Shown here: piece by piece, positions 1-64,000 of the stretch
How positions within the stretch are numbered: the stretch's first letter is position 1
Layout of the letters: each line of letters starts with the position of its first letter
Source of the DNA: Flavobacterium cupriresistens
GTDB taxonomy: Bacteria > Bacteroidota > Bacteroidia > Flavobacteriales > Flavobacteriaceae
Length of the DNA stretch: 64,000 nucleotides
Direction: 5' to 3'
NCBI RefSeq assembly: GCF_020911925.1
Contig: NZ_CP087134.1
Coordinates: 4,092,001 to 4,156,000 of the forward strand
The notes under the pieces: model-generated
What the model was told of the DNA's origin: nothing
Seen by the model: only the letters and a program-made list of their open reading frames with translations
Databases searched by the model: none
Made by a program: the position numbers and the translations under genes

Positions 1-226
1 TAATCCTAACCAAAACAGAAAACAACTTCAAAAAATAAAAGCTATTATGGTATTACTATATTATTTTTGAAAGCGAACATTTTACACTTCAAAATTAAAT
101 TCTATAAAAAAGTAGAATTGTCGTCTACTTTACATTTGAAAAAAATAATATTCTCCGGACTACTCCCTATTTTAGCGACGTTATAGCATAGAATCAGCTA
201 ATTCTTACAGCCTGCCGTTTCGATTA

Positions 227-457
227 TCAACTTTCGGAATCAATTAAACGCCTTTGAATTGATTTTCTACCCAACAAGAAATCCTGTCTCGATAAATCGA
301 TATAAACAGTTTCATTTTCGTTTTTAAAAGAAGACTCAAATACAGCTTTAGTACTGCTGTTGAGTTGATCCGTGTTTGCACTTAGTTCTGAATAACTAAA
401 AAATAAAGAAACCAGAGAGCACAAAAAAAAGGGTGCGTTAAGTACTTTTCTTCTCAT
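227..457 (-). CDS. small putative secreted protein
   Basis: A 76-residue ORF that I do not recognise. The N-terminus looks like a signal peptide: basic MRRK, a hydrophobic stretch containing CSLVSLFFS, then a polar region from about residue 28. The mature part is short, polar and basic (KSIQRRLIDSES at the end). No cysteine pair, lipobox or catalytic motif is visible. It stands alone, with about 680 bases to the next gene and no clear TAnnTTTG element upstream. It could be a small exported peptide or a chance ORF in AT-rich DNA. Confidence 0.35.
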   Translation of the reverse strand: MRRKVLNAPFFLCSLVSLFFSYSELSANTDQLNSSTKAVFESSFKNENETVYIDLSRQDFLLGRKSIQRRLIDSES

Positions 458-1134
458 AAGCGTTAAGTATAAAAATGTCTCTACTTAAAAACAGTAGAGA
501 ATTAATCAATTAATTGGTAGGCTTAAAAAATCTTACTCTATAGCAAACAGCCATCATTTGGGGCAGATAACGTTTGTTGAAAATTGCTGTGATTGGCAGC
601 AACAAAAAAAATTGATTTGCGCTTAGCGCCTTATGTATGAGCTAGTTAAAATTAATTAAAAAAAAGTTAACAGAGCAACATTTATTAAACAAAATCAAAC
701 AAATACATAAAAAAAATAGTCATTAATAAATTCAACAACTACTCAATCATTGGTTAATTCCGACAAAACAAAGGTTTCTTGAAGTAAACCTGCCTTATAA
801 TACTTCTGAAAGTTTTATTTTGTTTACTTTTTTTTTCATTCTGTTTAACCTATCCTAAAAAATCCTGCCGCAATTTTCAGAATTCTCTCCCAGACCAACA
901 TTTATAAATTTAGCACTATAAATAAATGAGGAGAAAATGTAAAAGTGTGCTCCGCCAATTTGGTATTGTGCAACAAAAGAGCTTCATAATTTTTTTGGCA
1001 AGTCGTTTAGAAATTCGCTACTCTTTTTTATCATAAATAAATCAAAAACAAGTCATTATAAATTGATTTTTGATTTTTAGTACCTCGTGTTCATCTTTGT
1101 TTTTTCGACAATTAACCTTAAAATAATATCTTAA
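458..1134. other. long intergenic region
   Basis: About 680 AT-rich bases between the small minus-strand ORF and the beta-barrel gene. I see no credible ORF, RNA gene or repeat family in it. Only the last 65 bases look functional, with a candidate promoter for the downstream gene. Confidence 0.5.
1070..1099 (+). promoter_or_regulatory. candidate Bacteroidota promoter
   Basis: A TTG at 1070-1072 lies 19 bases upstream of CATCTTTG at 1092-1099. This matches the Bacteroidota layout TTG-N17-20-TAnnTTTG except for C in place of the first T. It ends 35 bases before the beta-barrel start codon. Confidence 0.4.
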
Positions 1135-1737
1135 ATGAAAACAAGTATTGTTATAACAATGTTATTCTGTATAATAACAGGATCAATCAAAGCACAGGAT
1201 TTTGACAATAATGAAGTACATGTGGCTTATAGTGATGGTTTTACTCTTGGTGCAATTGATTCCTTTTCAAATATTTTACCAACAGCCATTATTGATGGCT
1301 TTACAGGAGAAAAAACAAAGATAGAGTCCGAATCCTCTTTTGGTATGATAGAAGCCGGTTACAGGTATCAAATTACGGATAGAAGTAGAGTTGGACTTGA
1401 TCTTGGTTACCAGAATTACAGCTCTAAAATGATAACAGAAAAAACTTCAAAGACAGTAAAGAGAGCTGTTGACTACATATTGATTTTGCCTACTGCAAAT
1501 TACACTTATTTAAGGATACCGCTAGTAGACCTCTATGGTTCAGCAAGCATCGGTGCTTATCTTACGAACGAAAAAATAACAGAAACAAATCAGAACGTAA
1601 TTAAAAACAATTCTATCGATTTGGGTTGGCAGGTTAATCCAATTGGCTTGCGTGTTGGAGAAAAATTAAGCGGATTTGCTGAATTAGGATTTGGAATCAA
1701 AGGTTTTGTTACAGCTGGCGTTAATTACAAGTTTTAG
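1135..1737 (+). CDS. outer-membrane beta-barrel protein
   Basis: A 200-residue exported protein. The N-terminus is a signal peptide (MKTSIVITMLFCIITGSIKAQ, about 21 residues, cleaved at A-Q). The rest alternates polar and hydrophobic residues in strand-like stretches such as GMIEAGYRYQI, RVGLDLGYQNY and AGVNYKF, and ends in an aromatic residue as small outer-membrane barrels do. Size and pattern fit a porin-like barrel of about eight strands. The specific function is unknown. It is a single-gene unit with its own candidate promoter. Confidence 0.7.
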   Translation: MKTSIVITMLFCIITGSIKAQDFDNNEVHVAYSDGFTLGAIDSFSNILPTAIIDGFTGEKTKIESESSFGMIEAGYRYQITDRSRVGLDLGYQNYSSKMITEKTSKTVKRAVDYILILPTANYTYLRIPLVDLYGSASIGAYLTNEKITETNQNVIKNNSIDLGWQVNPIGLRVGEKLSGFAELGFGIKGFVTAGVNYKF

Positions 1738-1796
1738 AGTTCTGTCTTTACTGCAAAAAGAATTGCTAACTTGACACCTCTATGAGCAAGAAAAAT

Positions 1797-1869
1797 GCCA
1801 CTGATCAATGGATTAAAATGATTTATAAAATCTGTGTAAATCCTTTTAATCAGTGGCAAAAAAATAATT
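1797..1869. repeat. dispersed repeat with hairpin
   Basis: GCCACTGAT (1797-1805) pairs with ATCAGTGGC (1849-1857). The stretch 1829-1869 recurs with few changes at 16527-16567 (shared GTGGCAAAAAAATAATT), and the nearby 17-mer AAAAGAGTTAGATAGAA (1954-1970) recurs at 16487-16503. On the minus strand the hairpin is followed by a short T run, so it could also end transcription from the glycosidase gene at 2078. The rest of the 1738-2077 gap holds nothing else I recognise. Confidence 0.5.
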
Positions 1870-2077
1870 TGTACCAAGTGGTGAAATTCGTCGCAAAATG
1901 ATGAAGGTGGTCGCGAAAACGAGGAATCTAAACAACTTCTTTTTTAATAACTTAAAAGAGTTAGATAGAATTTAATGGATTATACAGATCTCTTTTAAAC
2001 CATTTAAGTTATAAAAATTCATTTTAGAGCTGTATTTGTGTCCCTTGATTAAACATCAAAGGTTTCTTTATTTGTTA

Positions 2078-4090
2078 TTATTTATCGAATGTCACCTGAA
2101 TTAAATTTCCTTCCTTGATTTGTTTTTCAAACCATATTTTATTCTGATTCGAAACGGTTACTTTTAGTCCGTTATTGGTTCGTTTAACTGTAATATCAAA
2201 ATTCTGTTCAAAAGCATTTATGTTTCGCAAGCTCATACCCGGCCATGATTTAGGAAGACGGGGCGTAAAAGTAAAACTATTTAACCCCACAGGACGAATA
2301 CCAAATAATCCTTCCGTAAAAACCCTGCAATATAAACCGCTTTCTGCCGAAAGATGACGTTGATCTCCTTCAGGATATGCCTCTACCGGATAAGGAACAT
2401 GATCGCCCAACAAACGGCGTTCGGAATAGTAATGCAAAAAATCCAATGCTTTATCGGTTTCTCCTGCGGCTAAAACTCCTCTTAAAGCATATAAAGTCGA
2501 GCGGTCCCAGAAGGTTTTGTCACCGGCTGCACTGGCGAGTCCATCGGGAGTCCATAATTTAGAAGAAAACAAGGCGGCAATCGTTCCTTTTTGACGATCG
2601 TAAATACCCATCGTCAGAGGTGTGCAGATCCAGGCACGCAAAACATCATTTTCTTTGTAATATTTATAGGTTAGAAATCCATCCACCTCAGCACCAAAAT
2701 ACTTTTCGATAGCCGCTTTTAAGTTCTGCGATTGGAGTTTATACAAATCCAGTTGTTTTGGATTTTTCTTCAAACTTCTACCCAGATAAACTGCTGAATT
2801 TAAGGCGTCATAATACAAAGATGAAGTATTAAGATTCGCTTTCCCTGCCGGAAATCGTCCTTCGAGCTCATCAGAATCCGAATCGACTACTCCCTCTGAA
2901 TTTAGCTTTAACCTACAATATTCTAAACACCACTCAATTAAAGGCCATACTTGTTCTGCTTCGCTAACATTCCCTCTTGCCAGTGCGTAACGTGCTGCGC
3001 CATAAGCAATCATGGCGGCATCACCACGATCGCCTGCACCGTCCCAGATATCAGTTCCTTCTGCTACAATCGAACTTGGTATGGGCTTATATTCTTTGTT
3101 GATGTATTTCGCAAAAAGCAAATACGCATTCAAAGAGGCTTTATTAGCGTAATCATAACCTAAATACGCAAAAAAAGGACCAATGTATTCTGCCTGATCG
3201 TTGGCCCAGATTGCCGCATAATACGATTCTCCTCCGGGACTGTGCATGGGTCCTCCTTTTGTTTCAAAAATACTCTCGGCGGCTCTTAGTTTTGCAAACT
3301 CAAATTCGGTATTCAGTATCGGATCAGGAGTTTCTAGTACCAATTTAGTTCTTAATTGACGAACCAGTTCCAAACGATTCTTTTTCTCTGTTTCCATATT
3401 CAATTCCGGTATGGATTCGTTCTTTTTAGTAGCACAGTAAAAAACAGAGAAATCAATCGTTTCGCCGGGCTGTAACACAAAAGTTCCTTCATTAGCAACT
3501 CGGGTTATTACGGTATAACTGCCTTCTGTTCCTTTATCCTCCTCTGACTTATACTCAAAATTAATTTTCGGAATTTCTACTACACAGCTTTTATCAGCTG
3601 TATTTTTGATCGTGTAATTTTCGCAGAAAACAGGCAAAGAGGTTGACGGAAAATACTGTCGGGTTAGTTCTAAGGTATTATCGACTTTACTTTTTGCGAG
3701 TAAAGTTCCATCTATTGTTACCAAAACTACCTTTTCATTGACAATCGGCTTATAGTTTACCAAAACAAACCGCATCGCATCCTGAGCAAACTGGCGGGTA
3801 AAACTGGCATGCGTGTTGTTTGGAATCGTTCGTAACATAGGCCAAACTAAACTACGGGTACTATGAAAAGAACCGTCTGCTCCTACTCCGTAACGAAGCA
3901 CAGCGGAGATTTTTCTACCACTCATTTCTATGTGATCTTTGTGTGGAATATTATCTTTTATCTTCCATGTAATTGATCCGTTTTGCTCAATTTCCCACCG
4001 ACTGTTTTCTTGTGAAAACGTTTTACAGGTTACTAAAACTAAAATAACAGCAAAAAAAATCGCTCTGCTGCCAATACATAACTTCTTCAT
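2078..4090 (-). CDS. six-hairpin glycosidase-like secreted enzyme
   Basis: A 670-residue secreted protein with a signal peptide (hydrophobic AIFFAVILVLVTC, then SQEN). The N-terminal third is a beta-rich domain. From about residue 265 onward it reads as an (alpha/alpha)6 toroid, with helices around ESYYAAIWANDQAEYIGPF, WDGAGDRGDAAMIAYGAARY and YPEGDQRHLSAESGLYCRV. The C-terminus returns to beta structure (FTFTPRLPKSW). That architecture is shared by six-hairpin glycosidases such as GH78, GH95 and GH127-like families; I cannot assign the GH family. It is the last gene of the minus-strand SusCD/GH27 locus, so it probably trims the same glycan, likely in the periplasm. An intergenic block of palindromes separates it from the GH27 gene. 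Confidence 0.65.
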   Translation of the reverse strand: MKKLCIGSRAIFFAVILVLVTCKTFSQENSRWEIEQNGSITWKIKDNIPHKDHIEMSGRKISAVLRYGVGADGSFHSTRSLVWPMLRTIPNNTHASFTRQFAQDAMRFVLVNYKPIVNEKVVLVTIDGTLLAKSKVDNTLELTRQYFPSTSLPVFCENYTIKNTADKSCVVEIPKINFEYKSEEDKGTEGSYTVITRVANEGTFVLQPGETIDFSVFYCATKKNESIPELNMETEKKNRLELVRQLRTKLVLETPDPILNTEFEFAKLRAAESIFETKGGPMHSPGGESYYAAIWANDQAEYIGPFFAYLGYDYANKASLNAYLLFAKYINKEYKPIPSSIVAEGTDIWDGAGDRGDAAMIAYGAARYALARGNVSEAEQVWPLIEWCLEYCRLKLNSEGVVDSDSDELEGRFPAGKANLNTSSLYYDALNSAVYLGRSLKKNPKQLDLYKLQSQNLKAAIEKYFGAEVDGFLTYKYYKENDVLRAWICTPLTMGIYDRQKGTIAALFSSKLWTPDGLASAAGDKTFWDRSTLYALRGVLAAGETDKALDFLHYYSERRLLGDHVPYPVEAYPEGDQRHLSAESGLYCRVFTEGLFGIRPVGLNSFTFTPRLPKSWPGMSLRNINAFEQNFDITVKRTNNGLKVTVSNQNKIWFEKQIKEGNLIQVTFDK

Positions 4091-4149
4091 TCAATTGATT
4101 TTAAATTTGTGATTCTATTGCTCTATCAAACTGTTGCGTATAATTGTTT

Positions 4150-4289
4150 TTAACACATAGAGACATAGTTCGCTGAGCCTAAAAAAAGACGTTTCACTTA
4201 AAATAAAACACATAAGGTATCTTACAAAAATTTGTTTTTATTGATTGACTTTAAATTGTCAATCCTAAATCTATGTCTCTATGTGTTAA
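4150..4289. repeat. long-range palindrome, copy 1
   Basis: TTAACACATAGAGACATAG (4150-4168) is the exact reverse complement of CTATGTCTCTATGTGTTAA (4271-4289). About 100 bases lie between the 19-bp arms. It sits between the GH27 gene and the six-hairpin glycosidase gene. Confidence 0.75.
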
Positions 4290-4336
4290 GTCTCATTTAT
4301 CTGAATACGATATCAAACTGTTGCGCATAGTTATTT

Positions 4337-4407
4337 TTAACACATAGAGACATAGCTTGTTAAGCTTAAAAAATTGTCAATCCTAAATCTATGTCTCTAT
4401 GTGTTAA
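4337..4407. repeat. long-range palindrome, copy 2
   Basis: The same 19-bp arms recur at 4337-4355 and 4389-4407 with a 33-base spacer. The bases before each left arm are also similar (ATCAAACTGTTGCG-type sequence), so the whole unit is duplicated in direct orientation. As RNA either strand would form a strong hairpin in the glycosidase intergenic region. Confidence 0.75.
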
Positions 4408-4464
4408 ATAGTATTTACGTTATATCAATAGCTGTTAACATTTATAAGCAACATGCTGTACAAC

Positions 4465-5688
4465 TTAAAGAGCGCTTTTACTTAATCGGTACATCAATAC
4501 GCCATGTGGTTCTATTGTCGCTTTTAGTTCTTTGGCTGTCGTTCCGGCATTTTTCTTGCTCCAAAGATCCAAGAGGTTGTAGGTGCTGTTTTTATCTAAT
4601 GAATGAGCATAGATCTCGTCTACAATTTTTTCTTTGCTCCAGTCAAAACTAATGGTTTTGGCCAGTGTATTGCGATTTACAAAACAGACTGCCCAATCTC
4701 CGTTTTTAAGCGGTTTAAACCAAACCTGCAATCCATCCTTGTCCAGATAACGGAATCCCTGAATCCCAAGCGGGTCTTGATTGACTGCTAAAATCTCCTT
4801 GTTGGTTAGTATTTCTATGGTTTCTTTTGTCATTTTTCTAACATCATTTCCGGCGATTAACGGGGACGCCATTATACTCCAAAGAGCGAAATGTGCTTTG
4901 TCTTCATTATAAGTCATTCCGTTGCCTACTTCCAGCATATCAGGATCGTTCCAATGACCCGGTCCTGAGTATTTACGAAGATTGGACTGTAAATCGGCGA
5001 TGTGCATTACACTCAAAGAATTCCAGGTTCCTTCGTCGTGTACCGAATCAAAAATCTGATAAATATCTTCTGTTGTTCTCCACAACTGCCCTACTCCTTT
5101 TCCCCATTCCCACGGTTTATTTACACCCCATTCGCAGATACTAAACAAAATTGGTTTTCCTGTTTTTTGCAATGCATCACTCATAGTTGTATAGGCTTCT
5201 TTGGCATTTATACCGGCTGTATTACACCAATCGTACTTTAAAAAATCAATGTCCCAAGAGGCATAATTTCTTGCATCCTGATACTCATACCCGCGTGTTC
5301 CCGGGTATTTTTGACAGGTTAGGGTTCCGGCACAATTGTACATTCCGAATTTTAATCCTTTGGAGTGTACATAATCGGCAACAAACTTCATTCCGCGTGG
5401 AAACTTTTTAGGATCGGGAACCAAATTTCCCTCACGGTCTCTTTCCATTGCCATCCAGCCATCGTCTAAAACCAAATAGACGTATCCTGCATCACGCATG
5501 CCCGAGGAAACAAGAGCGTCTGCGGTTTCCATTACCATTTTTTCATCGATATTGGTATGAAAAGTGTTCCAGCTGTTCCAACCCATTGGTGGTGTGGGTA
5601 CTAAATCTTCGACCTTTTGTGCAGAAAGTTGTGTACCGTAAAAAGCCATACTGATAAGAGCCCATTTTATTGTTTTAAAATTTTTCAT
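4465..5688 (-). CDS. GH27 alpha-galactosidase
   Basis: A 407-residue protein with a signal peptide (cleavage near LSAQ, residue 24). GH27 hallmarks are in order: PPMGWNSWNTF (33-43), LDDGWM (74-79), the nucleophile Asp153 in LKYDWCN, the acid/base Asp208 in WRTTEDI, and GHWNDPDMLEVGNG. A C-terminal beta-sandwich follows. The enzyme would remove terminal alpha-1,6-linked (or other alpha-linked) galactose from oligosaccharides in the periplasm or on the cell surface. Length is normal for bacterial and plant-type GH27. It lies downstream of susCD on the same strand, after a probable terminator at 5713-5754, and upstream of the six-hairpin glycosidase, which suggests an alpha-galactosylated glycan as the locus substrate. 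Confidence 0.93.
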   Translation of the reverse strand: MKNFKTIKWALISMAFYGTQLSAQKVEDLVPTPPMGWNSWNTFHTNIDEKMVMETADALVSSGMRDAGYVYLVLDDGWMAMERDREGNLVPDPKKFPRGMKFVADYVHSKGLKFGMYNCAGTLTCQKYPGTRGYEYQDARNYASWDIDFLKYDWCNTAGINAKEAYTTMSDALQKTGKPILFSICEWGVNKPWEWGKGVGQLWRTTEDIYQIFDSVHDEGTWNSLSVMHIADLQSNLRKYSGPGHWNDPDMLEVGNGMTYNEDKAHFALWSIMASPLIAGNDVRKMTKETIEILTNKEILAVNQDPLGIQGFRYLDKDGLQVWFKPLKNGDWAVCFVNRNTLAKTISFDWSKEKIVDEIYAHSLDKNSTYNLLDLWSKKNAGTTAKELKATIEPHGVLMYRLSKSAL

Positions 5689-5712
5689 TTTTTGTTTTTT
5701 TTATAAATAATC

Positions 5713-5754
5713 TAAAAAACAAACCCAGCTATTTATTTCTAAAAAGTGGGTTTG
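5713..5754 (-). terminator. rho-independent terminator after susD
   Basis: CAAACCCA (5720-5727) pairs with TGGGTTTG (5747-5754). On the minus strand the stem is followed by a run of T (forward AAAAAAC at 5714-5720). It sits just past the susD stop and before the GH27 gene, so it probably attenuates read-through from susCD. Confidence 0.65.
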
Positions 5755-5810
5755 CACCAAAATTGATATTATGCTTATGATTCATAATATCGTTCAACTA
5801 ATCAAAACCC

Positions 5811-7505
5811 TTAATTATATCCCGGATTCTGAACAAGACTTGTCCTGTTCATTTCTGTTCTTGGAATTGGCAATAAATAATGTTGTGGTTTAAAAACCCT
5901 GTCTTGTACTTTAGTGTAGGTATACGTTTTTGTACCATTAGTATTCTTGGTGATAATTACCCCCATTAATGGTTTGTTTTCTGTTACCTCGGCAATTTTC
6001 CAGCGACGTACATCGTAATAACGGTGCCCTTCAAAACACAATTCGATTTGTCTTTCGTTGTAAATTTTATTCTCCAATGCTGTTCCTGATAATGCCGGCA
6101 GATCATTGTTTATTCCTGCGCGCTTTCTAATCAGATTCAAGTATTGCAGCGCAGTGGCATCATTGCCTGTTTTAAATTGTGCTTCGGCATAGTTCAGATA
6201 AATCTCTGCCAGACGCGAAATGATGTAAGGCTTGTTGGTTTGGGTTTCTGTATTGTAATTAAAAGTAGTATCACAATATTTACGGAACGTATAGCGTGTC
6301 GCACTATTGTTCCAGGTATCCCAGCCTTGAGGAGAATCTAAACCTCCTTCATAAAACTCTGCCATGTTTGAATGTCCTGCTTTGTAACGGTCCTGACAAA
6401 AGGCAGGATTACCATAGGAACGTCCATCATAAACAATATCTTTATAAAAACGCGGATCTCTGTTTTTGTATGGCTTTTGAGGATCGTATCCTGATGTCGG
6501 GTCTGTGATATCTTTACCATCGGCCGTTCCAAAAGCATCTATTAGATTCTGACTTGGAGCAAAGGATGCCCAGCCATGAAAACCACTTGGCGAATTAAAC
6601 ATTTCAACCCCGTTAAAAGCACTCCATTGCGGAACCTTACTCGATAAACGAACGGCAATTATTTCCGAATTAGCGGTAGTGAATAAATCAGCATAATTTC
6701 CGGTGTACAATTGAAATGCATTCAGATCGATTACGGCTTTAGCAGCATCAGACGCTTTCTTCCATTTTGTCAAATCATTCGACGGATTCCATTGCGGACT
6801 TGCGGCATACAATAGTGTTCTGGATTTCAATGCTAAGGCCGCTGCTTTGGTGATTCTTCCTAAATTGGCACCACTCTGATCTAAAGGCAACATGGTAGCG
6901 GCTTTATCCAATTCATCCGAAATAAAGGCAGCACATGCATCATAAGAACTGCGATCTACATTAAAATTACTGTTCAGATCAAAAGGTTCTTTGACTAAAG
7001 GCACTCCGCCATAATCACGGATTAATTTAAAATACGCATAGGCTCTTAGAAAAGTACCTTCTCCTTTTAAACGATTTCTCCATTGGGCATCACCCGGAAC
7101 ATGATCAATTTTAGAAAGCAGAATATTGCAATTTTGAATGATGGCATAGGTTGGAGCCCAGATATCAAATTCATTCATATTATCCGGTGTCAGTGCACCC
7201 GAATTGATAATTGACGAATTATAATCATTGAATTTATTATACGCTTCATCACAAGAAGCAGACAGTGCCCAAGTGCGGTTTGTAGCGGTATCCCAGTTGT
7301 GTTGTGTAGTTGGGAGTACATTGTACAAATTATTCACAAAGGCTTCTGTCAGCTTTAAATCATTCCATACCGACGCATCTGTATAGGAATCTAAAGGAAC
7401 TTTGTCCAAAATATCGTCACTACAAGACCAGAACAGTCCACTGACCATCAGAAAAACAGCCAGTACTATTTTATTTTTTATACTTCTTATTTTAAAATTT
7501 TTCAT
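5811..7505 (-). CDS. SusD/RagB family glycan-binding lipoprotein
   Basis: A 564-residue surface lipoprotein. The N-terminus has a hydrophobic segment ending in a lipobox (LFWSCSDD; lipidated Cys about residue 28). It continues with the typical SusD start DILDKVPLDSYTD, helical TPR-like repeats, and the C-terminal SusD block RPRTEMNRTSLVQNPGYN-like ending (IPRTEMNRTSL, NPGYN). SusD proteins cap the SusC channel and bind glycan at the cell surface. The gene lies 22 bases downstream of the SusC gene in the same operon. The neighbouring GH27 gene suggests a galactose-containing ligand, but the sequence does not prove it. Confidence 0.93.
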   Translation of the reverse strand: MKNFKIRSIKNKIVLAVFLMVSGLFWSCSDDILDKVPLDSYTDASVWNDLKLTEAFVNNLYNVLPTTQHNWDTATNRTWALSASCDEAYNKFNDYNSSIINSGALTPDNMNEFDIWAPTYAIIQNCNILLSKIDHVPGDAQWRNRLKGEGTFLRAYAYFKLIRDYGGVPLVKEPFDLNSNFNVDRSSYDACAAFISDELDKAATMLPLDQSGANLGRITKAAALALKSRTLLYAASPQWNPSNDLTKWKKASDAAKAVIDLNAFQLYTGNYADLFTTANSEIIAVRLSSKVPQWSAFNGVEMFNSPSGFHGWASFAPSQNLIDAFGTADGKDITDPTSGYDPQKPYKNRDPRFYKDIVYDGRSYGNPAFCQDRYKAGHSNMAEFYEGGLDSPQGWDTWNNSATRYTFRKYCDTTFNYNTETQTNKPYIISRLAEIYLNYAEAQFKTGNDATALQYLNLIRKRAGINNDLPALSGTALENKIYNERQIELCFEGHRYYDVRRWKIAEVTENKPLMGVIITKNTNGTKTYTYTKVQDRVFKPQHYLLPIPRTEMNRTSLVQNPGYN

Positions 7506-7527
7506 ACTTCTTTCTTTAGCTATTTTA

Positions 7528-10500
7528 TTATAATCCGATATTCAATCCAAATCTGTAAATTCGTACCTGAGGATAATTAATCCCCGTGGTATTATTCGTT
7601 TCCGGATCAACATTGTATTTTTTCATTTTATCAATAGAGAACAGATTAGAGCCTCCTACATAAAATCTGAAGTTTGTAACACCTAGTTTATTCAGTATGT
7701 TTTTTGGTAATACATAGGATACTTCAAGAGATTTTAGACGAAGAAATGAAGCATCTTTCAACCAAAAATCGGCAGGAACATTATTTCTGCTATCTGTACT
7801 GTTGAATGCTCGCGGATATGGGGCATTTGGATTTTCGGCTGTATATCTGCCATCATACAACCAGGTTGGCGGGGCAATTATAGAACCTTGCGCCTGAGGA
7901 AGTATCATTTGCTTTGCCATGGTTTGACCCGTCCAAAGAATATCCAAACCAAATCCTTTGTACTGACATCCCATTGGAATACCGTACACGATTTTTGGTG
8001 TAGCAGATTCGGGGATTCTTACCTTATCGTTGCTTGTGATACTACCATCATTATCGATGTCTTTTAGCCAAAGATCACCGGGGGCTGCTCCTTCTAAGTG
8101 TGGAGATGCATCTACATCTGCCTGACTGCGATAGATTCCGTTTGTCTTATACACTAACCACGAATCGATTGCTTCTCCGGTAGATCTTTGCCATTCGGGA
8201 ATATTTGGGGACTCATCACGAAAAATGACTTTGCTTTTGGCATAGGTAAAATTAAGCCCTACATTGTATTTGAAATCTGTCGTACCACCAGCATAACTAA
8301 CCGCTATGTCTACACCATGATTTTGTGATTTTCCAATGTTTTCCGGCGGGAGTACTAACCCTGTGTACTGCGGAACCGAAGCACTACGAGCTGCCAAAAT
8401 ATCACTTCTTACATAGTGGAAATAATCAAACCCTACTTTTAATTTATTGTCCAGAAAAGAAGCATCAAAACCAATATCTTTTGTGTCTTGATTTTCCCAG
8501 GTAATATTAGGATTTGGTGTTGATGAAAGGTATAAATTAGTCGCCTGCGTATAATCTCCAAAATATACATTATACTCCTGAATCGTATTCAATTGATATC
8601 GGGTCATAAACAAATATTGTGCGATGGCATCGTTACCCATTTTTCCCCATGAAGCTCTAATTTTAAACTGATCTACTATTTTAATATTATCCTTGAAAAA
8701 ATCTTCATTGGATATTTTCCAGCCTAAGGATAATGCGGGAAACATTCCCCAGCGATTTTCGGTAGGAAAATTGAATGATCCGTTATAACGAGCCGAAACT
8801 TCTGCAAAATATTTACCGTCATAATTATAGGCCACTCTGCCTAAATAACTTTCTCTTCCGTCCTGGTATTCAAATCCATTGGCATCTTGCGCTACAGTAC
8901 TTCCTGTGAAAATCTGATCCAATTGATCACTTAATAAATCTCGTCTGTAAGCCGTGGTTCTCTTATTTATATTGGTAGTTTGCTCGTACCCTAAAAAAGC
9001 ATTTACTTCATGTTTGTCGAACTGTCTGTCGTAAGCTGCTTTAAAAAAATACGTATTTTCATTAGACAGGAATTCGTCTTGTGTTACACTCGAAATAGCA
9101 GTACTTGCTTTTTGATTGTTGTAAGTATCGGTAGTTTTATCATACGAGTACGCATCCCAGGGTTTTGTAAATCTCTTTTCGCTACGCAAAGCATAATCAA
9201 AAGCGGCATAACCACTGACAGAAAATCCTTTGGTTACGTATGGCATTTTCAATTCAAATCCAATTTTTGGATTCAGGATCAGGTTTTGAATTTTATCATA
9301 TCCCGCAGCTGAAGAAGTCATAATAACGGGATTTCTGCCATTTGCAATACCCGCAGAAGGAAGTCCGTTTGCATAATAATCCGGAATAAACGGATACATA
9401 CTAACCGTTTCATGAAGAATACTACCTACCGATGCCGAAGGATACACTCTGGTTTCTCTGCGTCCGGCAAGATCAAAATTGACTTTTAGGTTGTTGCTTA
9501 TTTTTACATCTATATTAGATCTCAGATTGTATTGTTTAAACAATTCATCGCTGTTTCTGAAATTACTTTCCTGATTCAGATATTGGCCTGATAAATAGTA
9601 TTTCACATCCTCGGTCCCACCACTAACGGATAGCGATTGAGTCGATTGTGGGGCATTTTGTCTAAAGACCGCTTTCATCCAGTCTGTACTGGTATAATTG
9701 GGAACATTTCCTGCTTTGTATTTATCAATATCTGCTTGTGCGTAGGGTGCAGCATTTCCTTTGTTTACATTTAATTCGTTATAATAGGTCATATACTGCC
9801 ACGAATTAACACGCTCGGTCATTCTGGTTAATTGCTGTATTCCGTAAGATCCGTCGTATTGAATCGTTGGTTTTCCTAGTTTCCCTCTTTTAGTGGTCAC
9901 CAGAATTACACCATTGGCAGATCTCACTCCATAAATAGCGGCTGAAGCATCTTTTAAAACCGTAACCGTTTCTATGTCTGCGGGATTCATTCTGCTTAAA
10001 TCTCGATCGGGTATGCCGTCAATCACGACTAAAGGTCCTGTTCCTCCTCCAAAAGAATTGATTCCTCTAATCAGAATGGTTGCATTGTCATCTCCGGGTC
10101 TTCCGGAACGGTTGTTCGCAATAACTCCGGCAACCCTTCCTACTAAGGTATTGGAAACGTTTGGAGTAGAACTTTTTACCAAAGCGGCTCCGTTTATAGA
10201 AGAAACAGCACCGGTTAAACTTCCTTTCTTTTGTGAGCCATATCCAACAACTACCACTTCATCGAGTGTTTTGTTTTCTTCTTTTAATTGAACGGTAATC
10301 GCATTCTCTCCTTCTGAAAGTATTATTTCCCTTGAAATAAAGCCCGTAAAGGAAACGATCAAAGTGCTTTTATAACTTGGAATCTGAATTTCGAAACTTC
10401 CGTCATCCTGCGTCAAAACCGTTTTTTTGGTTCCTTTTAAAAGTACGTTTGCTCCGGCAAGCGGCAAACCATTTTCATCGGTTACTTTTCCGCTAATCTG

Positions 10501-10905
10501 CAATTGTATGGGTTGAATTATTTCTGAAAGATTTGCGAAATCACTTCGTTTTTTCAGGATCACATGATTCCCTTCTAACATATAAGTCATGGGTTGGTTT
10601 TTGAAAATCAGCTCTAAGGCGGTTTCTAATTTTTCATTCTGAATAGAAATCGTAATGTTTTGCGCTTTCATCAGTTGCTCTTTCCCATAAACAAAACTGT
10701 AATTAGTCTGTTTCTCTATCTCTCTAAAGACCGTCAACAACTTATCATTCTTAAATGTCAGACTTACTTTTTGAGCCATTCCTGTTGCGCAAACCTGCAT
10801 GGTAACTGCTAGCAATAAAATGCCGGTAATTTTCATCTTTAGTGATGTTTTAAATTTTGACTTTCGCTTGGTAGGCGAAGTCTTCAAAATTGGATTTAAA
10901 TTCAT
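7528..10905 (-). CDS. SusC/RagA TonB-linked outer-membrane transporter with STN domain
   Basis: A 1125-residue TonB-dependent transporter. Order of domains: N-terminal extension and signal sequence (to about residue 45, ending near GMAQ), an STN domain (about 47-120, KVSLTFKNDKLLTVFREI), a CarboxypepD_reg-like domain (about 135-215, GKVTDENGLPLAGANVLLKG), the plug domain (EVVVVGYGSQKKGSLTG and the VLKDASAAIYG block), then the barrel ending in FGLNIGL. The STN domain is the part that talks to a FecR anti-sigma factor, and fecR and sigma genes lie immediately upstream, so import is probably coupled to its own induction. The long basic N-terminus before MKITGILLL could mean the true start is residue 24, but such extensions are common in this family. 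Confidence 0.94.
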   Translation of the reverse strand: MNLNPILKTSPTKRKSKFKTSLKMKITGILLLAVTMQVCATGMAQKVSLTFKNDKLLTVFREIEKQTNYSFVYGKEQLMKAQNITISIQNEKLETALELIFKNQPMTYMLEGNHVILKKRSDFANLSEIIQPIQLQISGKVTDENGLPLAGANVLLKGTKKTVLTQDDGSFEIQIPSYKSTLIVSFTGFISREIILSEGENAITVQLKEENKTLDEVVVVGYGSQKKGSLTGAVSSINGAALVKSSTPNVSNTLVGRVAGVIANNRSGRPGDDNATILIRGINSFGGGTGPLVVIDGIPDRDLSRMNPADIETVTVLKDASAAIYGVRSANGVILVTTKRGKLGKPTIQYDGSYGIQQLTRMTERVNSWQYMTYYNELNVNKGNAAPYAQADIDKYKAGNVPNYTSTDWMKAVFRQNAPQSTQSLSVSGGTEDVKYYLSGQYLNQESNFRNSDELFKQYNLRSNIDVKISNNLKVNFDLAGRRETRVYPSASVGSILHETVSMYPFIPDYYANGLPSAGIANGRNPVIMTSSAAGYDKIQNLILNPKIGFELKMPYVTKGFSVSGYAAFDYALRSEKRFTKPWDAYSYDKTTDTYNNQKASTAISSVTQDEFLSNENTYFFKAAYDRQFDKHEVNAFLGYEQTTNINKRTTAYRRDLLSDQLDQIFTGSTVAQDANGFEYQDGRESYLGRVAYNYDGKYFAEVSARYNGSFNFPTENRWGMFPALSLGWKISNEDFFKDNIKIVDQFKIRASWGKMGNDAIAQYLFMTRYQLNTIQEYNVYFGDYTQATNLYLSSTPNPNITWENQDTKDIGFDASFLDNKLKVGFDYFHYVRSDILAARSASVPQYTGLVLPPENIGKSQNHGVDIAVSYAGGTTDFKYNVGLNFTYAKSKVIFRDESPNIPEWQRSTGEAIDSWLVYKTNGIYRSQADVDASPHLEGAAPGDLWLKDIDNDGSITSNDKVRIPESATPKIVYGIPMGCQYKGFGLDILWTGQTMAKQMILPQAQGSIIAPPTWLYDGRYTAENPNAPYPRAFNSTDSRNNVPADFWLKDASFLRLKSLEVSYVLPKNILNKLGVTNFRFYVGGSNLFSIDKMKKYNVDPETNNTTGINYPQVRIYRFGLNIGL

Positions 10906-10971
10906 AACTTTGGTTATTGGTTAATAATTACTACTTGTGGAACTTGTATGATTAAAACAACCTCTTATATC

Positions 10972-11005
10972 GCCGGAAGTGCTCGAACACTTTCCGGCTT
11001 TTTTT
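10972..11005 (+). other. hairpin with T tract between fecR and susC
   Basis: GCCGGAAGTG and CACTTTCCGGC form a GC-rich stem with one bulged A, followed on the plus strand by seven T. Neighbouring genes run on the minus strand, so as a terminator it points the wrong way. On the minus strand it is a strong hairpin about 70-100 bases upstream of the susC start, where it could act on the leader transcript or stop antisense transcription. Confidence 0.5.
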
Positions 11006-11057
11006 ATAAAATCATTTTAATTTCCGGTGAACCTTAGTAAGACTCTCGAAAGCCTCT

Positions 11058-12272
11058 CTATGGTTTTGTATAAGACATTACTATAATTTTTTTTCCTTCC
11101 AATTTAAAGCGGACTAAATCTGTCATTTCCATTATTTTCAGCAATTCGGACAGTGGTACATCTTTGGAGATTTTCATAACAAACGAAGAATTAATAGTTC
11201 CTTTATAGGCTACGTCAAGATCATACCATTTCGAAATTTGATTCATAACGACTTTAATATCTGCTCCTTCAAAATAAAACTGTCCGTCTCTCCAGGCAGT
11301 TGTTTCTTCTATATTGGCCTCCTTAATTAAAGTCAGTTCCTTTTCAGCAATCACCTGCTGATTGGGTTTAACGATCAGACTTCCGATCAAGAGTTTAGAG
11401 ACTCTTTTTTCTACTCTGATACTTCCTTCAACCAGTGTGATTTTGGTATTGGATTGGTCCGCGTAAGCATTGATATTAAATTGAGTTCCCAATGCTTCCG
11501 TTTCCGTTCCGTTTGCATTTACTTTAAAAGGCATGTGTTTGTTCTTTGCTACTTTAAAGAAAACTTCTCCGGTCATGCTTACTTTTCGTTCTTTACCAAT
11601 AAATTCAGATGGAAATGTTAAAGAGGACCCTGCATTTATCCAGGTCATTGTACCATCAGCTAATAGTAATTGTAAGGGCTTACTTCCCTTAGGTACAGCT
11701 AAAGTATTTTGGGCTAAAACCTCTTTTTTTGAATTAATACGATCTTTAGCAATGATATTGCTGTCATTCGTTTTTAGTGTTAGTGCTGTTGCATGGATAA
11801 TCAGCTCTTTCTTGGGGTCATTTTGCACGATGATCTTTTTACCATTTGACAGGGTTAAAATCGCCTGATTGATTTCTGGAGGCATAATTTCTGCACCGAA
11901 ACGTTCTTTTTGAGATAAATTCTGATCCGGAATTACTTTATCAGGAGTTTTATAAAACCAGAACCCTATGCTTAACGCAAACAACACAACAGCAGCCACC
12001 ATCTGAAACCACTTTCTCTTCTTTTTTCCGGCTATTCTTTTAGCGTGTTTTAAGGAAGCTGCAATGGTTTCCCAACCTGAGTCTTTTTCAAATTCATACA
12101 TTTTATCTAGTTCGGTAGCTACCCATTCTTTATTGGTAAGATTCTCAAAGATTTCTTTGTTGATTGGGGAGCTGTTAATCCATTCTTTTAAAACAAAATG
12201 TTCGTTAGGCGTAATGGTTTTATTGAGGAATTTTAATATTAATTCATCTATTTGAAATGGCAAATTTGACAT
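11058..12272 (-). CDS. FecR family anti-sigma factor
   Basis: A 404-residue inner-membrane protein. The cytoplasmic N-terminus carries the short helical DUF4880-type region (about 1-85, with LKEWINSS). One membrane segment follows (about 90-107, MVAAVVLFALSIGFWFY). The periplasmic part has the FecR domain (LAVPKGSKPLQLLLADGT, about 192-300) and a C-terminal DUF4974-like domain (about 325-400) that contacts the SusC STN domain. It would hold the ECF sigma factor until transport of substrate is signalled. It lies between the sigma gene and susC on the same strand. Confidence 0.92.
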   Translation of the reverse strand: MSNLPFQIDELILKFLNKTITPNEHFVLKEWINSSPINKEIFENLTNKEWVATELDKMYEFEKDSGWETIAASLKHAKRIAGKKKRKWFQMVAAVVLFALSIGFWFYKTPDKVIPDQNLSQKERFGAEIMPPEINQAILTLSNGKKIIVQNDPKKELIIHATALTLKTNDSNIIAKDRINSKKEVLAQNTLAVPKGSKPLQLLLADGTMTWINAGSSLTFPSEFIGKERKVSMTGEVFFKVAKNKHMPFKVNANGTETEALGTQFNINAYADQSNTKITLVEGSIRVEKRVSKLLIGSLIVKPNQQVIAEKELTLIKEANIEETTAWRDGQFYFEGADIKVVMNQISKWYDLDVAYKGTINSSFVMKISKDVPLSELLKIMEMTDLVRFKLEGKKIIVMSYTKP

Positions 12273-12423
12273 AATCTTAACTTTGATTTTATGTTGTATA
12301 GAACAACACGTATCAAATGTTTTTTTAACTACAGGAAAATGGAGTTATTTTTGAATTATTTTATAATCGACTGATTTACAACAACAAAAACTATTATAAA
12401 AAAGATTATATTTAAGGCAGGTA

Positions 12424-12655
12424 GCTCTTCGACTTCGCTCAGAGGGACAAAAATGAGGTAGGAATTTGTGCGGCTCTTCGACTTTGCTCAGAGGGACAAA
12501 AATGAGGTAGGGGTTTGTGAGGCTCTTCGGCTTCGCTCAGAGACACACAAGTGGGGTGAGGATCACGTTTATGGATTATGAAGCTCTTCGGCTTTGCTCA
12601 GAGGGACAAAAATGAGGTAGGAGTTGTGAGGCTCTTCAGATTGACTTGGAGGGAT
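12424..12655. repeat. five-unit tandem repeat (CTTCGACTTCGCTCAG family)
   Basis: Units starting with GCTCTTCG occur at 12424, 12473, 12522, 12583 and 12631, mostly 48-49 bases apart. Each contains a variant of CTTCGACTTCGCTCAGAG followed by GGACAAAAATGAGGTAGG. The last unit is degenerate. The array fills most of the 12273-12705 gap between the sigma and fecR genes. The same core occurs in the arrays at 19.0-19.6 and 23.8-24.1 kb. Units are contiguous and diverged, without unique spacers, so it is not CRISPR. Confidence 0.8.
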
Positions 12656-12705
12656 AAAACACGATAAGGATACCGTTTACTTAATGCGAATGCGAAAGAG
12701 CAATA

Positions 12706-13308
12706 CTATCTTTGTTTGTAAAATAACACCGAAAGCATATTAACCAATACCACTGTAGAAAGTATATTCTCCTGATGCAATGCTAAACGGATTTTGTACA
12801 ATGCTCTTGATTTTTGATTTAAAACCGTTTGTGGGCTTATTTTCATTTCACCTGCAATTTGAGCGGTGCTTTTGCCTTCAATAAAAATAGATTTGAAAAC
12901 TTCCTGGCATTGTTGGGGCAGATTTTCCATTTCGCAATAAATGGTTTGGAGTACTTTGGCTGTTATCATCTCGCCTTCTCCAAACTGCTCTGCAGATTCG
13001 GTTAAAAAGCTAATTTCTTCATGTGCTTTTTTATGGCGCTTCTCTTTTCTTAAAAAATCGTAACACGCATTCCTTGAGGTCACAAAAAGGAACGATTTTA
13101 TATCTGATAAGTTGTCAAAATCATGCTTTTTTTGAAGCAGTTTTAAAAATGTTTCTGTAGAAATATCTTCCGCTTCCTGCGAATATTTAATCAAAGTCTT
13201 ATTAAAATAACACAGCGGTCGGTAAAAAAGCAGATACAACTTACGAATTGCTTTTTCCTTGCCATTTCTAAAATCTTCAACCAGATCTATGTCGTTATTT
13301 TGGATCAA
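12706..13308 (-). CDS. ECF-type RNA polymerase sigma-70 factor
   Basis: A 200-residue ECF sigma factor. Region 2 spans about residues 20-90 (LYLLFYRPLCYFNKTLI, EDISTETFLKLLQ, FLFVTSRNACYDFLR). Region 4 spans about 125-180 with the helix-turn-helix FKSIFIEGKSTAQIAGEMKISPQTV. A short hydrophobic tail (STVVLVNMLSVLFYK) follows. It would direct transcription of the susCD/GH operon once released by the adjacent FecR. The gene is separated from fecR by the repeat array rather than directly coupled. Confidence 0.92.
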   Translation of the reverse strand: MIQNNDIDLVEDFRNGKEKAIRKLYLLFYRPLCYFNKTLIKYSQEAEDISTETFLKLLQKKHDFDNLSDIKSFLFVTSRNACYDFLRKEKRHKKAHEEISFLTESAEQFGEGEMITAKVLQTIYCEMENLPQQCQEVFKSIFIEGKSTAQIAGEMKISPQTVLNQKSRALYKIRLALHQENILSTVVLVNMLSVLFYKQR

Positions 13309-13627
13309 AATTTATTTTTTTATTTTAAAAATACAAGCAATCAGCCTACTAAACCTATATTATATTACCTCTAAATTGTACTATGCTACTTAGTTTTCTG
13401 TTAACTAATCTCTAGAAAAATATTTCTAAAAAAAGCGTAGCAAGTCCTGAACCATAGCAATTATGGAAGATTAATGACACGAAACATTCCCTGCTAAAAT
13501 TGAAAATTAAGTCAGCTGCCAGACGCAAAACTGCTTTATAAAAAATTGAAAAGGCTCAGTAACTGCTACACTATATTATTAAGGATGCATTACAAAAAAT
13601 TGAATCGTTCTGCTGCATTAAAGAGTT
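13309..13627. other. intergenic region, nothing recognised
   Basis: About 320 bases between the sigma gene and the S37 peptidase gene. I found no ORF, strong hairpin or repeat. It should contain the sigma-gene promoter near 13310-13370, but no clean TAnnTTTG element is visible. Confidence 0.4.
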
Positions 13628-14920
13628 TTATTTGTTCAACCATTTGTCCAAGGTGCTCTTAATAAGTGCTTGATCTGCTGAAGAAAAATCTTTCACCCGG
13701 GTGGCATGACTTCCCTCGGGCAGTACCATCTTTAAGGCGTCTACATTTGGTTTTGGCGTTGGGGAACAAGAAAACCAGGTATCGTAGCCACCATAGACGT
13801 ATAAAATATGGTCTCCTTTATTTTCAACATACTTACGCACTTTTTTAATATAATCGGGATTGTATTTTATAACAACGTCTTTCGGAGCAAATCGATCGTT
13901 GGAAGTACTCTTTACAGTTTTAAGTAAATCTGCAACGGGAGAAAAGTCAAATCCATAATACCCTAACTCGCTTAAATGCTGATAGTACGAAGGCAGGTAA
14001 TTGAAATACATTTTATCATTGTAAGTTCCCACACCTACGATTTTATTCAAATAATCAAACAGTTCTTTTGGGGTAGCATTTGCGGCGGGTATTTCATCAC
14101 ATTTCCCACCCCATTGCCAAAAAGAAAATGGAAATTCTAAAACGGCATATTCCAAAGCCTCTTCCATCGGCACCTTAGTGTATTGCATTTTTTTAGCTGT
14201 TGTGTATTCTGAAAAAACAGCCATTACTTCGGCTCTGTTTTGCAAAACTGCTCTCTGTAAAGCCGTAACTTTTGCTCTGCATTCCGGTGTTCCTACCACT
14301 TTTACATGTGTTACAGTTCTGGGATCTTCACAAGTATTAATTAAAGGAGCCACATACGGCATCGCAACATCAACATCTTTCGGGTATTTTGATTTGTAAA
14401 TTAGAGCCGTCTCTCCTCCTTTACTAATGCCGGTTGAAATCCATTTTCCGGTATATAGTTTTTTTAATTGTGTTACTATTCCGTGATAATCTGCAATGGC
14501 CTGATCATTGGTCAAATATTCCCACGGAATTGGCTCAGGTCTTGATTTTCCGTAAAAACGATACTCTACCGCAACCTGATTGGCCTGCAATAAACTACTT
14601 ACTTCACTTTTTATATTTCCGGTATTGTATCCGTGTGTTTCTATAACCATTGGCCTGTCAAAACCAACATGGGACAGATAAATATAGTGCTGAAAAGTCC
14701 CTTTTTCGGGATGTTTGTGATCTAGTGGTTCATCTAAGATCAATTGATAGGACGCTGTATATCCTTCCAGATTTTCTATTGGCGTAATGACAGCTTTAGG
14801 AAACAACTCCGTTAATTTTTGTTGAAGATCCGCCACAGGTTTTACTACCGTTTGAGCCGAACCAATCGAAGCACTCAAGCCGATAAAGAGCAATAAAGCG
14901 ATGTACAGTTTTTTATTCAT
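13628..14920 (-). CDS. secreted S37-type prolyl tripeptidyl aminopeptidase
   Basis: A 430-residue exported serine peptidase of the PS-10/S37 family (alpha/beta hydrolase fold). A signal peptide (cleavage near IGSAQ, residue 23) precedes the catalytic domain. The nucleophile motif is GISKGGETALIY (G-x-S-x-G). The Asp is probably in YGGYDTWF and the His in EGSHATRVKDF near the C-terminus. Characterised relatives remove tripeptides ending in proline from the N-terminus of peptides. It is divergent from the pyrroline-carboxylate reductase gene and next to hydroxyproline and Xaa-Pro peptidase genes, which fits extracellular or periplasmic digestion of proline-rich protein such as collagen. Confidence 0.82.
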   Translation of the reverse strand: MNKKLYIALLLFIGLSASIGSAQTVVKPVADLQQKLTELFPKAVITPIENLEGYTASYQLILDEPLDHKHPEKGTFQHYIYLSHVGFDRPMVIETHGYNTGNIKSEVSSLLQANQVAVEYRFYGKSRPEPIPWEYLTNDQAIADYHGIVTQLKKLYTGKWISTGISKGGETALIYKSKYPKDVDVAMPYVAPLINTCEDPRTVTHVKVVGTPECRAKVTALQRAVLQNRAEVMAVFSEYTTAKKMQYTKVPMEEALEYAVLEFPFSFWQWGGKCDEIPAANATPKELFDYLNKIVGVGTYNDKMYFNYLPSYYQHLSELGYYGFDFSPVADLLKTVKSTSNDRFAPKDVVIKYNPDYIKKVRKYVENKGDHILYVYGGYDTWFSCSPTPKPNVDALKMVLPEGSHATRVKDFSSADQALIKSTLDKWLNK

Positions 14921-14998
14921 TTTATACTATTTAATTCAATTTTTAAAATTACTGTCATTGTTAAATCAGAACCAATACTATATTATCCCTTAATTGTA

Positions 14999-15026
14999 AT
15001 ATTTTATCTGATTCCGGATAAAATAT
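14999..15026. promoter_or_regulatory. candidate operator palindrome in a divergent promoter region
   Basis: ATATTTTATC (14999-15008) and GATAAAATAT (15017-15026) are exact reverse complements with an 8-base spacer. The site lies between two divergent genes, 79 bases from the S37 start and 46 from the reductase start. That is a typical place for a regulator binding site controlling both. No regulator gene is adjacent. Confidence 0.5.
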
Positions 15027-15072
15027 AGTTATCCTGAAATAAAGTTTTAATTTTAATCTAAAACTGATCCAA

Positions 15073-16035
15073 ATGACTACAATTCCCTTTATATCCGACT
15101 CCTTTATAGCTGAAAATTGCGACTATAAAACCTTGGTAGAAGTCTTGCAAAAAGGTTTTTCTAATACCGAAATCGAAGTTCCGATGCGGCACCACCATGA
15201 CTTTCCAAATCCGGAAGAAAAAGTAGATTCTACCTTATTATTAATGCCCGCTTTTCATCCGGGAAATGATCTGGGTGTAAAAATTGTAACGGTAAGTCCA
15301 AATAACGGTAATCACAATTTACCATCCATTCAGGGAATTTATGTTTATCTGGATGCTCATTTAGGCCATGTGAAAGCCATATTGGAAGCAAAAGCTTTAA
15401 CGGCAGCCCGGACAGCAGCAGTTTCTGCATTAGCCAGCAGTTATCTTTCACGAACAGATGCCAGCACTTTATTTATGATTGGAACAGGCGCTTTGGCAAC
15501 CAATTTGATTCGGGCACATGCGAGTGTCCGACCTATAACAAAAGTCTATGTTTGGGGAAGAAATCCTGCTAAGGCAAAACTCGTTTGTGACTCCTTAAAA
15601 GAATATCCTTTTACCTGTGAAATGGTTGATTCTATTGAAAATACCATTCCAAAAGCAGCTATTATTTCCTGCGCTACTTTGTCAAAGACCCCTTTGGTTT
15701 TTGGAGAATGGTTGCAAGAAGGACAACATTTGGATTTAGTGGGAGCTTATAAAAAAGATATGCGCGAGGCAGATGATACTGCCATTTCAAGGACCTCCAT
15801 TTTTATTGACACTTATCAGGGTGGATTAAAAGAAAGCGGAGATATTGTAATTCCGTTACAGACTAATGTTATTAAAGTGAGCGACATTAAAGCTGATTTA
15901 TTCGAATTGTGTTCCGGCAGCAAAAAAGGCAGAACTACCGACCGCGAAATTACTTTCTTTAAATCTGTTGGACATGCGTTAGAAGATCTGGTGGCGGCTG
16001 CGCATTTTTATGAGAAATACAGTAATCTAAAATAG
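15073..16035 (+). CDS. ornithine cyclodeaminase/mu-crystallin family, probable pyrroline-2-carboxylate reductase
   Basis: A 320-residue NAD(P)-dependent enzyme of the OCD/mu-crystallin family. The N-terminal substrate domain includes MPAFHPGNDLGVKIVTV and EAKALTAARTAAVSALAS. The Rossmann motif is MIGTGALATNLIRA (about 134-148), followed by VYVWGRNPAKA. The family includes ornithine cyclodeaminase, alanine dehydrogenase and delta-1-pyrroline-2-carboxylate reductase. I favour the last because the next gene encodes a trans-3-hydroxyproline dehydratase-type enzyme whose product is pyrroline-2-carboxylate; together they would make L-proline. Its last 25 codons are repeated twice downstream. Confidence 0.82.
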   Translation: MTTIPFISDSFIAENCDYKTLVEVLQKGFSNTEIEVPMRHHHDFPNPEEKVDSTLLLMPAFHPGNDLGVKIVTVSPNNGNHNLPSIQGIYVYLDAHLGHVKAILEAKALTAARTAAVSALASSYLSRTDASTLFMIGTGALATNLIRAHASVRPITKVYVWGRNPAKAKLVCDSLKEYPFTCEMVDSIENTIPKAAIISCATLSKTPLVFGEWLQEGQHLDLVGAYKKDMREADDTAISRTSIFIDTYQGGLKESGDIVIPLQTNVIKVSDIKADLFELCSGSKKGRTTDREITFFKSVGHALEDLVAAAHFYEKYSNLK

Positions 16036-16122
16036 GACGCGGATTTGACGGATTTGACGGATTTTTTTTTAAATGTTAATCATAAAGAACCTGCTACCCG
16101 AGCGATAGCGAACAGGCGAAGC

Positions 16123-16365
16123 AAATCTGTTGGGCATGCGCTGGAAGATCTGGTGGCGGCTGCTCATTTTTATGAGAAATACAGTAATGCAAAATAGCAC
16201 GAGGATTTGGCGGGTTCAGCGGATTTGGCGGATTTTTTTTAAATAAAATTATAATGAATCTGCTACCCGAGCGATAGCGAACAGGCGAAGCAAATCTGTT
16301 GGGCATGCGTTAGAAGATCTAGTTGCAGCGGCGCATTTTTATCAGGAATTCAACGCATTAAAATA
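16123..16365 (+). repeat. two extra copies of the reductase gene tail
   Basis: The last 25 codons of the upstream gene (15961-16035, encoding KSVGHALEDLVAAAHFYEKY) recur at 16123-16197 and 16292-16365, each with its own stop. Copy 2 is almost identical; copy 3 is diverged at DNA level but still encodes KSVGHALEDLVAAAHFYQEF. Each copy is preceded by GCTACCCGAGCGATAGCGAA (about 16092 and 16262) and followed by a GGATTTGGCGGATTT-like stretch. There is no start codon, so these are non-coding scars of repeated recombination, integration or gene-copy loss. Confidence 0.85.
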
Positions 16366-16371
16366 AAATAG

Positions 16372-16440
16372 CACGCAGATTTAGCAGATTTGGCGGATTT
16401 TTTTTTAATGCAACGATAAAAAATCTGCTAAATCTGCGTG
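16372..16440. repeat. 20-bp perfect inverted repeat
   Basis: CACGCAGATTTAGCAGATTT (16372-16391) and its exact reverse complement (16421-16440) enclose 29 bases that begin with GGCGG and a T run. It sits just after the third reductase-tail copy. The rest of the gap to 16670 holds the dispersed repeat shared with 1829-1970 and nothing else I recognise. Confidence 0.7.
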
Positions 16441-16670
16441 AGAAAAAGAAAAATTGAAACAATAACAACTTTTTACACCAACATCGAAAAGAGTTAGATA
16501 GAACCAGACTATCAAAATAACAAGATAATCTGTGCGAATCTTTTTAATCTGTGGCAAAAAAATAATTCATCCCAATCCGTAAAATTCATGACAAAAAAAC
16601 TAGACCCAAAAACGACACACACTACAAGCAAATAATATAAAACGCTATTAAAGACAAATAAACAGCCACA

Positions 16671-17738
16671 ATGAAAAAAACCTATCAAACTATTTTAAAA
16701 AACAACACTTATACTATACCAGAAAATTGTCTCGCCATTAAAACCATAGACATGCATACGGGTGGAGAACCGCTTCGTGTGATTATCGATGGTTTCCCTG
16801 AATTAAAAGGAAATTCTGTTTTAGAATATCGCAGGTATATCAAAGAACATTATGATTATTTACGTACTGCCTTAATGTTTGAACCCAGAGGTCATGCCGA
16901 TATGTACGGTTGCATCCTCCTCCCTCCCAACGATGACGAAGCTGATTTCGGAATCCTTTTTATGCACAACGAAGGGTACAGTACGATGTGCGGACATGCC
17001 ATAATTGCGGTCACAACCCTGGCTGTAAAAATGAATTGGATCACTTTAAAAGAAGGCGAAAATGAATTAAAAATCGATGCTCCTTGTGGCAGAATTCACT
17101 CCTATGCCACAATAAAAGACGGTGAACTGACCGGAGTTCACTTTCATTGTGTGCCGAGTTTTGTAGTAGGTTTAGACCGCGTTGTTTCTGTACCTACTAT
17201 TGGCGAAGTTACTTATGATCTGGCTTATGGAGGAGCCTTTTACGCTTATGTGGATCTTCGAAAAAACAAAAATATAAATCTTACTCTGACACCCGAAGAC
17301 AATCGCATGATTATTCAGACCGGAAGGGCTATCAAACATGCGGTAATGGCACAGGACAACGAAATACTACATCCGTTTGAAGATGATTTAAGTTTTTTAT
17401 ACGGTACCATTTTTATAGACACCTCTTTGGAAGCGCAAAACCATAGTCGAAATGTCTGCGTTTTTGCTGAAGGTGAAGTAGATCGTTCACCAACGGGCTC
17501 GGGTGTTTCGGGAAGAATTGCTATAGAAAAGGCAAGAAATCAGATCAAAAAAGGACAGGAAATTAGTATTGAAAGCATAACAAATAGTATTTTTAAGGGT
17601 TCACTTGTTGACGAATTGGACTTCAGTAAATTCAAAGCCGTAATTCCTCAAGTAGAAGGAACGGCCTACATTACGGGAACAAATACTTTTATCATTGATC
17701 CAAATGATCCAATGAAAAACGGGTTTATTTTACGCTAA
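16671..17738 (+). CDS. proline racemase family, probable trans-3-hydroxy-L-proline dehydratase
   Basis: A 355-residue member of the proline racemase/hydroxyproline epimerase family (TIDMHTGGEPLRVI at 25-38 is the family start). The first catalytic Cys is Cys107 in TMCGHA. The second position, Cys in racemases and epimerases (SPCG), is Thr275 here in VDRSPTGSGVSG. A Cys/Thr pair is the signature of trans-3-hydroxy-L-proline dehydratase (human enzyme Cys104/Thr273), which dehydrates the substrate to pyrroline-2-carboxylate. The gene lies downstream of a reductase that could convert that product to proline and 58 bases upstream of an Xaa-Pro peptidase. The substrate assignment is inferred from the residue pair and neighbours. 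Confidence 0.87.
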   Translation: MKKTYQTILKNNTYTIPENCLAIKTIDMHTGGEPLRVIIDGFPELKGNSVLEYRRYIKEHYDYLRTALMFEPRGHADMYGCILLPPNDDEADFGILFMHNEGYSTMCGHAIIAVTTLAVKMNWITLKEGENELKIDAPCGRIHSYATIKDGELTGVHFHCVPSFVVGLDRVVSVPTIGEVTYDLAYGGAFYAYVDLRKNKNINLTLTPEDNRMIIQTGRAIKHAVMAQDNEILHPFEDDLSFLYGTIFIDTSLEAQNHSRNVCVFAEGEVDRSPTGSGVSGRIAIEKARNQIKKGQEISIESITNSIFKGSLVDELDFSKFKAVIPQVEGTAYITGTNTFIIDPNDPMKNGFILR

Positions 17739-17796
17739 TATTAAAAACAATATAGAAGTACACCACTTTATAACTAACTTAAAAAAAGACAGACAA

Positions 17797-19008
17797 ATGA
17801 CAATTGGAGTTGGCGGTTCAACCGCAAGTATCGAACTAGACAAAATACAAAACATGACCACAAATGTTCAGCCGATTGCGATCGCTGAATATCAATTACG
17901 TCTTAAAAAAGCCGTTCTTCTAATGAAAGAACAAAACTGCAAAGTACTTTATTTACATGCCGGAACCAACTTGTACTATTATACCGGAACCAAATGGAAC
18001 CCTTCTGAACGAATGGTTGGTGCTTTACTTTTTGAAGATGAAAGCATCGAATACATCGTTCCAAAATTTGAAGAAGGTACTTTTAAAACCTTTATGCAAG
18101 TGGAAGGCCATTTAAATTTCTGGGAAGAGCATGAAAATCCTTGCCTGCTGTTTGGTGCTATTTTACAAAAGAAAAACGTCTCTAACGGAACAATCGCTTT
18201 AGATGAATCAGCTGCTTATTTTCAAGTTGACAGTATTATCAAAGCAAATCCAGACTATAATTTTATAAATGCGCAACCTATAACAGCCGGTTGCCGCATG
18301 CACAAATCAGCGGCCGAAATTGCTATAATTCAACAGGCAAAAGATATTACAATGGTCGTTCAAAAAGCAACTGCACGTATTTTGTATCCGGGAATTGAAG
18401 CGGCTACTGTTGTAGATTTTGTCAATAAAGCTCATATCAAAGCCGGAATAGCCTCAGGTTCGTATTTCTGTATCGTTCTTTTTGGAGAGGATTCGCAATA
18501 TCCGCATGGCGTTACTGCTCCACAGAATTTAAAAGATAATGATATTGTTCTAATTGATACGGGTTGTCGCTTAGAAGGATATCTTTCCGACATCACACGA
18601 ACCTACGTATACGGGACTCCAACCGAAGCCCACATAAAAATATGGAACTTAGAAAAAGCAACTCAAAAAGCAGCTTTTGATGCCGCACAAATTGGTGCTA
18701 CTTGTGGCGCTGTAGACGATGCTGCTCGAAAAGTATTGGCCCAAGCAGGACTAAGCGGTGATTACCAAATCCCGGGTTTACCCCATCGTGTAGGCCACGG
18801 TACGGGATTGGACATCCATGAATACCCGTATTTAGTTCGAGGAAATCAAACCCTTTTGCAAGAAGGCATGGTCGTTAGTAACGAACCTATGATCTGTATT
18901 CCCGGTCAATTTGGTATTCGCCATGAAGATCATTTTTACATGACAGCAAGCGGTCCTAAGTGGTTTACGACTCCGATGGAATCTATTGATAATCCGTTTG
19001 GGGTTTAA
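17797..19008 (+). CDS. M24 family Xaa-Pro dipeptidase/aminopeptidase
   Basis: A 403-residue cytoplasmic metallopeptidase with the pita-bread fold. The N-terminal creatinase-like domain covers about residues 30-170. The catalytic domain shows the five metal ligands: Asp in IDTGCRLEGYLSD (two Asp), His in HGTGLDIHE, Glu in SNEPMICIPG and Glu in IRHEDHF. It would cleave Xaa-Pro bonds of imported peptides. There is no signal peptide; the first 20 residues are weakly conserved-looking and the real start could be the Met near residue 20 (MTTNVQPIAIAEY). It is co-directional with the dehydratase, supporting a shared role in proline-peptide use. Confidence 0.88.
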   Translation: MTIGVGGSTASIELDKIQNMTTNVQPIAIAEYQLRLKKAVLLMKEQNCKVLYLHAGTNLYYYTGTKWNPSERMVGALLFEDESIEYIVPKFEEGTFKTFMQVEGHLNFWEEHENPCLLFGAILQKKNVSNGTIALDESAAYFQVDSIIKANPDYNFINAQPITAGCRMHKSAAEIAIIQQAKDITMVVQKATARILYPGIEAATVVDFVNKAHIKAGIASGSYFCIVLFGEDSQYPHGVTAPQNLKDNDIVLIDTGCRLEGYLSDITRTYVYGTPTEAHIKIWNLEKATQKAAFDAAQIGATCGAVDDAARKVLAQAGLSGDYQIPGLPHRVGHGTGLDIHEYPYLVRGNQTLLQEGMVVSNEPMICIPGQFGIRHEDHFYMTASGPKWFTTPMESIDNPFGV

Positions 19009-19019
19009 GGGGAGGGATT

Positions 19020-19693
19020 GTTTCAGGTTTCAGGTTTCAAGTTTCAGTCTCAGTCTCAGTCTCAGTTAGTAAAGCTGAAGAGTTCGTAAGACACTTCGAC
19101 TTCGGTCAGCCTGGCAATTGGGGGTTTCAGTCTTAGTTTTTTTTTGTCACCTTGAGCGGAGTCGAAGGCTGGTTTGTTGAGAAGGGCTTCGACTTCGCTC
19201 AGCCTGACATTTTGGGTTAAGGTCTCCGTTTTCAGTCTCGGTCTCAGTTAGTAAAACTGAAGAGTTAGTAAGACGTTTCGACTTCGGTCAGCCCTACAAT
19301 TGGGGTTTCAGTCTTAGTTATTTTTGTGTCACCCTGAGCGGAGTCGAAGGCTGGTTTGTTGAGAAGGGCTTCGACTTCGCTCAGCCTGACATTTTGGGTT
19401 AAAGTCTCCGTTTTCAGTCTCGGTCTCAGTTAGTAAAACTGAAGAGTTCGTAAGACGTTTCGACTTCGGTCAGCCTGGCAATTGGGGGTTTCAGTCTTAG
19501 TTATTTTTGTGTCACCCTGAGCGGAGTCGAAGGCTGGTTTGTTGAGAAGGGCTTCGACTTCGCTCAGCCTGACATTTTGGGTTAAGGTCTCCGTTTTCAG
19601 TATCAGTTTACCTTTCACATTTAACTTGAAACCTGAAACTTGAAACAAAACTTGCAACCTGAAACCTGAAACTTGAAACCTGAAACCTGAAAC
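19020..19693. repeat. three-unit 182-bp tandem repeat with CAGGTTT-rich edges
   Basis: The segment TTAGTAAAACTGAAGAGTT recurs at 19066, 19248 and 19430, giving an exact 182-base period. Each unit holds a TTCGACTTCGGTCAG core, a reverse-oriented CTGAGCGGAGTCGAAGG core and a TTCGACTTCGCTCAG core. The left edge (19020-19047) carries CAGGTTT heptamers and the right edge (19618-19693) carries the inverted AAACCTG form. It lies between the M24 and M43 genes, and a reverse-complement copy lies on the other side of the M43 gene (23826-24090). Confidence 0.85.
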
Positions 19694-19714
19694 AAAAAAA
19701 ACTTTCCATTCTAC

Positions 19715-19754
19715 AAGAAAAAAGGGTTGTCTCAAAATATGAAACAACCCTTTT
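19715..19754 (-). terminator. rho-independent terminator of the M43 gene
   Basis: AAAAGGGTTGT (19720-19730) pairs perfectly with ACAACCCTTTT (19744-19754). Both flanks supply T runs, but the gene ending just upstream is the minus-strand metalloprotease (stop at 19776), so that is the likely user. Confidence 0.8.
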
Positions 19755-19775
19755 ATTATTAACTAACCAATATAA

Positions 19776-22700
19776 CTACTCAACTAATAACTTTTTCTTT
19801 TCGATAAAGTTTCCGTCTGTTGCTACTACAATGTAAACCCCTTTTCTTAGCGTATTAACAGAATAAGAAGTAGTATTTCGTACTATATCAATCAAGTTAC
19901 CGGTGCTGTTGTAAATCGTTATTTTAACTTTAGTAACATCAATATTGTTAAAATTAAAATTCACTACATCAGAGGCCGGGTTTGGATACAATGTAAATGA
20001 TCTGGTTGTATCCATTTGCTGTGGCCCTGAACTGGCGGTTTGCAGGTCAATCGTGTGAGAAGGACTCCAATCACTAAATGCTGCTCCGTTTATAGAACGA
20101 ACTCTGAATTCATAAACCGTTTGAGTACCTTGTTTTGGAATCCACAAATAATAAGTAGCAGAACTTCCTGCTGAAGTCCAGCCTGTTGTGCTATTTAATT
20201 GTACTTCATAAGATGCCGCCTCCGGTTTTGTATCCCAAGAAGCGTAGAAGCCTGATGAGTAAACACCTGAATTGGTAAGATTTGTTGGTACTGGTAAAGT
20301 TCCTGGGTTAGGAACCACAATTGTTCCTGATGTAACCGTATAATCTTCTACCTCACCATCTCCAATGTTTCCGCAAGCAGTGGTTGGATTTGAATTGTAT
20401 TTCATTACAACACGCATACGAGTAGTACCTGTAAAGGCAACCGGAGTAAAACTTCCTGTTACTGTGGTTTTTGCAGAAAGGTTGTTTATCACTTTTTCAG
20501 AAGCTTCAAACTGATTGTTTTTGTTGTAATCGATCCAAACACCCCAATATTCTGTATAAGAAGTACTGGAGAATCCAGGAGTCAAACTAACATTCATGCT
20601 TGCATTTGTCGTTAGCGTAATCACTTTTGAAGTATGATCTGCATAACCTGCCGCATCTTTTCCGGTAGTATTCGTAAAAGTTCCAACTGCTACTGTATTG
20701 ATGTATTCATACCCGTTTGCTGCTTGAGCAGCACAGAATGCCGTATTTGGAATCGTAGCCGATACCACATTTGAATAAGGAGAATAAACCGCTGCCGCTT
20801 TTGCTCTAACTCTGTATTTATAAGTACTACCAACTGTTAAACCTGTATTGGTATAAGTAATTACTGTACTGGCTAAAGTTGCAATTTCAGCATAAACATC
20901 ATCTGAACCTGCTCTTTCTACTACAACATTGGTAGCATTTGTAGCATTGTTTGTCCAACTAAGTTGTGCTTCTAAATTTGTAGCATTGACTGTTGCTGTT
21001 AAATTTGACGGAGCCAAAACGGTAACTCCCGTTTGTGTTCCTGCTTGTATAGATTCACCAGGTTTTGTATTGTAGGCATGATCCAGAACAGTATATCCTA
21101 CTCCACCAGCTTCTACTTTTATATGAAGCCATCCATAACAAGTACGTCCTCTGCTTTTATACTCAAAACCAACATATCCTGTTTTATTATCCCAATTTGT
21201 ATACGTTGCAGTTCTCAAATCTAATTGATCCGGATAAGCACTTCCCGGAGTAACAAAATTACTGGAAGCTCCAATAGTAGTTCCTTCTGCTATAAAAGAA
21301 ATATTTCTTGTCCCAGTTTCTCCAACTAATCTTTTTCCATAAGTTTCAATTTTTAAAGCTGCTGCTGCAAATTGCCATGCACCATACTCCGTATTGTCCC
21401 CTATACCTAAATTAAAATAATCCCATGTCGCTGCAGCTGATGCTACATAATCCGGATTGTTTACATAAAATACGCCATAAGGAGCATCAAATTTCAGGTT
21501 TATTGTTTTTGCAGCGTTGTCTAAAGTCACAATTCCTCCGGTAATTGCAGCATCCTTAAAAGTAACTACCACAGCCGCATCATTAGCAGGAAGGTGTGCA
21601 GTAGCTTTTCCTGTAAAAGTAAGTGCCGTTTTAGAATTACTCTGAAGTGTCAATACTGCTGTTAATCCAGCTGGTACTCCAGTTATAGTATAATGTGTTC
21701 CAGCTGTAAATGTTCCGCTGCTTTTTGTAAATGTTCCGTTATTGGTTGATAACGAAATCACAGTACTTGTACTTATAGCACCATCATTTACTTCCGATTC
21801 ATATAAAGTACCTTCTGATAAAACTACAGCTGTTTTAGCCGTCATACCAGTATAAATTGGCGTATTCGGTTGTGTGTTATAAGCATATTCAGAAATGGTA
21901 TAACCGTCTCCGTTAGCTGTAACAGTAACTTTAAACCATCCGTAACACGTTAGACCATCCATTAAATAGTCAAAACCTACATAACCAGATTTTCCATCCC
22001 AAGCAGTATAAGCGGCAGTTCTCAAATCAAGTTGATTCGGGTATGCACCTGGAGCCGTCATATTACTTGTTGGGCCAACGGCAGTATTTGCTCCTAGTAA
22101 AGAGATGTTTCTGGAACCTGTTTCGCAGACTAATTTCTTATCATATGTTTCAATTTTTAAAGCATTAGCAGCAAATCTCCAACCTCCAAATGCAGGATCA
22201 TCACCTTTCGCTATTTCGAAATACTTCCAGCCTAATGAGACCGAAACCGTTACATCTGGCATGTCTACAAAAAAGACACCGTACGGATCTGAAAATCTGA
22301 AATTAAAGAACAAAGAAGTACAAGACAAATTAGTAGTTCCACCAACAAAAGCAGCCGGTAAAAAAGTAATACCACCTGAAGTGTTATTTGCCAATGCGTG
22401 ATTTGTTGCTTTTCCTGTTAAGGTAACCGTTACCTGATTGTTTGAATTTACAGTAAGCACCGGAGTTATTCCGGCTGGGAAAGTATGTGTGAAATGTGTT
22501 CCCGCCGTCATTGTCCCTGAACTAATCGCGAAGGTTTTTGCACCGCTCAAAGTTACTGCAGACGAAGTTGTAAAAGAACCATCATTTACAATTGCTTCTT
22601 TAAAGGAAGTCGCAGAAGCCACTAATGCACTTCCTGTTACATTTACACCTGTATCAATCAGGTTTTGAGGTTGCCATAAAGATTTACGTGAAGCATGTTC

Positions 22701-23624
22701 TAAAGCAGCAAGCATTCTGCTGATCTGTCCTTGCGTGTACATTTTATAACAGCCTTGAGCTCCGTTGTATCCCATGTAATTTTCGAAGTTTACTTTGCCT
22801 CCACCGCAATTTGTACCCGGAGTACAGGCTAAAGTATGATTTCCGTCTTCTGCCGGTGTATCATCTACTTCGTCTGTTCCCGAACAACCACCGTCAAAAG
22901 TGTGAATCAGATTCAGAAAATGACCAAATTCGTGCGTTAAGGTTGCAGAGAATTCTTTGTTGGTGGAGTTATCATACAAATAAGCCCCATTAAAAACAAC
23001 ACGGGCTGTATTATTGGCCGTCATACCCGAATCCGGGTACCAGGCAACTCCTGAGTTATTTAGAGCACCATCATTATACAAATCATTTTGAATGTAAATG
23101 TTCATATATTTAGTGTTGTCCCAGGCATCAGCAGCGATTTGGTCGTCATAACCACCACCGTTTCCATAACCGTTTTTTGCTGCGTGAAAAACAACTCCTG
23201 TTGTACAACCACCGTTAGGGTCTTTTTTTGCTAACTTGAATTCGATATTCAAAGTTCCTCTTCGGGCTTGGAAGAACGATTCTACCGTTTGATAATCGGC
23301 ATTTCTTCCATTAAAATCATCATTTAGTTGTGCCAAATGATTTACAATTTTTTCATAAGTAACGGTTTTTCCACTTTGAACGTCTCCATAAATATGGAAT
23401 ACCACTGGTATGGTATAAGTAGTAACCGCTGCTTTTGAAGTTTTAGATTTTTGCTGTAAAGCAAACTTTTTGGTAAAAGCATCAAAATCTTTTTTCTCTT
23501 GAAGTGCACTTGGATTATTCCGGTACATTTTAGCATTTTCTTCGGTCGTCCGACAAGGTAAACCTTGAGCTCCAACTTTCAACAAACTGAAAATCAGAAA
23601 GAACAATAGTAATTTAAATTTCAT
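19776..23624 (-). CDS. secreted M43 (pappalysin/cytophagalysin-like) metalloprotease with T9SS tail
   Basis: A 1282-residue secreted protease. Signal peptide (hydrophobic LLLFFLIFSLLKVG, then AQG) and propeptide; catalytic domain about 70-305 with zinc motif HEFGHFLNLIH (near residue 234) and Met-turn NYMGYN. The motif has Asn where the usual HExxHxxGxxH has Gly. Two homologous modules of about 250 residues follow; each has a WKYF- or WDYF-type start, GWRFAANALKIETY or AWQFAAAALKIETY, and a CYGW block. Then come fibronectin type III domains, a GEVED-like domain (GVWIDYNKNNQFE) and a C-terminal type IX secretion signal (FTLYPNPASDVVNF). It probably degrades extracellular protein and may supply the proline-peptide genes next door. 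A TAnnTTTG element lies 28 bases upstream of the start, and inverted repeat arrays flank the gene. Confidence 0.92.
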   Translation of the reverse strand: MKFKLLLFFLIFSLLKVGAQGLPCRTTEENAKMYRNNPSALQEKKDFDAFTKKFALQQKSKTSKAAVTTYTIPVVFHIYGDVQSGKTVTYEKIVNHLAQLNDDFNGRNADYQTVESFFQARRGTLNIEFKLAKKDPNGGCTTGVVFHAAKNGYGNGGGYDDQIAADAWDNTKYMNIYIQNDLYNDGALNNSGVAWYPDSGMTANNTARVVFNGAYLYDNSTNKEFSATLTHEFGHFLNLIHTFDGGCSGTDEVDDTPAEDGNHTLACTPGTNCGGGKVNFENYMGYNGAQGCYKMYTQGQISRMLAALEHASRKSLWQPQNLIDTGVNVTGSALVASATSFKEAIVNDGSFTTSSAVTLSGAKTFAISSGTMTAGTHFTHTFPAGITPVLTVNSNNQVTVTLTGKATNHALANNTSGGITFLPAAFVGGTTNLSCTSLFFNFRFSDPYGVFFVDMPDVTVSVSLGWKYFEIAKGDDPAFGGWRFAANALKIETYDKKLVCETGSRNISLLGANTAVGPTSNMTAPGAYPNQLDLRTAAYTAWDGKSGYVGFDYLMDGLTCYGWFKVTVTANGDGYTISEYAYNTQPNTPIYTGMTAKTAVVLSEGTLYESEVNDGAISTSTVISLSTNNGTFTKSSGTFTAGTHYTITGVPAGLTAVLTLQSNSKTALTFTGKATAHLPANDAAVVVTFKDAAITGGIVTLDNAAKTINLKFDAPYGVFYVNNPDYVASAAATWDYFNLGIGDNTEYGAWQFAAAALKIETYGKRLVGETGTRNISFIAEGTTIGASSNFVTPGSAYPDQLDLRTATYTNWDNKTGYVGFEYKSRGRTCYGWLHIKVEAGGVGYTVLDHAYNTKPGESIQAGTQTGVTVLAPSNLTATVNATNLEAQLSWTNNATNATNVVVERAGSDDVYAEIATLASTVITYTNTGLTVGSTYKYRVRAKAAAVYSPYSNVVSATIPNTAFCAAQAANGYEYINTVAVGTFTNTTGKDAAGYADHTSKVITLTTNASMNVSLTPGFSSTSYTEYWGVWIDYNKNNQFEASEKVINNLSAKTTVTGSFTPVAFTGTTRMRVVMKYNSNPTTACGNIGDGEVEDYTVTSGTIVVPNPGTLPVPTNLTNSGVYSSGFYASWDTKPEAASYEVQLNSTTGWTSAGSSATYYLWIPKQGTQTVYEFRVRSINGAAFSDWSPSHTIDLQTASSGPQQMDTTRSFTLYPNPASDVVNFNFNNIDVTKVKITIYNSTGNLIDIVRNTTSYSVNTLRKGVYIVVATDGNFIEKKKLLVE

Positions 23625-23652
23625 TCTTATTTGGGTTTTAATTAGTAATGAC

Positions 23653-23660
23653 CAAATTTA
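23653..23660 (-). promoter_or_regulatory. TAnnTTTG promoter element of the M43 gene
   Basis: On the minus strand TAAATTTG is a perfect -7 element, 28 bases upstream of the metalloprotease start codon. No matching TTG is evident at the -33 position. Confidence 0.5.
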
Positions 23661-23825
23661 GTCCTAGACGTAATTTTATTTTGATACTATTTTAGTAAGA
23701 ATTAATACATAATTAACAACTTATTAACTTTAAAAAAACGTACTATGAAAAAATAATCTAAAATTTCTATCAATACATCTATTATTTTTACCAAAAAACA
23801 ACATAATCATCACAAATACCCTTAA

Positions 23826-24090
23826 TAAACCAGCCTTCGACTTCGCTCAGGGTGACATAAAAACGACCAAGACAAAAACCCAAAACTATCAGGCTGAGCG
23901 AAGCCGAAGCCCCCTCTAAATAAACCAGCCTTCGACTCCGCTCAGGGTGACACAAAAATAACTAAGACGGAAACCCCCAATTGTCAGGCTGACCGAAGTC
24001 GAAACGTCTTACTAACTCTTCAGTTTTACTAACTGAGACTGAAAACTGAGACTTTAACCCAAACTGTCAGGCTGAGCGAAGCCGAAGCCC
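23826..24090. repeat. inverted copy of the 182-bp repeat array
   Basis: The reverse complement of this stretch reproduces the order of the 19.0-19.6 kb array: TTCGGCTTCGCTCAGCCTG, TTTGGGTTAAAGTCTC, CAGTCTCAGTTAGTAAAACT, then TTCGACTTCGGTCAGCCTG and GTCACCCTGAGCGGAGTCGA. The M43 gene is therefore enclosed by inverted repeats about 4.2 kb apart. Confidence 0.85.
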
Positions 24091-24094
24091 CCCA

Positions 24095-24126
24095 TAAAAA
24101 AAAACCGTCTCCACAATGGGAGACGG
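24095..24126 (-). terminator. rho-independent terminator after the second susD
   Basis: CCGTCTCC (24105-24112) pairs with GGAGACGG (24119-24126) around a six-base loop. On the minus strand the stem is followed by nine T. It lies 32 bases past the stop of the SusD-like gene. Confidence 0.85.
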
Positions 24127-24157
24127 CTTCAAAAAACAAATAAAACTAACTCAAAAA

Positions 24158-25615
24158 TTAAAATTTGTCCCAGAAAATTTTGGTGGTCATTAAATCTCCA
24201 CCTATAGCAGCTGATGCCGCTTCGTAATTTGCTTTGTTAAGCGTTTTGTCTGAAGTGGAATAAATATTTCTTACCGGAACCTTGCCTTCCGCTTCAGCCA
24301 CAGCCGATACGGGAGCCGTTAGTATTGGAAAATCTAAACGTCTGTATTCTGTCCAGGCTTCAAAACCACGGTTGTAATAAGCAATCCAAAGTTGGTAGGC
24401 GATTTTTTGTTTGTCTGTACCGGTTGCTGTTGCAAATGCAACGTCAGGTCTGGCCAGATACGTTTGCATATCGGTACTGGCAACTCCCCAAAATTTCATA
24501 CTTGCTTCTATGCCTTTAGTATAATATTCTTCGGCAGTTCCTCCAACATTAAAACCTCTGCTAGCAGCATCGGCTAATAAAAAACAAGTTTCTGTGTAAT
24601 CAAACAATACACCCGGATTGGTTTTTAACTTTAATCTTTTACCCGTGTTTGTAAAATTGGAATAATTAACTTGCTGTGCATAAGGAGCACCTTTGTATTC
24701 TCCGGCTATTTTTGAATCCGGGTTAAAAAAGAAATCACGTCTTGGATCTGATTTTGCATTTAATTCATCTGCAAAAAAAGCGGAGATAATGATTTGACTT
24801 TCATTCACCAAACTATCATAAAGCGGATTCATATCTGTATTCGTAGAATAATACTGAAACAAGGCTGTTTGAGTTTCATTACTCATTACTCCTGAACTGT
24901 AAGCACTTTCTACCATAGCTTTTGCTTTTGCCGGTTCTACATCAGCAAGATGCAATCCCATTTTAAGTTTTACGCTATTGGCTAAAGTCTTCCATTGACC
25001 AACGTTACCTTTAAATACCAAATCAGCAGCGCCGAAACTTCCATTAGCAGCATCCATATTTGCTATGGCAACATCTAAACGAGCTGCTAAATCCAGGTAT
25101 ACAGTTTTAGCATCATCATATTTAGGATAAGGAAATGCTTTTACATTAAGCGCTTCTGAATAGGCAACATTTCCAAACAAATCAACAAGTGTTTGGTAAG
25201 CCATTACAATTTGTACGTCTAGTATGGCAATGTTATTTTTTTTAACTGCTTCTTCAATTGGTCCTAAAGCCTGCGCTTCTCTAATTTGAATTTGAGCATT
25301 CGCCAAATCCTGCAATACATCTCTGTACAGCAATATCGCGTGTGAACTTCCTAAATTTCTTTTTGCCTGATTGTAGTTGGCTTCATCTGTATAAGTTGAC
25401 GTAGACCAGTGCTGTGCGTAGGCTCTGAAATTATTAGAATTCACAGAAGCGTTAGTTAAAAAATAGGCATAATTTACCTGCGCATTCGTCATCAAAGCAG
25501 CAGGTACCACTTTGGTGTAGGCTTTTTGATCAACGTTTAAATCGTCTAAGTTATCACATGAAACTATTGAAAGTAAAACAGCTCCTGCAAAAAATATTGT
25601 TTTTATAATTCTCAT
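24158..25615 (-). CDS. SusD/RagB-like lipoprotein (SusD-like_2 type)
   Basis: A 485-residue lipoprotein with signal sequence and lipobox (LLSIVSCDN, Cys about 20), then the typical DDLNVDQKAYTKVVPAALM start of the SusD-like_2 subfamily. Helical repeats follow, with NRGFEAWTEYRRLDFP near the C-terminus. It would pair with the SusC homologue 14 bases upstream to capture a nutrient at the outer membrane. Unlike the first pair it has no FecR/sigma genes and no glycosidase beside it. Position next to the protease and peptidase genes makes a peptide ligand possible, but that is speculation. Confidence 0.9.
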   Translation of the reverse strand: MRIIKTIFFAGAVLLSIVSCDNLDDLNVDQKAYTKVVPAALMTNAQVNYAYFLTNASVNSNNFRAYAQHWSTSTYTDEANYNQAKRNLGSSHAILLYRDVLQDLANAQIQIREAQALGPIEEAVKKNNIAILDVQIVMAYQTLVDLFGNVAYSEALNVKAFPYPKYDDAKTVYLDLAARLDVAIANMDAANGSFGAADLVFKGNVGQWKTLANSVKLKMGLHLADVEPAKAKAMVESAYSSGVMSNETQTALFQYYSTNTDMNPLYDSLVNESQIIISAFFADELNAKSDPRRDFFFNPDSKIAGEYKGAPYAQQVNYSNFTNTGKRLKLKTNPGVLFDYTETCFLLADAASRGFNVGGTAEEYYTKGIEASMKFWGVASTDMQTYLARPDVAFATATGTDKQKIAYQLWIAYYNRGFEAWTEYRRLDFPILTAPVSAVAEAEGKVPVRNIYSTSDKTLNKANYEAASAAIGGDLMTTKIFWDKF

Positions 25616-25629
25616 ATCGTTATCTTTTT

Positions 25630-28600
25630 TTAGAATTGAACTTTCAATGTAAAACTGTACTCTTTTGTAGTTGGCAATACACCAGTCTGGAATCCTTGCA
25701 AGTTACCTGAAGACATCCCTGCTTCCGGATCTGCATACGGCAAGTTTTTACTGATAATCCAAAGATTACTTCCATTCAAAGCAAAAACCATATTGTTAAT
25801 GAAGGTGCTTTTTAGTAATTTTTTTGGAAATTTATAGCTTATTCCAACCTCACGAAGTTTCACATAAGAAGCATCGTATACGTATTCCTGCTGTGGCATT
25901 GAGTTATAAAAATAGTATCCGTCAGTACCTGTTATACTTGCTACTACATTGTTTGGAGTTCCATCTGCTTTTACTCCTTCTAATAAAATTCCACCACCAT
26001 TAGCAACCGGTTCACGCTGTGGAACTCCTAAATGGTTATTGCTTACTGTGCTTTCGTAAATACCTGTTGTATGTCCGTATTGTTGATCCAGAGAATATAC
26101 ATCTCCTCCTTTTTTAACATCAATTAAAAAGTTGAAAGCGATATTTTTATAAGTCAAAACGTTATTAAAACCTCCAATCCAATCCGGATTCACATTACCA
26201 ATAACTACTCCTGCTGATTGCAAATATCTTCCGTTTGAACGAATGATTTTCTGTCCGTCCAAATACGTATATCCGGAACCTACCAACTGTCCAACTGGCT
26301 TGCCTACTTCAGCTACATAACTTACTCCCTGGAATCCTCCTAACGAAATCCTGTCAGGTCCTCCCAAAGAAATTACTTCATTCTTATTAGTAGACCAGTT
26401 TACTGTAGTTTGCCATGTGAAGTTGTCTGTTTTTATTGGAGTCGCATTCAAAGACACTTCAAATCCTTTGTTTTGCACATCACCTGCATTAATCCATGCT
26501 CTGGTATAACCTGTTTGAGTTGGTGTTTCAATAGAAAGAATCTGGTTTGTCGTATTCGTTTTGTAGTACGAAAAGTCAAGTCCTACTCTGTTTTTGAAAA
26601 ACTTAAGTTCAATACCAGCTTCAACCCCTTTTGTTAATTCACTTTTTAAATCCGAATTACTTTTGTTATTGTCTGTAGAAAAACGGGATGCTCCTCCAAA
26701 ATTGTTGTTTTTAGGATACACGGCAGTTGTTACTCCAAAAGGAGCATCATTACCTGTTTCAGCATAATTCAAACGCAATTTTCCAAAAGACAACCAGTCT
26801 GTTTTGAGGTGATTGCTAAAAATGTACGTTGCCGTTACCGACGGATAAGTATAAACACTATTGTCTTTTGGTAAAGTCGAAGATTGATCTACTCTATACG
26901 TACCTTCTAAAAAGTAAGTGTCATAGAAATTGAAATTAGCGGTTGAATAAACACTGTTTGTTCCTTTCGTTTCCATCATTTCATCCGGGCTATTAATCGC
27001 ATCAACTGAATTGTCCAAGGCATAAATCCCAGGAACTACCAATCCTCCGTTTGTTACTGCAAAAATGGAAGTATTGATCGAACGTCTTGAGTTAGCACCC
27101 AACATACCCGTGAAATTAATTCCGTCAACGATTCTGGCTTTAAAGTTCATTATTAAATCTAAATTGATTTCTCTGAACGTTTTGTCATATCTGGAATACT
27201 CCCCTAGTCCGTTTGGCGTTCTTTTCGAACCAACAGCCACACGTTCTTCCTGCAATTGGTGGTAATAATCTACTGCACCTCTTCCCATAATATCGAACCA
27301 ATTGGTGATATCAGTTTTGATGACTACATTTCCAAAGAAGCGGTCTCTCACTAATGAATTGTAGTTCTGATATCTTTGAAAATAAGGGTTATCATGAAAT
27401 TGTACATTTAAATTCTCCGGTGAACCAACATTCCACGTTGTATTTCTTCCAGTTAAATTGTAGGCATCTTCAAGATCTTTAAAATCAACACTGGTCGAAT
27501 ACCATTGTCTCACACTGCTTAAATAGTTATTTCCACCATCTCCATAACCAGTTTCATTCATTCCTTTAGCATATGATTTCAAATAATTTGCTGTGGCTGA
27601 AACTTTAGTTCTGTCGCTAATTTTATAACTTCCGGAAAAGTTGAAATTGTCTTTTCTGTTTTCACTATTTGGTAAAATCCCTTGATTTTGATTGTAGTTG
27701 CTGTAACCAAATCTAAAATCCCCACCTTCATTCGCTCCCGAAACAGCAATACTATTAATAAAGGTCACGCTATTTTGATAAAAGCTATTTGGGTTGTTTT
27801 TTACTGCTGTCCAAGGTGTCGCTTTTCCATAAGTTGGTAACTCAGGGTAAAACGAATTCCAATTGTACACCAATAATGACGGATCAAATCTTGGCCCCCA
27901 AGACGCATCATCAGTTGCAGTGTAAGGATGAGTTCCACTTCCTAAATCGGTCGTGCCGTAAAAATCACCATAACCACTTCCGTATTGGTTTTGATATTTT
28001 GGCAATGTCTTTTTGTCCACAACTCCAATATTTACACCTGAACTAAAGTTTATTCCTAAACCTCCTTTAGATTTACTTCCTTTTTTAAGCGTTACAATAA
28101 TAACCCCATTTGATGCTCTTGATCCGTACAATGCTGTTGCAGCAGCACCTTTTAAAACGTTCATGTTTTCAATATCATCGGGATTAATATCCGAAGCGGC
28201 ATTTCCGTAATCGTATCCACCTTTGTTACCGCCCGATATTTGATCGTTTGTGTTGGTATTGTCGTTATTCAGTATAATTCCATCCACAACCCACAATGCC
28301 TGATTGCTTTGTGTTAAAGAAGTCGTACCACGAATCACTACATTGGTTGATCCTCCAATGTTATTGTTTCTTCTGATCTCTACTCCGGCAATTTTTCCCG
28401 AAATATTATTAGAAACGTTACCCGTATTCACTTTCGTAAGTTCTTCACCGCTTACTTCCTGAGTAGCATAACCTAAAGATTTTTTCTCTCTTTTAATACC
28501 CAATGCCGTCACTACAATTTCCTGTAATTGCATCGATCCCGAAGACATTTTTACGTTTAAATTTTTATCAGTTGCCACAACTTCTTGCGACTGCATCCCA

Positions 28601-28833
28601 ATATAACTGAATATAATAACAGCATTCCCTTCTGCTTTTATTGAGTATCTACCGTCAAAATCAGTCTGAGTTCCTGTTTTTGTTCCTTTCACTAATACGC
28701 CGACACCCGGTAATGGCATTCCTGTATTATCTGAGACAATTCCCGACACAACCCGCTCCTGCGCGAACGTAAGTTGAGCTACAAGCACAAAGAAGAGCAT
28801 TGTAACTTTCATAAAATTAATTTTAAATTTCAT
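25630..28833 (-). CDS. SusC/RagA TonB-linked outer-membrane transporter
   Basis: A 1067-residue TonB-dependent transporter without an STN domain. Signal peptide (VTMLFFVLVAQLTFAQ, to about residue 24), CarboxypepD_reg-like domain (about 25-110, GIVSDNTGMPLPGVGVLVKG), TonB-box/plug region (QEIVVTALGIKREKKSLGYA and VLKGAAATALYGSRASNG), then barrel ending FTLKVQF. The absence of STN fits the absence of a FecR partner. It forms an operon with the SusD-like gene. Start could be the second Met (MKVTMLFF, residue 8); either gives an exported protein. Confidence 0.93.
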   Translation of the reverse strand: MKFKINFMKVTMLFFVLVAQLTFAQERVVSGIVSDNTGMPLPGVGVLVKGTKTGTQTDFDGRYSIKAEGNAVIIFSYIGMQSQEVVATDKNLNVKMSSGSMQLQEIVVTALGIKREKKSLGYATQEVSGEELTKVNTGNVSNNISGKIAGVEIRRNNNIGGSTNVVIRGTTSLTQSNQALWVVDGIILNNDNTNTNDQISGGNKGGYDYGNAASDINPDDIENMNVLKGAAATALYGSRASNGVIIVTLKKGSKSKGGLGINFSSGVNIGVVDKKTLPKYQNQYGSGYGDFYGTTDLGSGTHPYTATDDASWGPRFDPSLLVYNWNSFYPELPTYGKATPWTAVKNNPNSFYQNSVTFINSIAVSGANEGGDFRFGYSNYNQNQGILPNSENRKDNFNFSGSYKISDRTKVSATANYLKSYAKGMNETGYGDGGNNYLSSVRQWYSTSVDFKDLEDAYNLTGRNTTWNVGSPENLNVQFHDNPYFQRYQNYNSLVRDRFFGNVVIKTDITNWFDIMGRGAVDYYHQLQEERVAVGSKRTPNGLGEYSRYDKTFREINLDLIMNFKARIVDGINFTGMLGANSRRSINTSIFAVTNGGLVVPGIYALDNSVDAINSPDEMMETKGTNSVYSTANFNFYDTYFLEGTYRVDQSSTLPKDNSVYTYPSVTATYIFSNHLKTDWLSFGKLRLNYAETGNDAPFGVTTAVYPKNNNFGGASRFSTDNNKSNSDLKSELTKGVEAGIELKFFKNRVGLDFSYYKTNTTNQILSIETPTQTGYTRAWINAGDVQNKGFEVSLNATPIKTDNFTWQTTVNWSTNKNEVISLGGPDRISLGGFQGVSYVAEVGKPVGQLVGSGYTYLDGQKIIRSNGRYLQSAGVVIGNVNPDWIGGFNNVLTYKNIAFNFLIDVKKGGDVYSLDQQYGHTTGIYESTVSNNHLGVPQREPVANGGGILLEGVKADGTPNNVVASITGTDGYYFYNSMPQQEYVYDASYVKLREVGISYKFPKKLLKSTFINNMVFALNGSNLWIISKNLPYADPEAGMSSGNLQGFQTGVLPTTKEYSFTLKVQF

Positions 28834-28989
28834 ATTATGGTTTTATAATTAGTATTGGCAAATGTTTTGCTTTTTAGCTAATTTTTATGATAATATATTA
28901 TCGCAAAAGCGGCTTATATTACCCGATAAGTGTAAATTTTACAATTTTAGAAGTATTATCTTACCATTGTGAAATAGGGTGATTGTTAG

Positions 28990-29470
28990 TGTTTATTGGA
29001 ATGTGAGAATGTGAGAATGAGATAATGAGATAATGTGAGAATGTGAGAATGTGGGAATGTGATAATGAAATACTAAATCTGAAAAACTGGATTTGAAAAA
29101 CTGAATCCGAAATACTGAATCCGAAATACTGAATCCGAAATACTGAATCCGAAATTTAAAAGTACGAAAGGTAATCTCCAATCAAACACTTCTTTCTGTA
29201 ATAGTCAAATCTTTAGAATAAGAGAAAAAACTAAAACATAAAACCATGTTGCATCCGATAAATGGAATATATCTGACAAAAAATGATTCGGTACACTATT
29301 TCACATCTCACCTATTACATTTTCATCTATTACATTTCTCAGTTTTACATTTTTACATTTTTACATTTTTACATTTTTACATTTTTACATTTTACATCCT
29401 CCATTTCAAATTATCTCATTTTCACATTATCCAATTATCACATTTTCTAATTTTCACATTCCCAAATTTC
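28990..29470. repeat. low-complexity inverted region (AATGTGAGA / TTACATTTT)
   Basis: 28990-29165 consists of AATGTGAGAATGTGAGAATG-like iterations and CTGAATCCGAAATA repeats. 29300-29470 is rich in the complementary TCTCACATT/ACATTTTC words and contains about six copies of TTTTTACA (29340-29390). The two halves could pair imperfectly. No credible gene lies in the 28834-29503 gap. Confidence 0.7.
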
Positions 29471-29490
29471 ACTTCTAAAAAATATTTCTC

Positions 29491-29498
29491 TATTTTTG
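29491..29498 (+). promoter_or_regulatory. TAnnTTTG promoter element of the FrnE-like gene
   Basis: TATTTTTG matches the -7 consensus exactly and ends 5 bases before the ATG at 29504, implying a leaderless or nearly leaderless mRNA. It also shows that the upstream in-frame ORF through the low-complexity repeat is not translated. Confidence 0.65.
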
Positions 29499-29503
29499 TT
29501 ACT

Positions 29504-30133
29504 ATGAAAATAGAAATCTGGTCGGACATCATGTGTCCGTTTTGTTATATAGGAAAAAGACAATTGGAAACTGCTTTGGCTGAATTTCCAGATGAAGAAT
29601 TTGAAATTGAATGGAAGAGTTTTCAACTTGATCCAAGCATTCCACTACAATCAGGGCAAGACGTTTTTACATTCCTGGCGGAGCATAAAGGGATTTCGGT
29701 TGAGCAATCTATAGCCATGCACAAAGACGTCACTGAGCGTGCCAAAAGCGTTGGCTTAGACTATCATTTTGAAAAGGCTATTGTTTCAAATTCATTACCT
29801 GCTCATCGCATTATTCATTTGGCCAAAACTAAAAATCTGGCTGGCGAAATGGAGGAAATCTTCTTTAAAGCATATTTCACAGAAGGAAGAGATCTAAATG
29901 ACGATCCTACCTTACTGGAATTAGCTGTAAGTGCAGGTCTACCGTCAGACGAAGTTTTAGAGGTACTGAAAAACGACAAATTGTTTCTAAACGACGTACA
30001 TACCGATATTATCGAAGCGAAACAAGTTGGCGTACAAGGCGTTCCCTTCTTTGCTTTTGATCGAAAATATGCCGTGTCGGGAGCACAACCGGTTGAAGCC
30101 TTTGTACAAACGATAAAAGAACTACAGAAATAA
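29504..30133 (+). CDS. DsbA family oxidoreductase (FrnE-like)
   Basis: A 209-residue thioredoxin-fold protein starting MKIEIWSDIMCPFCYIG. The redox pair is CPFC (residues 11-14), followed by a helical insertion and the C-terminal thioredoxin half (VQGVPFFAFDRKYAVSGAQ, with the cis-Pro in GVPFF). There is no signal peptide, so it is cytoplasmic, as FrnE proteins are. The frame stays open upstream to 29246, but that part encodes only a His/Phe-rich low-complexity stretch from the TTTTTACA repeat; the ATG at 29504 follows a perfect promoter element and gives the normal family length. Confidence 0.88.
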   Translation: MKIEIWSDIMCPFCYIGKRQLETALAEFPDEEFEIEWKSFQLDPSIPLQSGQDVFTFLAEHKGISVEQSIAMHKDVTERAKSVGLDYHFEKAIVSNSLPAHRIIHLAKTKNLAGEMEEIFFKAYFTEGRDLNDDPTLLELAVSAGLPSDEVLEVLKNDKLFLNDVHTDIIEAKQVGVQGVPFFAFDRKYAVSGAQPVEAFVQTIKELQK

Positions 30134-30322
30134 GAGATTTTAGATTGCAGATTTTAGATTCTTGATTGCTGATTTTTGATTATTTGTTTAATGTCTATTT
30201 TTTTGACTAGAATAATAAAACAAAAAGATGCAAACTTATAGAGCGCTAAATTAGCACGCAATATCATTTCGCAGAAATAACACGCCCAGCAAAAAATCTA
30301 AAATCTACACTCTAAAATCTCA
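30133..30322. repeat. 28-bp imperfect inverted repeat between convergent genes
   Basis: The arm at 30133-30160 (containing TTTTAGATTGCAGATTTTAG) matches the reverse complement of 30295-30322 at 25 of 28 positions. It spans the short gap between two convergent genes and touches both stop codons, so it may terminate transcription from both sides. Confidence 0.6.
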
Positions 30323-32092
30323 AATAACTCCCATTTTCTGCATTAGAAAAGTGGCGCTTTTGTTTTTACAAATTCCATTACGGAGTTTGTAATCAAAATG
30401 CAGTTCTTCATTTTTGATTTCGACTTCGAAACATTGGTTAATTAAAATTTCAGGATAATCATTTGTTGTCAGGCACACTTCTATATCGTGTGTTGCAATG
30501 GCGCCAATCGCTTTTTTAGCAATTATCTTTTTTACGACTTCAATTGTACCGTTGCGTTTGTCATCGGAATTGGTTCCTCTTAGGATTTCATCGAGCAAAA
30601 CAAAAGCCGGTTTTTCTTCCAGAGCATCCATAATTTGCTTCAAACGTTTTATTTCGGCAAAGAAATAGGATTCACTATCGGACAAAGAATCCGATAATCG
30701 CATGGAAACTAAAACAGGTAACGGATGCATATTAGCTTCTGAGGCACAAACCACAGAACCGATTCCTCCTAAAACCATGTTGACGCCCAGACTTCTTAAA
30801 AAAGTACTTTTTCCGGACATGTTTGACCCTGTTAAAATCACAAACGACTCGGGATAAAAATGAGTATCATTCCCTACTCTGCTTACCGGATTCAACAATG
30901 GATGCGCCAAATCTTTAAATCCAATTTTATATTCGGAATTTATTTCAGGGAAAACAAAATCAGGGTTGTTGTAGGCTAAATTAGCCAGGCTGTTCAAAGC
31001 TTCAAATTCTCCAATTATTGAAACCCACTTTCCAAGCTCTGTCGCGTAATTCTCTTTCCATTTTAAAAGCGATTTTAAAACATGCACATTAAACAAAAAT
31101 GTCCCATTAAATACAATTGCCGTGACAAAATTATTAATACTGTCCATTCTCGAGAACAACTCCGACAACTCTTTTACATGTGTACTGGCTGTTGCATTTC
31201 TAAATACAAGCTGTTGTTGCAGATCGATTAATTTTTTGGATTGAAAAGTCTCCGTTTCAATCTTAATCAGTAATAAACTATATTGTTTGATGATTTTATC
31301 AACGTTGTCCGCTTTTGCAATTTCAGATTGAATTCTTTTAAAACATTGTCCTAAAACTATCGTGTTTGCAATAAAAATATAAGTCAGATAACTCAGCAAT
31401 ATCATTTTCGAAGTAATAATATAGGCGATTAAAAAACCAAAAAACAAGGTTGGCAGTATTATAGAAAGTGCTATAATAACTTTAGGCAGCTTGTTGATTT
31501 TAGAAGAACTCCAATGCATTATAGAATCATAAGCATTTTTAGAATCTGCACTTATTGTCGCTAAAGCCAGAAAGTCCTGTCTCCAATCCAACTTGCTTTT
31601 TAATTCATTTATTGCTTCCTGATTCTCTAAAATGGTTGTATTGGGGAGTACCTCCAATAACTGATTCGCAAGCGTTTTTTTTCCAACAAAAGTGGCTGTT
31701 CTGTTTAAACTTTGAAACAAAGAATGTTCTCCAAAGATATCCAGATCGTATGCATAAGGGTGGTGAAAGTCATTAAATTCAATTCCGTTTTCAAAAGGCA
31801 ATTTTTCTCTTTTCAAAAAGGAAATTTCGTTTTCATTAATCTTCAGTATCGCGGTTGCAAGCTGCTTTTCGAAAGATAACTTTGAGTGGACTCTCATCAA
31901 AAAAATAAAACCAATAAAAGACAGAAAAGCAAAAGCAACGTAGCTAATCTCGTTTGTCTTGATATAATAAAACAATAAAAATAGACAAAGAAAAACGCTT
32001 AAAAGACGTGAAATACTAATGCTGTTGTATCTTTTATTGATTTTTTTTAAAAGTTCCGTATACTGAACGACTTTATTTTGATATGAATTCAT
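30320..32092 (-). CDS. membrane-anchored MutS-family ATPase
   Basis: A 590-residue protein with a C-terminal MutS ATPase domain: Walker A TGSNMSGKSTFLRSLG, Walker B FVLLDEILRGTNSDDKR, and the ATHDIEV H-loop. Unlike MutS1 and MutS2 it has two predicted membrane pairs, near residues 30-70 and 205-250 (IIALSIILPTLFFGFLIAYI), and no mismatch-recognition or Smr domain. Such proteins are common and uncharacterised in Bacteroidota. I choose the ATG at 32092 over a GTG at 32113 because a perfect TATATTTG promoter element overlaps the GTG. Confidence 0.82.
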   Translation of the reverse strand: MNSYQNKVVQYTELLKKINKRYNSISISRLLSVFLCLFLLFYYIKTNEISYVAFAFLSFIGFIFLMRVHSKLSFEKQLATAILKINENEISFLKREKLPFENGIEFNDFHHPYAYDLDIFGEHSLFQSLNRTATFVGKKTLANQLLEVLPNTTILENQEAINELKSKLDWRQDFLALATISADSKNAYDSIMHWSSSKINKLPKVIIALSIILPTLFFGFLIAYIITSKMILLSYLTYIFIANTIVLGQCFKRIQSEIAKADNVDKIIKQYSLLLIKIETETFQSKKLIDLQQQLVFRNATASTHVKELSELFSRMDSINNFVTAIVFNGTFLFNVHVLKSLLKWKENYATELGKWVSIIGEFEALNSLANLAYNNPDFVFPEINSEYKIGFKDLAHPLLNPVSRVGNDTHFYPESFVILTGSNMSGKSTFLRSLGVNMVLGGIGSVVCASEANMHPLPVLVSMRLSDSLSDSESYFFAEIKRLKQIMDALEEKPAFVLLDEILRGTNSDDKRNGTIEVVKKIIAKKAIGAIATHDIEVCLTTNDYPEILINQCFEVEIKNEELHFDYKLRNGICKNKSATFLMQKMGVI

Positions 32093-32112
32093 TTTGTTTA
32101 TTTGATGGAACA

Positions 32113-32120
32113 CAAATATA
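32113..32120 (-). promoter_or_regulatory. TAnnTTTG promoter element of the MutS-like gene
   Basis: The minus strand reads TATATTTG, a perfect -7 element 20 bases upstream of the ATG at 32092. It decides the start of that gene. Confidence 0.6.
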
Positions 32121-32161
32121 GGTTTTCCATAACAAAATAAACGTTCTGAATTTATAGTAAT

Positions 32162-32995
32162 TTAATCTTCGTGCATAACCAAAACGGGCACAGGCACTTG
32201 TTTGGATAATTTTTTAGTGAAACTGGAGTCAAAAAGACTTTCAAAAAAAGAACGTTTGTGTGTGATCATAGAAAGAATGTCCACTTCTTTGTAAAGCACA
32301 AAATCAAGAATTGTCTCCTTTACTTCATCACTTGGCAAAACTAAAAACTCTACATTTTCATTTGCAAACTCTTTCTCCCACTCTTTAACTGTTGCTTCAG
32401 GTACATCTGAACTTGAAGTTCTCACGTATAAACTTTTGACTTTAGCATCCGTTTTCTTCGCGATTTCGAGTACTTTTTTCAACTCTTTTTTGTCTTTTTC
32501 ACGATAACGGGTTGTAAAGCCAATTACTTTAATTTTTTTGAACTTAGCATCAACCGGCACGCATAAAACCGGAACTTCAACTCCTGAAATTACGGAACTG
32601 GTATTGGAACCGAGGAAAAATTTCGTCCAGTCGGAAGCTCCTGATGTTCCCATAATTACAAAATCAACTTTATCTTCTTCGACGGCATTTTTGAGGTTAT
32701 ACAGTAAGTCACCATCCATTAAACGGTGTTTTATTACGATGTTCCCTAATTTTCGTTCTTCAGCTATAGCTCTTAGCTTTGGAATTTCATTTTTAAACAT
32801 TTCAAATTTGGCTAATTCTACCGAACTATAAATTGCGGCATAATTTTCCGGAAAAAATTGACTGTCGTAAACCGGGATCTCAAAGGTATGCAACAAAATA
32901 AGCTCGGCATTTACAATCTTAGCAAACTCTAAGGCATGAACAAAAGCATTTGTTGCGGCCTCAGAAAAATCTGTGGGGAATAATATCTTTTTCAT
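32162..32995 (-). CDS. universal stress protein with two Usp domains
   Basis: A 277-residue cytoplasmic protein with tandem Usp domains. Domain 1 (about 1-148) starts MKKILFPTDFSEAATNAFVHAL and contains VDFVIMGTSGASDWTKFFLGSNT, the ATP-binding G-x2-G-x9-G(S/T) type motif. Domain 2 (about 150-277) is shorter and ends VPVPVLVMHED. Role: stress or energy-state response. It has its own promoter element and is divergent from mnmE. Confidence 0.92.
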   Translation of the reverse strand: MKKILFPTDFSEAATNAFVHALEFAKIVNAELILLHTFEIPVYDSQFFPENYAAIYSSVELAKFEMFKNEIPKLRAIAEERKLGNIVIKHRLMDGDLLYNLKNAVEEDKVDFVIMGTSGASDWTKFFLGSNTSSVISGVEVPVLCVPVDAKFKKIKVIGFTTRYREKDKKELKKVLEIAKKTDAKVKSLYVRTSSSDVPEATVKEWEKEFANENVEFLVLPSDEVKETILDFVLYKEVDILSMITHKRSFFESLFDSSFTKKLSKQVPVPVLVMHED

Positions 32996-33023
32996 TTTGT
33001 TTGAGATTTAGAAGTTGTTTTCT

Positions 33024-33031
33024 CAAATTTA
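33024..33031 (-). promoter_or_regulatory. TAnnTTTG promoter element of the Usp gene
   Basis: The minus strand reads TAAATTTG, an exact -7 match 28 bases upstream of the Usp start codon. Confidence 0.55.
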
Positions 33032-33208
33032 ATCATTCTAAAAAGAAATTAACCTGACAATTATCAGTAATTTAACATTCTGCAAAAACTGATAAATAAC
33101 CTGTTAGGTACAATTAATTTTAACACATCAAAGTACAAACAATAAAAGTAAGCCGTAAATACACACCATACAACGAGCTCCGGTTCGTGATTTTTGAGGC
33201 TTTTTTTA

Positions 33209-33216
33209 TACCTTTG
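33209..33216 (+). promoter_or_regulatory. TAnnTTTG promoter element of mnmE
   Basis: TACCTTTG is a perfect -7 element ending 4 bases before the ATG at 33221. Transcription would begin at or very near the start codon. It rules out the in-frame TTG at 33194 as the start. Confidence 0.7.
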
Positions 33217-33220
33217 CAGC

Positions 33221-34621
33221 ATGATAAATCAAGATTCTATAGTTGCATTGGCTACTCCTTCAGGAGCCGGAGCAATTGCCATAATTCGAATTTCAGGTTC
33301 CGATGCTATAACGATCGGAGACAGCGTCTTTAAATCCATCAAAAACAAGGATTTAACCAAACAAAAAACACATACCTTACATTTAGGTCATATCGTCGAC
33401 GAGTCGAAAACGCTTGACGAAGTTTTGGTTTCTGTTTTTAAAGGACCGAACTCGTATACCGGTGAAAACACTATAGAAATCTCCTGTCACGGGTCTACTT
33501 ATATTCAGCAGCAAATTATTCAGTTGTTATTAAGAAAAGGCTGCAGAATGGCCGATGCGGGTGAATTTACCCTTAGAGCCTTCTTAAACGGAAAACTGGA
33601 TTTATCACAAGCAGAAGCTGTTGCCGATTTGATATCATCCGATAATGAAGCTTCACACCAAATTGCCATGCAACAAATGCGTGGTGGTTTTAGCAATGAA
33701 ATAGCCAAATTGCGTGAGGAACTATTAAACTTCGCCTCCCTAATTGAATTGGAATTGGATTTTGCAGAAGAAGATGTAGAATTTGCAGACAGAAGTCAGT
33801 TTCATGAATTATTGAACCGAATTGAGTTTGTTTTAAAACGTTTAATTGATTCATTCGCTGTTGGAAATGTCATCAAAAATGGGATTCCGGTAGCGATCGT
33901 TGGAGAACCAAACGTTGGAAAGTCGACTTTACTAAATGCCTTATTAAACGAAGAACGTGCCATTGTTTCTGACATTGCCGGAACTACACGTGATACCATC
34001 GAAGACGAATTAGTAATTGGCGGAATCGGATTTAGATTCATAGACACAGCGGGAATCCGCGAGACAAAGGATGTTGTGGAAAGCATCGGAATCAAAAAAA
34101 CCTTTGAAAAAATTGAGCAGGCACAGGTTGTGATTTATTTGTTTGATGGTTTAAAGTTTCAGGTTTCAAGTTCGGAGTTTGTTTCGGAAATTGAACAAAT
34201 CAAGAATAAATATCCTTTAAAACCATTGCTGATTGTTGTTAATAAAAAAGATATTTTATCTACTGATGAGGTTTCAAACATCACCGATAAACTCGAAAAC
34301 TTAAACGCCAAACTTTTACTAATCTCCGCAAAAGAGAAAATTGGTGTGGATGATTTAAAAGATGAATTGCTTTCTTTTGTAAATACCGGAGCGCTTAGAA
34401 ATAACGAAACAATCGTAACCAATACAAGACATTACGATTCTTTACTAAAAGCATTAGATGAAATACAAAAAGTGAAATTTGGTCTTGAAACGAATCTTTC
34501 GAGTGACCTTATGGCACTTGACATTCGCGAAGCTTTGTACCAATTTGGACTTATTACCGGTCAGGTTTCTAATGATGAGTTGTTGGGGAATATTTTTGCT
34601 AATTTTTGTATTGGGAAGTAG
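33221..34621 (+). CDS. mnmE: tRNA modification GTPase MnmE
   Basis: A 466-residue protein of normal family length starting MINQDSIVALATPSGAGAIA. The N-terminal tetrahydrofolate-binding domain is followed by the helical domain and the inserted GTPase domain: G1 GEPNVGKSTLLNALL, G2 TTRDT, G3 DTAG, G4 NKKD. It ends with the conserved FCIGK, whose Cys is catalytic. With MnmG it makes the 5-carboxymethylaminomethyl modification of wobble uridine in tRNA. The last bases of the gene are the apparent integration site of the island to its right, and a diverged copy of its last 78 codons lies at 37829-38062. The current 3' end may therefore have been supplied by an incoming element. Confidence 0.97.
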   Translation: MINQDSIVALATPSGAGAIAIIRISGSDAITIGDSVFKSIKNKDLTKQKTHTLHLGHIVDESKTLDEVLVSVFKGPNSYTGENTIEISCHGSTYIQQQIIQLLLRKGCRMADAGEFTLRAFLNGKLDLSQAEAVADLISSDNEASHQIAMQQMRGGFSNEIAKLREELLNFASLIELELDFAEEDVEFADRSQFHELLNRIEFVLKRLIDSFAVGNVIKNGIPVAIVGEPNVGKSTLLNALLNEERAIVSDIAGTTRDTIEDELVIGGIGFRFIDTAGIRETKDVVESIGIKKTFEKIEQAQVVIYLFDGLKFQVSSSEFVSEIEQIKNKYPLKPLLIVVNKKDILSTDEVSNITDKLENLNAKLLLISAKEKIGVDDLKDELLSFVNTGALRNNETIVTNTRHYDSLLKALDEIQKVKFGLETNLSSDLMALDIREALYQFGLITGQVSNDELLGNIFANFCIGK

Positions 34622-34642
34622 GTTTCACAAAACATCACAAAA
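34603..34642 (+). other. attachment-site-like repeat L (end of mnmE)
   Basis: These 40 bases span the last codons of mnmE and the start of the downstream DNA. They match 45731-45770 at 35 of 40 positions, with an exact 17-mer CACAAAACATCACAAAA (34626-34642 and 45754-45770). The first 18 bases also match the end of the mnmE fragment at 38044. Confidence 0.75.
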
Positions 34643-34651
34643 TAAAACAAA

Positions 34652-34705
34652 GAATCCCAGTTAAAATACTATAAAACGGTATTTTAACGGGGATTCTTCT
34701 TTCTG
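34652..34705 (+). terminator. terminator of mnmE
   Basis: GAATCCC (34652-34658) pairs with GGGATTC (34690-34696), extended by GTTAAAATAC and GTATTTTAAC inside; a T-rich stretch follows. A diverged version of this sequence also follows repeat R (CTAAAACACTACAATAAGGC at 45780-45799), so the terminator belongs to the duplicated att region. Confidence 0.8.
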
Positions 34706-34811
34706 TTTATATAATTTTATTTGCAGATAGTTTGTTCCTTTTTGTACCACGAAAATATTTGGTTCTATCGTATCTGTCATGTGAATCCGAAAGAAATCAG
34801 GAACCCCAAAA

Positions 34812-35300
34812 TTATGCAGCCAATCTACAGAATGATTTAAACATATTTGTGCCTGGCCTAAGCATCTGATTCTTTCTCAACATATGTATAACTTCAATTC
34901 CACCTAAGGTTCTTTTGGCAGATTCAAAACTTTTGAAACCCAAACTATTTTGTATTCTCCACTTAATAAAGCGATGATCTTGTTCAACTATATTGTTGAG
35001 ATATTTACATTGCCGAATCTTGATATTCGAAAAAGAGCGTTTATTGTAAACTCTTATAGCACTAGTGTTCGAGCTGCTTTTATCTATATTTATTAACCTG
35101 GGTCTGCAGTTATTATTTATTTCCCTAGTTAGAAATCACTGGGCACTCATTCTTTGCCTTCTTTTATTAAGAAGAAAATCTACTGTGTTATCCAATTTAT
35201 CGACTGCCCTATATAAATAGCACCAAATACCTTTAATTTTTATATAAGTTTCGTTCATTCTCCAGCTAGCTCCCTTTACTTTTTTATATTTTAATCTTCT
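34812..35300 (-). pseudogene. IS6-family (IS240-like) transposase relic
   Basis: On the minus strand the reading frame gives GASWRMNETYIKIKGIWCYL then YRAVDKLDNTVDFLLNKRR, the DDE-domain start of IS6-family transposases, and further on INIDKSSSN, RQCKYLNNIVEQDHRFIKWR and a normal C-terminus. A TGA interrupts it after RQRMSAQ and the N-terminal third, including the HTH, is missing. No flanking terminal inverted repeats were found. It is a dead IS remnant inside segment 1. Confidence 0.82.
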
Positions 35301-35561
35301 TTATAAAGCCGCATTCATACAATAACCTTAAGTAATTTATTTTATTGGAATAAATCAATTTTATTCACAACAAAAAAACATCCATTCACGACAGAAAAAC
35401 CTTCACTAATGACATCTTTTTCATTTTTTTTATTTTCAATCATTAATTTTATTTCGGAAAATAAAATCTAGAGCTAGAAAGCATTTTCGAGATTATCCCA
35501 AAGAAAATACGAATACCATAGAAATCAAATTTTTTATTTTTTAACATAAAATTTATATAAA

Positions 35562-37457
35562 ATGGGACAGTACAAAAGTCGTCAGGAATTTTTAAAAAAC
35601 AATCCGAGATCAATTGCATTCGCCGCATTGGTTAAAGCAACAAAAATGCAAGACACGATTACCAATCAAGCGATTAAACTTAGTCCAAATCAACTAGAAG
35701 GAAAGGAGGTTATAATCATCGGGTCTGGTGTTGGCGGACTTACCACCGCGTATGAACTACTCGCTCAAGAATCAGGTGCAAAAGTAACCATTCTGGAAGC
35801 ATCTCATAAAACGGGAGGACGCTGCATGAGCTTACGCACAGGGGATACACTCATCGAAGATGCAAACAGTGATTTGTTCGATTCGAAACCAGGAGAACCG
35901 CAAGTTGTTCGATTTAAACGCCCGGTGGGAGACTCAGAACCTTACCTTAATGCAGGCCCTGGTCGTATTCCAAGCAGTCACAAACGACTCCTTTCTTACT
36001 TAAAACGTTTTTCGGTAGACGTTGAAATATATGTGATGAACTCTGAATCTAATTTGGTTCAAAAGAACGAAAGTTTTGGAGGTAAACCTATGGTTTATCG
36101 TCATTTGGATCATAATACAAGAGGTTGGTTGGCGCACATGGTATACAAAAATGCGGAAGAATTACTTCGTAATTCAAAAGTAGGAATTAATGAAAGTAAT
36201 CTTAAAACACGCGTTGAAGAATTACAAAGTTTGATGATCAGTTTCGGAGAGCTTGATGTAGATGGAACCTATAGCGCAACGGCTGGATCACCTGGCTTCG
36301 AGGATGGAAAAACACGCGCTGGATATGAAGTTTTACCTGGTGTTGCGGCTGGAATTGTAGCCGATGTTTTGAGTTTTGATAAATTGCTCGAATCAAAATT
36401 TTGGGAAGGCACAAAATTCTATCAACCTATAGATTTTCTTTGGCAACCTACTTTATTTCAACCCGTTGGAGGAATGGATCAGGTGCAACACGCTTTTGCT
36501 CAACAAGTGGCAGCTTTGGGAGGAAATATTCTTTTGAATAGTCCTGTAAAAAAAATAAAATGGGACCCAACTAAAGAAAAGTACATCATTTCGGTTGGAC
36601 AAGTTGGAACAGAAGAACCAATCTATTACGAAGCTGATTATTGTGTTTGCAACCTTGCGATGCCTTTTTTGAAAAACATTCTAGATTCTGATCTCCTAAA
36701 ATCGGGACTTGAACCTGAATTTAAAGATGCATTAGAAGCCGTTTTTGTGGCACAATTTGAACCAACACAAGCTCCAGGTTATAAACCGCGAAAAGACGGA
36801 TACGTTCCGCGTTTTTTAGCCTGTACCTCCAAAGTGGGCTGGCAAGCAAATCGATATTTATGGCAAGGAAGCCCAATAAATCTCAAGACAATGGGAGTTG
36901 AAAAATCTGAAGTAGGAGTTGTACCTATTTTTGGAGGAATCTCTTGGACAGACAATGAAATTCAACAAATTTGGTATCCATCTACGGCATATCAAGACGA
37001 AAAAGGCGTGCTCACAGGCGCTTATAATTTTGATAAAATAGCACACGATTGGGGAAAATTACCCGTTGATGAGCGACTTACCAAAGCACGAAATGATGCC
37101 AGTAAATTCGGTAAGAAATTTGCCGAAGGCTTGGGAGAAGGCGTTGCTATAGCTTGGCAAAATATGCCAAATATTAAGGGGGGCTGGGCATATTGGCAAT
37201 CCGTTGGAGATGCGAACTATTCAACGAAACAATTTAACGCTATTGCACAAGGATCTGGAATTATAGATCCGAAAACAAAAAATGCGAGCAATGCTAACTT
37301 TTTTATTGTTGGTGATCAAATTTCCTCCCTTCCTGGTTGGCAAGAAGGCGCTATTGCAGCCGCATTAAATGCAATTTCGAGAATGGCAAAACCAGAGGTT
37401 AAAATACAGCCATTGAAAAATTTACCAGACACTCGTTTGATGGTGGAAGGTATCTAA
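35562..37457 (+). CDS. flavin monoamine/L-amino acid oxidase family protein
   Basis: A 631-residue FAD enzyme. The dinucleotide-binding fold starts at about residue 50 (VIIIGSGVGGLTTAYELL), followed by TGGRCMSLR and the substrate-site motif AGPGRIPSSHKRLLSYL, where the Arg of RIP typically holds the amino-acid carboxylate. The C-terminal FAD motif is FFIVGDQISSLPGWQEGAIAAA. There is no signal peptide. Relatives oxidatively deaminate L-amino acids to 2-oxo acids with release of ammonia and hydrogen peroxide, and several are antibacterial. The first 45 residues are an extension not typical of the core fold. It is the only intact gene of segment 1 and therefore its likely cargo. The exact substrate cannot be told. 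Confidence 0.82.
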   Translation: MGQYKSRQEFLKNNPRSIAFAALVKATKMQDTITNQAIKLSPNQLEGKEVIIIGSGVGGLTTAYELLAQESGAKVTILEASHKTGGRCMSLRTGDTLIEDANSDLFDSKPGEPQVVRFKRPVGDSEPYLNAGPGRIPSSHKRLLSYLKRFSVDVEIYVMNSESNLVQKNESFGGKPMVYRHLDHNTRGWLAHMVYKNAEELLRNSKVGINESNLKTRVEELQSLMISFGELDVDGTYSATAGSPGFEDGKTRAGYEVLPGVAAGIVADVLSFDKLLESKFWEGTKFYQPIDFLWQPTLFQPVGGMDQVQHAFAQQVAALGGNILLNSPVKKIKWDPTKEKYIISVGQVGTEEPIYYEADYCVCNLAMPFLKNILDSDLLKSGLEPEFKDALEAVFVAQFEPTQAPGYKPRKDGYVPRFLACTSKVGWQANRYLWQGSPINLKTMGVEKSEVGVVPIFGGISWTDNEIQQIWYPSTAYQDEKGVLTGAYNFDKIAHDWGKLPVDERLTKARNDASKFGKKFAEGLGEGVAIAWQNMPNIKGGWAYWQSVGDANYSTKQFNAIAQGSGIIDPKTKNASNANFFIVGDQISSLPGWQEGAIAAALNAISRMAKPEVKIQPLKNLPDTRLMVEGI

Positions 37458-37828
37458 ATCAATTATATAGAAATGAATGGAACGACGTGGAAGGTATTCT
37501 GCGTCGCTTTTTTTCATACTGCAAATCTTAATTTAAAATATACTGCTTGCAGAATTATGGATTTTGAACAACAATGACCTTTAAGTATACATTTTTTAAT
37601 GGATTTAAAATTCTAAAGATAAAAGTTATTATCAGATGCGACAGACTCCTTACTCTTTCTTCCATTTCAATAGAATTTAATTACTTTTCTAATTTTACTC
37701 ATGTCTGTTATTTTGTTTGCCATAATCCGTATATTTTTAACGAATGTATGGTTCTAACAACATGAAAAAATGAATAGTTTTTAATCGTTAATTAACCACA
37801 AAACTTGGTGGTCAATTTGCTCCGGAAC
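37458..37828. other. intergenic region between oxidase and mnmE fragment
   Basis: About 370 AT-rich bases. A weak hairpin (CGACG at 37482 region with CGTCG before a T run near 37500-37515) may end oxidase transcription. Nothing else is recognised; small ORFs here have no coding character. Confidence 0.4.
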
Positions 37829-38062
37829 GGGGCACTTAGAAATAATGAAACAATCGTTACCAATACAAGACATTACGATTCTTTACTAAAAGCATTAGAT
37901 GAAATACAAAAAGTAAAATTTGGTCTCGAAACGAATCTTTCGAGCGATCTTATGACGCTTGATATCCGAGAAGCTTTGTACCAATTTGGACTTATTACGG
38001 ATCAGGTATCTAATGATGAGTTGTTGGGGAATATTTTTGCTAATTTTTGTATCGGGAAATAA
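37829..38062 (+). pseudogene. mnmE: 3' fragment of mnmE (last 78 codons)
   Basis: The frame encodes GALRNNETIVTNTRHYDSLL and continues to the canonical FCIGK end, colinear with mnmE 34388-34621. Differences from mnmE are scattered and mainly at third positions, with A-to-T (MALDI to MTLDI) and G-to-D among the few replacements, so it derives from a related but not identical allele. There is no start codon. It is what remains when an element integrates inside the gene end and restores the gene with its own copy. Attachment-like repeat C lies at 38044-38083. Confidence 0.9.
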
Positions 38063-38326
38063 CTAGCGATTTCAAAACATCATATTTCTACATTTCAAGT
38101 GTCGTAAACAAAGGGATTTCCATATACTTATAGATAACTTTGTTTACCCTTATTTAATATAATCGAGTTACTAATCGTACTACTAATTTTTAAAATCAGT
38201 AATTTTTTATGAAGTTTATGATACCATAGTCTGTAAAGTCACTACTACATTGAATAGTTACTTTCCTACTGTGTTTTACCTAATGAACATAAGGAAATCG
38301 TAAAGTATCACAGACAATAAGTAATA

Positions 38327-38668
38327 ATGAGTCATCTAACAATCAAAAGAAATTGTGTCGTCTGTAATATTGAATTCATAGCAAAAAGTAATAAAGGAAT
38401 CTACTGTTCAATATTATGTTTTAAGAGAAACTGGAGGAAGTTTCAAAAGGAAAATACGATTGTAATTCCTAAAACAAAACCAATTGTATCTAAAGAGAGT
38501 TTAAATTCTAAACATTACTTATCAATCAAAGAAGCAGTTATATTTTTTGAAATTTCAGAGGTTACTTTACGAAGATTAATAAGAATTAATAATTTGAAAT
38601 ATGTGTGTCTGAAAAATAGATTTTTCTTTTTGAAATCAGATTTAGTAAAAGTAATTTTCAAAGATTAA
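38327..38668 (+). CDS. Zn-finger and helix-turn-helix protein (excisionase-like)
   Basis: A 113-residue protein. Cys10-x2-Cys13 and Cys27-x3-Cys31 could bind zinc. A second part (about 58-108, HYLSIKEAVIFFEISEVTLR then RLIRINNLKYV) has the MerR/excisionase-type HTH in which SIKEAA-like and VTLRRLI helices are typical. Such proteins are frequent next to integrases in Bacteroidota mobile elements. It lies 265 bases from repeat C, the position expected for an excision factor. Function is inferred from fold and place only. Confidence 0.65.
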   Translation: MSHLTIKRNCVVCNIEFIAKSNKGIYCSILCFKRNWRKFQKENTIVIPKTKPIVSKESLNSKHYLSIKEAVIFFEISEVTLRRLIRINNLKYVCLKNRFFFLKSDLVKVIFKD

Positions 38669-39026
38669 TTCTTATTAAACATCATTATTTCTAAAGTAAT
38701 TATAGTGTTTTCCCATGTGGAATATACTTTTTCTATTTCATTAATAAAGAAAGTTTTGTTGTCAATACTTATATCTTTAATTTTCGCTTTTTCAGCAATC
38801 TCATAGAACTTTGGAGAAGATTCTTCTCTACTAGATAAAAATACAATAATTGTTAAACACGGTCTTCTTTTAGAAAATTCAATTTTTCATTTATATAAAT
38901 ATTATCTCCAAAACCAGATCTTTTACATAACTTATCATAAGTAATGTTTTTTCTTTGATGTGCTAAATCAATAAGAATTTCTCTTATATTTCTTTCGTAA
39001 TTTATTTTCAAATTGTGAGTTGACAT
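38665..39026 (-). pseudogene. unrecognised ~120-aa gene with one-base frameshift
   Basis: From the ATG at 39026 the frame gives MSTHNLKINYERNIREILID and continues to NIYINEK near 38886. It then runs out of frame, but the adjacent frame continues sensibly as IEFSKRRPCLTIIVFLSSRE through FYEIAEKAKIKDISIDNKT to a stop at 38665. Adding one A to the A5 run at the junction restores a single ORF. I do not recognise the family. It overlaps the end of the HTH gene by 4 bases in convergent orientation. This is either a real mutation or a homopolymer sequencing error. Confidence 0.6.
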
Positions 39027-39075
39027 AGATATATCATTAATTTTTTTTAAAATAATTTTAAGATTGTCTATGTAG

Positions 39076-39650
39076 TTAAATTGAACCTAATATATCTAAT
39101 TGAATTTCATCACTATCATCCTTCTTCTTATTCTCCTTCTCTTTATCTTTTTTATCAATATATTCAACAAGTTCAAAAATATCAGTAGGTATCTTTTCTC
39201 TTTTAAACTCAGCGGTTCTTATAATTTTTTGTTTTTTGTAATATATCCCGATTTCACTTCATATACTTCTAAAAATTCGTTAGCAAATAACTCTTTAGTC
39301 CAATTCGTGATACTTCCATCACTTACATTCATCCTTTTCGAGTTTGTTTCTCTTTTTGAATAATATCCATTTTCAGTTTTACTCATTGTATTATATTCTC
39401 CCCACAATAATTTTGAACCTGTTTTTAAATTAGGATTATTATATATTTCAAAAGGAACTATACATTCTCTACTATCTTTTTTACCATTAATTATTGGAAG
39501 TTCAATACCACTTAATTTATCGGTTAAGTAGTGAATTCTTTTATCTTCAGTATCCTTTACCAGATATCCTTTATTAAGTAAACTCTTTCTACAAAGTCCT
39601 ACTATATTTGGATGTAGTGAAAATAACTTTCCAATATCCACATTAGTCAT
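39076..39650 (-). pseudogene. winged-helix/HTH replication-type protein with frameshift near its end
   Basis: The first 143 codons (39219-39650) encode two DNA-binding-like parts: IGKLFSLHPNIVGLCRKSLL at the N-terminus and KLLWGEYNTMSKTENGYYSK then MNVSDGSITNWTKELFANEF, which resembles the HTH domain of plasmid and phage replication-initiation or replisome proteins. The frame stops after SGYITKNKKL, but the next frame continues RTAEFKREKIPTDIFELVEY and on to DEIQLDILGSI with a stop at 39076. One extra A in the A6 run near 39228 joins them into about 190 residues. Function not established. Confidence 0.62.
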
Positions 39651-39689
39651 TGTATTAAATCCTCTTTTTTAATTAAAAGTATATTCAAT

Positions 39690-40075
39690 ATGCCTAAACA
39701 ACAAGCAATAAACTTCATTACAAAAGAAAATGGTTATAAATTCAAATCAAAAGATATGAAATAAGGAATTATAACTTATACAAAAAAAATTCAATTCATA
39801 CTTTTGATGTTAATGTCAAATTTAAAGGAGAAAACCTCAGTATATTTAGTTGGAATGATATTCTAAATAGAGCTCAATATATGGTAAATGACATTAGCAA
39901 TGACATTAGCAATGATAATAGTTATAATATTGATGAAACAAAAACTAATGATTATTTAGGGACATTTACATCAAAATCTATTGAAAAAGGATTTGAAATA
40001 ATTATTTATAGAACACAACCAAATTTAAACAAAGGAATGATTGCATTTACTCTACATAAAACTATAAAGAAATAA
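39690..40075 (+). pseudogene. unrecognised ~128-aa gene with one-base frameshift
   Basis: The ATG at 39690 opens MPKQQAINFITKENGYKFKS then stops after KDMK at about 39763. The neighbouring frame carries on as RNYNLYKKNSIHTFDVNVKF through TKTNDYLGTFTSKSIEKGFE to the stop at 40075. Adding one A to AAA at 39761-39763 restores the ORF. It contains an in-frame 12-base duplication (NDIS NDIS). A terminator follows directly. No known family. Confidence 0.55.
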
Positions 40076-40110
40076 AAAACATCGAAAATAAATCATATTT
40101 TACGCTTTAT

Positions 40111-40145
40111 AAAAGGTCTTAATTTCAAAAGAGGACCTTTTTTTA
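40111..40145 (+). terminator. rho-independent terminator before the NTPase operon
   Basis: AAAGGTC and GACCTTT form the stem around an A/T-rich loop, followed by TTTTTTT. It isolates the NTPase operon from the upstream small gene. Confidence 0.75.
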
Positions 40146-40271
40146 TGTTAACTATCTTAGATAAAAAATAGTTAATATAGTAAAAATATGATCTCATAAC
40201 TTTAAAAAAATCAAATAGATAAAATTAATTTAAACATCTTTTATTTACTATTTTAGCAAATAAAATACAGT

Positions 40272-43200
40272 ATGCAGATACCTCTACAAAGTTTATTTGT
40301 CTCAAAAAAAACAGAAATTAAAAAAAACAATACTTTAATTAGTTCACTTGCTCCAAAGATTTTAACAAAAAAGGAAGATGTTGAAAAGATTCAACCTTAT
40401 TTGGATAAACTAAATGAAACCATAGATACAAAAGGCATTAACAATATTGCTTTGACTGGTGGCTATGGTTCGGGGAAAAGTACAATAATTGGAACGTTTA
40501 AAGAGTTAAATCCTCAATACAAATTCTTAAATATATCATTAGCTTCTTTTAATAAGAAAAAAAGTGATGATACATTAACTCCATCTGAAAAAAAGGCACA
40601 GAAAGAAGAATTAGAAAGGTTGTTAGAAGTTAGTATTTTGCAACAAATATTTTATCATGTTAAACCTGAGGAAATCCCTGAATCTCGTTTTAAAAGAATT
40701 ATCAATATTCCAGATTGGAAGATATGGAGTATTTCAATTGGTTTTATTCTGTGGGTTACAAGTTCAACTTTACTGTTGAAGTACAGTTATTTAGATAAAA
40801 TCAATCCAAATAATTGGAATAGTAAAGATAGCTTTGATTGGTTTGCTTTAATCATATTCTTAATAGCATTCATCGGCTTAGGTTTATTTTCTAAATTGAT
40901 TATCAAATTATTTAGTAACTCTAAAATTAATAAAGTAAACATAAAAGGAGAATTAGAGTTAGGAGACAATGTAAATAAATCCGTATTTAATGAACATTTA
41001 GAAGAAATCTTATACTTCTTTGAACGAACGAAATATGATGTTGTACTAATAGAAGATTTAGATAGATTTGATAGTACGGATATATTCACAAAACTTAGAG
41101 AAATCAATATACTCTTAAATAATTCAAAACTCATAAACAGAGAGATCAATTTTGTTTATGCTGTTGGAGATGATTTATTTGATGATAAAAAGGAAAGAGT
41201 AAAATTCTTTGAATACATAATTCCTGTTATTCCGTTTATTAATTCATCAAATGCTGATGAACAATTAAGAACATTGATTAAAGAAGCTGGATTAGATGAA
41301 AATATATTTACCAAAGAATTTATTTCTGATGTGACTACATTCATTGATGATATTGATATGCGTTTACTAACAAATATTTTCCACGAATTTGTCATCTATA
41401 GAAAAACGCTAAAACCTGAATTCATTAAAAAAAATGATGAGTTATTTGCTATGATAACTTATAAGAATATTGATCCGAAAGACTTCACTAAACTCAATAA
41501 AAAAGAGGGAAAACTATTTGAATTAATCAACAATAAGAGCAATTATATAAAGAAATTTATCAGTAAAATAGATACCGAAATTACACTAAAAAATTATCAA
41601 ATAAAAGATATAGAAGGACATATAATTACTGATATTGAAGAATTAAAAAGTATATATCTAAAAGCCATACTATTAACTTTGCCTAATTATAGAACAATAG
41701 ATATAAATGATGTATTAGAAAATTTTGATACAATTATTAGAACTCAAACATTATTGAACACAGAATATAATAGCTACCATAATAGAGAAAACAAACACAA
41801 TCACACTTTTGATTTTTCTAAAATTGAAAATCAAGTTAATTCTGATTACTGTTATGAAGAAAGAGTTGAACTGATAGAATCTAAACATAATAATAAAGTT
41901 GATTTACTAAAAATCGAAATTGAAAAGTTGAAATCAAAGAAAATCAAAATTAAAAATTGGAATTTAAAACAAATATTCAATGAAGTTGATATTGACGAAT
42001 ACCTAAACAATTTTTCAAATAATTCTTTATTGAGAAATTTTATCTTAAATGGTTATATCAACGAAAACTATAATGATTATATCTCTTTATTCCACGAAGT
42101 ATCAATAACAAAAGAAGATTACACCTTTGAAAGAAATGTTAAGGGCGGATATCCAACAGATTTTAATTATAAACTAAGTGCTAAAATTGAAAATTTAGTA
42201 GAGAAAATAGACGAAAGATATTTTGAGAGAGAAACAATATTAAACTTTGATTTATTAGATTATTTAGGAAACAATTATAGTAAATACTCAGATAAATATG
42301 ATTCTATTATTCGTTTGTTAAGTAACGAAAAAGAAAAGTCAATACAATTTATAGATGAATACATTATAAACGAAGAGAGACCACTTGAAATTTTTATTGA
42401 AAAATTGGTAGAAAACTGGACTACATTTTGGAATTATATATTTTTAGAATGTAATTATACTGACGATAAGTTAAATAAATATTTAGAGCTTATTATACGA
42501 TTTTCAAAAACAGAAAGAATTTTGTATAATAACGATCCTATTTACCTAACACATCAAATAGAAGAAAATTCCGAGTTTCTATCGTTAATCAAAAATGGTG
42601 AAGAATTAGATTATTTTAATAAAATAACAAAACTTCTAAAAGAATTGGGTGTTGAATTTGAGAAGTTGGACAATCCTAATGATGAAACGAGAAAACTGTT
42701 TAATTATGTGTATAACAATAATCATTATAGAATAAACCAAAATAATCTTCTACAGATGTTCTTATTATTTGGAAAGGAAAATGCAGAAGAAGAATTCAAT
42801 CACTCAAATTATTCTACAATTTTAAAATCAGATTGTATACCACTTATTGACTATATTAATTCTAAAATTACTACTTATGTTGATGATGTATATTTAAAAC
42901 TAGAAGATAATAAATTTGAAGATCAAAGTAGTTTGACTAAACTGCTAAATGCTAAGAATCTAAGTGGTAAATCTAAAATAAAAATAATTCAAAAAGTTGA
43001 AACTAAAATATCTGAATTAAAGAATATCACCGAATTAGAAATAAAAACACAACTACTGATAAACAATAAATTAATTCCTAAATGGAATAACGTAATTGAT
43101 TATTATACAGCATCTGAAAATACAATAAATGAAAATCTAATTAAGTTTTTGGAGTTTGAAGATGTTAATGAAGAATTATCAAATGAAGCATTAGACGAAT

Positions 43201-43919
43201 CAAATAAAATTTTTGAAAAAAGTATGTTACTCTGTAATGAAATTTCGTATGAAATCTATAAAAAATTAATTAGTAGTAGTCGTTACAGATACAACAAATT
43301 AGAATTTGAGAATTTGGATGAAGATAAAGTAGTTAACTTAGTTAACAGAATTCTTAATACAACTAAATCAAATTACGATTTATTAAGGGAACATTTTCCA
43401 AATAATCATATAACATTAATCGAGAGAGATTATAATAAATTCATTGAAAAAGTGGACTATTTTGAAACAGATGTAGATGATATTTTGATGATACTTCAAT
43501 CCGAAAATATTACTGTTGACAATAGATTTAAGTACATTCCTAAATTGAATGAACAAACAATTATTGAGGATGAAAATATTGCAAAGAAAGTTGGAGAAAT
43601 TATCATTAGTAAATCTACAAAAATTGCATTTGAATTCAGTACAATTGAAAACATCATAAAAAGTTTAGATTCTGCTGAAAACAGAATTAAATTGATAATT
43701 TTATATTTTACTGAACTTAGTAATGAAAATATTATTTCGTTGGTAAAAGGTATTGGATATTATTATAGTGAATTATTTGTAAAAAAGCACAAACCAATAT
43801 TCAATGATAATGTTTTTAATAGAGAATTATTAACTAAATTGAAATCAAAAGGTTTAATAAATAGTTTTGGAATTTACACAAAAGATGATACTAAAATAAG
43901 AGCTATTGCTAATTACTAA
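40272..43919 (+). CDS. YobI-like membrane P-loop NTPase
   Basis: A 1215-residue protein. The N-terminal third is a P-loop NTPase of the YobI/KAP-like type: Walker A GGYGSGKST (63-71), two membrane segments inserted in the domain (about 152-170 and 190-208), Walker B VVLIEDLDRF (257-266) and a FVYAVGDDLF block (294-303). The remaining 850 residues are helical, very rich in Asn, Lys, Glu and Ile, with no motif I recognise. The domain presumably faces the cytoplasm, tethered to the inner membrane. Such NTPases are scattered among bacterial genomes, often in accessory regions. The stop is 10 bases before the next gene, so the two are co-transcribed. Biological role unknown; phage defence is my inference from context. 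Confidence 0.8.
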   Translation: MQIPLQSLFVSKKTEIKKNNTLISSLAPKILTKKEDVEKIQPYLDKLNETIDTKGINNIALTGGYGSGKSTIIGTFKELNPQYKFLNISLASFNKKKSDDTLTPSEKKAQKEELERLLEVSILQQIFYHVKPEEIPESRFKRIINIPDWKIWSISIGFILWVTSSTLLLKYSYLDKINPNNWNSKDSFDWFALIIFLIAFIGLGLFSKLIIKLFSNSKINKVNIKGELELGDNVNKSVFNEHLEEILYFFERTKYDVVLIEDLDRFDSTDIFTKLREINILLNNSKLINREINFVYAVGDDLFDDKKERVKFFEYIIPVIPFINSSNADEQLRTLIKEAGLDENIFTKEFISDVTTFIDDIDMRLLTNIFHEFVIYRKTLKPEFIKKNDELFAMITYKNIDPKDFTKLNKKEGKLFELINNKSNYIKKFISKIDTEITLKNYQIKDIEGHIITDIEELKSIYLKAILLTLPNYRTIDINDVLENFDTIIRTQTLLNTEYNSYHNRENKHNHTFDFSKIENQVNSDYCYEERVELIESKHNNKVDLLKIEIEKLKSKKIKIKNWNLKQIFNEVDIDEYLNNFSNNSLLRNFILNGYINENYNDYISLFHEVSITKEDYTFERNVKGGYPTDFNYKLSAKIENLVEKIDERYFERETILNFDLLDYLGNNYSKYSDKYDSIIRLLSNEKEKSIQFIDEYIINEERPLEIFIEKLVENWTTFWNYIFLECNYTDDKLNKYLELIIRFSKTERILYNNDPIYLTHQIEENSEFLSLIKNGEELDYFNKITKLLKELGVEFEKLDNPNDETRKLFNYVYNNNHYRINQNNLLQMFLLFGKENAEEEFNHSNYSTILKSDCIPLIDYINSKITTYVDDVYLKLEDNKFEDQSSLTKLLNAKNLSGKSKIKIIQKVETKISELKNITELEIKTQLLINNKLIPKWNNVIDYYTASENTINENLIKFLEFEDVNEELSNEALDESNKIFEKSMLLCNEISYEIYKKLISSSRYRYNKLEFENLDEDKVVNLVNRILNTTKSNYDLLREHFPNNHITLIERDYNKFIEKVDYFETDVDDILMILQSENITVDNRFKYIPKLNEQTIIEDENIAKKVGEIIISKSTKIAFEFSTIENIIKSLDSAENRIKLIILYFTELSNENIISLVKGIGYYYSELFVKKHKPIFNDNVFNRELLTKLKSKGLINSFGIYTKDDTKIRAIANY

Positions 43920-43929
43920 ATAAATTTCA

Positions 43930-45651
43930 ATGAAATTCACAAATACATTACGCCTTGAATTTGAACATGTTTATCCTGAGGAGAAACAGATTGAAGTTAT
44001 TGAATATCTAAAATTAGTTACAAAAGAAACTCTTTTAAGTATAATTGGTTTCGCAAATACATACCCACAACCTAATTTTGATAATTTTGCTTCTAATTTA
44101 GATATTAGAAGAGATACTATTAATCGCGTAATTCATTATTGTCATAAAAATAATATTAAAGGTAAGCCTCAATTAGTATCAAGAGAGTCGAGTTTAAAAT
44201 TAGCTGAGATAATATTTTCAAATAAAGAAGTATTAATCGATGACAATAATAATCCAAAAAATATTGATTCAGATGAAATTAATTTGTTTAAATCGTTTTT
44301 AGTAATTAATAAAGAAGTAAATAGCAAACAAAAATTAACAACATCAGAAAACGAAGAAAATCGAGAATCACTTGCTCAAATGATGATTGCTATGTCATTC
44401 TCTACCTCTGATTTAGGAGTTTTTAAAGATAGTACATTTGAATTTGGTAAATTAGTGTATTGTGCTATAGAGAGATTTGAAATATTGATAGAATTCCTTA
44501 ATTCTGATTCTGATTATCAATATTTAACAGATGATGTTTGTTCCTACTTTAAAGTAAAATCTATTGATAAATTAAGAAAGCACGTTAAATATTTATTTTC
44601 TCAATTACTGATATTAAAAACAAAAAATAGTTATAAATTTAATGTTGATGATGATGATGAATCTAAATTATTTTTAGACACTTTAATTTCAAATGAAATT
44701 GATATTGATGATGATTTTACAGTTTTAAAGAATTATCCTCTTTATAAAATAGATGATGAAATATACTCTGTAATTGATCACTTTTTTGTTGTAGATAAAT
44801 TTTATAAAAGTGTTCGATTTATTTTAAAAGAATCATTTAATAAGAATCATGGTTTATCGAATAAGGATAGAACGTTTTTTGAGTTTTTCAATACAAAATT
44901 TTCAGAGGAATTTTTGATGAAAACCATTTTAGATAAAGTATTTAACAGACCTCACTATTTTAAAAAATATCAGAATATAAATAAGCCTTATGAACCAGAT
45001 TATTATCTTAGAGACGGTAAAACTATTTTTATTTTTGAAAACAAAGATGTTCTGATAAGAAAAGACATAAAGAGTTCGGGGGATATTGATAAAATATTAA
45101 ATATTTTTAAAGATAAATTCTTTGAAAATAATGGAAAACCTATTGGTATTGGACAGTTAATAAATTCTATTTTGCAAATAGTTGAAAATAATTTTGATTA
45201 TGATAATTATGTAAACACTAAAAAGAATTTTACAATATATCCTATTTTATTAGTTAATGATAGAATATTGGAAATTCCAGGAGTTAATTATATTTTAAAT
45301 CAATGGTATTTAAAATCAGTTAAAGAGAAACTAAAAGAGAAGTATAATCATAATTTCACTAAAAACCTAACAATCATTGATATAGATACAATTGTTTTTG
45401 GTTCAAATTATTTTACTAAGACCAATAATAATTTTAAAAATTTTATTGAAAATCATCAAAAAGAGATGAGTATAGTACTAAAACCTGATGGTAGAACTTT
45501 AGAAGAAGTTGAAGAATCAATTAATAGAAATCTGATGAAACAATTTTCTCCTATTAGCTTTAGATTCCCTATAGATGAATTTTCTCAAAGTTTATTTATT
45601 GAAAAATTCAAAGAAATAATTACAGAGGATAACGAAGTTGAATCAACATAA
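43930..45651 (+). CDS. putative PD-(D/E)xK nuclease partner of the NTPase
   Basis: A 573-residue protein that I do not recognise as a whole. Residues 355-372 read EPDYYLRDGKTIFIFENK. This gives Asp357 followed 13 residues later by Glu370-x-Lys372 on a hydrophobic strand, the layout of a PD-(D/E)xK nuclease centre. Glu326/327 upstream and Gln409 downstream (GIGQLINSIL) could be further site residues. The N-terminal part (about 1-80, DNFASNLDIRRDTINRVIHY) looks HTH-like. It follows the NTPase gene by 10 bases, has the same extreme AT bias, and ends 80 bases before repeat R. A nuclease effector controlled by the membrane NTPase is a reasonable model but not shown. Confidence 0.65.
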   Translation: MKFTNTLRLEFEHVYPEEKQIEVIEYLKLVTKETLLSIIGFANTYPQPNFDNFASNLDIRRDTINRVIHYCHKNNIKGKPQLVSRESSLKLAEIIFSNKEVLIDDNNNPKNIDSDEINLFKSFLVINKEVNSKQKLTTSENEENRESLAQMMIAMSFSTSDLGVFKDSTFEFGKLVYCAIERFEILIEFLNSDSDYQYLTDDVCSYFKVKSIDKLRKHVKYLFSQLLILKTKNSYKFNVDDDDESKLFLDTLISNEIDIDDDFTVLKNYPLYKIDDEIYSVIDHFFVVDKFYKSVRFILKESFNKNHGLSNKDRTFFEFFNTKFSEEFLMKTILDKVFNRPHYFKKYQNINKPYEPDYYLRDGKTIFIFENKDVLIRKDIKSSGDIDKILNIFKDKFFENNGKPIGIGQLINSILQIVENNFDYDNYVNTKKNFTIYPILLVNDRILEIPGVNYILNQWYLKSVKEKLKEKYNHNFTKNLTIIDIDTIVFGSNYFTKTNNNFKNFIENHQKEMSIVLKPDGRTLEEVEESINRNLMKQFSPISFRFPIDEFSQSLFIEKFKEIITEDNEVEST

Positions 45652-45721
45652 AAAATTAATAAAATAAGCGTTTATTTTACTAAACATGTTACTACTATTA
45701 AAATAACATACTAAATATGCG

Positions 45722-45812
45722 GTGGAACACTTTCTGTATCGGAAAATAGGTTCCACAAAACATCACAAAACAACAATGGCTAAAACACTACAATAAGGCA
45801 TTTTATGTAATA
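45722..45812. other. attachment-site-like repeat R
   Basis: 45731-45770 matches the end of mnmE and its flank (34603-34642) at 35 of 40 positions. The similarity continues, more weakly, into a diverged copy of the mnmE terminator (CTAAAACACTACAATAAGGC at 45780-45799). GTGGAAC (45722-45728) and GTTCCAC (45750-45756) form a perfect inverted repeat around the core, as recombinase-binding arms often do. The polyketide cluster begins at 45813. Confidence 0.7.
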
Positions 45813-46502
45813 TCATCTAGAGAAGCGATCATCTATTTTCTTATTAAAAGTCCACTCCAATATTTTATGCTGATTTTTTCGAGTCCGAAAAGCAATGAAA
45901 GATTTTTTCGAAATGAACTGAAAGTAAATATTGTATATCATTAGATAAGAAATTGATTTTCCCGGTGCTTCACCATATGAATGACCAGGCCAAAACTGGG
46001 AGTGCTCAGGCAGATAATTTTTCAAGAATTGAACGGAATCATATAGAGATGCCGCACCATCTTCAGAACAAACTCCAACACCTTCAATAAAAACAGTATC
46101 TCCAGAAAACACATGATTATCAATTAAATAACAGACACTGCCTGAAGTATGCCCAGGAGTAAGAATTGGAGTTATTTCGATAGTCCCTATTTTAAAGCTT
46201 TTCAAGTGAGAAACCGATTGCAATTTAGAATATGTTAATCGAAAAGTAATTGCATCTATATCGGAGCTCCACACAGAAACATTTTTTTCTTTAGAAAATT
46301 TTCCTGCCAGATCTATATGATCTAAGTGGCCATGAGTAAGCAATACACCCTTTAATAAAATTCCATTTTCTTCTATATAATTAGTGATCAGCTCGTAATC
46401 CCAAGCCGGATCAATCAAAACACCTTCGTATTGATTATGTACCAGATAGCATTGATTCTTAAAAACACCATTAGTAACCTCAAAAAGTTGCACATAAATC
46501 AT
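45813..46502 (-). CDS. metallo-beta-lactamase-fold hydrolase of the PKS cluster (PksB/BaeB-like)
   Basis: A 229-residue glyoxalase II-like protein. The metal motif THGHLDHIDL (H-x-H-x-D-H) lies at about 56-65, with further ligands in PGHTSGSVCYLI, FSGDTVF and WPGHSYG. Homologues (PksB, BaeB) are standard in trans-AT polyketide clusters and are thought to hydrolyse thioesters. The last 35 residues are basic and unlike the core fold. Its start overlaps the stop of the PPTase gene (ATGA), so it is the last gene of the operon, next to the island boundary. Confidence 0.85.
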   Translation of the reverse strand: MIYVQLFEVTNGVFKNQCYLVHNQYEGVLIDPAWDYELITNYIEENGILLKGVLLTHGHLDHIDLAGKFSKEKNVSVWSSDIDAITFRLTYSKLQSVSHLKSFKIGTIEITPILTPGHTSGSVCYLIDNHVFSGDTVFIEGVGVCSEDGAASLYDSVQFLKNYLPEHSQFWPGHSYGEAPGKSISYLMIYNIYFQFISKKSFIAFRTRKNQHKILEWTFNKKIDDRFSR

Positions 46503-47242
46503 CAGGACTGTAAATTTAGATGCGTTAAATGTTTAGCAAAATTAGTTAAATCTATATCGGTACGTTTGGGACAAGTAATGGAGACAATATAAGAGTCCAG
46601 AACTATAGAAAATGATTTGTATTGCCTAAAATTCTTAAAACTTGCACTGTATAATCCATTTTTGTAATCAAGGGAATCTAATTCCAAATAGTTGAAATCA
46701 ATCATCATTCCTGTCTTTAAGATTTTAGACAGGCTTTCTTTTACAGTCCAAAGCAATGTATAGGCTGAAGCTTTATCATTCAGATACGAATTTGTTAAAG
46801 TTATTTCTTGCTGAGTAAACATATTGATCATAGAATCAACTTTTTCCGGATTAATTTTTTCAATATCCACCCCTATAGGATGAGCTTCCGGGTAAGCTAT
46901 GGAAATACCAATAGCATCACAGTGCGTAATAGATACCTGAAAACCAGAACAAGACAGTTGCTCTATGACCGGGAATTGAAAAACACCGAAACCTACTTTA
47001 AAAGAACTCATAACGGTCTTTGTCGGAATAATTTTGCCTAAAGCACTCTTCGCACTAATGCGACCTAACAAATAACTAGATTTTCGTCTATTGAATTTTA
47101 GAGCATTTAAATAGGTAATCTCATCCGGATGTAAAACTTCTAAATATCCATTTAAATCGGTTAATTCTTTTTTTACAATGGTATATCCCGCTATATGTTC
47201 CGAGTTTTCTCTTACCAATCTTATAATACCTTCATATAACAT
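46502..47242 (-). CDS. Sfp-type 4'-phosphopantetheinyl transferase
   Basis: A 246-residue protein with both family motifs: IGVDIEKINPEKVDSM (about 125-140, Mg-binding Asp and Glu) and LLWTVKESLSKILKTG (about 171-187, the WxxKES motif). It attaches phosphopantetheine from CoA to carrier-protein serines and would activate the ACPs of this PKS cluster. Its start overlaps the acyl hydrolase gene by 11 bases and its end overlaps the MBL gene. Confidence 0.92.
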   Translation of the reverse strand: MLYEGIIRLVRENSEHIAGYTIVKKELTDLNGYLEVLHPDEITYLNALKFNRRKSSYLLGRISAKSALGKIIPTKTVMSSFKVGFGVFQFPVIEQLSCSGFQVSITHCDAIGISIAYPEAHPIGVDIEKINPEKVDSMINMFTQQEITLTNSYLNDKASAYTLLWTVKESLSKILKTGMMIDFNYLELDSLDYKNGLYSASFKNFRQYKSFSIVLDSYIVSITCPKRTDIDLTNFAKHLTHLNLQS

Positions 47243-48203
47243 AGGAAGAGTGATTAGAAATTAAACTTTTTACTTTTTCTAATTGCTTAAGCTCATTTCC
47301 AAAAGGGGATAAAATAGGCTGTATGCTGGACTCAGATGTTTTTAGTATGGAATATTTAGTAAAAGTAGCACTAGTTCCCGAAGGTCCCAGGTCGATATAG
47401 AAACACGGTCCGAGTTGTTCCAAAAAGTCAATTGTTTTACTATGGCTGGAATAAGAACTTACCACTTGACTATAATACTCGGCATCAATTTCTTTTAAAA
47501 GATCTGATGTCACGCCAGACAAATAATGTGTCTTAGGTGGAACCAAATCAATCCCTTGTTGCATATAATACGAAAAATCATGTAAACCTTCCTTAAGGAG
47601 AGGAGAATGAAAAGGAACAGTTACCGCAATACGTTTGTGTATTATCTCTTCTTCCTTTAAGATTTTTTGATATTGATCCAAATTTGCTGTTGTCCCGGAG
47701 ACCGTATAACTTCCCTTAAAATTATCTATGGCCAGGTACAAGTTGTATTGTTCATATATTTTAAGTTGATGATGTGTCTCTGCGTTTATAACAGTAAGCA
47801 TACCTCCTTCCAGATTACTCCTTGTTAAAGATTTGGCCTGTTCCATAGCAGCTTTTATAGCTGTTGATACAGACCAAATACCACTGGCGACACCAGCAGC
47901 AAACTCACCAAGACTTTGGCCGAAAACATAATCCGGAAAAATATTGTAAGACTTCATTACCTCTATCATAGCAATCTCAATTGCCACGATAGCAGGATGG
48001 GTGATTAGCAGCTCATCAAAATCTGAGTCATCTTTACCATATAGTTCATGCACAAGAGATCTATTCAAATACTTCTGAAAAATCAGATCACTTTCCTCCA
48101 TGCTTGATCTAAAAACAGCATGGTTCATGAATAGACTTTTTCCCATATTACGATACTGACTACCCTGGCCAGAAAATAAAAAGACAACTTTATACTTTTT
48201 CAT
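47232..48203 (-). CDS. AT-like acyl hydrolase of trans-AT PKS (PksD/PedC-like)
   Basis: A 323-residue protein with the acyltransferase fold: FSGQGSQYRNMG at 10-21, nucleophile Ser97 in FGQSLGEFAAG and the PFHSPLL block. Two features separate it from malonyl transferases: GHSxGE has become GQSLGE, and the conserved Arg that binds the malonyl carboxylate is absent (QAKSL where the malonyl-type AT of this cluster has KRGAL). Both point to an editing acyl hydrolase that clears stalled acyl units from ACPs. The length equals that of PksD-type proteins. Alternative: an AT for a non-carboxylated unit. Confidence 0.82.
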   Translation of the reverse strand: MKKYKVVFLFSGQGSQYRNMGKSLFMNHAVFRSSMEESDLIFQKYLNRSLVHELYGKDDSDFDELLITHPAIVAIEIAMIEVMKSYNIFPDYVFGQSLGEFAAGVASGIWSVSTAIKAAMEQAKSLTRSNLEGGMLTVINAETHHQLKIYEQYNLYLAIDNFKGSYTVSGTTANLDQYQKILKEEEIIHKRIAVTVPFHSPLLKEGLHDFSYYMQQGIDLVPPKTHYLSGVTSDLLKEIDAEYYSQVVSSYSSHSKTIDFLEQLGPCFYIDLGPSGTSATFTKYSILKTSESSIQPILSPFGNELKQLEKVKSLISNHSSYVI

Positions 48204-48226
48204 ATCTTGTGTAAGATTACTAATGT

Positions 48227-48973
48227 TTACCTCTCGAACAAAGCTTTTATATTTTCTTTAACTTGTGGTTGATGAAAAGTTATTTTATGCATTTCTAATT
48301 CTTGCTCAAATATATCCTTTAAACTCTTCTTGATTTTTGATGTCATATGTTTTTTTAGCGTCACTAATGAAAGTCTTGGCTTCTCAGCTAATTTCTTTGC
48401 TAATGCTATTGCCTCTGTACGAACTTCTTTTTTTGGAACTACGTGTAAAGAGACTCCTCGTTCCTGCAATTCTCCTCCCCTATAACTTTCGGCTGTAAAA
48501 AGCATTTCGCTGCCTAAAGAGGAACCAAAACGCAGTGGCACCATGTAAGTTGCTCCCATACCCGGAGTGAATCCGTATTTCATGAAATTTGCAGTATATA
48601 TATTTTCCTTTCCTAAAATTTGAAAATCTGCATAACATCCGAAAACAAGTCCTCCTCCAATTGCGTGTCCTTGCATGGCAGCAATTACAGGAATCTCGCA
48701 ATCAATTGGTGCTGTAAAAAAATCTAATTCCGTAAATTTCAACTTTCCGTCATATATTTGTTGTAACTCGTCCGGGGTTCCTCCGCAAGAAAAATAGCTG
48801 TCGTAACCTATTAGAATTACTACTTTATACGCTTTATTTTGGTTTACAATTGCAAAAGCCTGTTTTAACCCTTGCATTAGTTCTTTAGAAAATGTATTTC
48901 TTGACACTTTATCTTGCATCGTAATTTGTACAATTTCTTCTGTGATTTCTGTAATGTTTACTACCTCTCCCAT
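48227..48973 (-). CDS. enoyl-CoA hydratase homologue ECH2 (PksI-like decarboxylase)
   Basis: A 248-residue crotonase-fold protein. The oxyanion region is FSCGGTPDEL, followed by AAMQGHAIGGGLVFGCYADF and FMKYGFTPGMGATYMVPLRF, the block typical of PksI-type enzymes. In beta-branching, ECH2 decarboxylates the 3-methylglutaconyl-ACP intermediate to leave a methyl branch with a double bond. Its start overlaps ECH1 by 13 bases. Confidence 0.9.
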   Translation of the reverse strand: MGEVVNITEITEEIVQITMQDKVSRNTFSKELMQGLKQAFAIVNQNKAYKVVILIGYDSYFSCGGTPDELQQIYDGKLKFTELDFFTAPIDCEIPVIAAMQGHAIGGGLVFGCYADFQILGKENIYTANFMKYGFTPGMGATYMVPLRFGSSLGSEMLFTAESYRGGELQERGVSLHVVPKKEVRTEAIALAKKLAEKPRLSLVTLKKHMTSKIKKSLKDIFEQELEMHKITFHQPQVKENIKALFER

Positions 48974-49749
48974 GGATATTCTCCTTTCTCAATAAAGTTC
49001 TTTATATTCTTCTGTACCGTTTCAGACTCCATTAGTCTCTGTAATTTATTAACTGCTATTGTTTTGGTATCCTCCTTTATAATCCAGAGTTTTGCCGTAT
49101 AAGATTTAATTTCCTGAATTGTATTCGTTTCTAATCGACTAAGCCTTAGTATATTTTTCCTTAGCAGATTATCAATTTCATCTGTCACTTCATCTACCAG
49201 ACCTATTTCATAAGCTCGTTCTGCCGATATTCCAAGTGTAATTAATGTGAGCCATTTGGCTTTCTGCGGACCAGTTCTTTGCATCAAAAAAGGCATTACA
49301 CAAGCGGGTAACAATCCAAATAAGGCTTCAGATAGACCAAAAGTTGCCTGACTATTTGCCAGTACTATATCACTAGCTGCAACTAATCCTATTCCTCCTG
49401 CATTTACTTTCCCTTCAACTTTTGCTATTACCACCTTATCAATTTCGCTAATCGCTTTCAAAACATTGTAATATTGATCCGGTTGTTGATTCATTAAAGC
49501 TTCCTTCTGCTGATTTGCCACCGCTTCAAAATCCATTCCTGTACAGAATTGATTTTCATTACCGGATAATACTATGATTTTTACTTTTGTGTTTTGTTTA
49601 ACCTCTTTCAAAACCTCCAAAAGTTCATTTGCCATCAAGGCATTAATACTATTATGCTGTTCGGGTCTATTGAGCTGAATATGGAGAACCTCTCGTTGTT
49701 GCCTTACCAGAATGGTACTGTAATTATTATTGACCTCTATCATACCCAT
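48961..49749 (-). CDS. enoyl-CoA hydratase homologue ECH1 (PksH-like dehydratase)
   Basis: A 262-residue crotonase-fold protein with HSINALMANELLEVLKEV, FCTGMDFEAVANQQ and KVEGKVNAGGIGLVAASDIV. ECH1 enzymes dehydrate HMG-ACP to 3-methylglutaconyl-ACP, the step before ECH2. The start could be 49749 or the second Met at 49743, which makes an ATGA overlap with the HMG synthase stop. Confidence 0.9.
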   Translation of the reverse strand: MGMIEVNNNYSTILVRQQREVLHIQLNRPEQHNSINALMANELLEVLKEVKQNTKVKIIVLSGNENQFCTGMDFEAVANQQKEALMNQQPDQYYNVLKAISEIDKVVIAKVEGKVNAGGIGLVAASDIVLANSQATFGLSEALFGLLPACVMPFLMQRTGPQKAKWLTLITLGISAERAYEIGLVDEVTDEIDNLLRKNILRLSRLETNTIQEIKSYTAKLWIIKEDTKTIAVNKLQRLMESETVQKNIKNFIEKGEYPWER

Positions 49750-50987
49750 TCGTAAATTCTGTGATAATTTTTAATTTCTGAAAAGATCAGTTTCTTTTTT
49801 CCTTTTACTTTACTGAAGGGTTCCGGATATAATGTGGTGTCTATTTTGTAATCTCTGGTTCCGAATTTGATTTGTGAGTTAACAGCAAAAGTACTTTCGT
49901 ATTCTTCCATAGATAATACCACTCGTTCGTCTAAATGTTCTTCTATAGCCAAAGGTGAAATTAACATTTGACTTTGAGGATGTATCACTCCACTAAAAAA
50001 CTCGGAACAGCATCCTGATCCATATGAAAATATGCCAACTCTTTTTGGGGTTTCAAAATTTCCTTTTTCAATCATGCTTACTAATGCCAAATAAGTTGTT
50101 GCTCCCATAATGTTTCCAACTCTCTGACAATATTCTAAAGAAGGAGCTACACGCCCTTGGAAATCTTCTTCGATCTGATCCGGTTTTGCCTTTTTGAATT
50201 TTCGCATATTGGTTCGGTGTGCACCTTTTACCATTCCTCCAAATGGTGTATGAAAGACTAAGTATTGGAAACTATCCTGATAATCTGTATCATCAACTCT
50301 CTTTTGGTATTCTTTAAAGCTGTTTTCGCAGCAATCCAGATAAGATAATAAAGATAAATCTGAGTCTCCCGCTTCTTTGTCTGCAACGGGTCTGCAAGTA
50401 TCCATAACCTCATAACCGTAATAACCGCTGGCTCCTTTGTCTATTTCAAATATTTTTGGTTGATCACTAATCAGCATGGCTACAGCTCCGGATCCGGATG
50501 AAGGCTCTACAAAAGACATTTCCATAGCTCCTCCTTCTACTGTACTCATCCTCATAATATCTGTAGCGATGACTAAAACTTTTCTACCCACAGCAGTCCC
50601 CGAAAGGATAAAATTAATAGCCATCTGAAGACCTGCCGTTCCGGAATAACAGGCATTTTTGAGTTCGAACAACCTGCAATTTCGACTCAATTTTAAATAA
50701 TCATGTATGTACGTACTCATCGACTTTCCAAAATCAATACCTGATTCTGAACAAGTGATCAACATATCTATGCTTTCTATTTCTTCATCAGTCAATGCAT
50801 CCAATAAGGGTTTTGCTGCATTAACCCCATTAGAGATCGGATCTTCATAAGGCATTGGCACTGTTTTCTCTTTCATTAACAAATTCTCAAATCGCTCGGT
50901 GTTTAATTGTCGATGTTTTGCTAATTCAGCAACGTCTATGACTGCTGATCCGCAATATATATTTATAGCTTCTATTCCTGCTCTCAT
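49740..50987 (-). CDS. HMG-CoA synthase-like protein (PksG-like, beta-branching)
   Basis: A 415-residue thiolase-fold enzyme. The nucleophile is Cys113 in LKNACYSGTAGLQMA. Other blocks are VFHTPFGGMVKGAHR (catalytic His) and GIFSYGSGCCSEFFSG. It condenses acetyl from the donor ACP onto the beta-keto group of the PKS-bound chain. In the HCS cassette it acts between the decarboxylating KS and ECH1. Length matches PksG-type proteins. Confidence 0.94.
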   Translation of the reverse strand: MRAGIEAINIYCGSAVIDVAELAKHRQLNTERFENLLMKEKTVPMPYEDPISNGVNAAKPLLDALTDEEIESIDMLITCSESGIDFGKSMSTYIHDYLKLSRNCRLFELKNACYSGTAGLQMAINFILSGTAVGRKVLVIATDIMRMSTVEGGAMEMSFVEPSSGSGAVAMLISDQPKIFEIDKGASGYYGYEVMDTCRPVADKEAGDSDLSLLSYLDCCENSFKEYQKRVDDTDYQDSFQYLVFHTPFGGMVKGAHRTNMRKFKKAKPDQIEEDFQGRVAPSLEYCQRVGNIMGATTYLALVSMIEKGNFETPKRVGIFSYGSGCCSEFFSGVIHPQSQMLISPLAIEEHLDERVVLSMEEYESTFAVNSQIKFGTRDYKIDTTLYPEPFSKVKGKKKLIFSEIKNYHRIYEWV

Positions 50988-51010
50988 ATTTTTTTCTGAT
51001 TCTATTTTGG

Positions 51011-52270
51011 TTATGCTTCTAGAATAATAGCTGTATTGATACCTCCAAAACCAAAACTATTACTTAATGCGTATTGTATTGAATGGGCCTCTCTATAACT
51101 TTGTATCCAGTCCATAGGGTAATCTATCGGTGTTTCTAAATTAAGATTTTCGTGCACAAAATTTCCATTCATTTGTATCAGACTCGCAATAGCTTCTACA
51201 GTTCCTGCTGCTGTGATACCATGACCAATTAGTGATTTTGTGCTGTTTATCGGTTTGTTTCTGAGTTCCAGATTAATCAAAGCTTCAATCTCTGTATGAT
51301 CTCCCAGTTTTGCCCCTGTACCATGCGCATTAATGTAATCAATTTGTTCTGCCAAAATACCTGCTTTTTGCATCGCTTTAGCTATAGCCTTTTGTTCTCC
51401 ATCTACTGAAGGATTCGGGTTTCTATTGGCATCTAGTGTAACTCCATAGCCAGATATCGTTCCAAACACTTTTGCTTTTCTTTGCTGCGCATGCTGCTTT
51501 GATTCTAAAATAATTGCTCCAGCATTTTGTCCGTATACAAATCCTGAATGATTGATATCAAAAGGTTTGTACAGGGGAATTTCCGCTGTCTCTGATGCTA
51601 CTGGCTGCATAGCTCCCAAAGCAGAAAATCCTTGGTATTCATAAACGGATAAATCCATCATAGGAGCAATTACCATAACGACATCATATGCTTGAGTTTC
51701 TATAAGTCTGCAAGCTTGAATGATTCCCATGTTTCCACTGGCACTGGCTGCTCCAACTGTAAATCCTTCTCCTGTAATCTCAAATAATTCTGATGCTACA
51801 CCTATCATATCACTATCCAAAAAATTGAATCCATAGGAAGGTTTCATGAATTGCATTTTATTTTTGTACGTTTCTCTGATATCCTGACAATGCTGCTGTT
51901 GTGTATTGCTGCCTGCTACAACTATAGCTATTTTACTTTTATCTATCGTTGACGGAAGCTTGGCTTGATGCCAAGCTTCCAGAGCACAAAATGTTCCATA
52001 AGCAGTACTTAATGAAATATCCCGTAAACGTTTAACTTTTAGTTTCCAATGCTCCTCAAACTCACTATCTGATATGTTTTTTTTTAGATCAAAATCTTCT
52101 ACTTTCCCATATACGTATTTAAAGGTTCTATCTTCTATAACATACTCCTTTATAGCAAAATTCGATTTTCCGTTTTTTAAAGCCTCTGTAAAAGCGGGAA
52201 TTCCTATTCCTACTGGGGTAACGACTCCCATTCCTGTTACACAAGCTTTATGTATTTGATCTGTACTCAT
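51011..52270 (-). CDS. decarboxylating ketosynthase (PksF-like, KS0)
   Basis: A 419-residue KAS fold. Where condensing KSs have the active-site Cys (TACSSS), this one reads VGAASASGNMG, with Ser in place of Cys; the two His motifs remain (NAHGTGAKLGD and GHGITAAGTVEA). That is the signature of the malonyl-ACP decarboxylase of beta-branching cassettes, which generates acetyl-ACP. I use the ATG at 52270 (MSTDQIHKACVTGMGVVTP), not the upstream TTG at 52300 that would overlap the ACP gene. Confidence 0.91.
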   Translation of the reverse strand: MSTDQIHKACVTGMGVVTPVGIGIPAFTEALKNGKSNFAIKEYVIEDRTFKYVYGKVEDFDLKKNISDSEFEEHWKLKVKRLRDISLSTAYGTFCALEAWHQAKLPSTIDKSKIAIVVAGSNTQQQHCQDIRETYKNKMQFMKPSYGFNFLDSDMIGVASELFEITGEGFTVGAASASGNMGIIQACRLIETQAYDVVMVIAPMMDLSVYEYQGFSALGAMQPVASETAEIPLYKPFDINHSGFVYGQNAGAIILESKQHAQQRKAKVFGTISGYGVTLDANRNPNPSVDGEQKAIAKAMQKAGILAEQIDYINAHGTGAKLGDHTEIEALINLELRNKPINSTKSLIGHGITAAGTVEAIASLIQMNGNFVHENLNLETPIDYPMDWIQSYREAHSIQYALSNSFGFGGINTAIILEA

Positions 52271-52286
52271 AGCAACGCAGGTGTTT

Positions 52287-52520
52287 TTATTTTTCAGCAA
52301 TCAATTCTGCTAATTCATTTATGGTTTGTGCTCCTGCTAATTCTATTCTAGGAATTTCTTTCTCTAATTGTTCTAATGTTAATGCGATTAATTCTGCTCT
52401 ATCGATAGAATTTGCTCCAATATCTGATAGTTTCTCATCATTAGATATTATTTTTCCTTCCAGTTCTGGAATAATCTCAAGTAAATTTTCTCTGATTTGC
52501 TCTATTATTTGATTTTTCAT
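52287..52520 (-). CDS. free-standing donor acyl carrier protein (AcpK-like)
   Basis: A 77-residue ACP. The phosphopantetheine site is Ser38 in SDIGANSIDRAEL; the four-helix pattern is normal. In the HCS cassette it carries malonyl, then acetyl, for delivery to the HMG synthase. It precedes the decarboxylating KS by 16 bases. Confidence 0.93.
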   Translation of the reverse strand: MKNQIIEQIRENLLEIIPELEGKIISNDEKLSDIGANSIDRAELIALTLEQLEKEIPRIELAGAQTINELAELIAEK

Positions 52521-52540
52521 ATTCTTGTTTTTTATTTTAA

Positions 52541-53866
52541 TTATAAATTTGTTTTAAATACTTTCCACATAATTTTGGGTCTAAATAGTGTTTTTCCTGA
52601 TTTAAGATATCCCGCTACTTCTAATATTTCTTTAAATAATTCTGTGTCTTTATTGGCTGCTTTTTGCAAAGCTTTCATGTATCCATTAACCATTTTTAGT
52701 CCAACAGGTTTTTCTCCTTCTGTTTCAGGATATTTAAAATCTTCATAAGAGCCCGCAGTCCAAAAATCTTCTATTACGGCATTTACTTTTTTTATATGAG
52801 GCTTAAATACTTTATCATTTGCTGGAATAATTGTCAGTACTTCATCTAAAACTTTGGCCTGGCATATAGAGGATGCCATTCCTTGCGCATACATAGGGTT
52901 GAAGTTTGAAACTGCATCTCCTAAAACAACATAAGACCCCGGGAATTTTTTTAGTTTTTCATAATGTCTTCTTATACTATGTGGGCATTTAAATACTAGA
53001 AAATCTGTAAGTCTCTTAGCTTCTGATACAGTATCATATAATCCTGAAATAGGAAGTCCTTTTAAGAATTTTAATAATTCCTCATCATTTTGGGGTGGTT
53101 CAACTCCTCTCATTCCTATTAGCGTAAGTACCCATCTATTCTCTTCAATAGGCATAAGTACAGCTCCTAATTTTTCGTTTGGTGCATCCGGAGTGTAGCT
53201 AATTACTTCTGCTTTTTTTCCTTGAGGTATTTCTTTACGCTCCAATAATATTGTTACGTACATTATATCAATCTTGATCTTAGTTTCTTCCGGTGTCGCA
53301 TATCCATGCTGCTCTAACCATTTATAAGCTCTGGTTCCTCTTCCTGATGCGTCTACTACAAAATCGGTATTTATAAGCTGTTTTTCTCCTGCTTTTTCTA
53401 ATACTAAGGCGTAGACATTTTCATCTTTCATTTTCATTTCTAACGCTTTGGTTTCATCTAGAATCGTAATATTCCCGATGCTCAAAACATGCTTTTTTAC
53501 ATGATATTCCAGAAGTTCCCTTGTCATAGTAAGGGCTGTAATTCCTGTAACTCCTTTTTTCTTATATCCTCCGTAAGAATACCAATTATAATCATTACAT
53601 ACATCCAGTTCTAATGCCCCGGCTTCTATTAATTCTTTTTTTAGTGATGGAAAATAACCCAAGAGTATATTCATTGCCTGGGCTAATACCAAATGAATGT
53701 GCCTGGTTTGAGGTTGTCCTTTTCTCGTCTCTGGTTTATCATTTACTTTATCTTTTTCTATAATGGTTACATTTCTAAAATGTTTGCTTAGTACTCTTGC
53801 TGTAACTAAACCAGCCATACTCCCTCCGATTACTACTGCATGTTCTCTTTTGGTATTCATATTCAT
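52541..53866 (-). CDS. FAD-dependent monooxygenase A of the PKS cluster
   Basis: A 441-residue flavoprotein with FAD motif VVIGGSMAGLVTARVL (11-26), the DASGRGTRA block mid-protein and the second FAD motif YVVLGDAVSNFNPMYAQGM. It resembles aromatic-hydroxylase/geranylgeranyl-reductase type group A flavin enzymes. I see no tryptophan-halogenase WxWxIP motif. It is clearly paralogous to the gene at 56217 (shared NWYSYGG/YWYSYGG, NxxYxQGM/NPAHGQG, IMWKVFKTN/FMWKVFAAN). A tailoring oxidation is likely; the substrate is unknown. Confidence 0.82.
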   Translation of the reverse strand: MNMNTKREHAVVIGGSMAGLVTARVLSKHFRNVTIIEKDKVNDKPETRKGQPQTRHIHLVLAQAMNILLGYFPSLKKELIEAGALELDVCNDYNWYSYGGYKKKGVTGITALTMTRELLEYHVKKHVLSIGNITILDETKALEMKMKDENVYALVLEKAGEKQLINTDFVVDASGRGTRAYKWLEQHGYATPEETKIKIDIMYVTILLERKEIPQGKKAEVISYTPDAPNEKLGAVLMPIEENRWVLTLIGMRGVEPPQNDEELLKFLKGLPISGLYDTVSEAKRLTDFLVFKCPHSIRRHYEKLKKFPGSYVVLGDAVSNFNPMYAQGMASSICQAKVLDEVLTIIPANDKVFKPHIKKVNAVIEDFWTAGSYEDFKYPETEGEKPVGLKMVNGYMKALQKAANKDTELFKEILEVAGYLKSGKTLFRPKIMWKVFKTNL

Positions 53867-53898
53867 ACTCTTACTATTTTACTGTTTTTACTTCGTAA

Positions 53899-56184
53899 TT
53901 ATACTTCGGCCAACGTGAATTTATTCTTCATTAGTTTTTCTGCAGCTTCCATAATTTTTATGCCAATTTCATCTACATGTCTATTTTGCCATACTTCTAA
54001 TGGAGTTCCTTTTACCCATTGATTAAATGCTCCTAAAGCTGCTCCGCTTTGTATTTGAAAATTACCTTGTTCCTCTGTAATTCCATCCAATGCATATTGA
54101 CTTGCCAGCCTTAGATAATACTTAAATAGGGTAGCCATCTTTTTCTTAGGTCTTTCTTCGATACTCTCTATTTGTGATATTTCACCTCTTTGTATAAACT
54201 CTTGCTTGATCGTTTTCCATACTTCAGGCAAAGTTTTCTTGAAGTATTTAAGCTCTAATTGCTCCCTTACATCATCAGGTATTGCCTCTAAACTATCATA
54301 TCGTTGGTACAACTCGTAAAGTTTTTTGGCACGTGTTGCGAAGAGAACACCCTTCTTTAATACCTGAGCTTGTATACCGATCTCAAATAGTTCTTCGTCC
54401 GGGATGTAGGCTGTATCTTGTACATCACTATTTTGCAATAACTCTTTGGCTATAGGACTTAAACAAGATTCTACAGTACACTGATTAATTGAACCTGTAA
54501 GTACAAAATCGGCTTCCATGACAAAAGCACTAACAGCCGCTTCCGGTGTTCCTATTCCTCCGGAAATTCCCAGATGTATGGGTTCTTTATACTCATATTG
54601 CTGTTGTATTTGGTTGCGTAAACTTTTTATAGAAGGAAACAAAACAAATGCAGCACTTCTATGCGTAACGCCTCCCGGGTCTGCTTCAATACAGATATCA
54701 CCACTTAAAGGAATTTCTCTTGCCATTTCTGCTTGATCTTGTGTTATCCATTCTTTGTCCAACAACCTTTTAATAAGTCTTTCAGGAACTGGTTTCATAA
54801 AACCTTCTGCTACTTCTGGTCGCGATATTTTGGCTATGATTTGGTTTTTACATTTTATACTCTGATCCTTTTTCCTTACTAATCCAACCGTCCTAAAATA
54901 GGCCAATGCCAGGGTGATTTGGCTAAATCCACCTGCTTCAATTATTGTAATCCCATTATCTAACAACTTATTAACTAATTCAATTTCTTTATTTGGTTCA
55001 AGAATATTGTGATATAAATTAACTCCAAAAGGTCTTTCTTTTGTTACTTGTTCCTGAAGCTTTTCTATATCATTATTAATTTCTTTTATGGTGCGCCCTT
55101 TGGTTCCCAAAAAACCTAACATCTGAGAATTCGCCATTTTTTTTACCATCTCTACAGAAGCTATTCCCATATGGAGACCTCCTGCTACATAGGCATAAGA
55201 AGTGTCGTATCTTTTACAAAATGTGCTACTTCCTAATGTATTTATTCTATGGTTGATGGTTGTTTCTGTTGCTTCTATTGTTTCTTTCTCTACTTGCTTT
55301 TCGCTATTAAAGATTCCCTTTCCTATCTTTATTTCTTCATAGATGGGCGTACAATTGTTCTGAATTTGCTCAACCATTTTGGTTAATCTATCTCCTCCTA
55401 CTTCTTCATATTCTTTAACATTCTTCCCCATCAGATAACGGATAGAATCTACCCATTGCACCGAACTTGCTATTTGCTTACTCAGTAAATCTTTAATTTG
55501 ATGCTGGTTATAACTTCTAGCCGTAACATTAGAAACTACCGGAACTTTGAGCTTATTGAATTCTAGTTTATGAATAAAATTATTAAACTCTTCTACTGCG
55601 CTTTGCATATATCTGGAGTGAAATGGTGCCGTAACCAGCAATTGAATAATTTTTATATTTTGTTGATCAAAATCTTTTACCAACTGATTGATTGCAGCTT
55701 CAGGACCAGATACTACTACTTGTGCTGGCGTATTGAAATTAGCAATATCTATAGCATGATGTCCTCCTTCTTCCAGTTTTTCTTTTAAAGCAATTTCATC
55801 TAATCCTAAAACAGCTGCCATAGCTCCCCCGGAAGCTTCTCCCATCAAAGCTCCTCTCTTTTGTACAATTCGTACTCCTGTTTCAAAATCAAATGCTCCT
55901 GCTGCCAATAAAGCATTATATTCGCCTAAACTATGACCGATAAAATAATTTGCTTGGGTTGAAGCAAATTGTTCCTCGTACTTTAATGCGTTAACAACAA
56001 ACAAAGCAGGTTGGGTAAATTCTGTTTTGTTAAGTTCTTTTTTTGGATCTTTGAGACATAATTCTTCTAGGTCATATCCGAGGATATTTGAGGCTATTTC
56101 CATTTTGTCTTTATACTTCTCAAAAAGGTCCTTCCCCATTCCTTTGTATTGGGCTCCTTGTCCTGGAAACATTATTGCTTTCAT
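53899..56184 (-). CDS. malonyl acyltransferase-enoyl reductase fusion (PksE-like)
   Basis: A 761-residue two-domain protein. AT domain about 1-285: MFPGQGAQYKGMGKDLF, FIGHSLGEYNALLAAG (Ser nucleophile), the malonyl-binding Arg in VQKRGALMGEA, and TAPFHSRYM. ER domain about 315-755 of the PfaD/2-nitropropane dioxygenase type (FMN): GGLHMGIASVEMVKKMAN, PFGVNLYHNILEP, GLVRKKDQ, LGISGGIGTPEAAVSAFVM. It supplies malonyl units in trans to AT-less modules and reduces enoyl intermediates in trans. Length and order match PksE-type proteins. Confidence 0.94.
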   Translation of the reverse strand: MKAIMFPGQGAQYKGMGKDLFEKYKDKMEIASNILGYDLEELCLKDPKKELNKTEFTQPALFVVNALKYEEQFASTQANYFIGHSLGEYNALLAAGAFDFETGVRIVQKRGALMGEASGGAMAAVLGLDEIALKEKLEEGGHHAIDIANFNTPAQVVVSGPEAAINQLVKDFDQQNIKIIQLLVTAPFHSRYMQSAVEEFNNFIHKLEFNKLKVPVVSNVTARSYNQHQIKDLLSKQIASSVQWVDSIRYLMGKNVKEYEEVGGDRLTKMVEQIQNNCTPIYEEIKIGKGIFNSEKQVEKETIEATETTINHRINTLGSSTFCKRYDTSYAYVAGGLHMGIASVEMVKKMANSQMLGFLGTKGRTIKEINNDIEKLQEQVTKERPFGVNLYHNILEPNKEIELVNKLLDNGITIIEAGGFSQITLALAYFRTVGLVRKKDQSIKCKNQIIAKISRPEVAEGFMKPVPERLIKRLLDKEWITQDQAEMAREIPLSGDICIEADPGGVTHRSAAFVLFPSIKSLRNQIQQQYEYKEPIHLGISGGIGTPEAAVSAFVMEADFVLTGSINQCTVESCLSPIAKELLQNSDVQDTAYIPDEELFEIGIQAQVLKKGVLFATRAKKLYELYQRYDSLEAIPDDVREQLELKYFKKTLPEVWKTIKQEFIQRGEISQIESIEERPKKKMATLFKYYLRLASQYALDGITEEQGNFQIQSGAALGAFNQWVKGTPLEVWQNRHVDEIGIKIMEAAEKLMKNKFTLAEV

Positions 56185-56216
56185 TGGTTCTTCCTTGGTT
56201 TTAATTAATAAAAAAA

Positions 56217-57527
56217 CTATTTACGCATATTAGCCGCGAATACTTTCCACATAAAAGGAGGAGAAAATAAATTCATTGCAGGTTTTATCATAACAGAAAC
56301 CTTTACCAGCTCAGCATATACTGATGCATCCTTATTGGCTGCTTTATGAATTGCTACCATATATTTATTAACAAGGTTTAGTGCTTTAGGTTTTATACCT
56401 ATAGTTTCCTCGTATCTGAAATTTTCATAGGCTGAGGCACTCCAACACTCATCTAAAACCTTAACTATTTTTTTAAAATAGATTGCAGACATATTTGCCG
56501 GATCATGTTTCTGTATTAGCTTCTCTAAAATTTCTACTTGCAAACAAGCTGAGGTTATACCTTGTCCGTGTGCCGGATTCAAATTACAAAACACATCACC
56601 TATCGGAAGGAATCCTTTAGGGAAATCAGCTAATTTTTCAAAATACCTCCTTAAACAATAAGGAACCTTGTAGGTTACAAAATCGCTCTCTTTATTGCAT
56701 GCAGATAATACCTTATAAAATCTTTCATCCGGTAATTGTTTAAGGAATTCAAGTAAATCTTCATCAGTCGGAGGATCTTCTTTATGCCACCCCGCTACAC
56801 AAACCAAGTTTTGATTATTTTCAATAGGTTGTATCACTACTCCTATTTTTTCGGGAGATGTTGGCGAGTACATCAGCATCTTTCCGTCCTGAAGTCCTCC
56901 TTTGGGGCTGTTGTATATTGCTGTTTTGTAGGTAATATTAACGACGGTTCTCTCCTCTTCTACTTTTGAGAAATTGTTATTCTCTAACCACTTAGGCGTT
57001 AAGGAACCTCTTCCGGTTGCATCAATAACCAAATCTGATTTTATTTCATATTCGTCAGTATCTATCCCTTTAACTTTCACGCCTTTAATTGTTCCGTTTT
57101 CTTCAATAAGATCAATATATTTGGTTTTATCTACTATTTGAACATTAGGTATTTTCTCTACCCTTTTTCGAAGTGTATAGTCAATTATTTTTCTGCTAGA
57201 TAATAAGGTGTTTATACCTGTAATCTTGTTTTTTTTTACTCCTCCATAAGAATACCAGTAGGCACCATTTCCCAGATCTAACTCTACCGCGCCACTATCT
57301 TTTAGCTCTCCTGTAATCCCCTTAAAATAGTGCTCTAAGGTATTCAAGCCTCTAAGCAGCAACACATGAAACTGTCCTGCATGAGATTGTCCTTGCCGTA
57401 CTTCTGGTTTATCTTCCAGTTTGTCTTTTTCGATGATGATTACTTTTTCATACTTTTTGCTGAGTACTTTTGAAACCAATAATCCAGAAATACCTCCTCC
57501 TAATATAATTGCCGTTTTATTATCCAT
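56217..57527 (-). CDS. FAD-dependent monooxygenase B of the PKS cluster
   Basis: A 436-residue paralogue of the protein at 52541. FAD motif AIILGGGISGLLVSKVLSKK (5-24), DATGRGSLTPKWL block, and GFLPIGDVFCNLNPAHGQG. The same tail (FMWKVFAANM) ends both. It lies 33 bases upstream of the AT-ER gene, with the Rieske-P450 gene next in line upstream. The two flavin enzymes bracket the AT-ER gene, which suggests duplication followed by separate roles in tailoring. Confidence 0.82.
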   Translation of the reverse strand: MDNKTAIILGGGISGLLVSKVLSKKYEKVIIIEKDKLEDKPEVRQGQSHAGQFHVLLLRGLNTLEHYFKGITGELKDSGAVELDLGNGAYWYSYGGVKKNKITGINTLLSSRKIIDYTLRKRVEKIPNVQIVDKTKYIDLIEENGTIKGVKVKGIDTDEYEIKSDLVIDATGRGSLTPKWLENNNFSKVEEERTVVNITYKTAIYNSPKGGLQDGKMLMYSPTSPEKIGVVIQPIENNQNLVCVAGWHKEDPPTDEDLLEFLKQLPDERFYKVLSACNKESDFVTYKVPYCLRRYFEKLADFPKGFLPIGDVFCNLNPAHGQGITSACLQVEILEKLIQKHDPANMSAIYFKKIVKVLDECWSASAYENFRYEETIGIKPKALNLVNKYMVAIHKAANKDASVYAELVKVSVMIKPAMNLFSPPFMWKVFAANMRK

Positions 57528-57581
57528 TTTATAGTTTTTAAAAAATCTAAGGCTTTAGTTTATAATTCAAATGATTCGCTT

Positions 57582-59384
57582 TTATACCACCGCAACCGGC
57601 GCATTTATACGCCCTATTTTTATACTGAATTTACTCGGTCCCAGCGTTGTATTAAAATGGTCTTCTACCTTATTTTCTTTGTCTGATTTACTTATTTCAT
57701 AATTTTTTAAAATCATACACAAAATGGTTTTCATTTCTACCATTGCCAATGATTTTCCCGGACATATCCTTTTTCCAAGTCCAAAAGGAATAAGATTACT
57801 TTGATTGGTATGAAATGTTATACTCTTACTTTCTACCCAACGCTCCGGGTCAAATGCTTCTCTCTTTAAAAAAGGGCAACTTTCCTGATCTCTGTAGTGC
57901 GATAACAGAAACACGTCTGTATCTTTTTGTATTTCATATTCTCCAATAATACAGTCTTCATTTGTAGTTAAGGCTATAACAGGAATTACTGGTTTTAACC
58001 TCATCACCTCATAAATAACTGCATTTACATATTCCAACTCATTGGAATCATCCATTACTTGCAAAAACTTCTCATCTCCTAAAACAAGTGTTATTTCTTC
58101 CCTCATTTTTTTCTGGACTTCCGGATAATCTGTGATGTAATGAAGTACCCATAATATGGTATTAGCAGTAGTATCTTCTCCTGCTACGAGCGTACCAAAT
58201 ATGCTCGGATAAATCTCTTCATCTGTCAGGTATACGCCTTGATCATCTGTTGCTTGTAGTAATGCCTCAATATAGTTTGTTGGGTTTTCTTTTAATTCCG
58301 GATTTAATCTGATCCTTTCTTTTGCTTCATTTATATACTTCCAAATACCTTCCTTTATTTCTTTTAGATCATTATCTAACTTATGATCTTTAGGTAGTTT
58401 AAAAAATTTCCAATATTGAAAAGGAACCACAATTCGAAATTGAATCATGTTCATTACTCTTTTGTAATTGTTCTGAATCTTACTTTCTTCATTTCCGACA
58501 GTTCCTATTTTCTGTCCAAATGCTAAATAAGATATAATATCAAAGGAGTAATTAAAAATGTCTTTGTGCACATCTATCTCTGAAGTTTTTTCTAATGTTC
58601 TCTCCCAGTGATTATAGAGATCTTCAGTAGTTTCTTTTATCGATGGATAAAACGATCGGAGTACTTTATTTGATAATGCCTGGGTTACGTATTTTCTACT
58701 TCTTTTCCACTCATCTCCTTCTGTTGAGAAAAGGTTATGAACATCCATCTCTTCTAATACTGGTCTGATATTTTTGAAACGTCTGTATTTATAAGGCCGC
58801 TGATTTAGAATTTCCTTGATAAAAGACGCTTCCGAAATTACTACTCCGTCTTCTCCATTAACATTAATCTTATAAAAAGACCCATATTGCTTTGCCCATT
58901 CTTCGTATTGTAAATGCACTTTTGTCATTTTGGAAAGAAAGCTTAATGAGTTTCCGAAAACAGGTATTGCTTTTGGACCCGGCAAATCTTTTAATGTTTT
59001 TATACGAATTTGTCTTTGCGCAGGCGCATTTTCCATCTCCCTTTTATGATCTAAAAGTTCGTTTTTATCAATAAAAATATCCCCATTAACGATTTCATAA
59101 TAGAACGTTTTTAGGCTGCCTTTTGGATTACATTTATTTTCTCCTGACAGGGAATTAAATTTCCATTGATGTGCTGGACATACAATGTTTAGCTCTTCGT
59201 CAATTTCTCCGAAACTTAGAAGTTCTTTTTCGTGTGGACATAGTCCTTGAAATATTTTAATCCCGTCGTGATTATTAACCACTACAAGTTCTACATTTTC
59301 TTTATTAACACCAATCATTTTATTATCCTTTAATTCACTAATGTTTATTAGCCTAATTGGATAAAATTGTTTTTCAATTTCCAT
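57582..59384 (-). CDS. Rieske [2Fe-2S]-cytochrome P450 fusion
   Basis: A 600-residue protein with two redox domains. Residues 1-110 form a Rieske ferredoxin: Cys49-x-His51 (CPH) and Cys69-x2-His72 (CPAH), 17 residues apart, then GENKCNPKGSLKTF. After a linker the P450 starts at about 131 (LKDLPGPKAIPVFGNSL). It has the I-helix AGEDTTANTILW, the ExxR in YEVMRLKPVIP and the heme loop FGLGKRICPGKSLAM with Cys near 537. All catalytic motifs are intact. The Rieske domain could pass electrons to the heme, so only a reductase would be needed. It should oxidise the polyketide. Confidence 0.93.
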   Translation of the reverse strand: MEIEKQFYPIRLINISELKDNKMIGVNKENVELVVVNNHDGIKIFQGLCPHEKELLSFGEIDEELNIVCPAHQWKFNSLSGENKCNPKGSLKTFYYEIVNGDIFIDKNELLDHKREMENAPAQRQIRIKTLKDLPGPKAIPVFGNSLSFLSKMTKVHLQYEEWAKQYGSFYKINVNGEDGVVISEASFIKEILNQRPYKYRRFKNIRPVLEEMDVHNLFSTEGDEWKRSRKYVTQALSNKVLRSFYPSIKETTEDLYNHWERTLEKTSEIDVHKDIFNYSFDIISYLAFGQKIGTVGNEESKIQNNYKRVMNMIQFRIVVPFQYWKFFKLPKDHKLDNDLKEIKEGIWKYINEAKERIRLNPELKENPTNYIEALLQATDDQGVYLTDEEIYPSIFGTLVAGEDTTANTILWVLHYITDYPEVQKKMREEITLVLGDEKFLQVMDDSNELEYVNAVIYEVMRLKPVIPVIALTTNEDCIIGEYEIQKDTDVFLLSHYRDQESCPFLKREAFDPERWVESKSITFHTNQSNLIPFGLGKRICPGKSLAMVEMKTILCMILKNYEISKSDKENKVEDHFNTTLGPSKFSIKIGRINAPVAVV

Positions 59385-59406
59385 ATTCTATAATTTAATA
59401 AATCGG

Positions 59407-59742
59407 TTAATAGTTTACTTTCTTTCCTTTTTCGTTTAACACCTTTATAGCAGATTTCCATGAAGGACTTTTTTCTGTTTCATAGGAAACATAGGCGCCA
59501 TATACTGCTATTTTACCTATATCTTTCATCACATTTCTATGTTCTCCATTGTTTCTGAATTCTAACATATGTTCATGGTCTCTCCATAATGTCATTGTGT
59601 AGACTATCCTGAAAAGCTTTAGACTTCTATATTTTAAACACTTTACTTCTTTCATTTGTTTTTTCAGTCTGTATTCTACAGAGAATAGAGACATTGATTT
59701 TAATAGTGATGTGCTTTTAATTTTAGTTATAGATACTAGCAT
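59407..59742 (-). CDS. small ABM/DUF3291-like protein
   Basis: A 111-residue protein with a dimeric ferredoxin-like pattern: MLVSITKIKSTSL, then RIVYTMTLWRDHEHMLEFRN, NGEHRNVMKDIGKIAVYGAY. The central W-R-D-x-x-x-M-x-x-F block is seen in DUF3291 and antibiotic-biosynthesis-monooxygenase-like proteins. It lies 30 bases after the PKS stop and 23 bases before the Rieske-P450 gene. It may be a cofactor-free oxygenase or a cyclase-like helper; the evidence is only fold-level. Confidence 0.6.
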   Translation of the reverse strand: MLVSITKIKSTSLLKSMSLFSVEYRLKKQMKEVKCLKYRSLKLFRIVYTMTLWRDHEHMLEFRNNGEHRNVMKDIGKIAVYGAYVSYETEKSPSWKSAIKVLNEKGKKVNY

Positions 59743-59771
59743 TGTTACGTTTTTTTTTATGTTATTTTATG

Positions 59772-62700
59772 CTATCTGGTTAAGGATACCTGTTCGTTTT
59801 TTTCTTTATAAAATGTTATTTCTTTAACCCATTTAGAACAATAAGGTTCTCGTATTATAGAAAAGTGATCTCCTTCTACCTCAATTACTTCTACCTCTTC
59901 AAAATATTGGCTCCACCCTAAATCGTATACTTCATTTGTAATTACTTTATCTTTTACTTTGGCCAGAGTAATAGGAACTTGGTGCTGAATATCCATTTCG
60001 TAGCTGCAACTCATAGATACATCAAAAACATCCCATAATTTGTCGAACATGTTTTGATTTACAGTCACACCATTTGTTGTAATGAAGTTGTATAGCAATT
60101 CTTTTCTATCAGCATTTTTTTCTTGTAGTATACTGTATACTTTACTTTTTAATGCTTCTATTTCTACTTTATCAAATATTTCCGGGAATAGATTAAGAAA
60201 CAAAACCGTTTTCTCCATCTCGTTACTCGATAATGTATTAGGAAAACAATCTAACATGAATATTTGTTTCACTTCTATATCTAATAGCTGCAACTGTTTG
60301 ACCATTTCATAACTAATTAATCCACCAAAACTATGAGTAACAAGATGTATCTCTGAATTTGGCGGGGTTATTTTGGCAATCTCCGCTACATTGTGAGCAG
60401 CCATTTTTGCTATACTGTCCAGTGGTTTTTTATTATCGAAAATACCCTGCATTGTGATTCCGTAACAATTCCCGTAGGTAGAGAACTGCTCTGCTACTTC
60501 ATAATATCCATAGGCAATTCCCGGTACGCCCGGTATGATAAAAATAGAAGTCTTCTCGGGTGCTATCTTATGAAACTGAATTAAATAAGAGGATCCTTCT
60601 ATAGTACTTTGTAATTTACTAACATCCAGCTGACTTAAACTATGCTCCTTAGTTTTTGCATTAGACAAATTGTTTTTATTAGCCGAATCTTCTTCTAAAA
60701 AGTCTTCCTTACTATCTTGATGTTTAGTATGAACCTCTAAATTGTATTCTTCTAATAGATGCTCAGCTAAACTTTCTATGGTCGTATTATTGTAGAATAC
60801 TGATGGCAATAATGCAATTTCATAATAGGCATTCAACTCCGAATTTAATTCTGTTAATAAAATTGAATCTACTCCATATACCGCCAAGTCTTTGTCTCGA
60901 TCTATTCTATCTTTATCTAATTTTAACAAATCTGCAATCAATAGGTGCAACTTATCCAGAAGCTTTTCTTTAATATTTTTACTGTTTTGTTCTACCAAAT
61001 TCTCCACCTTTTTCTTTTCGACCAATCGGTTTGTAATGATGGTACTCATTCTTTTTGAATCTCCATAAGCCACTAATAGGTTTTGTGAAGCTGTAGCTAA
61101 AATGGTTTCAAACAGCTCTAATCCTGAATCAGTTGGCATTGGCTTCATTCCCCATTGTGTATCCAAATACCCTATTTGCTCCTCTTGCAATCTCATACCT
61201 CCATCTTGCCAGAACCCCCATCCAATACTATACGTTTTACCTTTTCTATTGCCTAGTAATCGTTCTTGTTCCCTGTATAGTGCATAATTATTAAGATAGG
61301 CATTGGCCGCAGTATAATCTGACTGCCCAATATTGCCTAGTTCGCTAACAATAGAAGAGAATAACATCATAAAATCTAACGGTTCATTTTTACATACTTC
61401 GTCTAAGTTTTTTACCCCTTCCATTTTTGGAGCAAAAACACTTTTTGCTTCTTCTTCTGTTTTTAATTGGATTAAACTATCTCTTGTAATTCCAGCTGTG
61501 TGAATGATTCCGTTTATCTGACCATACTCTTTTTTAATTTTAGAAACTGCATTTTGTACTTTTTGTCTGTTTATTATATCGCAAATCATATAGGTAGCAT
61601 TAGGTAAACTCTCAACAAAATCTGTTTGACTTTTATTTAGCTTTTTGCGTCCTAAAAGAATGACTTTAGCTTTTTTATTGGTGATATATGTTGCAAAAAT
61701 GCGTCCCAAGCTTCCCATTCCGCCAGTAATCACATAAAGTCCATTGCTTTTAATAGCTGTTTTTTCTTTAGAATTTGAAAGTCTGACTAATTCCAGTTGT
61801 TTAGAGTTTCTGTTTCCTTTAGCGTATTTAATTTCCTGATCAGTTGTTTCCAGTTCATTTCCAATTATTTTATAAAGGGCATCACTATTTGATGCAGTAA
61901 ACGCAATAGCTACTCCAATCATTTTTGTCATGATTTTTGAGTTTTCTAATGATGCTGTTTTTAATAAAGCACTTAAAAACTCTATTTCTAACTGCTTATT
62001 AATCGGGTATACAAGGATAACTTCGACATTTTCTTTGCTTGTTATTACTTGCTTGATTATTGCTATAGTCTTCTCAAAATAAACTTCGGGAGACGCAGCC
62101 TCAATCATTTCTATATCCGCATTCAAAAATTCATTAAAATGTGGTACCATTTCCGGTACTGCTTCGCAGATTATTATTTTTCGCTTTACTTCAACATTCC
62201 TTTTACTGCTTATCGGGGTTTCTTTCCAAACAGCTTTATAAAGTTGTATTTCTTCAGTAGGTATTGTTTGAGGTGCAGTTTTTCTTTCCGGTAGAAATAA
62301 TACATTCTGAAATGCAATTAATACTTCTCCATTCTGATTGCAAATATCTACATCATAATTAATGACTTCGTCTGATTTGTTGTTCTTACTTTTTCGTACA
62401 TAAGACCATATATTCTCTTCCAATGGCTGGCAAATGTCTATTTGCTCTACGCTAAAAGGGAATAATAAACCTGTTACTTCTTTCTCCAGATTAATTCCTA
62501 TACAAGTTTGTAAAGCACTATCCATTATTCCAGGAGTCAAAGCATATCCTTCTCCTTTTGGAAGTTCAATCTTAGAAATTGCTTCCGAAGAACTGAACCA
62601 CAAGTGTTGTACTCCTCGAAAAGAAGCTCCTAGTTCTAATCCTATTTCTTGGTATTTTTCATAAAAAGTATCTCTCGAAATATTCTTGCTAAGGGATTTT

Positions 62701-64000
62701 TTAATCTTTTCTATATCGTGTTTTACAGGTGCCGAGGTTTCGGTTGAAGTTAACTCTCCTTGCCCATGAATTTGCTTTTCCTGACCTGAAACTCCTGCTG
62801 TTGCTATAGTACTATATATAACATACTGAAGGCTATCTCCTTGTTTTATAATTTCTGTTTCAATTTCTATCGTCTTATCTCGATGCCATATAGGTTGAAG
62901 CCATAACACATTTTTGAATTGCGTAATGCTTTTTTCTATACACTTTTCTCCAGCCGTTTTGGCTATCTCCAGATAGGCTACTCCCGGCAATATTTTTTCA
63001 TTCCTAAAAATATGATCTCTGAAAAAATGTTCCTCTCCTAAATAAATACTATTAAATTTTTGATTTCCTTCAGCAACGTTTATCCTTTGGTGTAGCAACG
63101 GATGTAGCTTCTGTACTGCAGAATTCGATTCGATTATCGTATTAGATTTTAACCAATATCTTTCTTTTTCAAAAGCATATGTAGGTAAACTTATTCTTTG
63201 AGGCCGCTCTTTATTATTTCTGTATAATTTATTCCAATCGACAGTTACTCCCATTGCCCATAAATTTGCTAAAGACTGGTATTCATTATGTTCTGTTGCA
63301 TACTTTATATAGGCTTCTCCTGCGCCGTTTGACAAAAAAGTTTTGAATTGCTCTTTTTCTTTTGCAGAAATTGCATTGGAGCTCACTAAGCCTTTATTAT
63401 TTTTTAACTTACTTACAAAATCTGCTATAGAATCTGCTATAAATACGCTACGAAATTCCATTGGTTGGCGTCCTACTTGCCATGTATAAGCTACATCAGA
63501 AATAGAAATCCCCGGTTTTTGTTCCAGGTAATCAATCAGATTTATTATTTGACGTTCTAGCGCTTTCTCGCTTTTTGCAGATATTGGTATAACAAACTCT
63601 TTACTGGAACTATTTTTTTGATGTTTGTTTTCATACTCTTCTACAACTAAATGCGCATTTGTTCCGCTAAATCCAAAACTACTTACAGCTGCCCTCCTTG
63701 GTGTTCCTGCAGAAGAAGTCCAATCTTGTATCTTATCTGTTATATAAAAAGGGCTATTTTCTAAATTGATTAAACTATTTTTTGCTTCATAATTTATGGT
63801 TGGAGGTATTATTTTTTCCTGTAATGCCAATAGTACTTTTTGTACTCCTGCTACTCCTGCGGCATAAACTGTATGCCCTATATTCGTTTTTACACTCCCT
63901 AATCCGCAATAATTTGTATTAGTGGTTTGCTTTTTAAAAGCACGTGTTAATCCTTCAAATTCTATAGGATCGCCAAGAGCAGTTCCTGTGCCATGTGCCT
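59772..64000 (-). CDS. trans-AT polyketide synthase, terminal module KS-DH-KR-ACP-TE (5' partial)
   Basis: The frame is open through the right edge, so the protein is partial; at least 1408 residues are visible. KS C-terminus: HGTGTALGDPIEFEGL near the edge, KTNIGHT, and SGTNAHLVVEEY (63671 region). Linker with no AT. DH (63110-62250): His in FFRDHIFRNEKILPG at 63014 and Asp/Gln in MDSALQ. The DH motif has Asn for the usual Gly. KR (61900-61200): ITGGMGSLGRIF and QSDYTAANA. ACP: YGVDSILL (Ser near 60870). TE: THSFGGLISYEM near 60335 and GDHFSIIREPY. The TE makes this the chain-releasing end. The expected AT is supplied in trans by the fusion at 53899. Confidence 0.95.
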   Translation of the reverse strand, partial: AHGTGTALGDPIEFEGLTRAFKKQTTNTNYCGLGSVKTNIGHTVYAAGVAGVQKVLLALQEKIIPPTINYEAKNSLINLENSPFYITDKIQDWTSSAGTPRRAAVSSFGFSGTNAHLVVEEYENKHQKNSSSKEFVIPISAKSEKALERQIINLIDYLEQKPGISISDVAYTWQVGRQPMEFRSVFIADSIADFVSKLKNNKGLVSSNAISAKEKEQFKTFLSNGAGEAYIKYATEHNEYQSLANLWAMGVTVDWNKLYRNNKERPQRISLPTYAFEKERYWLKSNTIIESNSAVQKLHPLLHQRINVAEGNQKFNSIYLGEEHFFRDHIFRNEKILPGVAYLEIAKTAGEKCIEKSITQFKNVLWLQPIWHRDKTIEIETEIIKQGDSLQYVIYSTIATAGVSGQEKQIHGQGELTSTETSAPVKHDIEKIKKSLSKNISRDTFYEKYQEIGLELGASFRGVQHLWFSSSEAISKIELPKGEGYALTPGIMDSALQTCIGINLEKEVTGLLFPFSVEQIDICQPLEENIWSYVRKSKNNKSDEVINYDVDICNQNGEVLIAFQNVLFLPERKTAPQTIPTEEIQLYKAVWKETPISSKRNVEVKRKIIICEAVPEMVPHFNEFLNADIEMIEAASPEVYFEKTIAIIKQVITSKENVEVILVYPINKQLEIEFLSALLKTASLENSKIMTKMIGVAIAFTASNSDALYKIIGNELETTDQEIKYAKGNRNSKQLELVRLSNSKEKTAIKSNGLYVITGGMGSLGRIFATYITNKKAKVILLGRKKLNKSQTDFVESLPNATYMICDIINRQKVQNAVSKIKKEYGQINGIIHTAGITRDSLIQLKTEEEAKSVFAPKMEGVKNLDEVCKNEPLDFMMLFSSIVSELGNIGQSDYTAANAYLNNYALYREQERLLGNRKGKTYSIGWGFWQDGGMRLQEEQIGYLDTQWGMKPMPTDSGLELFETILATASQNLLVAYGDSKRMSTIITNRLVEKKKVENLVEQNSKNIKEKLLDKLHLLIADLLKLDKDRIDRDKDLAVYGVDSILLTELNSELNAYYEIALLPSVFYNNTTIESLAEHLLEEYNLEVHTKHQDSKEDFLEEDSANKNNLSNAKTKEHSLSQLDVSKLQSTIEGSSYLIQFHKIAPEKTSIFIIPGVPGIAYGYYEVAEQFSTYGNCYGITMQGIFDNKKPLDSIAKMAAHNVAEIAKITPPNSEIHLVTHSFGGLISYEMVKQLQLLDIEVKQIFMLDCFPNTLSSNEMEKTVLFLNLFPEIFDKVEIEALKSKVYSILQEKNADRKELLYNFITTNGVTVNQNMFDKLWDVFDVSMSCSYEMDIQHQVPITLAKVKDKVITNEVYDLGWSQYFEEVEVIEVEGDHFSIIREPYCSKWVKEITFYKEKNEQVSLTR

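Follow-up and report, generated by a model that had tools for sequence, protein, structure and literature searches.

A putative anti-phage operon of a Tmn-family NTPase gene and an exchangeable gene for a predicted PD-(D/E)xK nuclease in a decayed island at the mnmE 3' end of Flavobacterium cupriresistens

In Flavobacterium cupriresistens, two adjoining genes, here called A and B, lie on a decayed genomic island next to the mnmE 3' end. We read them, with a confidence that just passes the halfway mark, as a putative anti-phage operon that joins a Tmn-family NTPase to an exchangeable PD-(D/E)xK nuclease. Tmn is described in PMC11846954 as a P-loop NTPase with two hydrophobic segments and is treated there as one protein, whereas gene A, which shares these features and fits the PADLOC Tmn profile along residues 12-985, has a nuclease-type gene behind it. 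That paper reports anti-phage activity for the E. coli Tmn and calls the mode of action of Tmn, in 2025, unexplored (PMC11846954). A Tmn variant with a nuclease-type gene, together with close relatives that lack B, offers a direct handle on Tmn's own role and signalling target.

The window, that is, the whole stretch of DNA analysed, comprises 64,000 nt (GCF_020911925.1, NZ_CP087134.1, positions 4,092,001-4,156,000), and all coordinates below are relative to it. The island and its flanks contain the following features.

33194..34621, + strand: complete mnmE (tRNA modification GTPase), a 475-aa ORF whose protein is 86-88% identical to mnmE of loci L084 and L089
34603..34645, + strand: 43-nt direct repeat on the left, covering the mnmE 3' end and its flank, a candidate attachment site, 86% identical to 45731-45773
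37828..38061, + strand: mnmE 3' end, repeated in part, 92% identical to 34387-34620 across 234 nt
38327..38668, + strand: 113-aa ORF, possibly a shortened island regulator (HTH_17, 4.8e-4, under the Pfam cut-off)
39219..39650, - strand: truncated version of an island protein, weakly similar to winged-helix (MarR) proteins and 61.5% identical to a frame of locus L133 across 143 positions
40111..40141, + strand: hairpin then U run 5' of gene A, possible terminator (-9.9 kcal/mol, z -2.06)
45731..45773, + strand: right 43-nt direct repeat, candidate attachment site, 93% match to the mnmE end and flank of L084

The insertion site of the island is likely the 3' end of mnmE. An island had been proposed from the letters alone and is borne out here: its left edge at 38063 directly follows the partial mnmE copy, which sits within an 85-aa ORF (37805-38062; Pfam MnmE_helical, 1.1e-16), and the two 43-nt repeats lie outside genes A and B on either side. 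By locus comparison, the left repeat sequence also follows mnmE in L084 and L089. When the recombinase of L084 was used as the sole query, no integrase was found on the island, the best match (E 0.56) lying outside it.

Other claims of this sequence-only reading fared unevenly. The starts of A and B at 40272 and 43930, their common + strand and the 10-nt gap between them were correct, and so was their extreme AT-richness: GC is 0.241 in A and 0.232 in B versus 0.346 in the window, and when the window is scanned in 587 sliding 5.4-kb stretches, the five with the lowest GC begin at 39.6-40.2 kb and cover both genes. The claim that the island's other small genes are broken holds for the 143-aa ORF at 39219-39650, whose counterpart in L133 is a 284-aa open frame (MarR 0.0013, under the cut-off), but not for the ORF at 38327, which resembles the 195-aa protein adjoining a recombinase-type gene in L084 and L089 so weakly (25-26% identity, E 1e-6) that its breakage is not established. 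The terminator said to isolate the genes is graded fair, since the hairpin folds with its U run, yet a consensus scan upstream of gene A returned no terminator-like site.

Gene A is, by its profile matches, a member of the Tmn / YobI-ATPase anti-phage family, an already known kind.

40272..43919, + strand: gene A (1215 aa), membrane NTPase of the Tmn / YobI-ATPase family (PF20693, PADLOC Tmn)
40458..40484, + strand: Walker A codons, GGYGSGKST, residues 63-71
40722..40919, + strand: residues 151-216, hydrophobic and likely to hold two membrane segments (Kyte-Doolittle windows >1.4)
41040..41069, + strand: Walker B codons, VVLIEDLDRF, residues 257-266

It matches PF20693 at E 1.9e-113 (380 bits against a cut-off of 27) over residues 43-415, and PADLOC Tmn PDLC02220 at 1.7e-71. 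Both Walker motifs, located as first read, are retained with small changes across 23 aligned sequences, the window's included, and between them lie the hydrophobic stretches, 151-169 and about 185-216 (19-residue windows from 151 and from 185-198), which hydropathy predicts to be two membrane segments. Profile, motifs and predicted segments thus all agree with family membership, and the early suggestion of a membrane NTPase of phage-defence type is confirmed. Its family is nevertheless the described Tmn family, and an undescribed NTPase is ruled out by the Tmn match. The YobI-like P-loop NTPase profile itself (PF20693) differs from the arrangement here, as it spans the NTPase part only and has no nuclease partner. 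Among the matches listed, those on E. coli plasmids reach about 30% identity over 44% of A; a near-mode search of E. coli genomes gave no match, and close-relative patterns found no Tmn in viral contigs. A literature text search for YobI returned, among the matches listed, unrelated ones only.

Gene B had no family match in Pfam, PADLOC, NCBIfam or PDB sequences.

43930..45651, + strand: gene B, predicted PD-(D/E)xK-type nuclease of an undescribed family, 573 aa (26-sequence alignment, AlphaFold model)
44905..45156, + strand: catalytic-type residues of B, E326, P356-D357, E370-x-K372 and Q409, invariant in two alignments

The PD-(D/E)xK superfamily follows the pattern E...PD...ExK...Q. The nuclease-like Asp357 and Glu370-x-Lys372 first picked out by eye are indeed present, and E326, P356, D357, E370, K372 and Q409 are all invariant in an alignment of 26 sequences (one a fragment) and again in a second one of 27, the majority of them absent from the first set. 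The AlphaFold model of B (pLDDT 87.2, pTM 0.86) places the motif residues on the expected strands and helices: helix 315-337 bears E326, strand 358-362 follows the P-D pair, strand 365-372 bears E370 and K372, and Q409 lies on helix 407-418, with a further strand at 435-442. Judged by eye, the order of helices and strands surrounding the motif fits the PD-(D/E)xK core. The invariant residues and the confident model together support B as a PD-(D/E)xK nuclease, with its activity predicted. It shares with the superfamily the invariant pattern on the expected secondary structure, and differs from it in that its sequence matched none of the described families in the libraries searched, and in its N-terminal region of about 300 residues, modelled as largely helical. 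B is an undescribed family that has defence genes among its neighbours, yet it matched nothing in these defence and domain libraries.

The pairing of Tmn with B is rare, and two pairs are known. In Flavobacterium psychrolimnae (L072), A and B follow in the same order, 60% and 83% identical to those of the window, at a stop-to-start spacing of about 11 nt (10 nt in the window); in neither species does tmnA stand alone, as described for single-gene Tmn. B was found at 0 of 41 other Tmn loci, 31 of which have enough downstream sequence for a firm judgement (open frame of 1100 aa or more, followed by 1 kb or more of sequence; 0 of 31 with B), and of the 49 distinct B loci found elsewhere than in the window, one has Tmn. 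The 41 comprise 39 of the 40 other matching genus genomes (the weakest, G512, left out) plus L067 and L068 from the phylum sample; a weak phylum match (G025, L069), where B was not seen either, was excluded. The 49 are 56 minus 7 met twice, keeping the near-identical pair L018 and L056 from two genomes and leaving out further sequence of the fragmentary matches G500 and G644. The sequence-only reading named recurrent pairing as support: the second species agrees with this, the two counts do not, and the outcome that it named as refuting the idea, that NTPase homologues usually occur without the partner, holds for the Tmn loci as worded. A fixed Tmn-B system is not borne out by the 41 loci. Gabija and Lamassu are also two-gene sensor-plus-nuclease layouts in which an NTPase gene adjoins a nuclease gene, but their pairing is not known to vary, whereas that of Tmn and B appears optional and exchangeable. 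One genome (G526) holds both families about 0.56 Mb apart; a split pair in G351, where both genes lie near contig ends, was considered and rejected, as the 375 nt after Tmn held no B recognisable by eye.

In the B tree, the copies from the two pairs group as sisters (support 1.000); the paired Tmn genes do not, and for each of them a B-less relative is closer (in a tree printed without support values). Between the pairs, dS is 0.46 for B (30/106 four-fold sites) versus 1.74 for A (72/135), and each paired Tmn stands at 0.72 or 0.83 from its B-less relative. The silent divergence of B, far under that of A, argues that B moved independently. The dN/dS ratio is close to 0.19 in B and to 0.17 in A, whose dS is near saturation. 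At the nucleotide level, the pairs are 71-85% identical across the final 200 nt of A and 80-94% identical across the initial 1.5 kb of B, beyond which identity falls to 74-77% and below. L136, the closest sampled Tmn relative of the F. psychrolimnae locus, is collinear with it through hsdR and tmn, lacks B, and is then collinear again. From the comparison of two pairs and two B-less relatives, B is supported as an optional module that has probably been exchanged between Tmn genes. The link between Tmn and B is kept alive in this comparison, since B apparently moved to a different Tmn gene and again came to lie 10-11 nt behind it.

A serious alternative, though one to which we give clearly less than an even chance, is that B is an autonomous single-gene defence nuclease, found behind Tmn because the site offers a promoter or recombines often, so that A and B act separately. 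Gene neighbours were taken as mechanical open frames; of 46 B loci with sufficient flanking sequence, 29 lack any frame of at least 90 aa on the same strand within 100 nt upstream, so that B can probably work alone, and where a close upstream gene is present it varies (Tmn, a 1081-aa AAA protein, Olokun OloA-OloB, an HNH enzyme or an AAA_14/DUF4143 protein). Defence genes are among the neighbours of B, counted without a control set, and many autonomous defence genes gather in defence islands. Against separate action, B re-formed nearly the same junction of 10-11 nt with each of two distinct Tmn genes, and the Tmn genes of L133 and L139 hold a different partner, a membrane-protein gene, in the same slot; together these suggest that the slot has meaning for Tmn. 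For the gene behind the L134 Tmn (294 aa, 24 nt away), a phospholipase-D-type nuclease was suggested by a motif only and is kept as no more than a lead: the PLDc_2 profile was negative and PDB gave nothing useful.

It is unlikely that the pair is old and was lost in relatives, with B slow-evolving and never exchanged. The sister B copies would fit such a history, as would the empty sites, which are clean as after deletion, but B's dS is far below that of A and also below that of each Tmn against its B-less relative, and slow protein change would leave silent change unlowered. That A and B serve the island itself, through retention or exclusion of rival elements at mnmE, is very improbable: the presence of several mnmE-end copies suggests that elements inserted there more than once, and two B loci carry a recombinase-type gene at mnmE, but a search of 79 B and Tmn loci, up to 20 kb apiece, found mnmE in just 2, the window island keeps A and B intact with no match to the L084 recombinase, and anti-phage activity has been demonstrated for the E. 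coli Tmn (PMC11846954).

In the anti-phage operon that we favour, gene A at the membrane would detect infection, an NTP-driven change in A would release, recruit or load B, and B would cut DNA, thereby stopping the phage or killing the cell. Tmn genes that lack B presumably act alone or with another partner. More tentatively, the Flavobacterium Tmn may possess a downstream plug-in slot that is bare or filled by a nuclease or a membrane protein, with B a portable effector behind several unrelated sensors (Tmn, the 1081-aa AAA protein, Olokun and HNH enzymes). If this is true, defence would evolve there by swapping whole effectors behind a fixed sensor.

Of the 398 genomes sampled from the genus, 18 contain the B family. 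A genome-contig scan with the B sequence alone gave no match and with the B alignment gave 29 loci. B had no match in phage records; it lies in one viral contig (L101) and on eight plasmids, all of Hymenobacter, at 23-31% identity.

The host genome is a single contig of 5.74 Mb. Nowhere in the window is AT content higher than across two complete genes on the same strand, separated by a gap of 10 nt:

40272-43919 (+), gene A, membrane NTPase of 1215 aa
43930-45651 (+), gene B, putative PD-(D/E)xK-type nuclease of 573 aa

Gene A is a Tmn-family protein, matching both the Pfam YobI-ATPase family (PF20693, 1.9e-113) and the PADLOC Tmn profile (1.7e-71, residues 12-985). Its Walker motifs, which flank two hydrophobic stretches, are conserved with small changes across 23 aligned sequences, including that of the window. 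According to PMC11846954, Tmn is an anti-phage protein with experimental support; it is classed as a KAP-family NTPase, has two unusual transmembrane domains, and its mechanism is called unexplored. Within the genus, 41 of 398 genomes have a match to gene A, and so do 635 plasmids (463 from Escherichia). The plasmid matches all fall below 60% identity, and no more than 8 of them reach 80% query coverage; in the phylum sample, PF20693 exceeds its cut-off in 4 of 395 genomes.

No family was found for gene B in Pfam, PADLOC or NCBIfam, nor a match among PDB sequences, and scans of 27 family members plus a profile search gave weak scattered matches or nothing. Its relatives occupy 29 named loci; in the phylum sample 14 of 395 genomes carry one, and in the genus 18 of 398, the window genome counted in each. 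The sequence-only reading had proposed D357, E370 and K372 as nuclease residues, and all three were borne out as members of the only seven invariant columns (E326, P356, D357, E370, K372, Q409 and P438) in an alignment of 26 sequences, one of them a fragment. A second alignment of 27 mostly new sequences left the first six invariant and P438 nearly so. In the predicted structure (pLDDT 87.2, pTM 0.86), E326 lies in helix 315-337, the P-D pair immediately precedes strand 358-362, E370 and K372 close strand 365-372, and Q409 lies in helix 407-418. PD-(D/E)xK nucleases display such an arrangement of residues and secondary structure. As judged from alignment and model, the conserved residues and predicted fold elements of B are those of the PD-(D/E)xK nuclease pattern; families and motifs are thus the supported part of the reading.

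The pairing of the two families is supported in two species. The locus counts speak against it: beyond the window, one B locus among 49 distinct ones has Tmn, and B was seen at none of the 41 other Tmn loci fetched, 31 of which permit a firm statement. One further genome, carrying both families far apart, also counts against it. In its favour is the second pair, in Flavobacterium psychrolimnae (locus L072), which has the order hsdR, tmn, B, with hsdR assigned by Pfam and B starting about 11 nt after tmn; identity to the window is 60% for A and 83% for B.

The independent movement of B is also supported. The two paired Tmn genes are not sisters: that of the window groups with L131 (74%) and that of L072 with L136 (76%), and B is absent from both of these loci. 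In the B tree, by contrast, the two B copies form a fully supported sister pair. Silent divergence between the window and L072 reaches 1.74 in A but 0.46 in B, the B value also being lower than the distances between each Tmn and its relative without B (0.72 and 0.83). Nucleotide identity between the two pairs rises stepwise at the A-B junction and drops toward the end of B. L136 is a natural empty site for B, being collinear with L072 over 6.8 kb to 11 nt beyond the last tmn codon, with collinearity returning after B; homology between the window and L131 ends 7 nt past the tmn stop. We infer that after B first joined Tmn, at least one further gain or exchange took place behind Tmn, involving B and little else.

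Other proteins take the same position. At two loci, a Tmn about 60% identical to that of the window is followed, overlapping or 17 nt away, by a protein of 587-608 aa that is unrelated to B:

L133:1346-3169, membrane protein family directly behind Tmn
L139:8307-10067, the same family directly behind Tmn

These partners are 75% identical to each other; the L139 copy has hydrophobic segments at its N-terminus, neither matches Pfam, and the L139 copy has no match in the PDB. A same-strand gene of at least 150 aa lies within 150 nt downstream in 8 of 31 informative Tmn loci; close neighbours alone are therefore weak proof, and the telling point is the recurrence of the same partner at L133 and L139. 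Between these loci silent divergence is 1.07 for Tmn and 0.89 for the partner, closer together than the A and B values, and exchange is therefore not demonstrated there. Behind another Tmn, at a distance of 24 nt, is a 294-aa gene (L134:8576-9457) with an HxK motif that we take as a hint of a phospholipase-D-type nuclease; a profile test of that assignment returned no match.

In the proposed action, A would serve as the infection sensor at the membrane and B as the cutting arm. Tmn itself is already known, and what we put forward as new is Tmn with the nuclease-type partner B; among the open-access titles and abstract openings listed by literature searches, none reports Tmn with a nuclease partner.

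B loci lacking Tmn offer other upstream neighbours, and B may also act alone. A same-strand gene lies within 100 nt upstream in 17 of the 46 B loci with room for one. Among the proteins encoded there are a 1081-aa AAA protein in L019 (the same locus as L083) and L084, an HNH enzyme in L079 that has a relative in L025, and an AAA_14/DUF4143 protein matching PADLOC PDC-S01 in L024. Another of these cases is an Olokun pair that precedes a B relative by 20 nt in a Ferruginibacter MAG:

L100:5290-10674, Olokun OloA-OloB, then the B relative

Among 90 scanned neighbours from 19 closer loci (of 252 neighbours and 48 loci listed), PADLOC matches, in the best 25 of 169 families, included type I restriction, Lamassu, Hachiman, type IIG and DISARM proteins; the tally is a plain count and no measure of enrichment.

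The island carrying A and B adjoins the 3' end of mnmE, of which three copies or part-copies (the first extending to 34645) lie within 11 kb:

34387-34620, full mnmE 3' end
37828-38061, 92% copy
45731-45773, 43-nt repeat of the mnmE end plus flank

The locus looks like the product of successive insertions at one mnmE site; a gene for a 631-aa flavin oxidoreductase lies in the first segment, genes A and B in the second. SGI1 variants are known to insert at the trmE (mnmE) 3' end (PMC8409611). B also lies at mnmE in L084 and L089, near genes of 380-aa recombinase type and helix-turn-helix type, and 3 of the 90 B neighbours match Phage_integrase. Since the 380-aa recombinase has no match in the window and the island's regulator is shortened, the element has probably lost its mobility. 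In genome G401 an mnmE end (L183:14447) lies about 28 kb from a Tmn that is among the two closest to that of the window; in G605 an attachment-like repeat (L186:6951) lies about 28 kb from Tmn, the rest of the mnmE end having no match there. To the right of the island a further cluster begins:

46502-63998 (-), polyketide synthase cluster

Five of its genes were scanned, revealing a phosphopantetheinyl transferase, separate acyltransferases, an HMG-CoA synthase-like protein and KR, DH, ACP and thioesterase domains, and the cluster is perhaps of the trans-AT kind.
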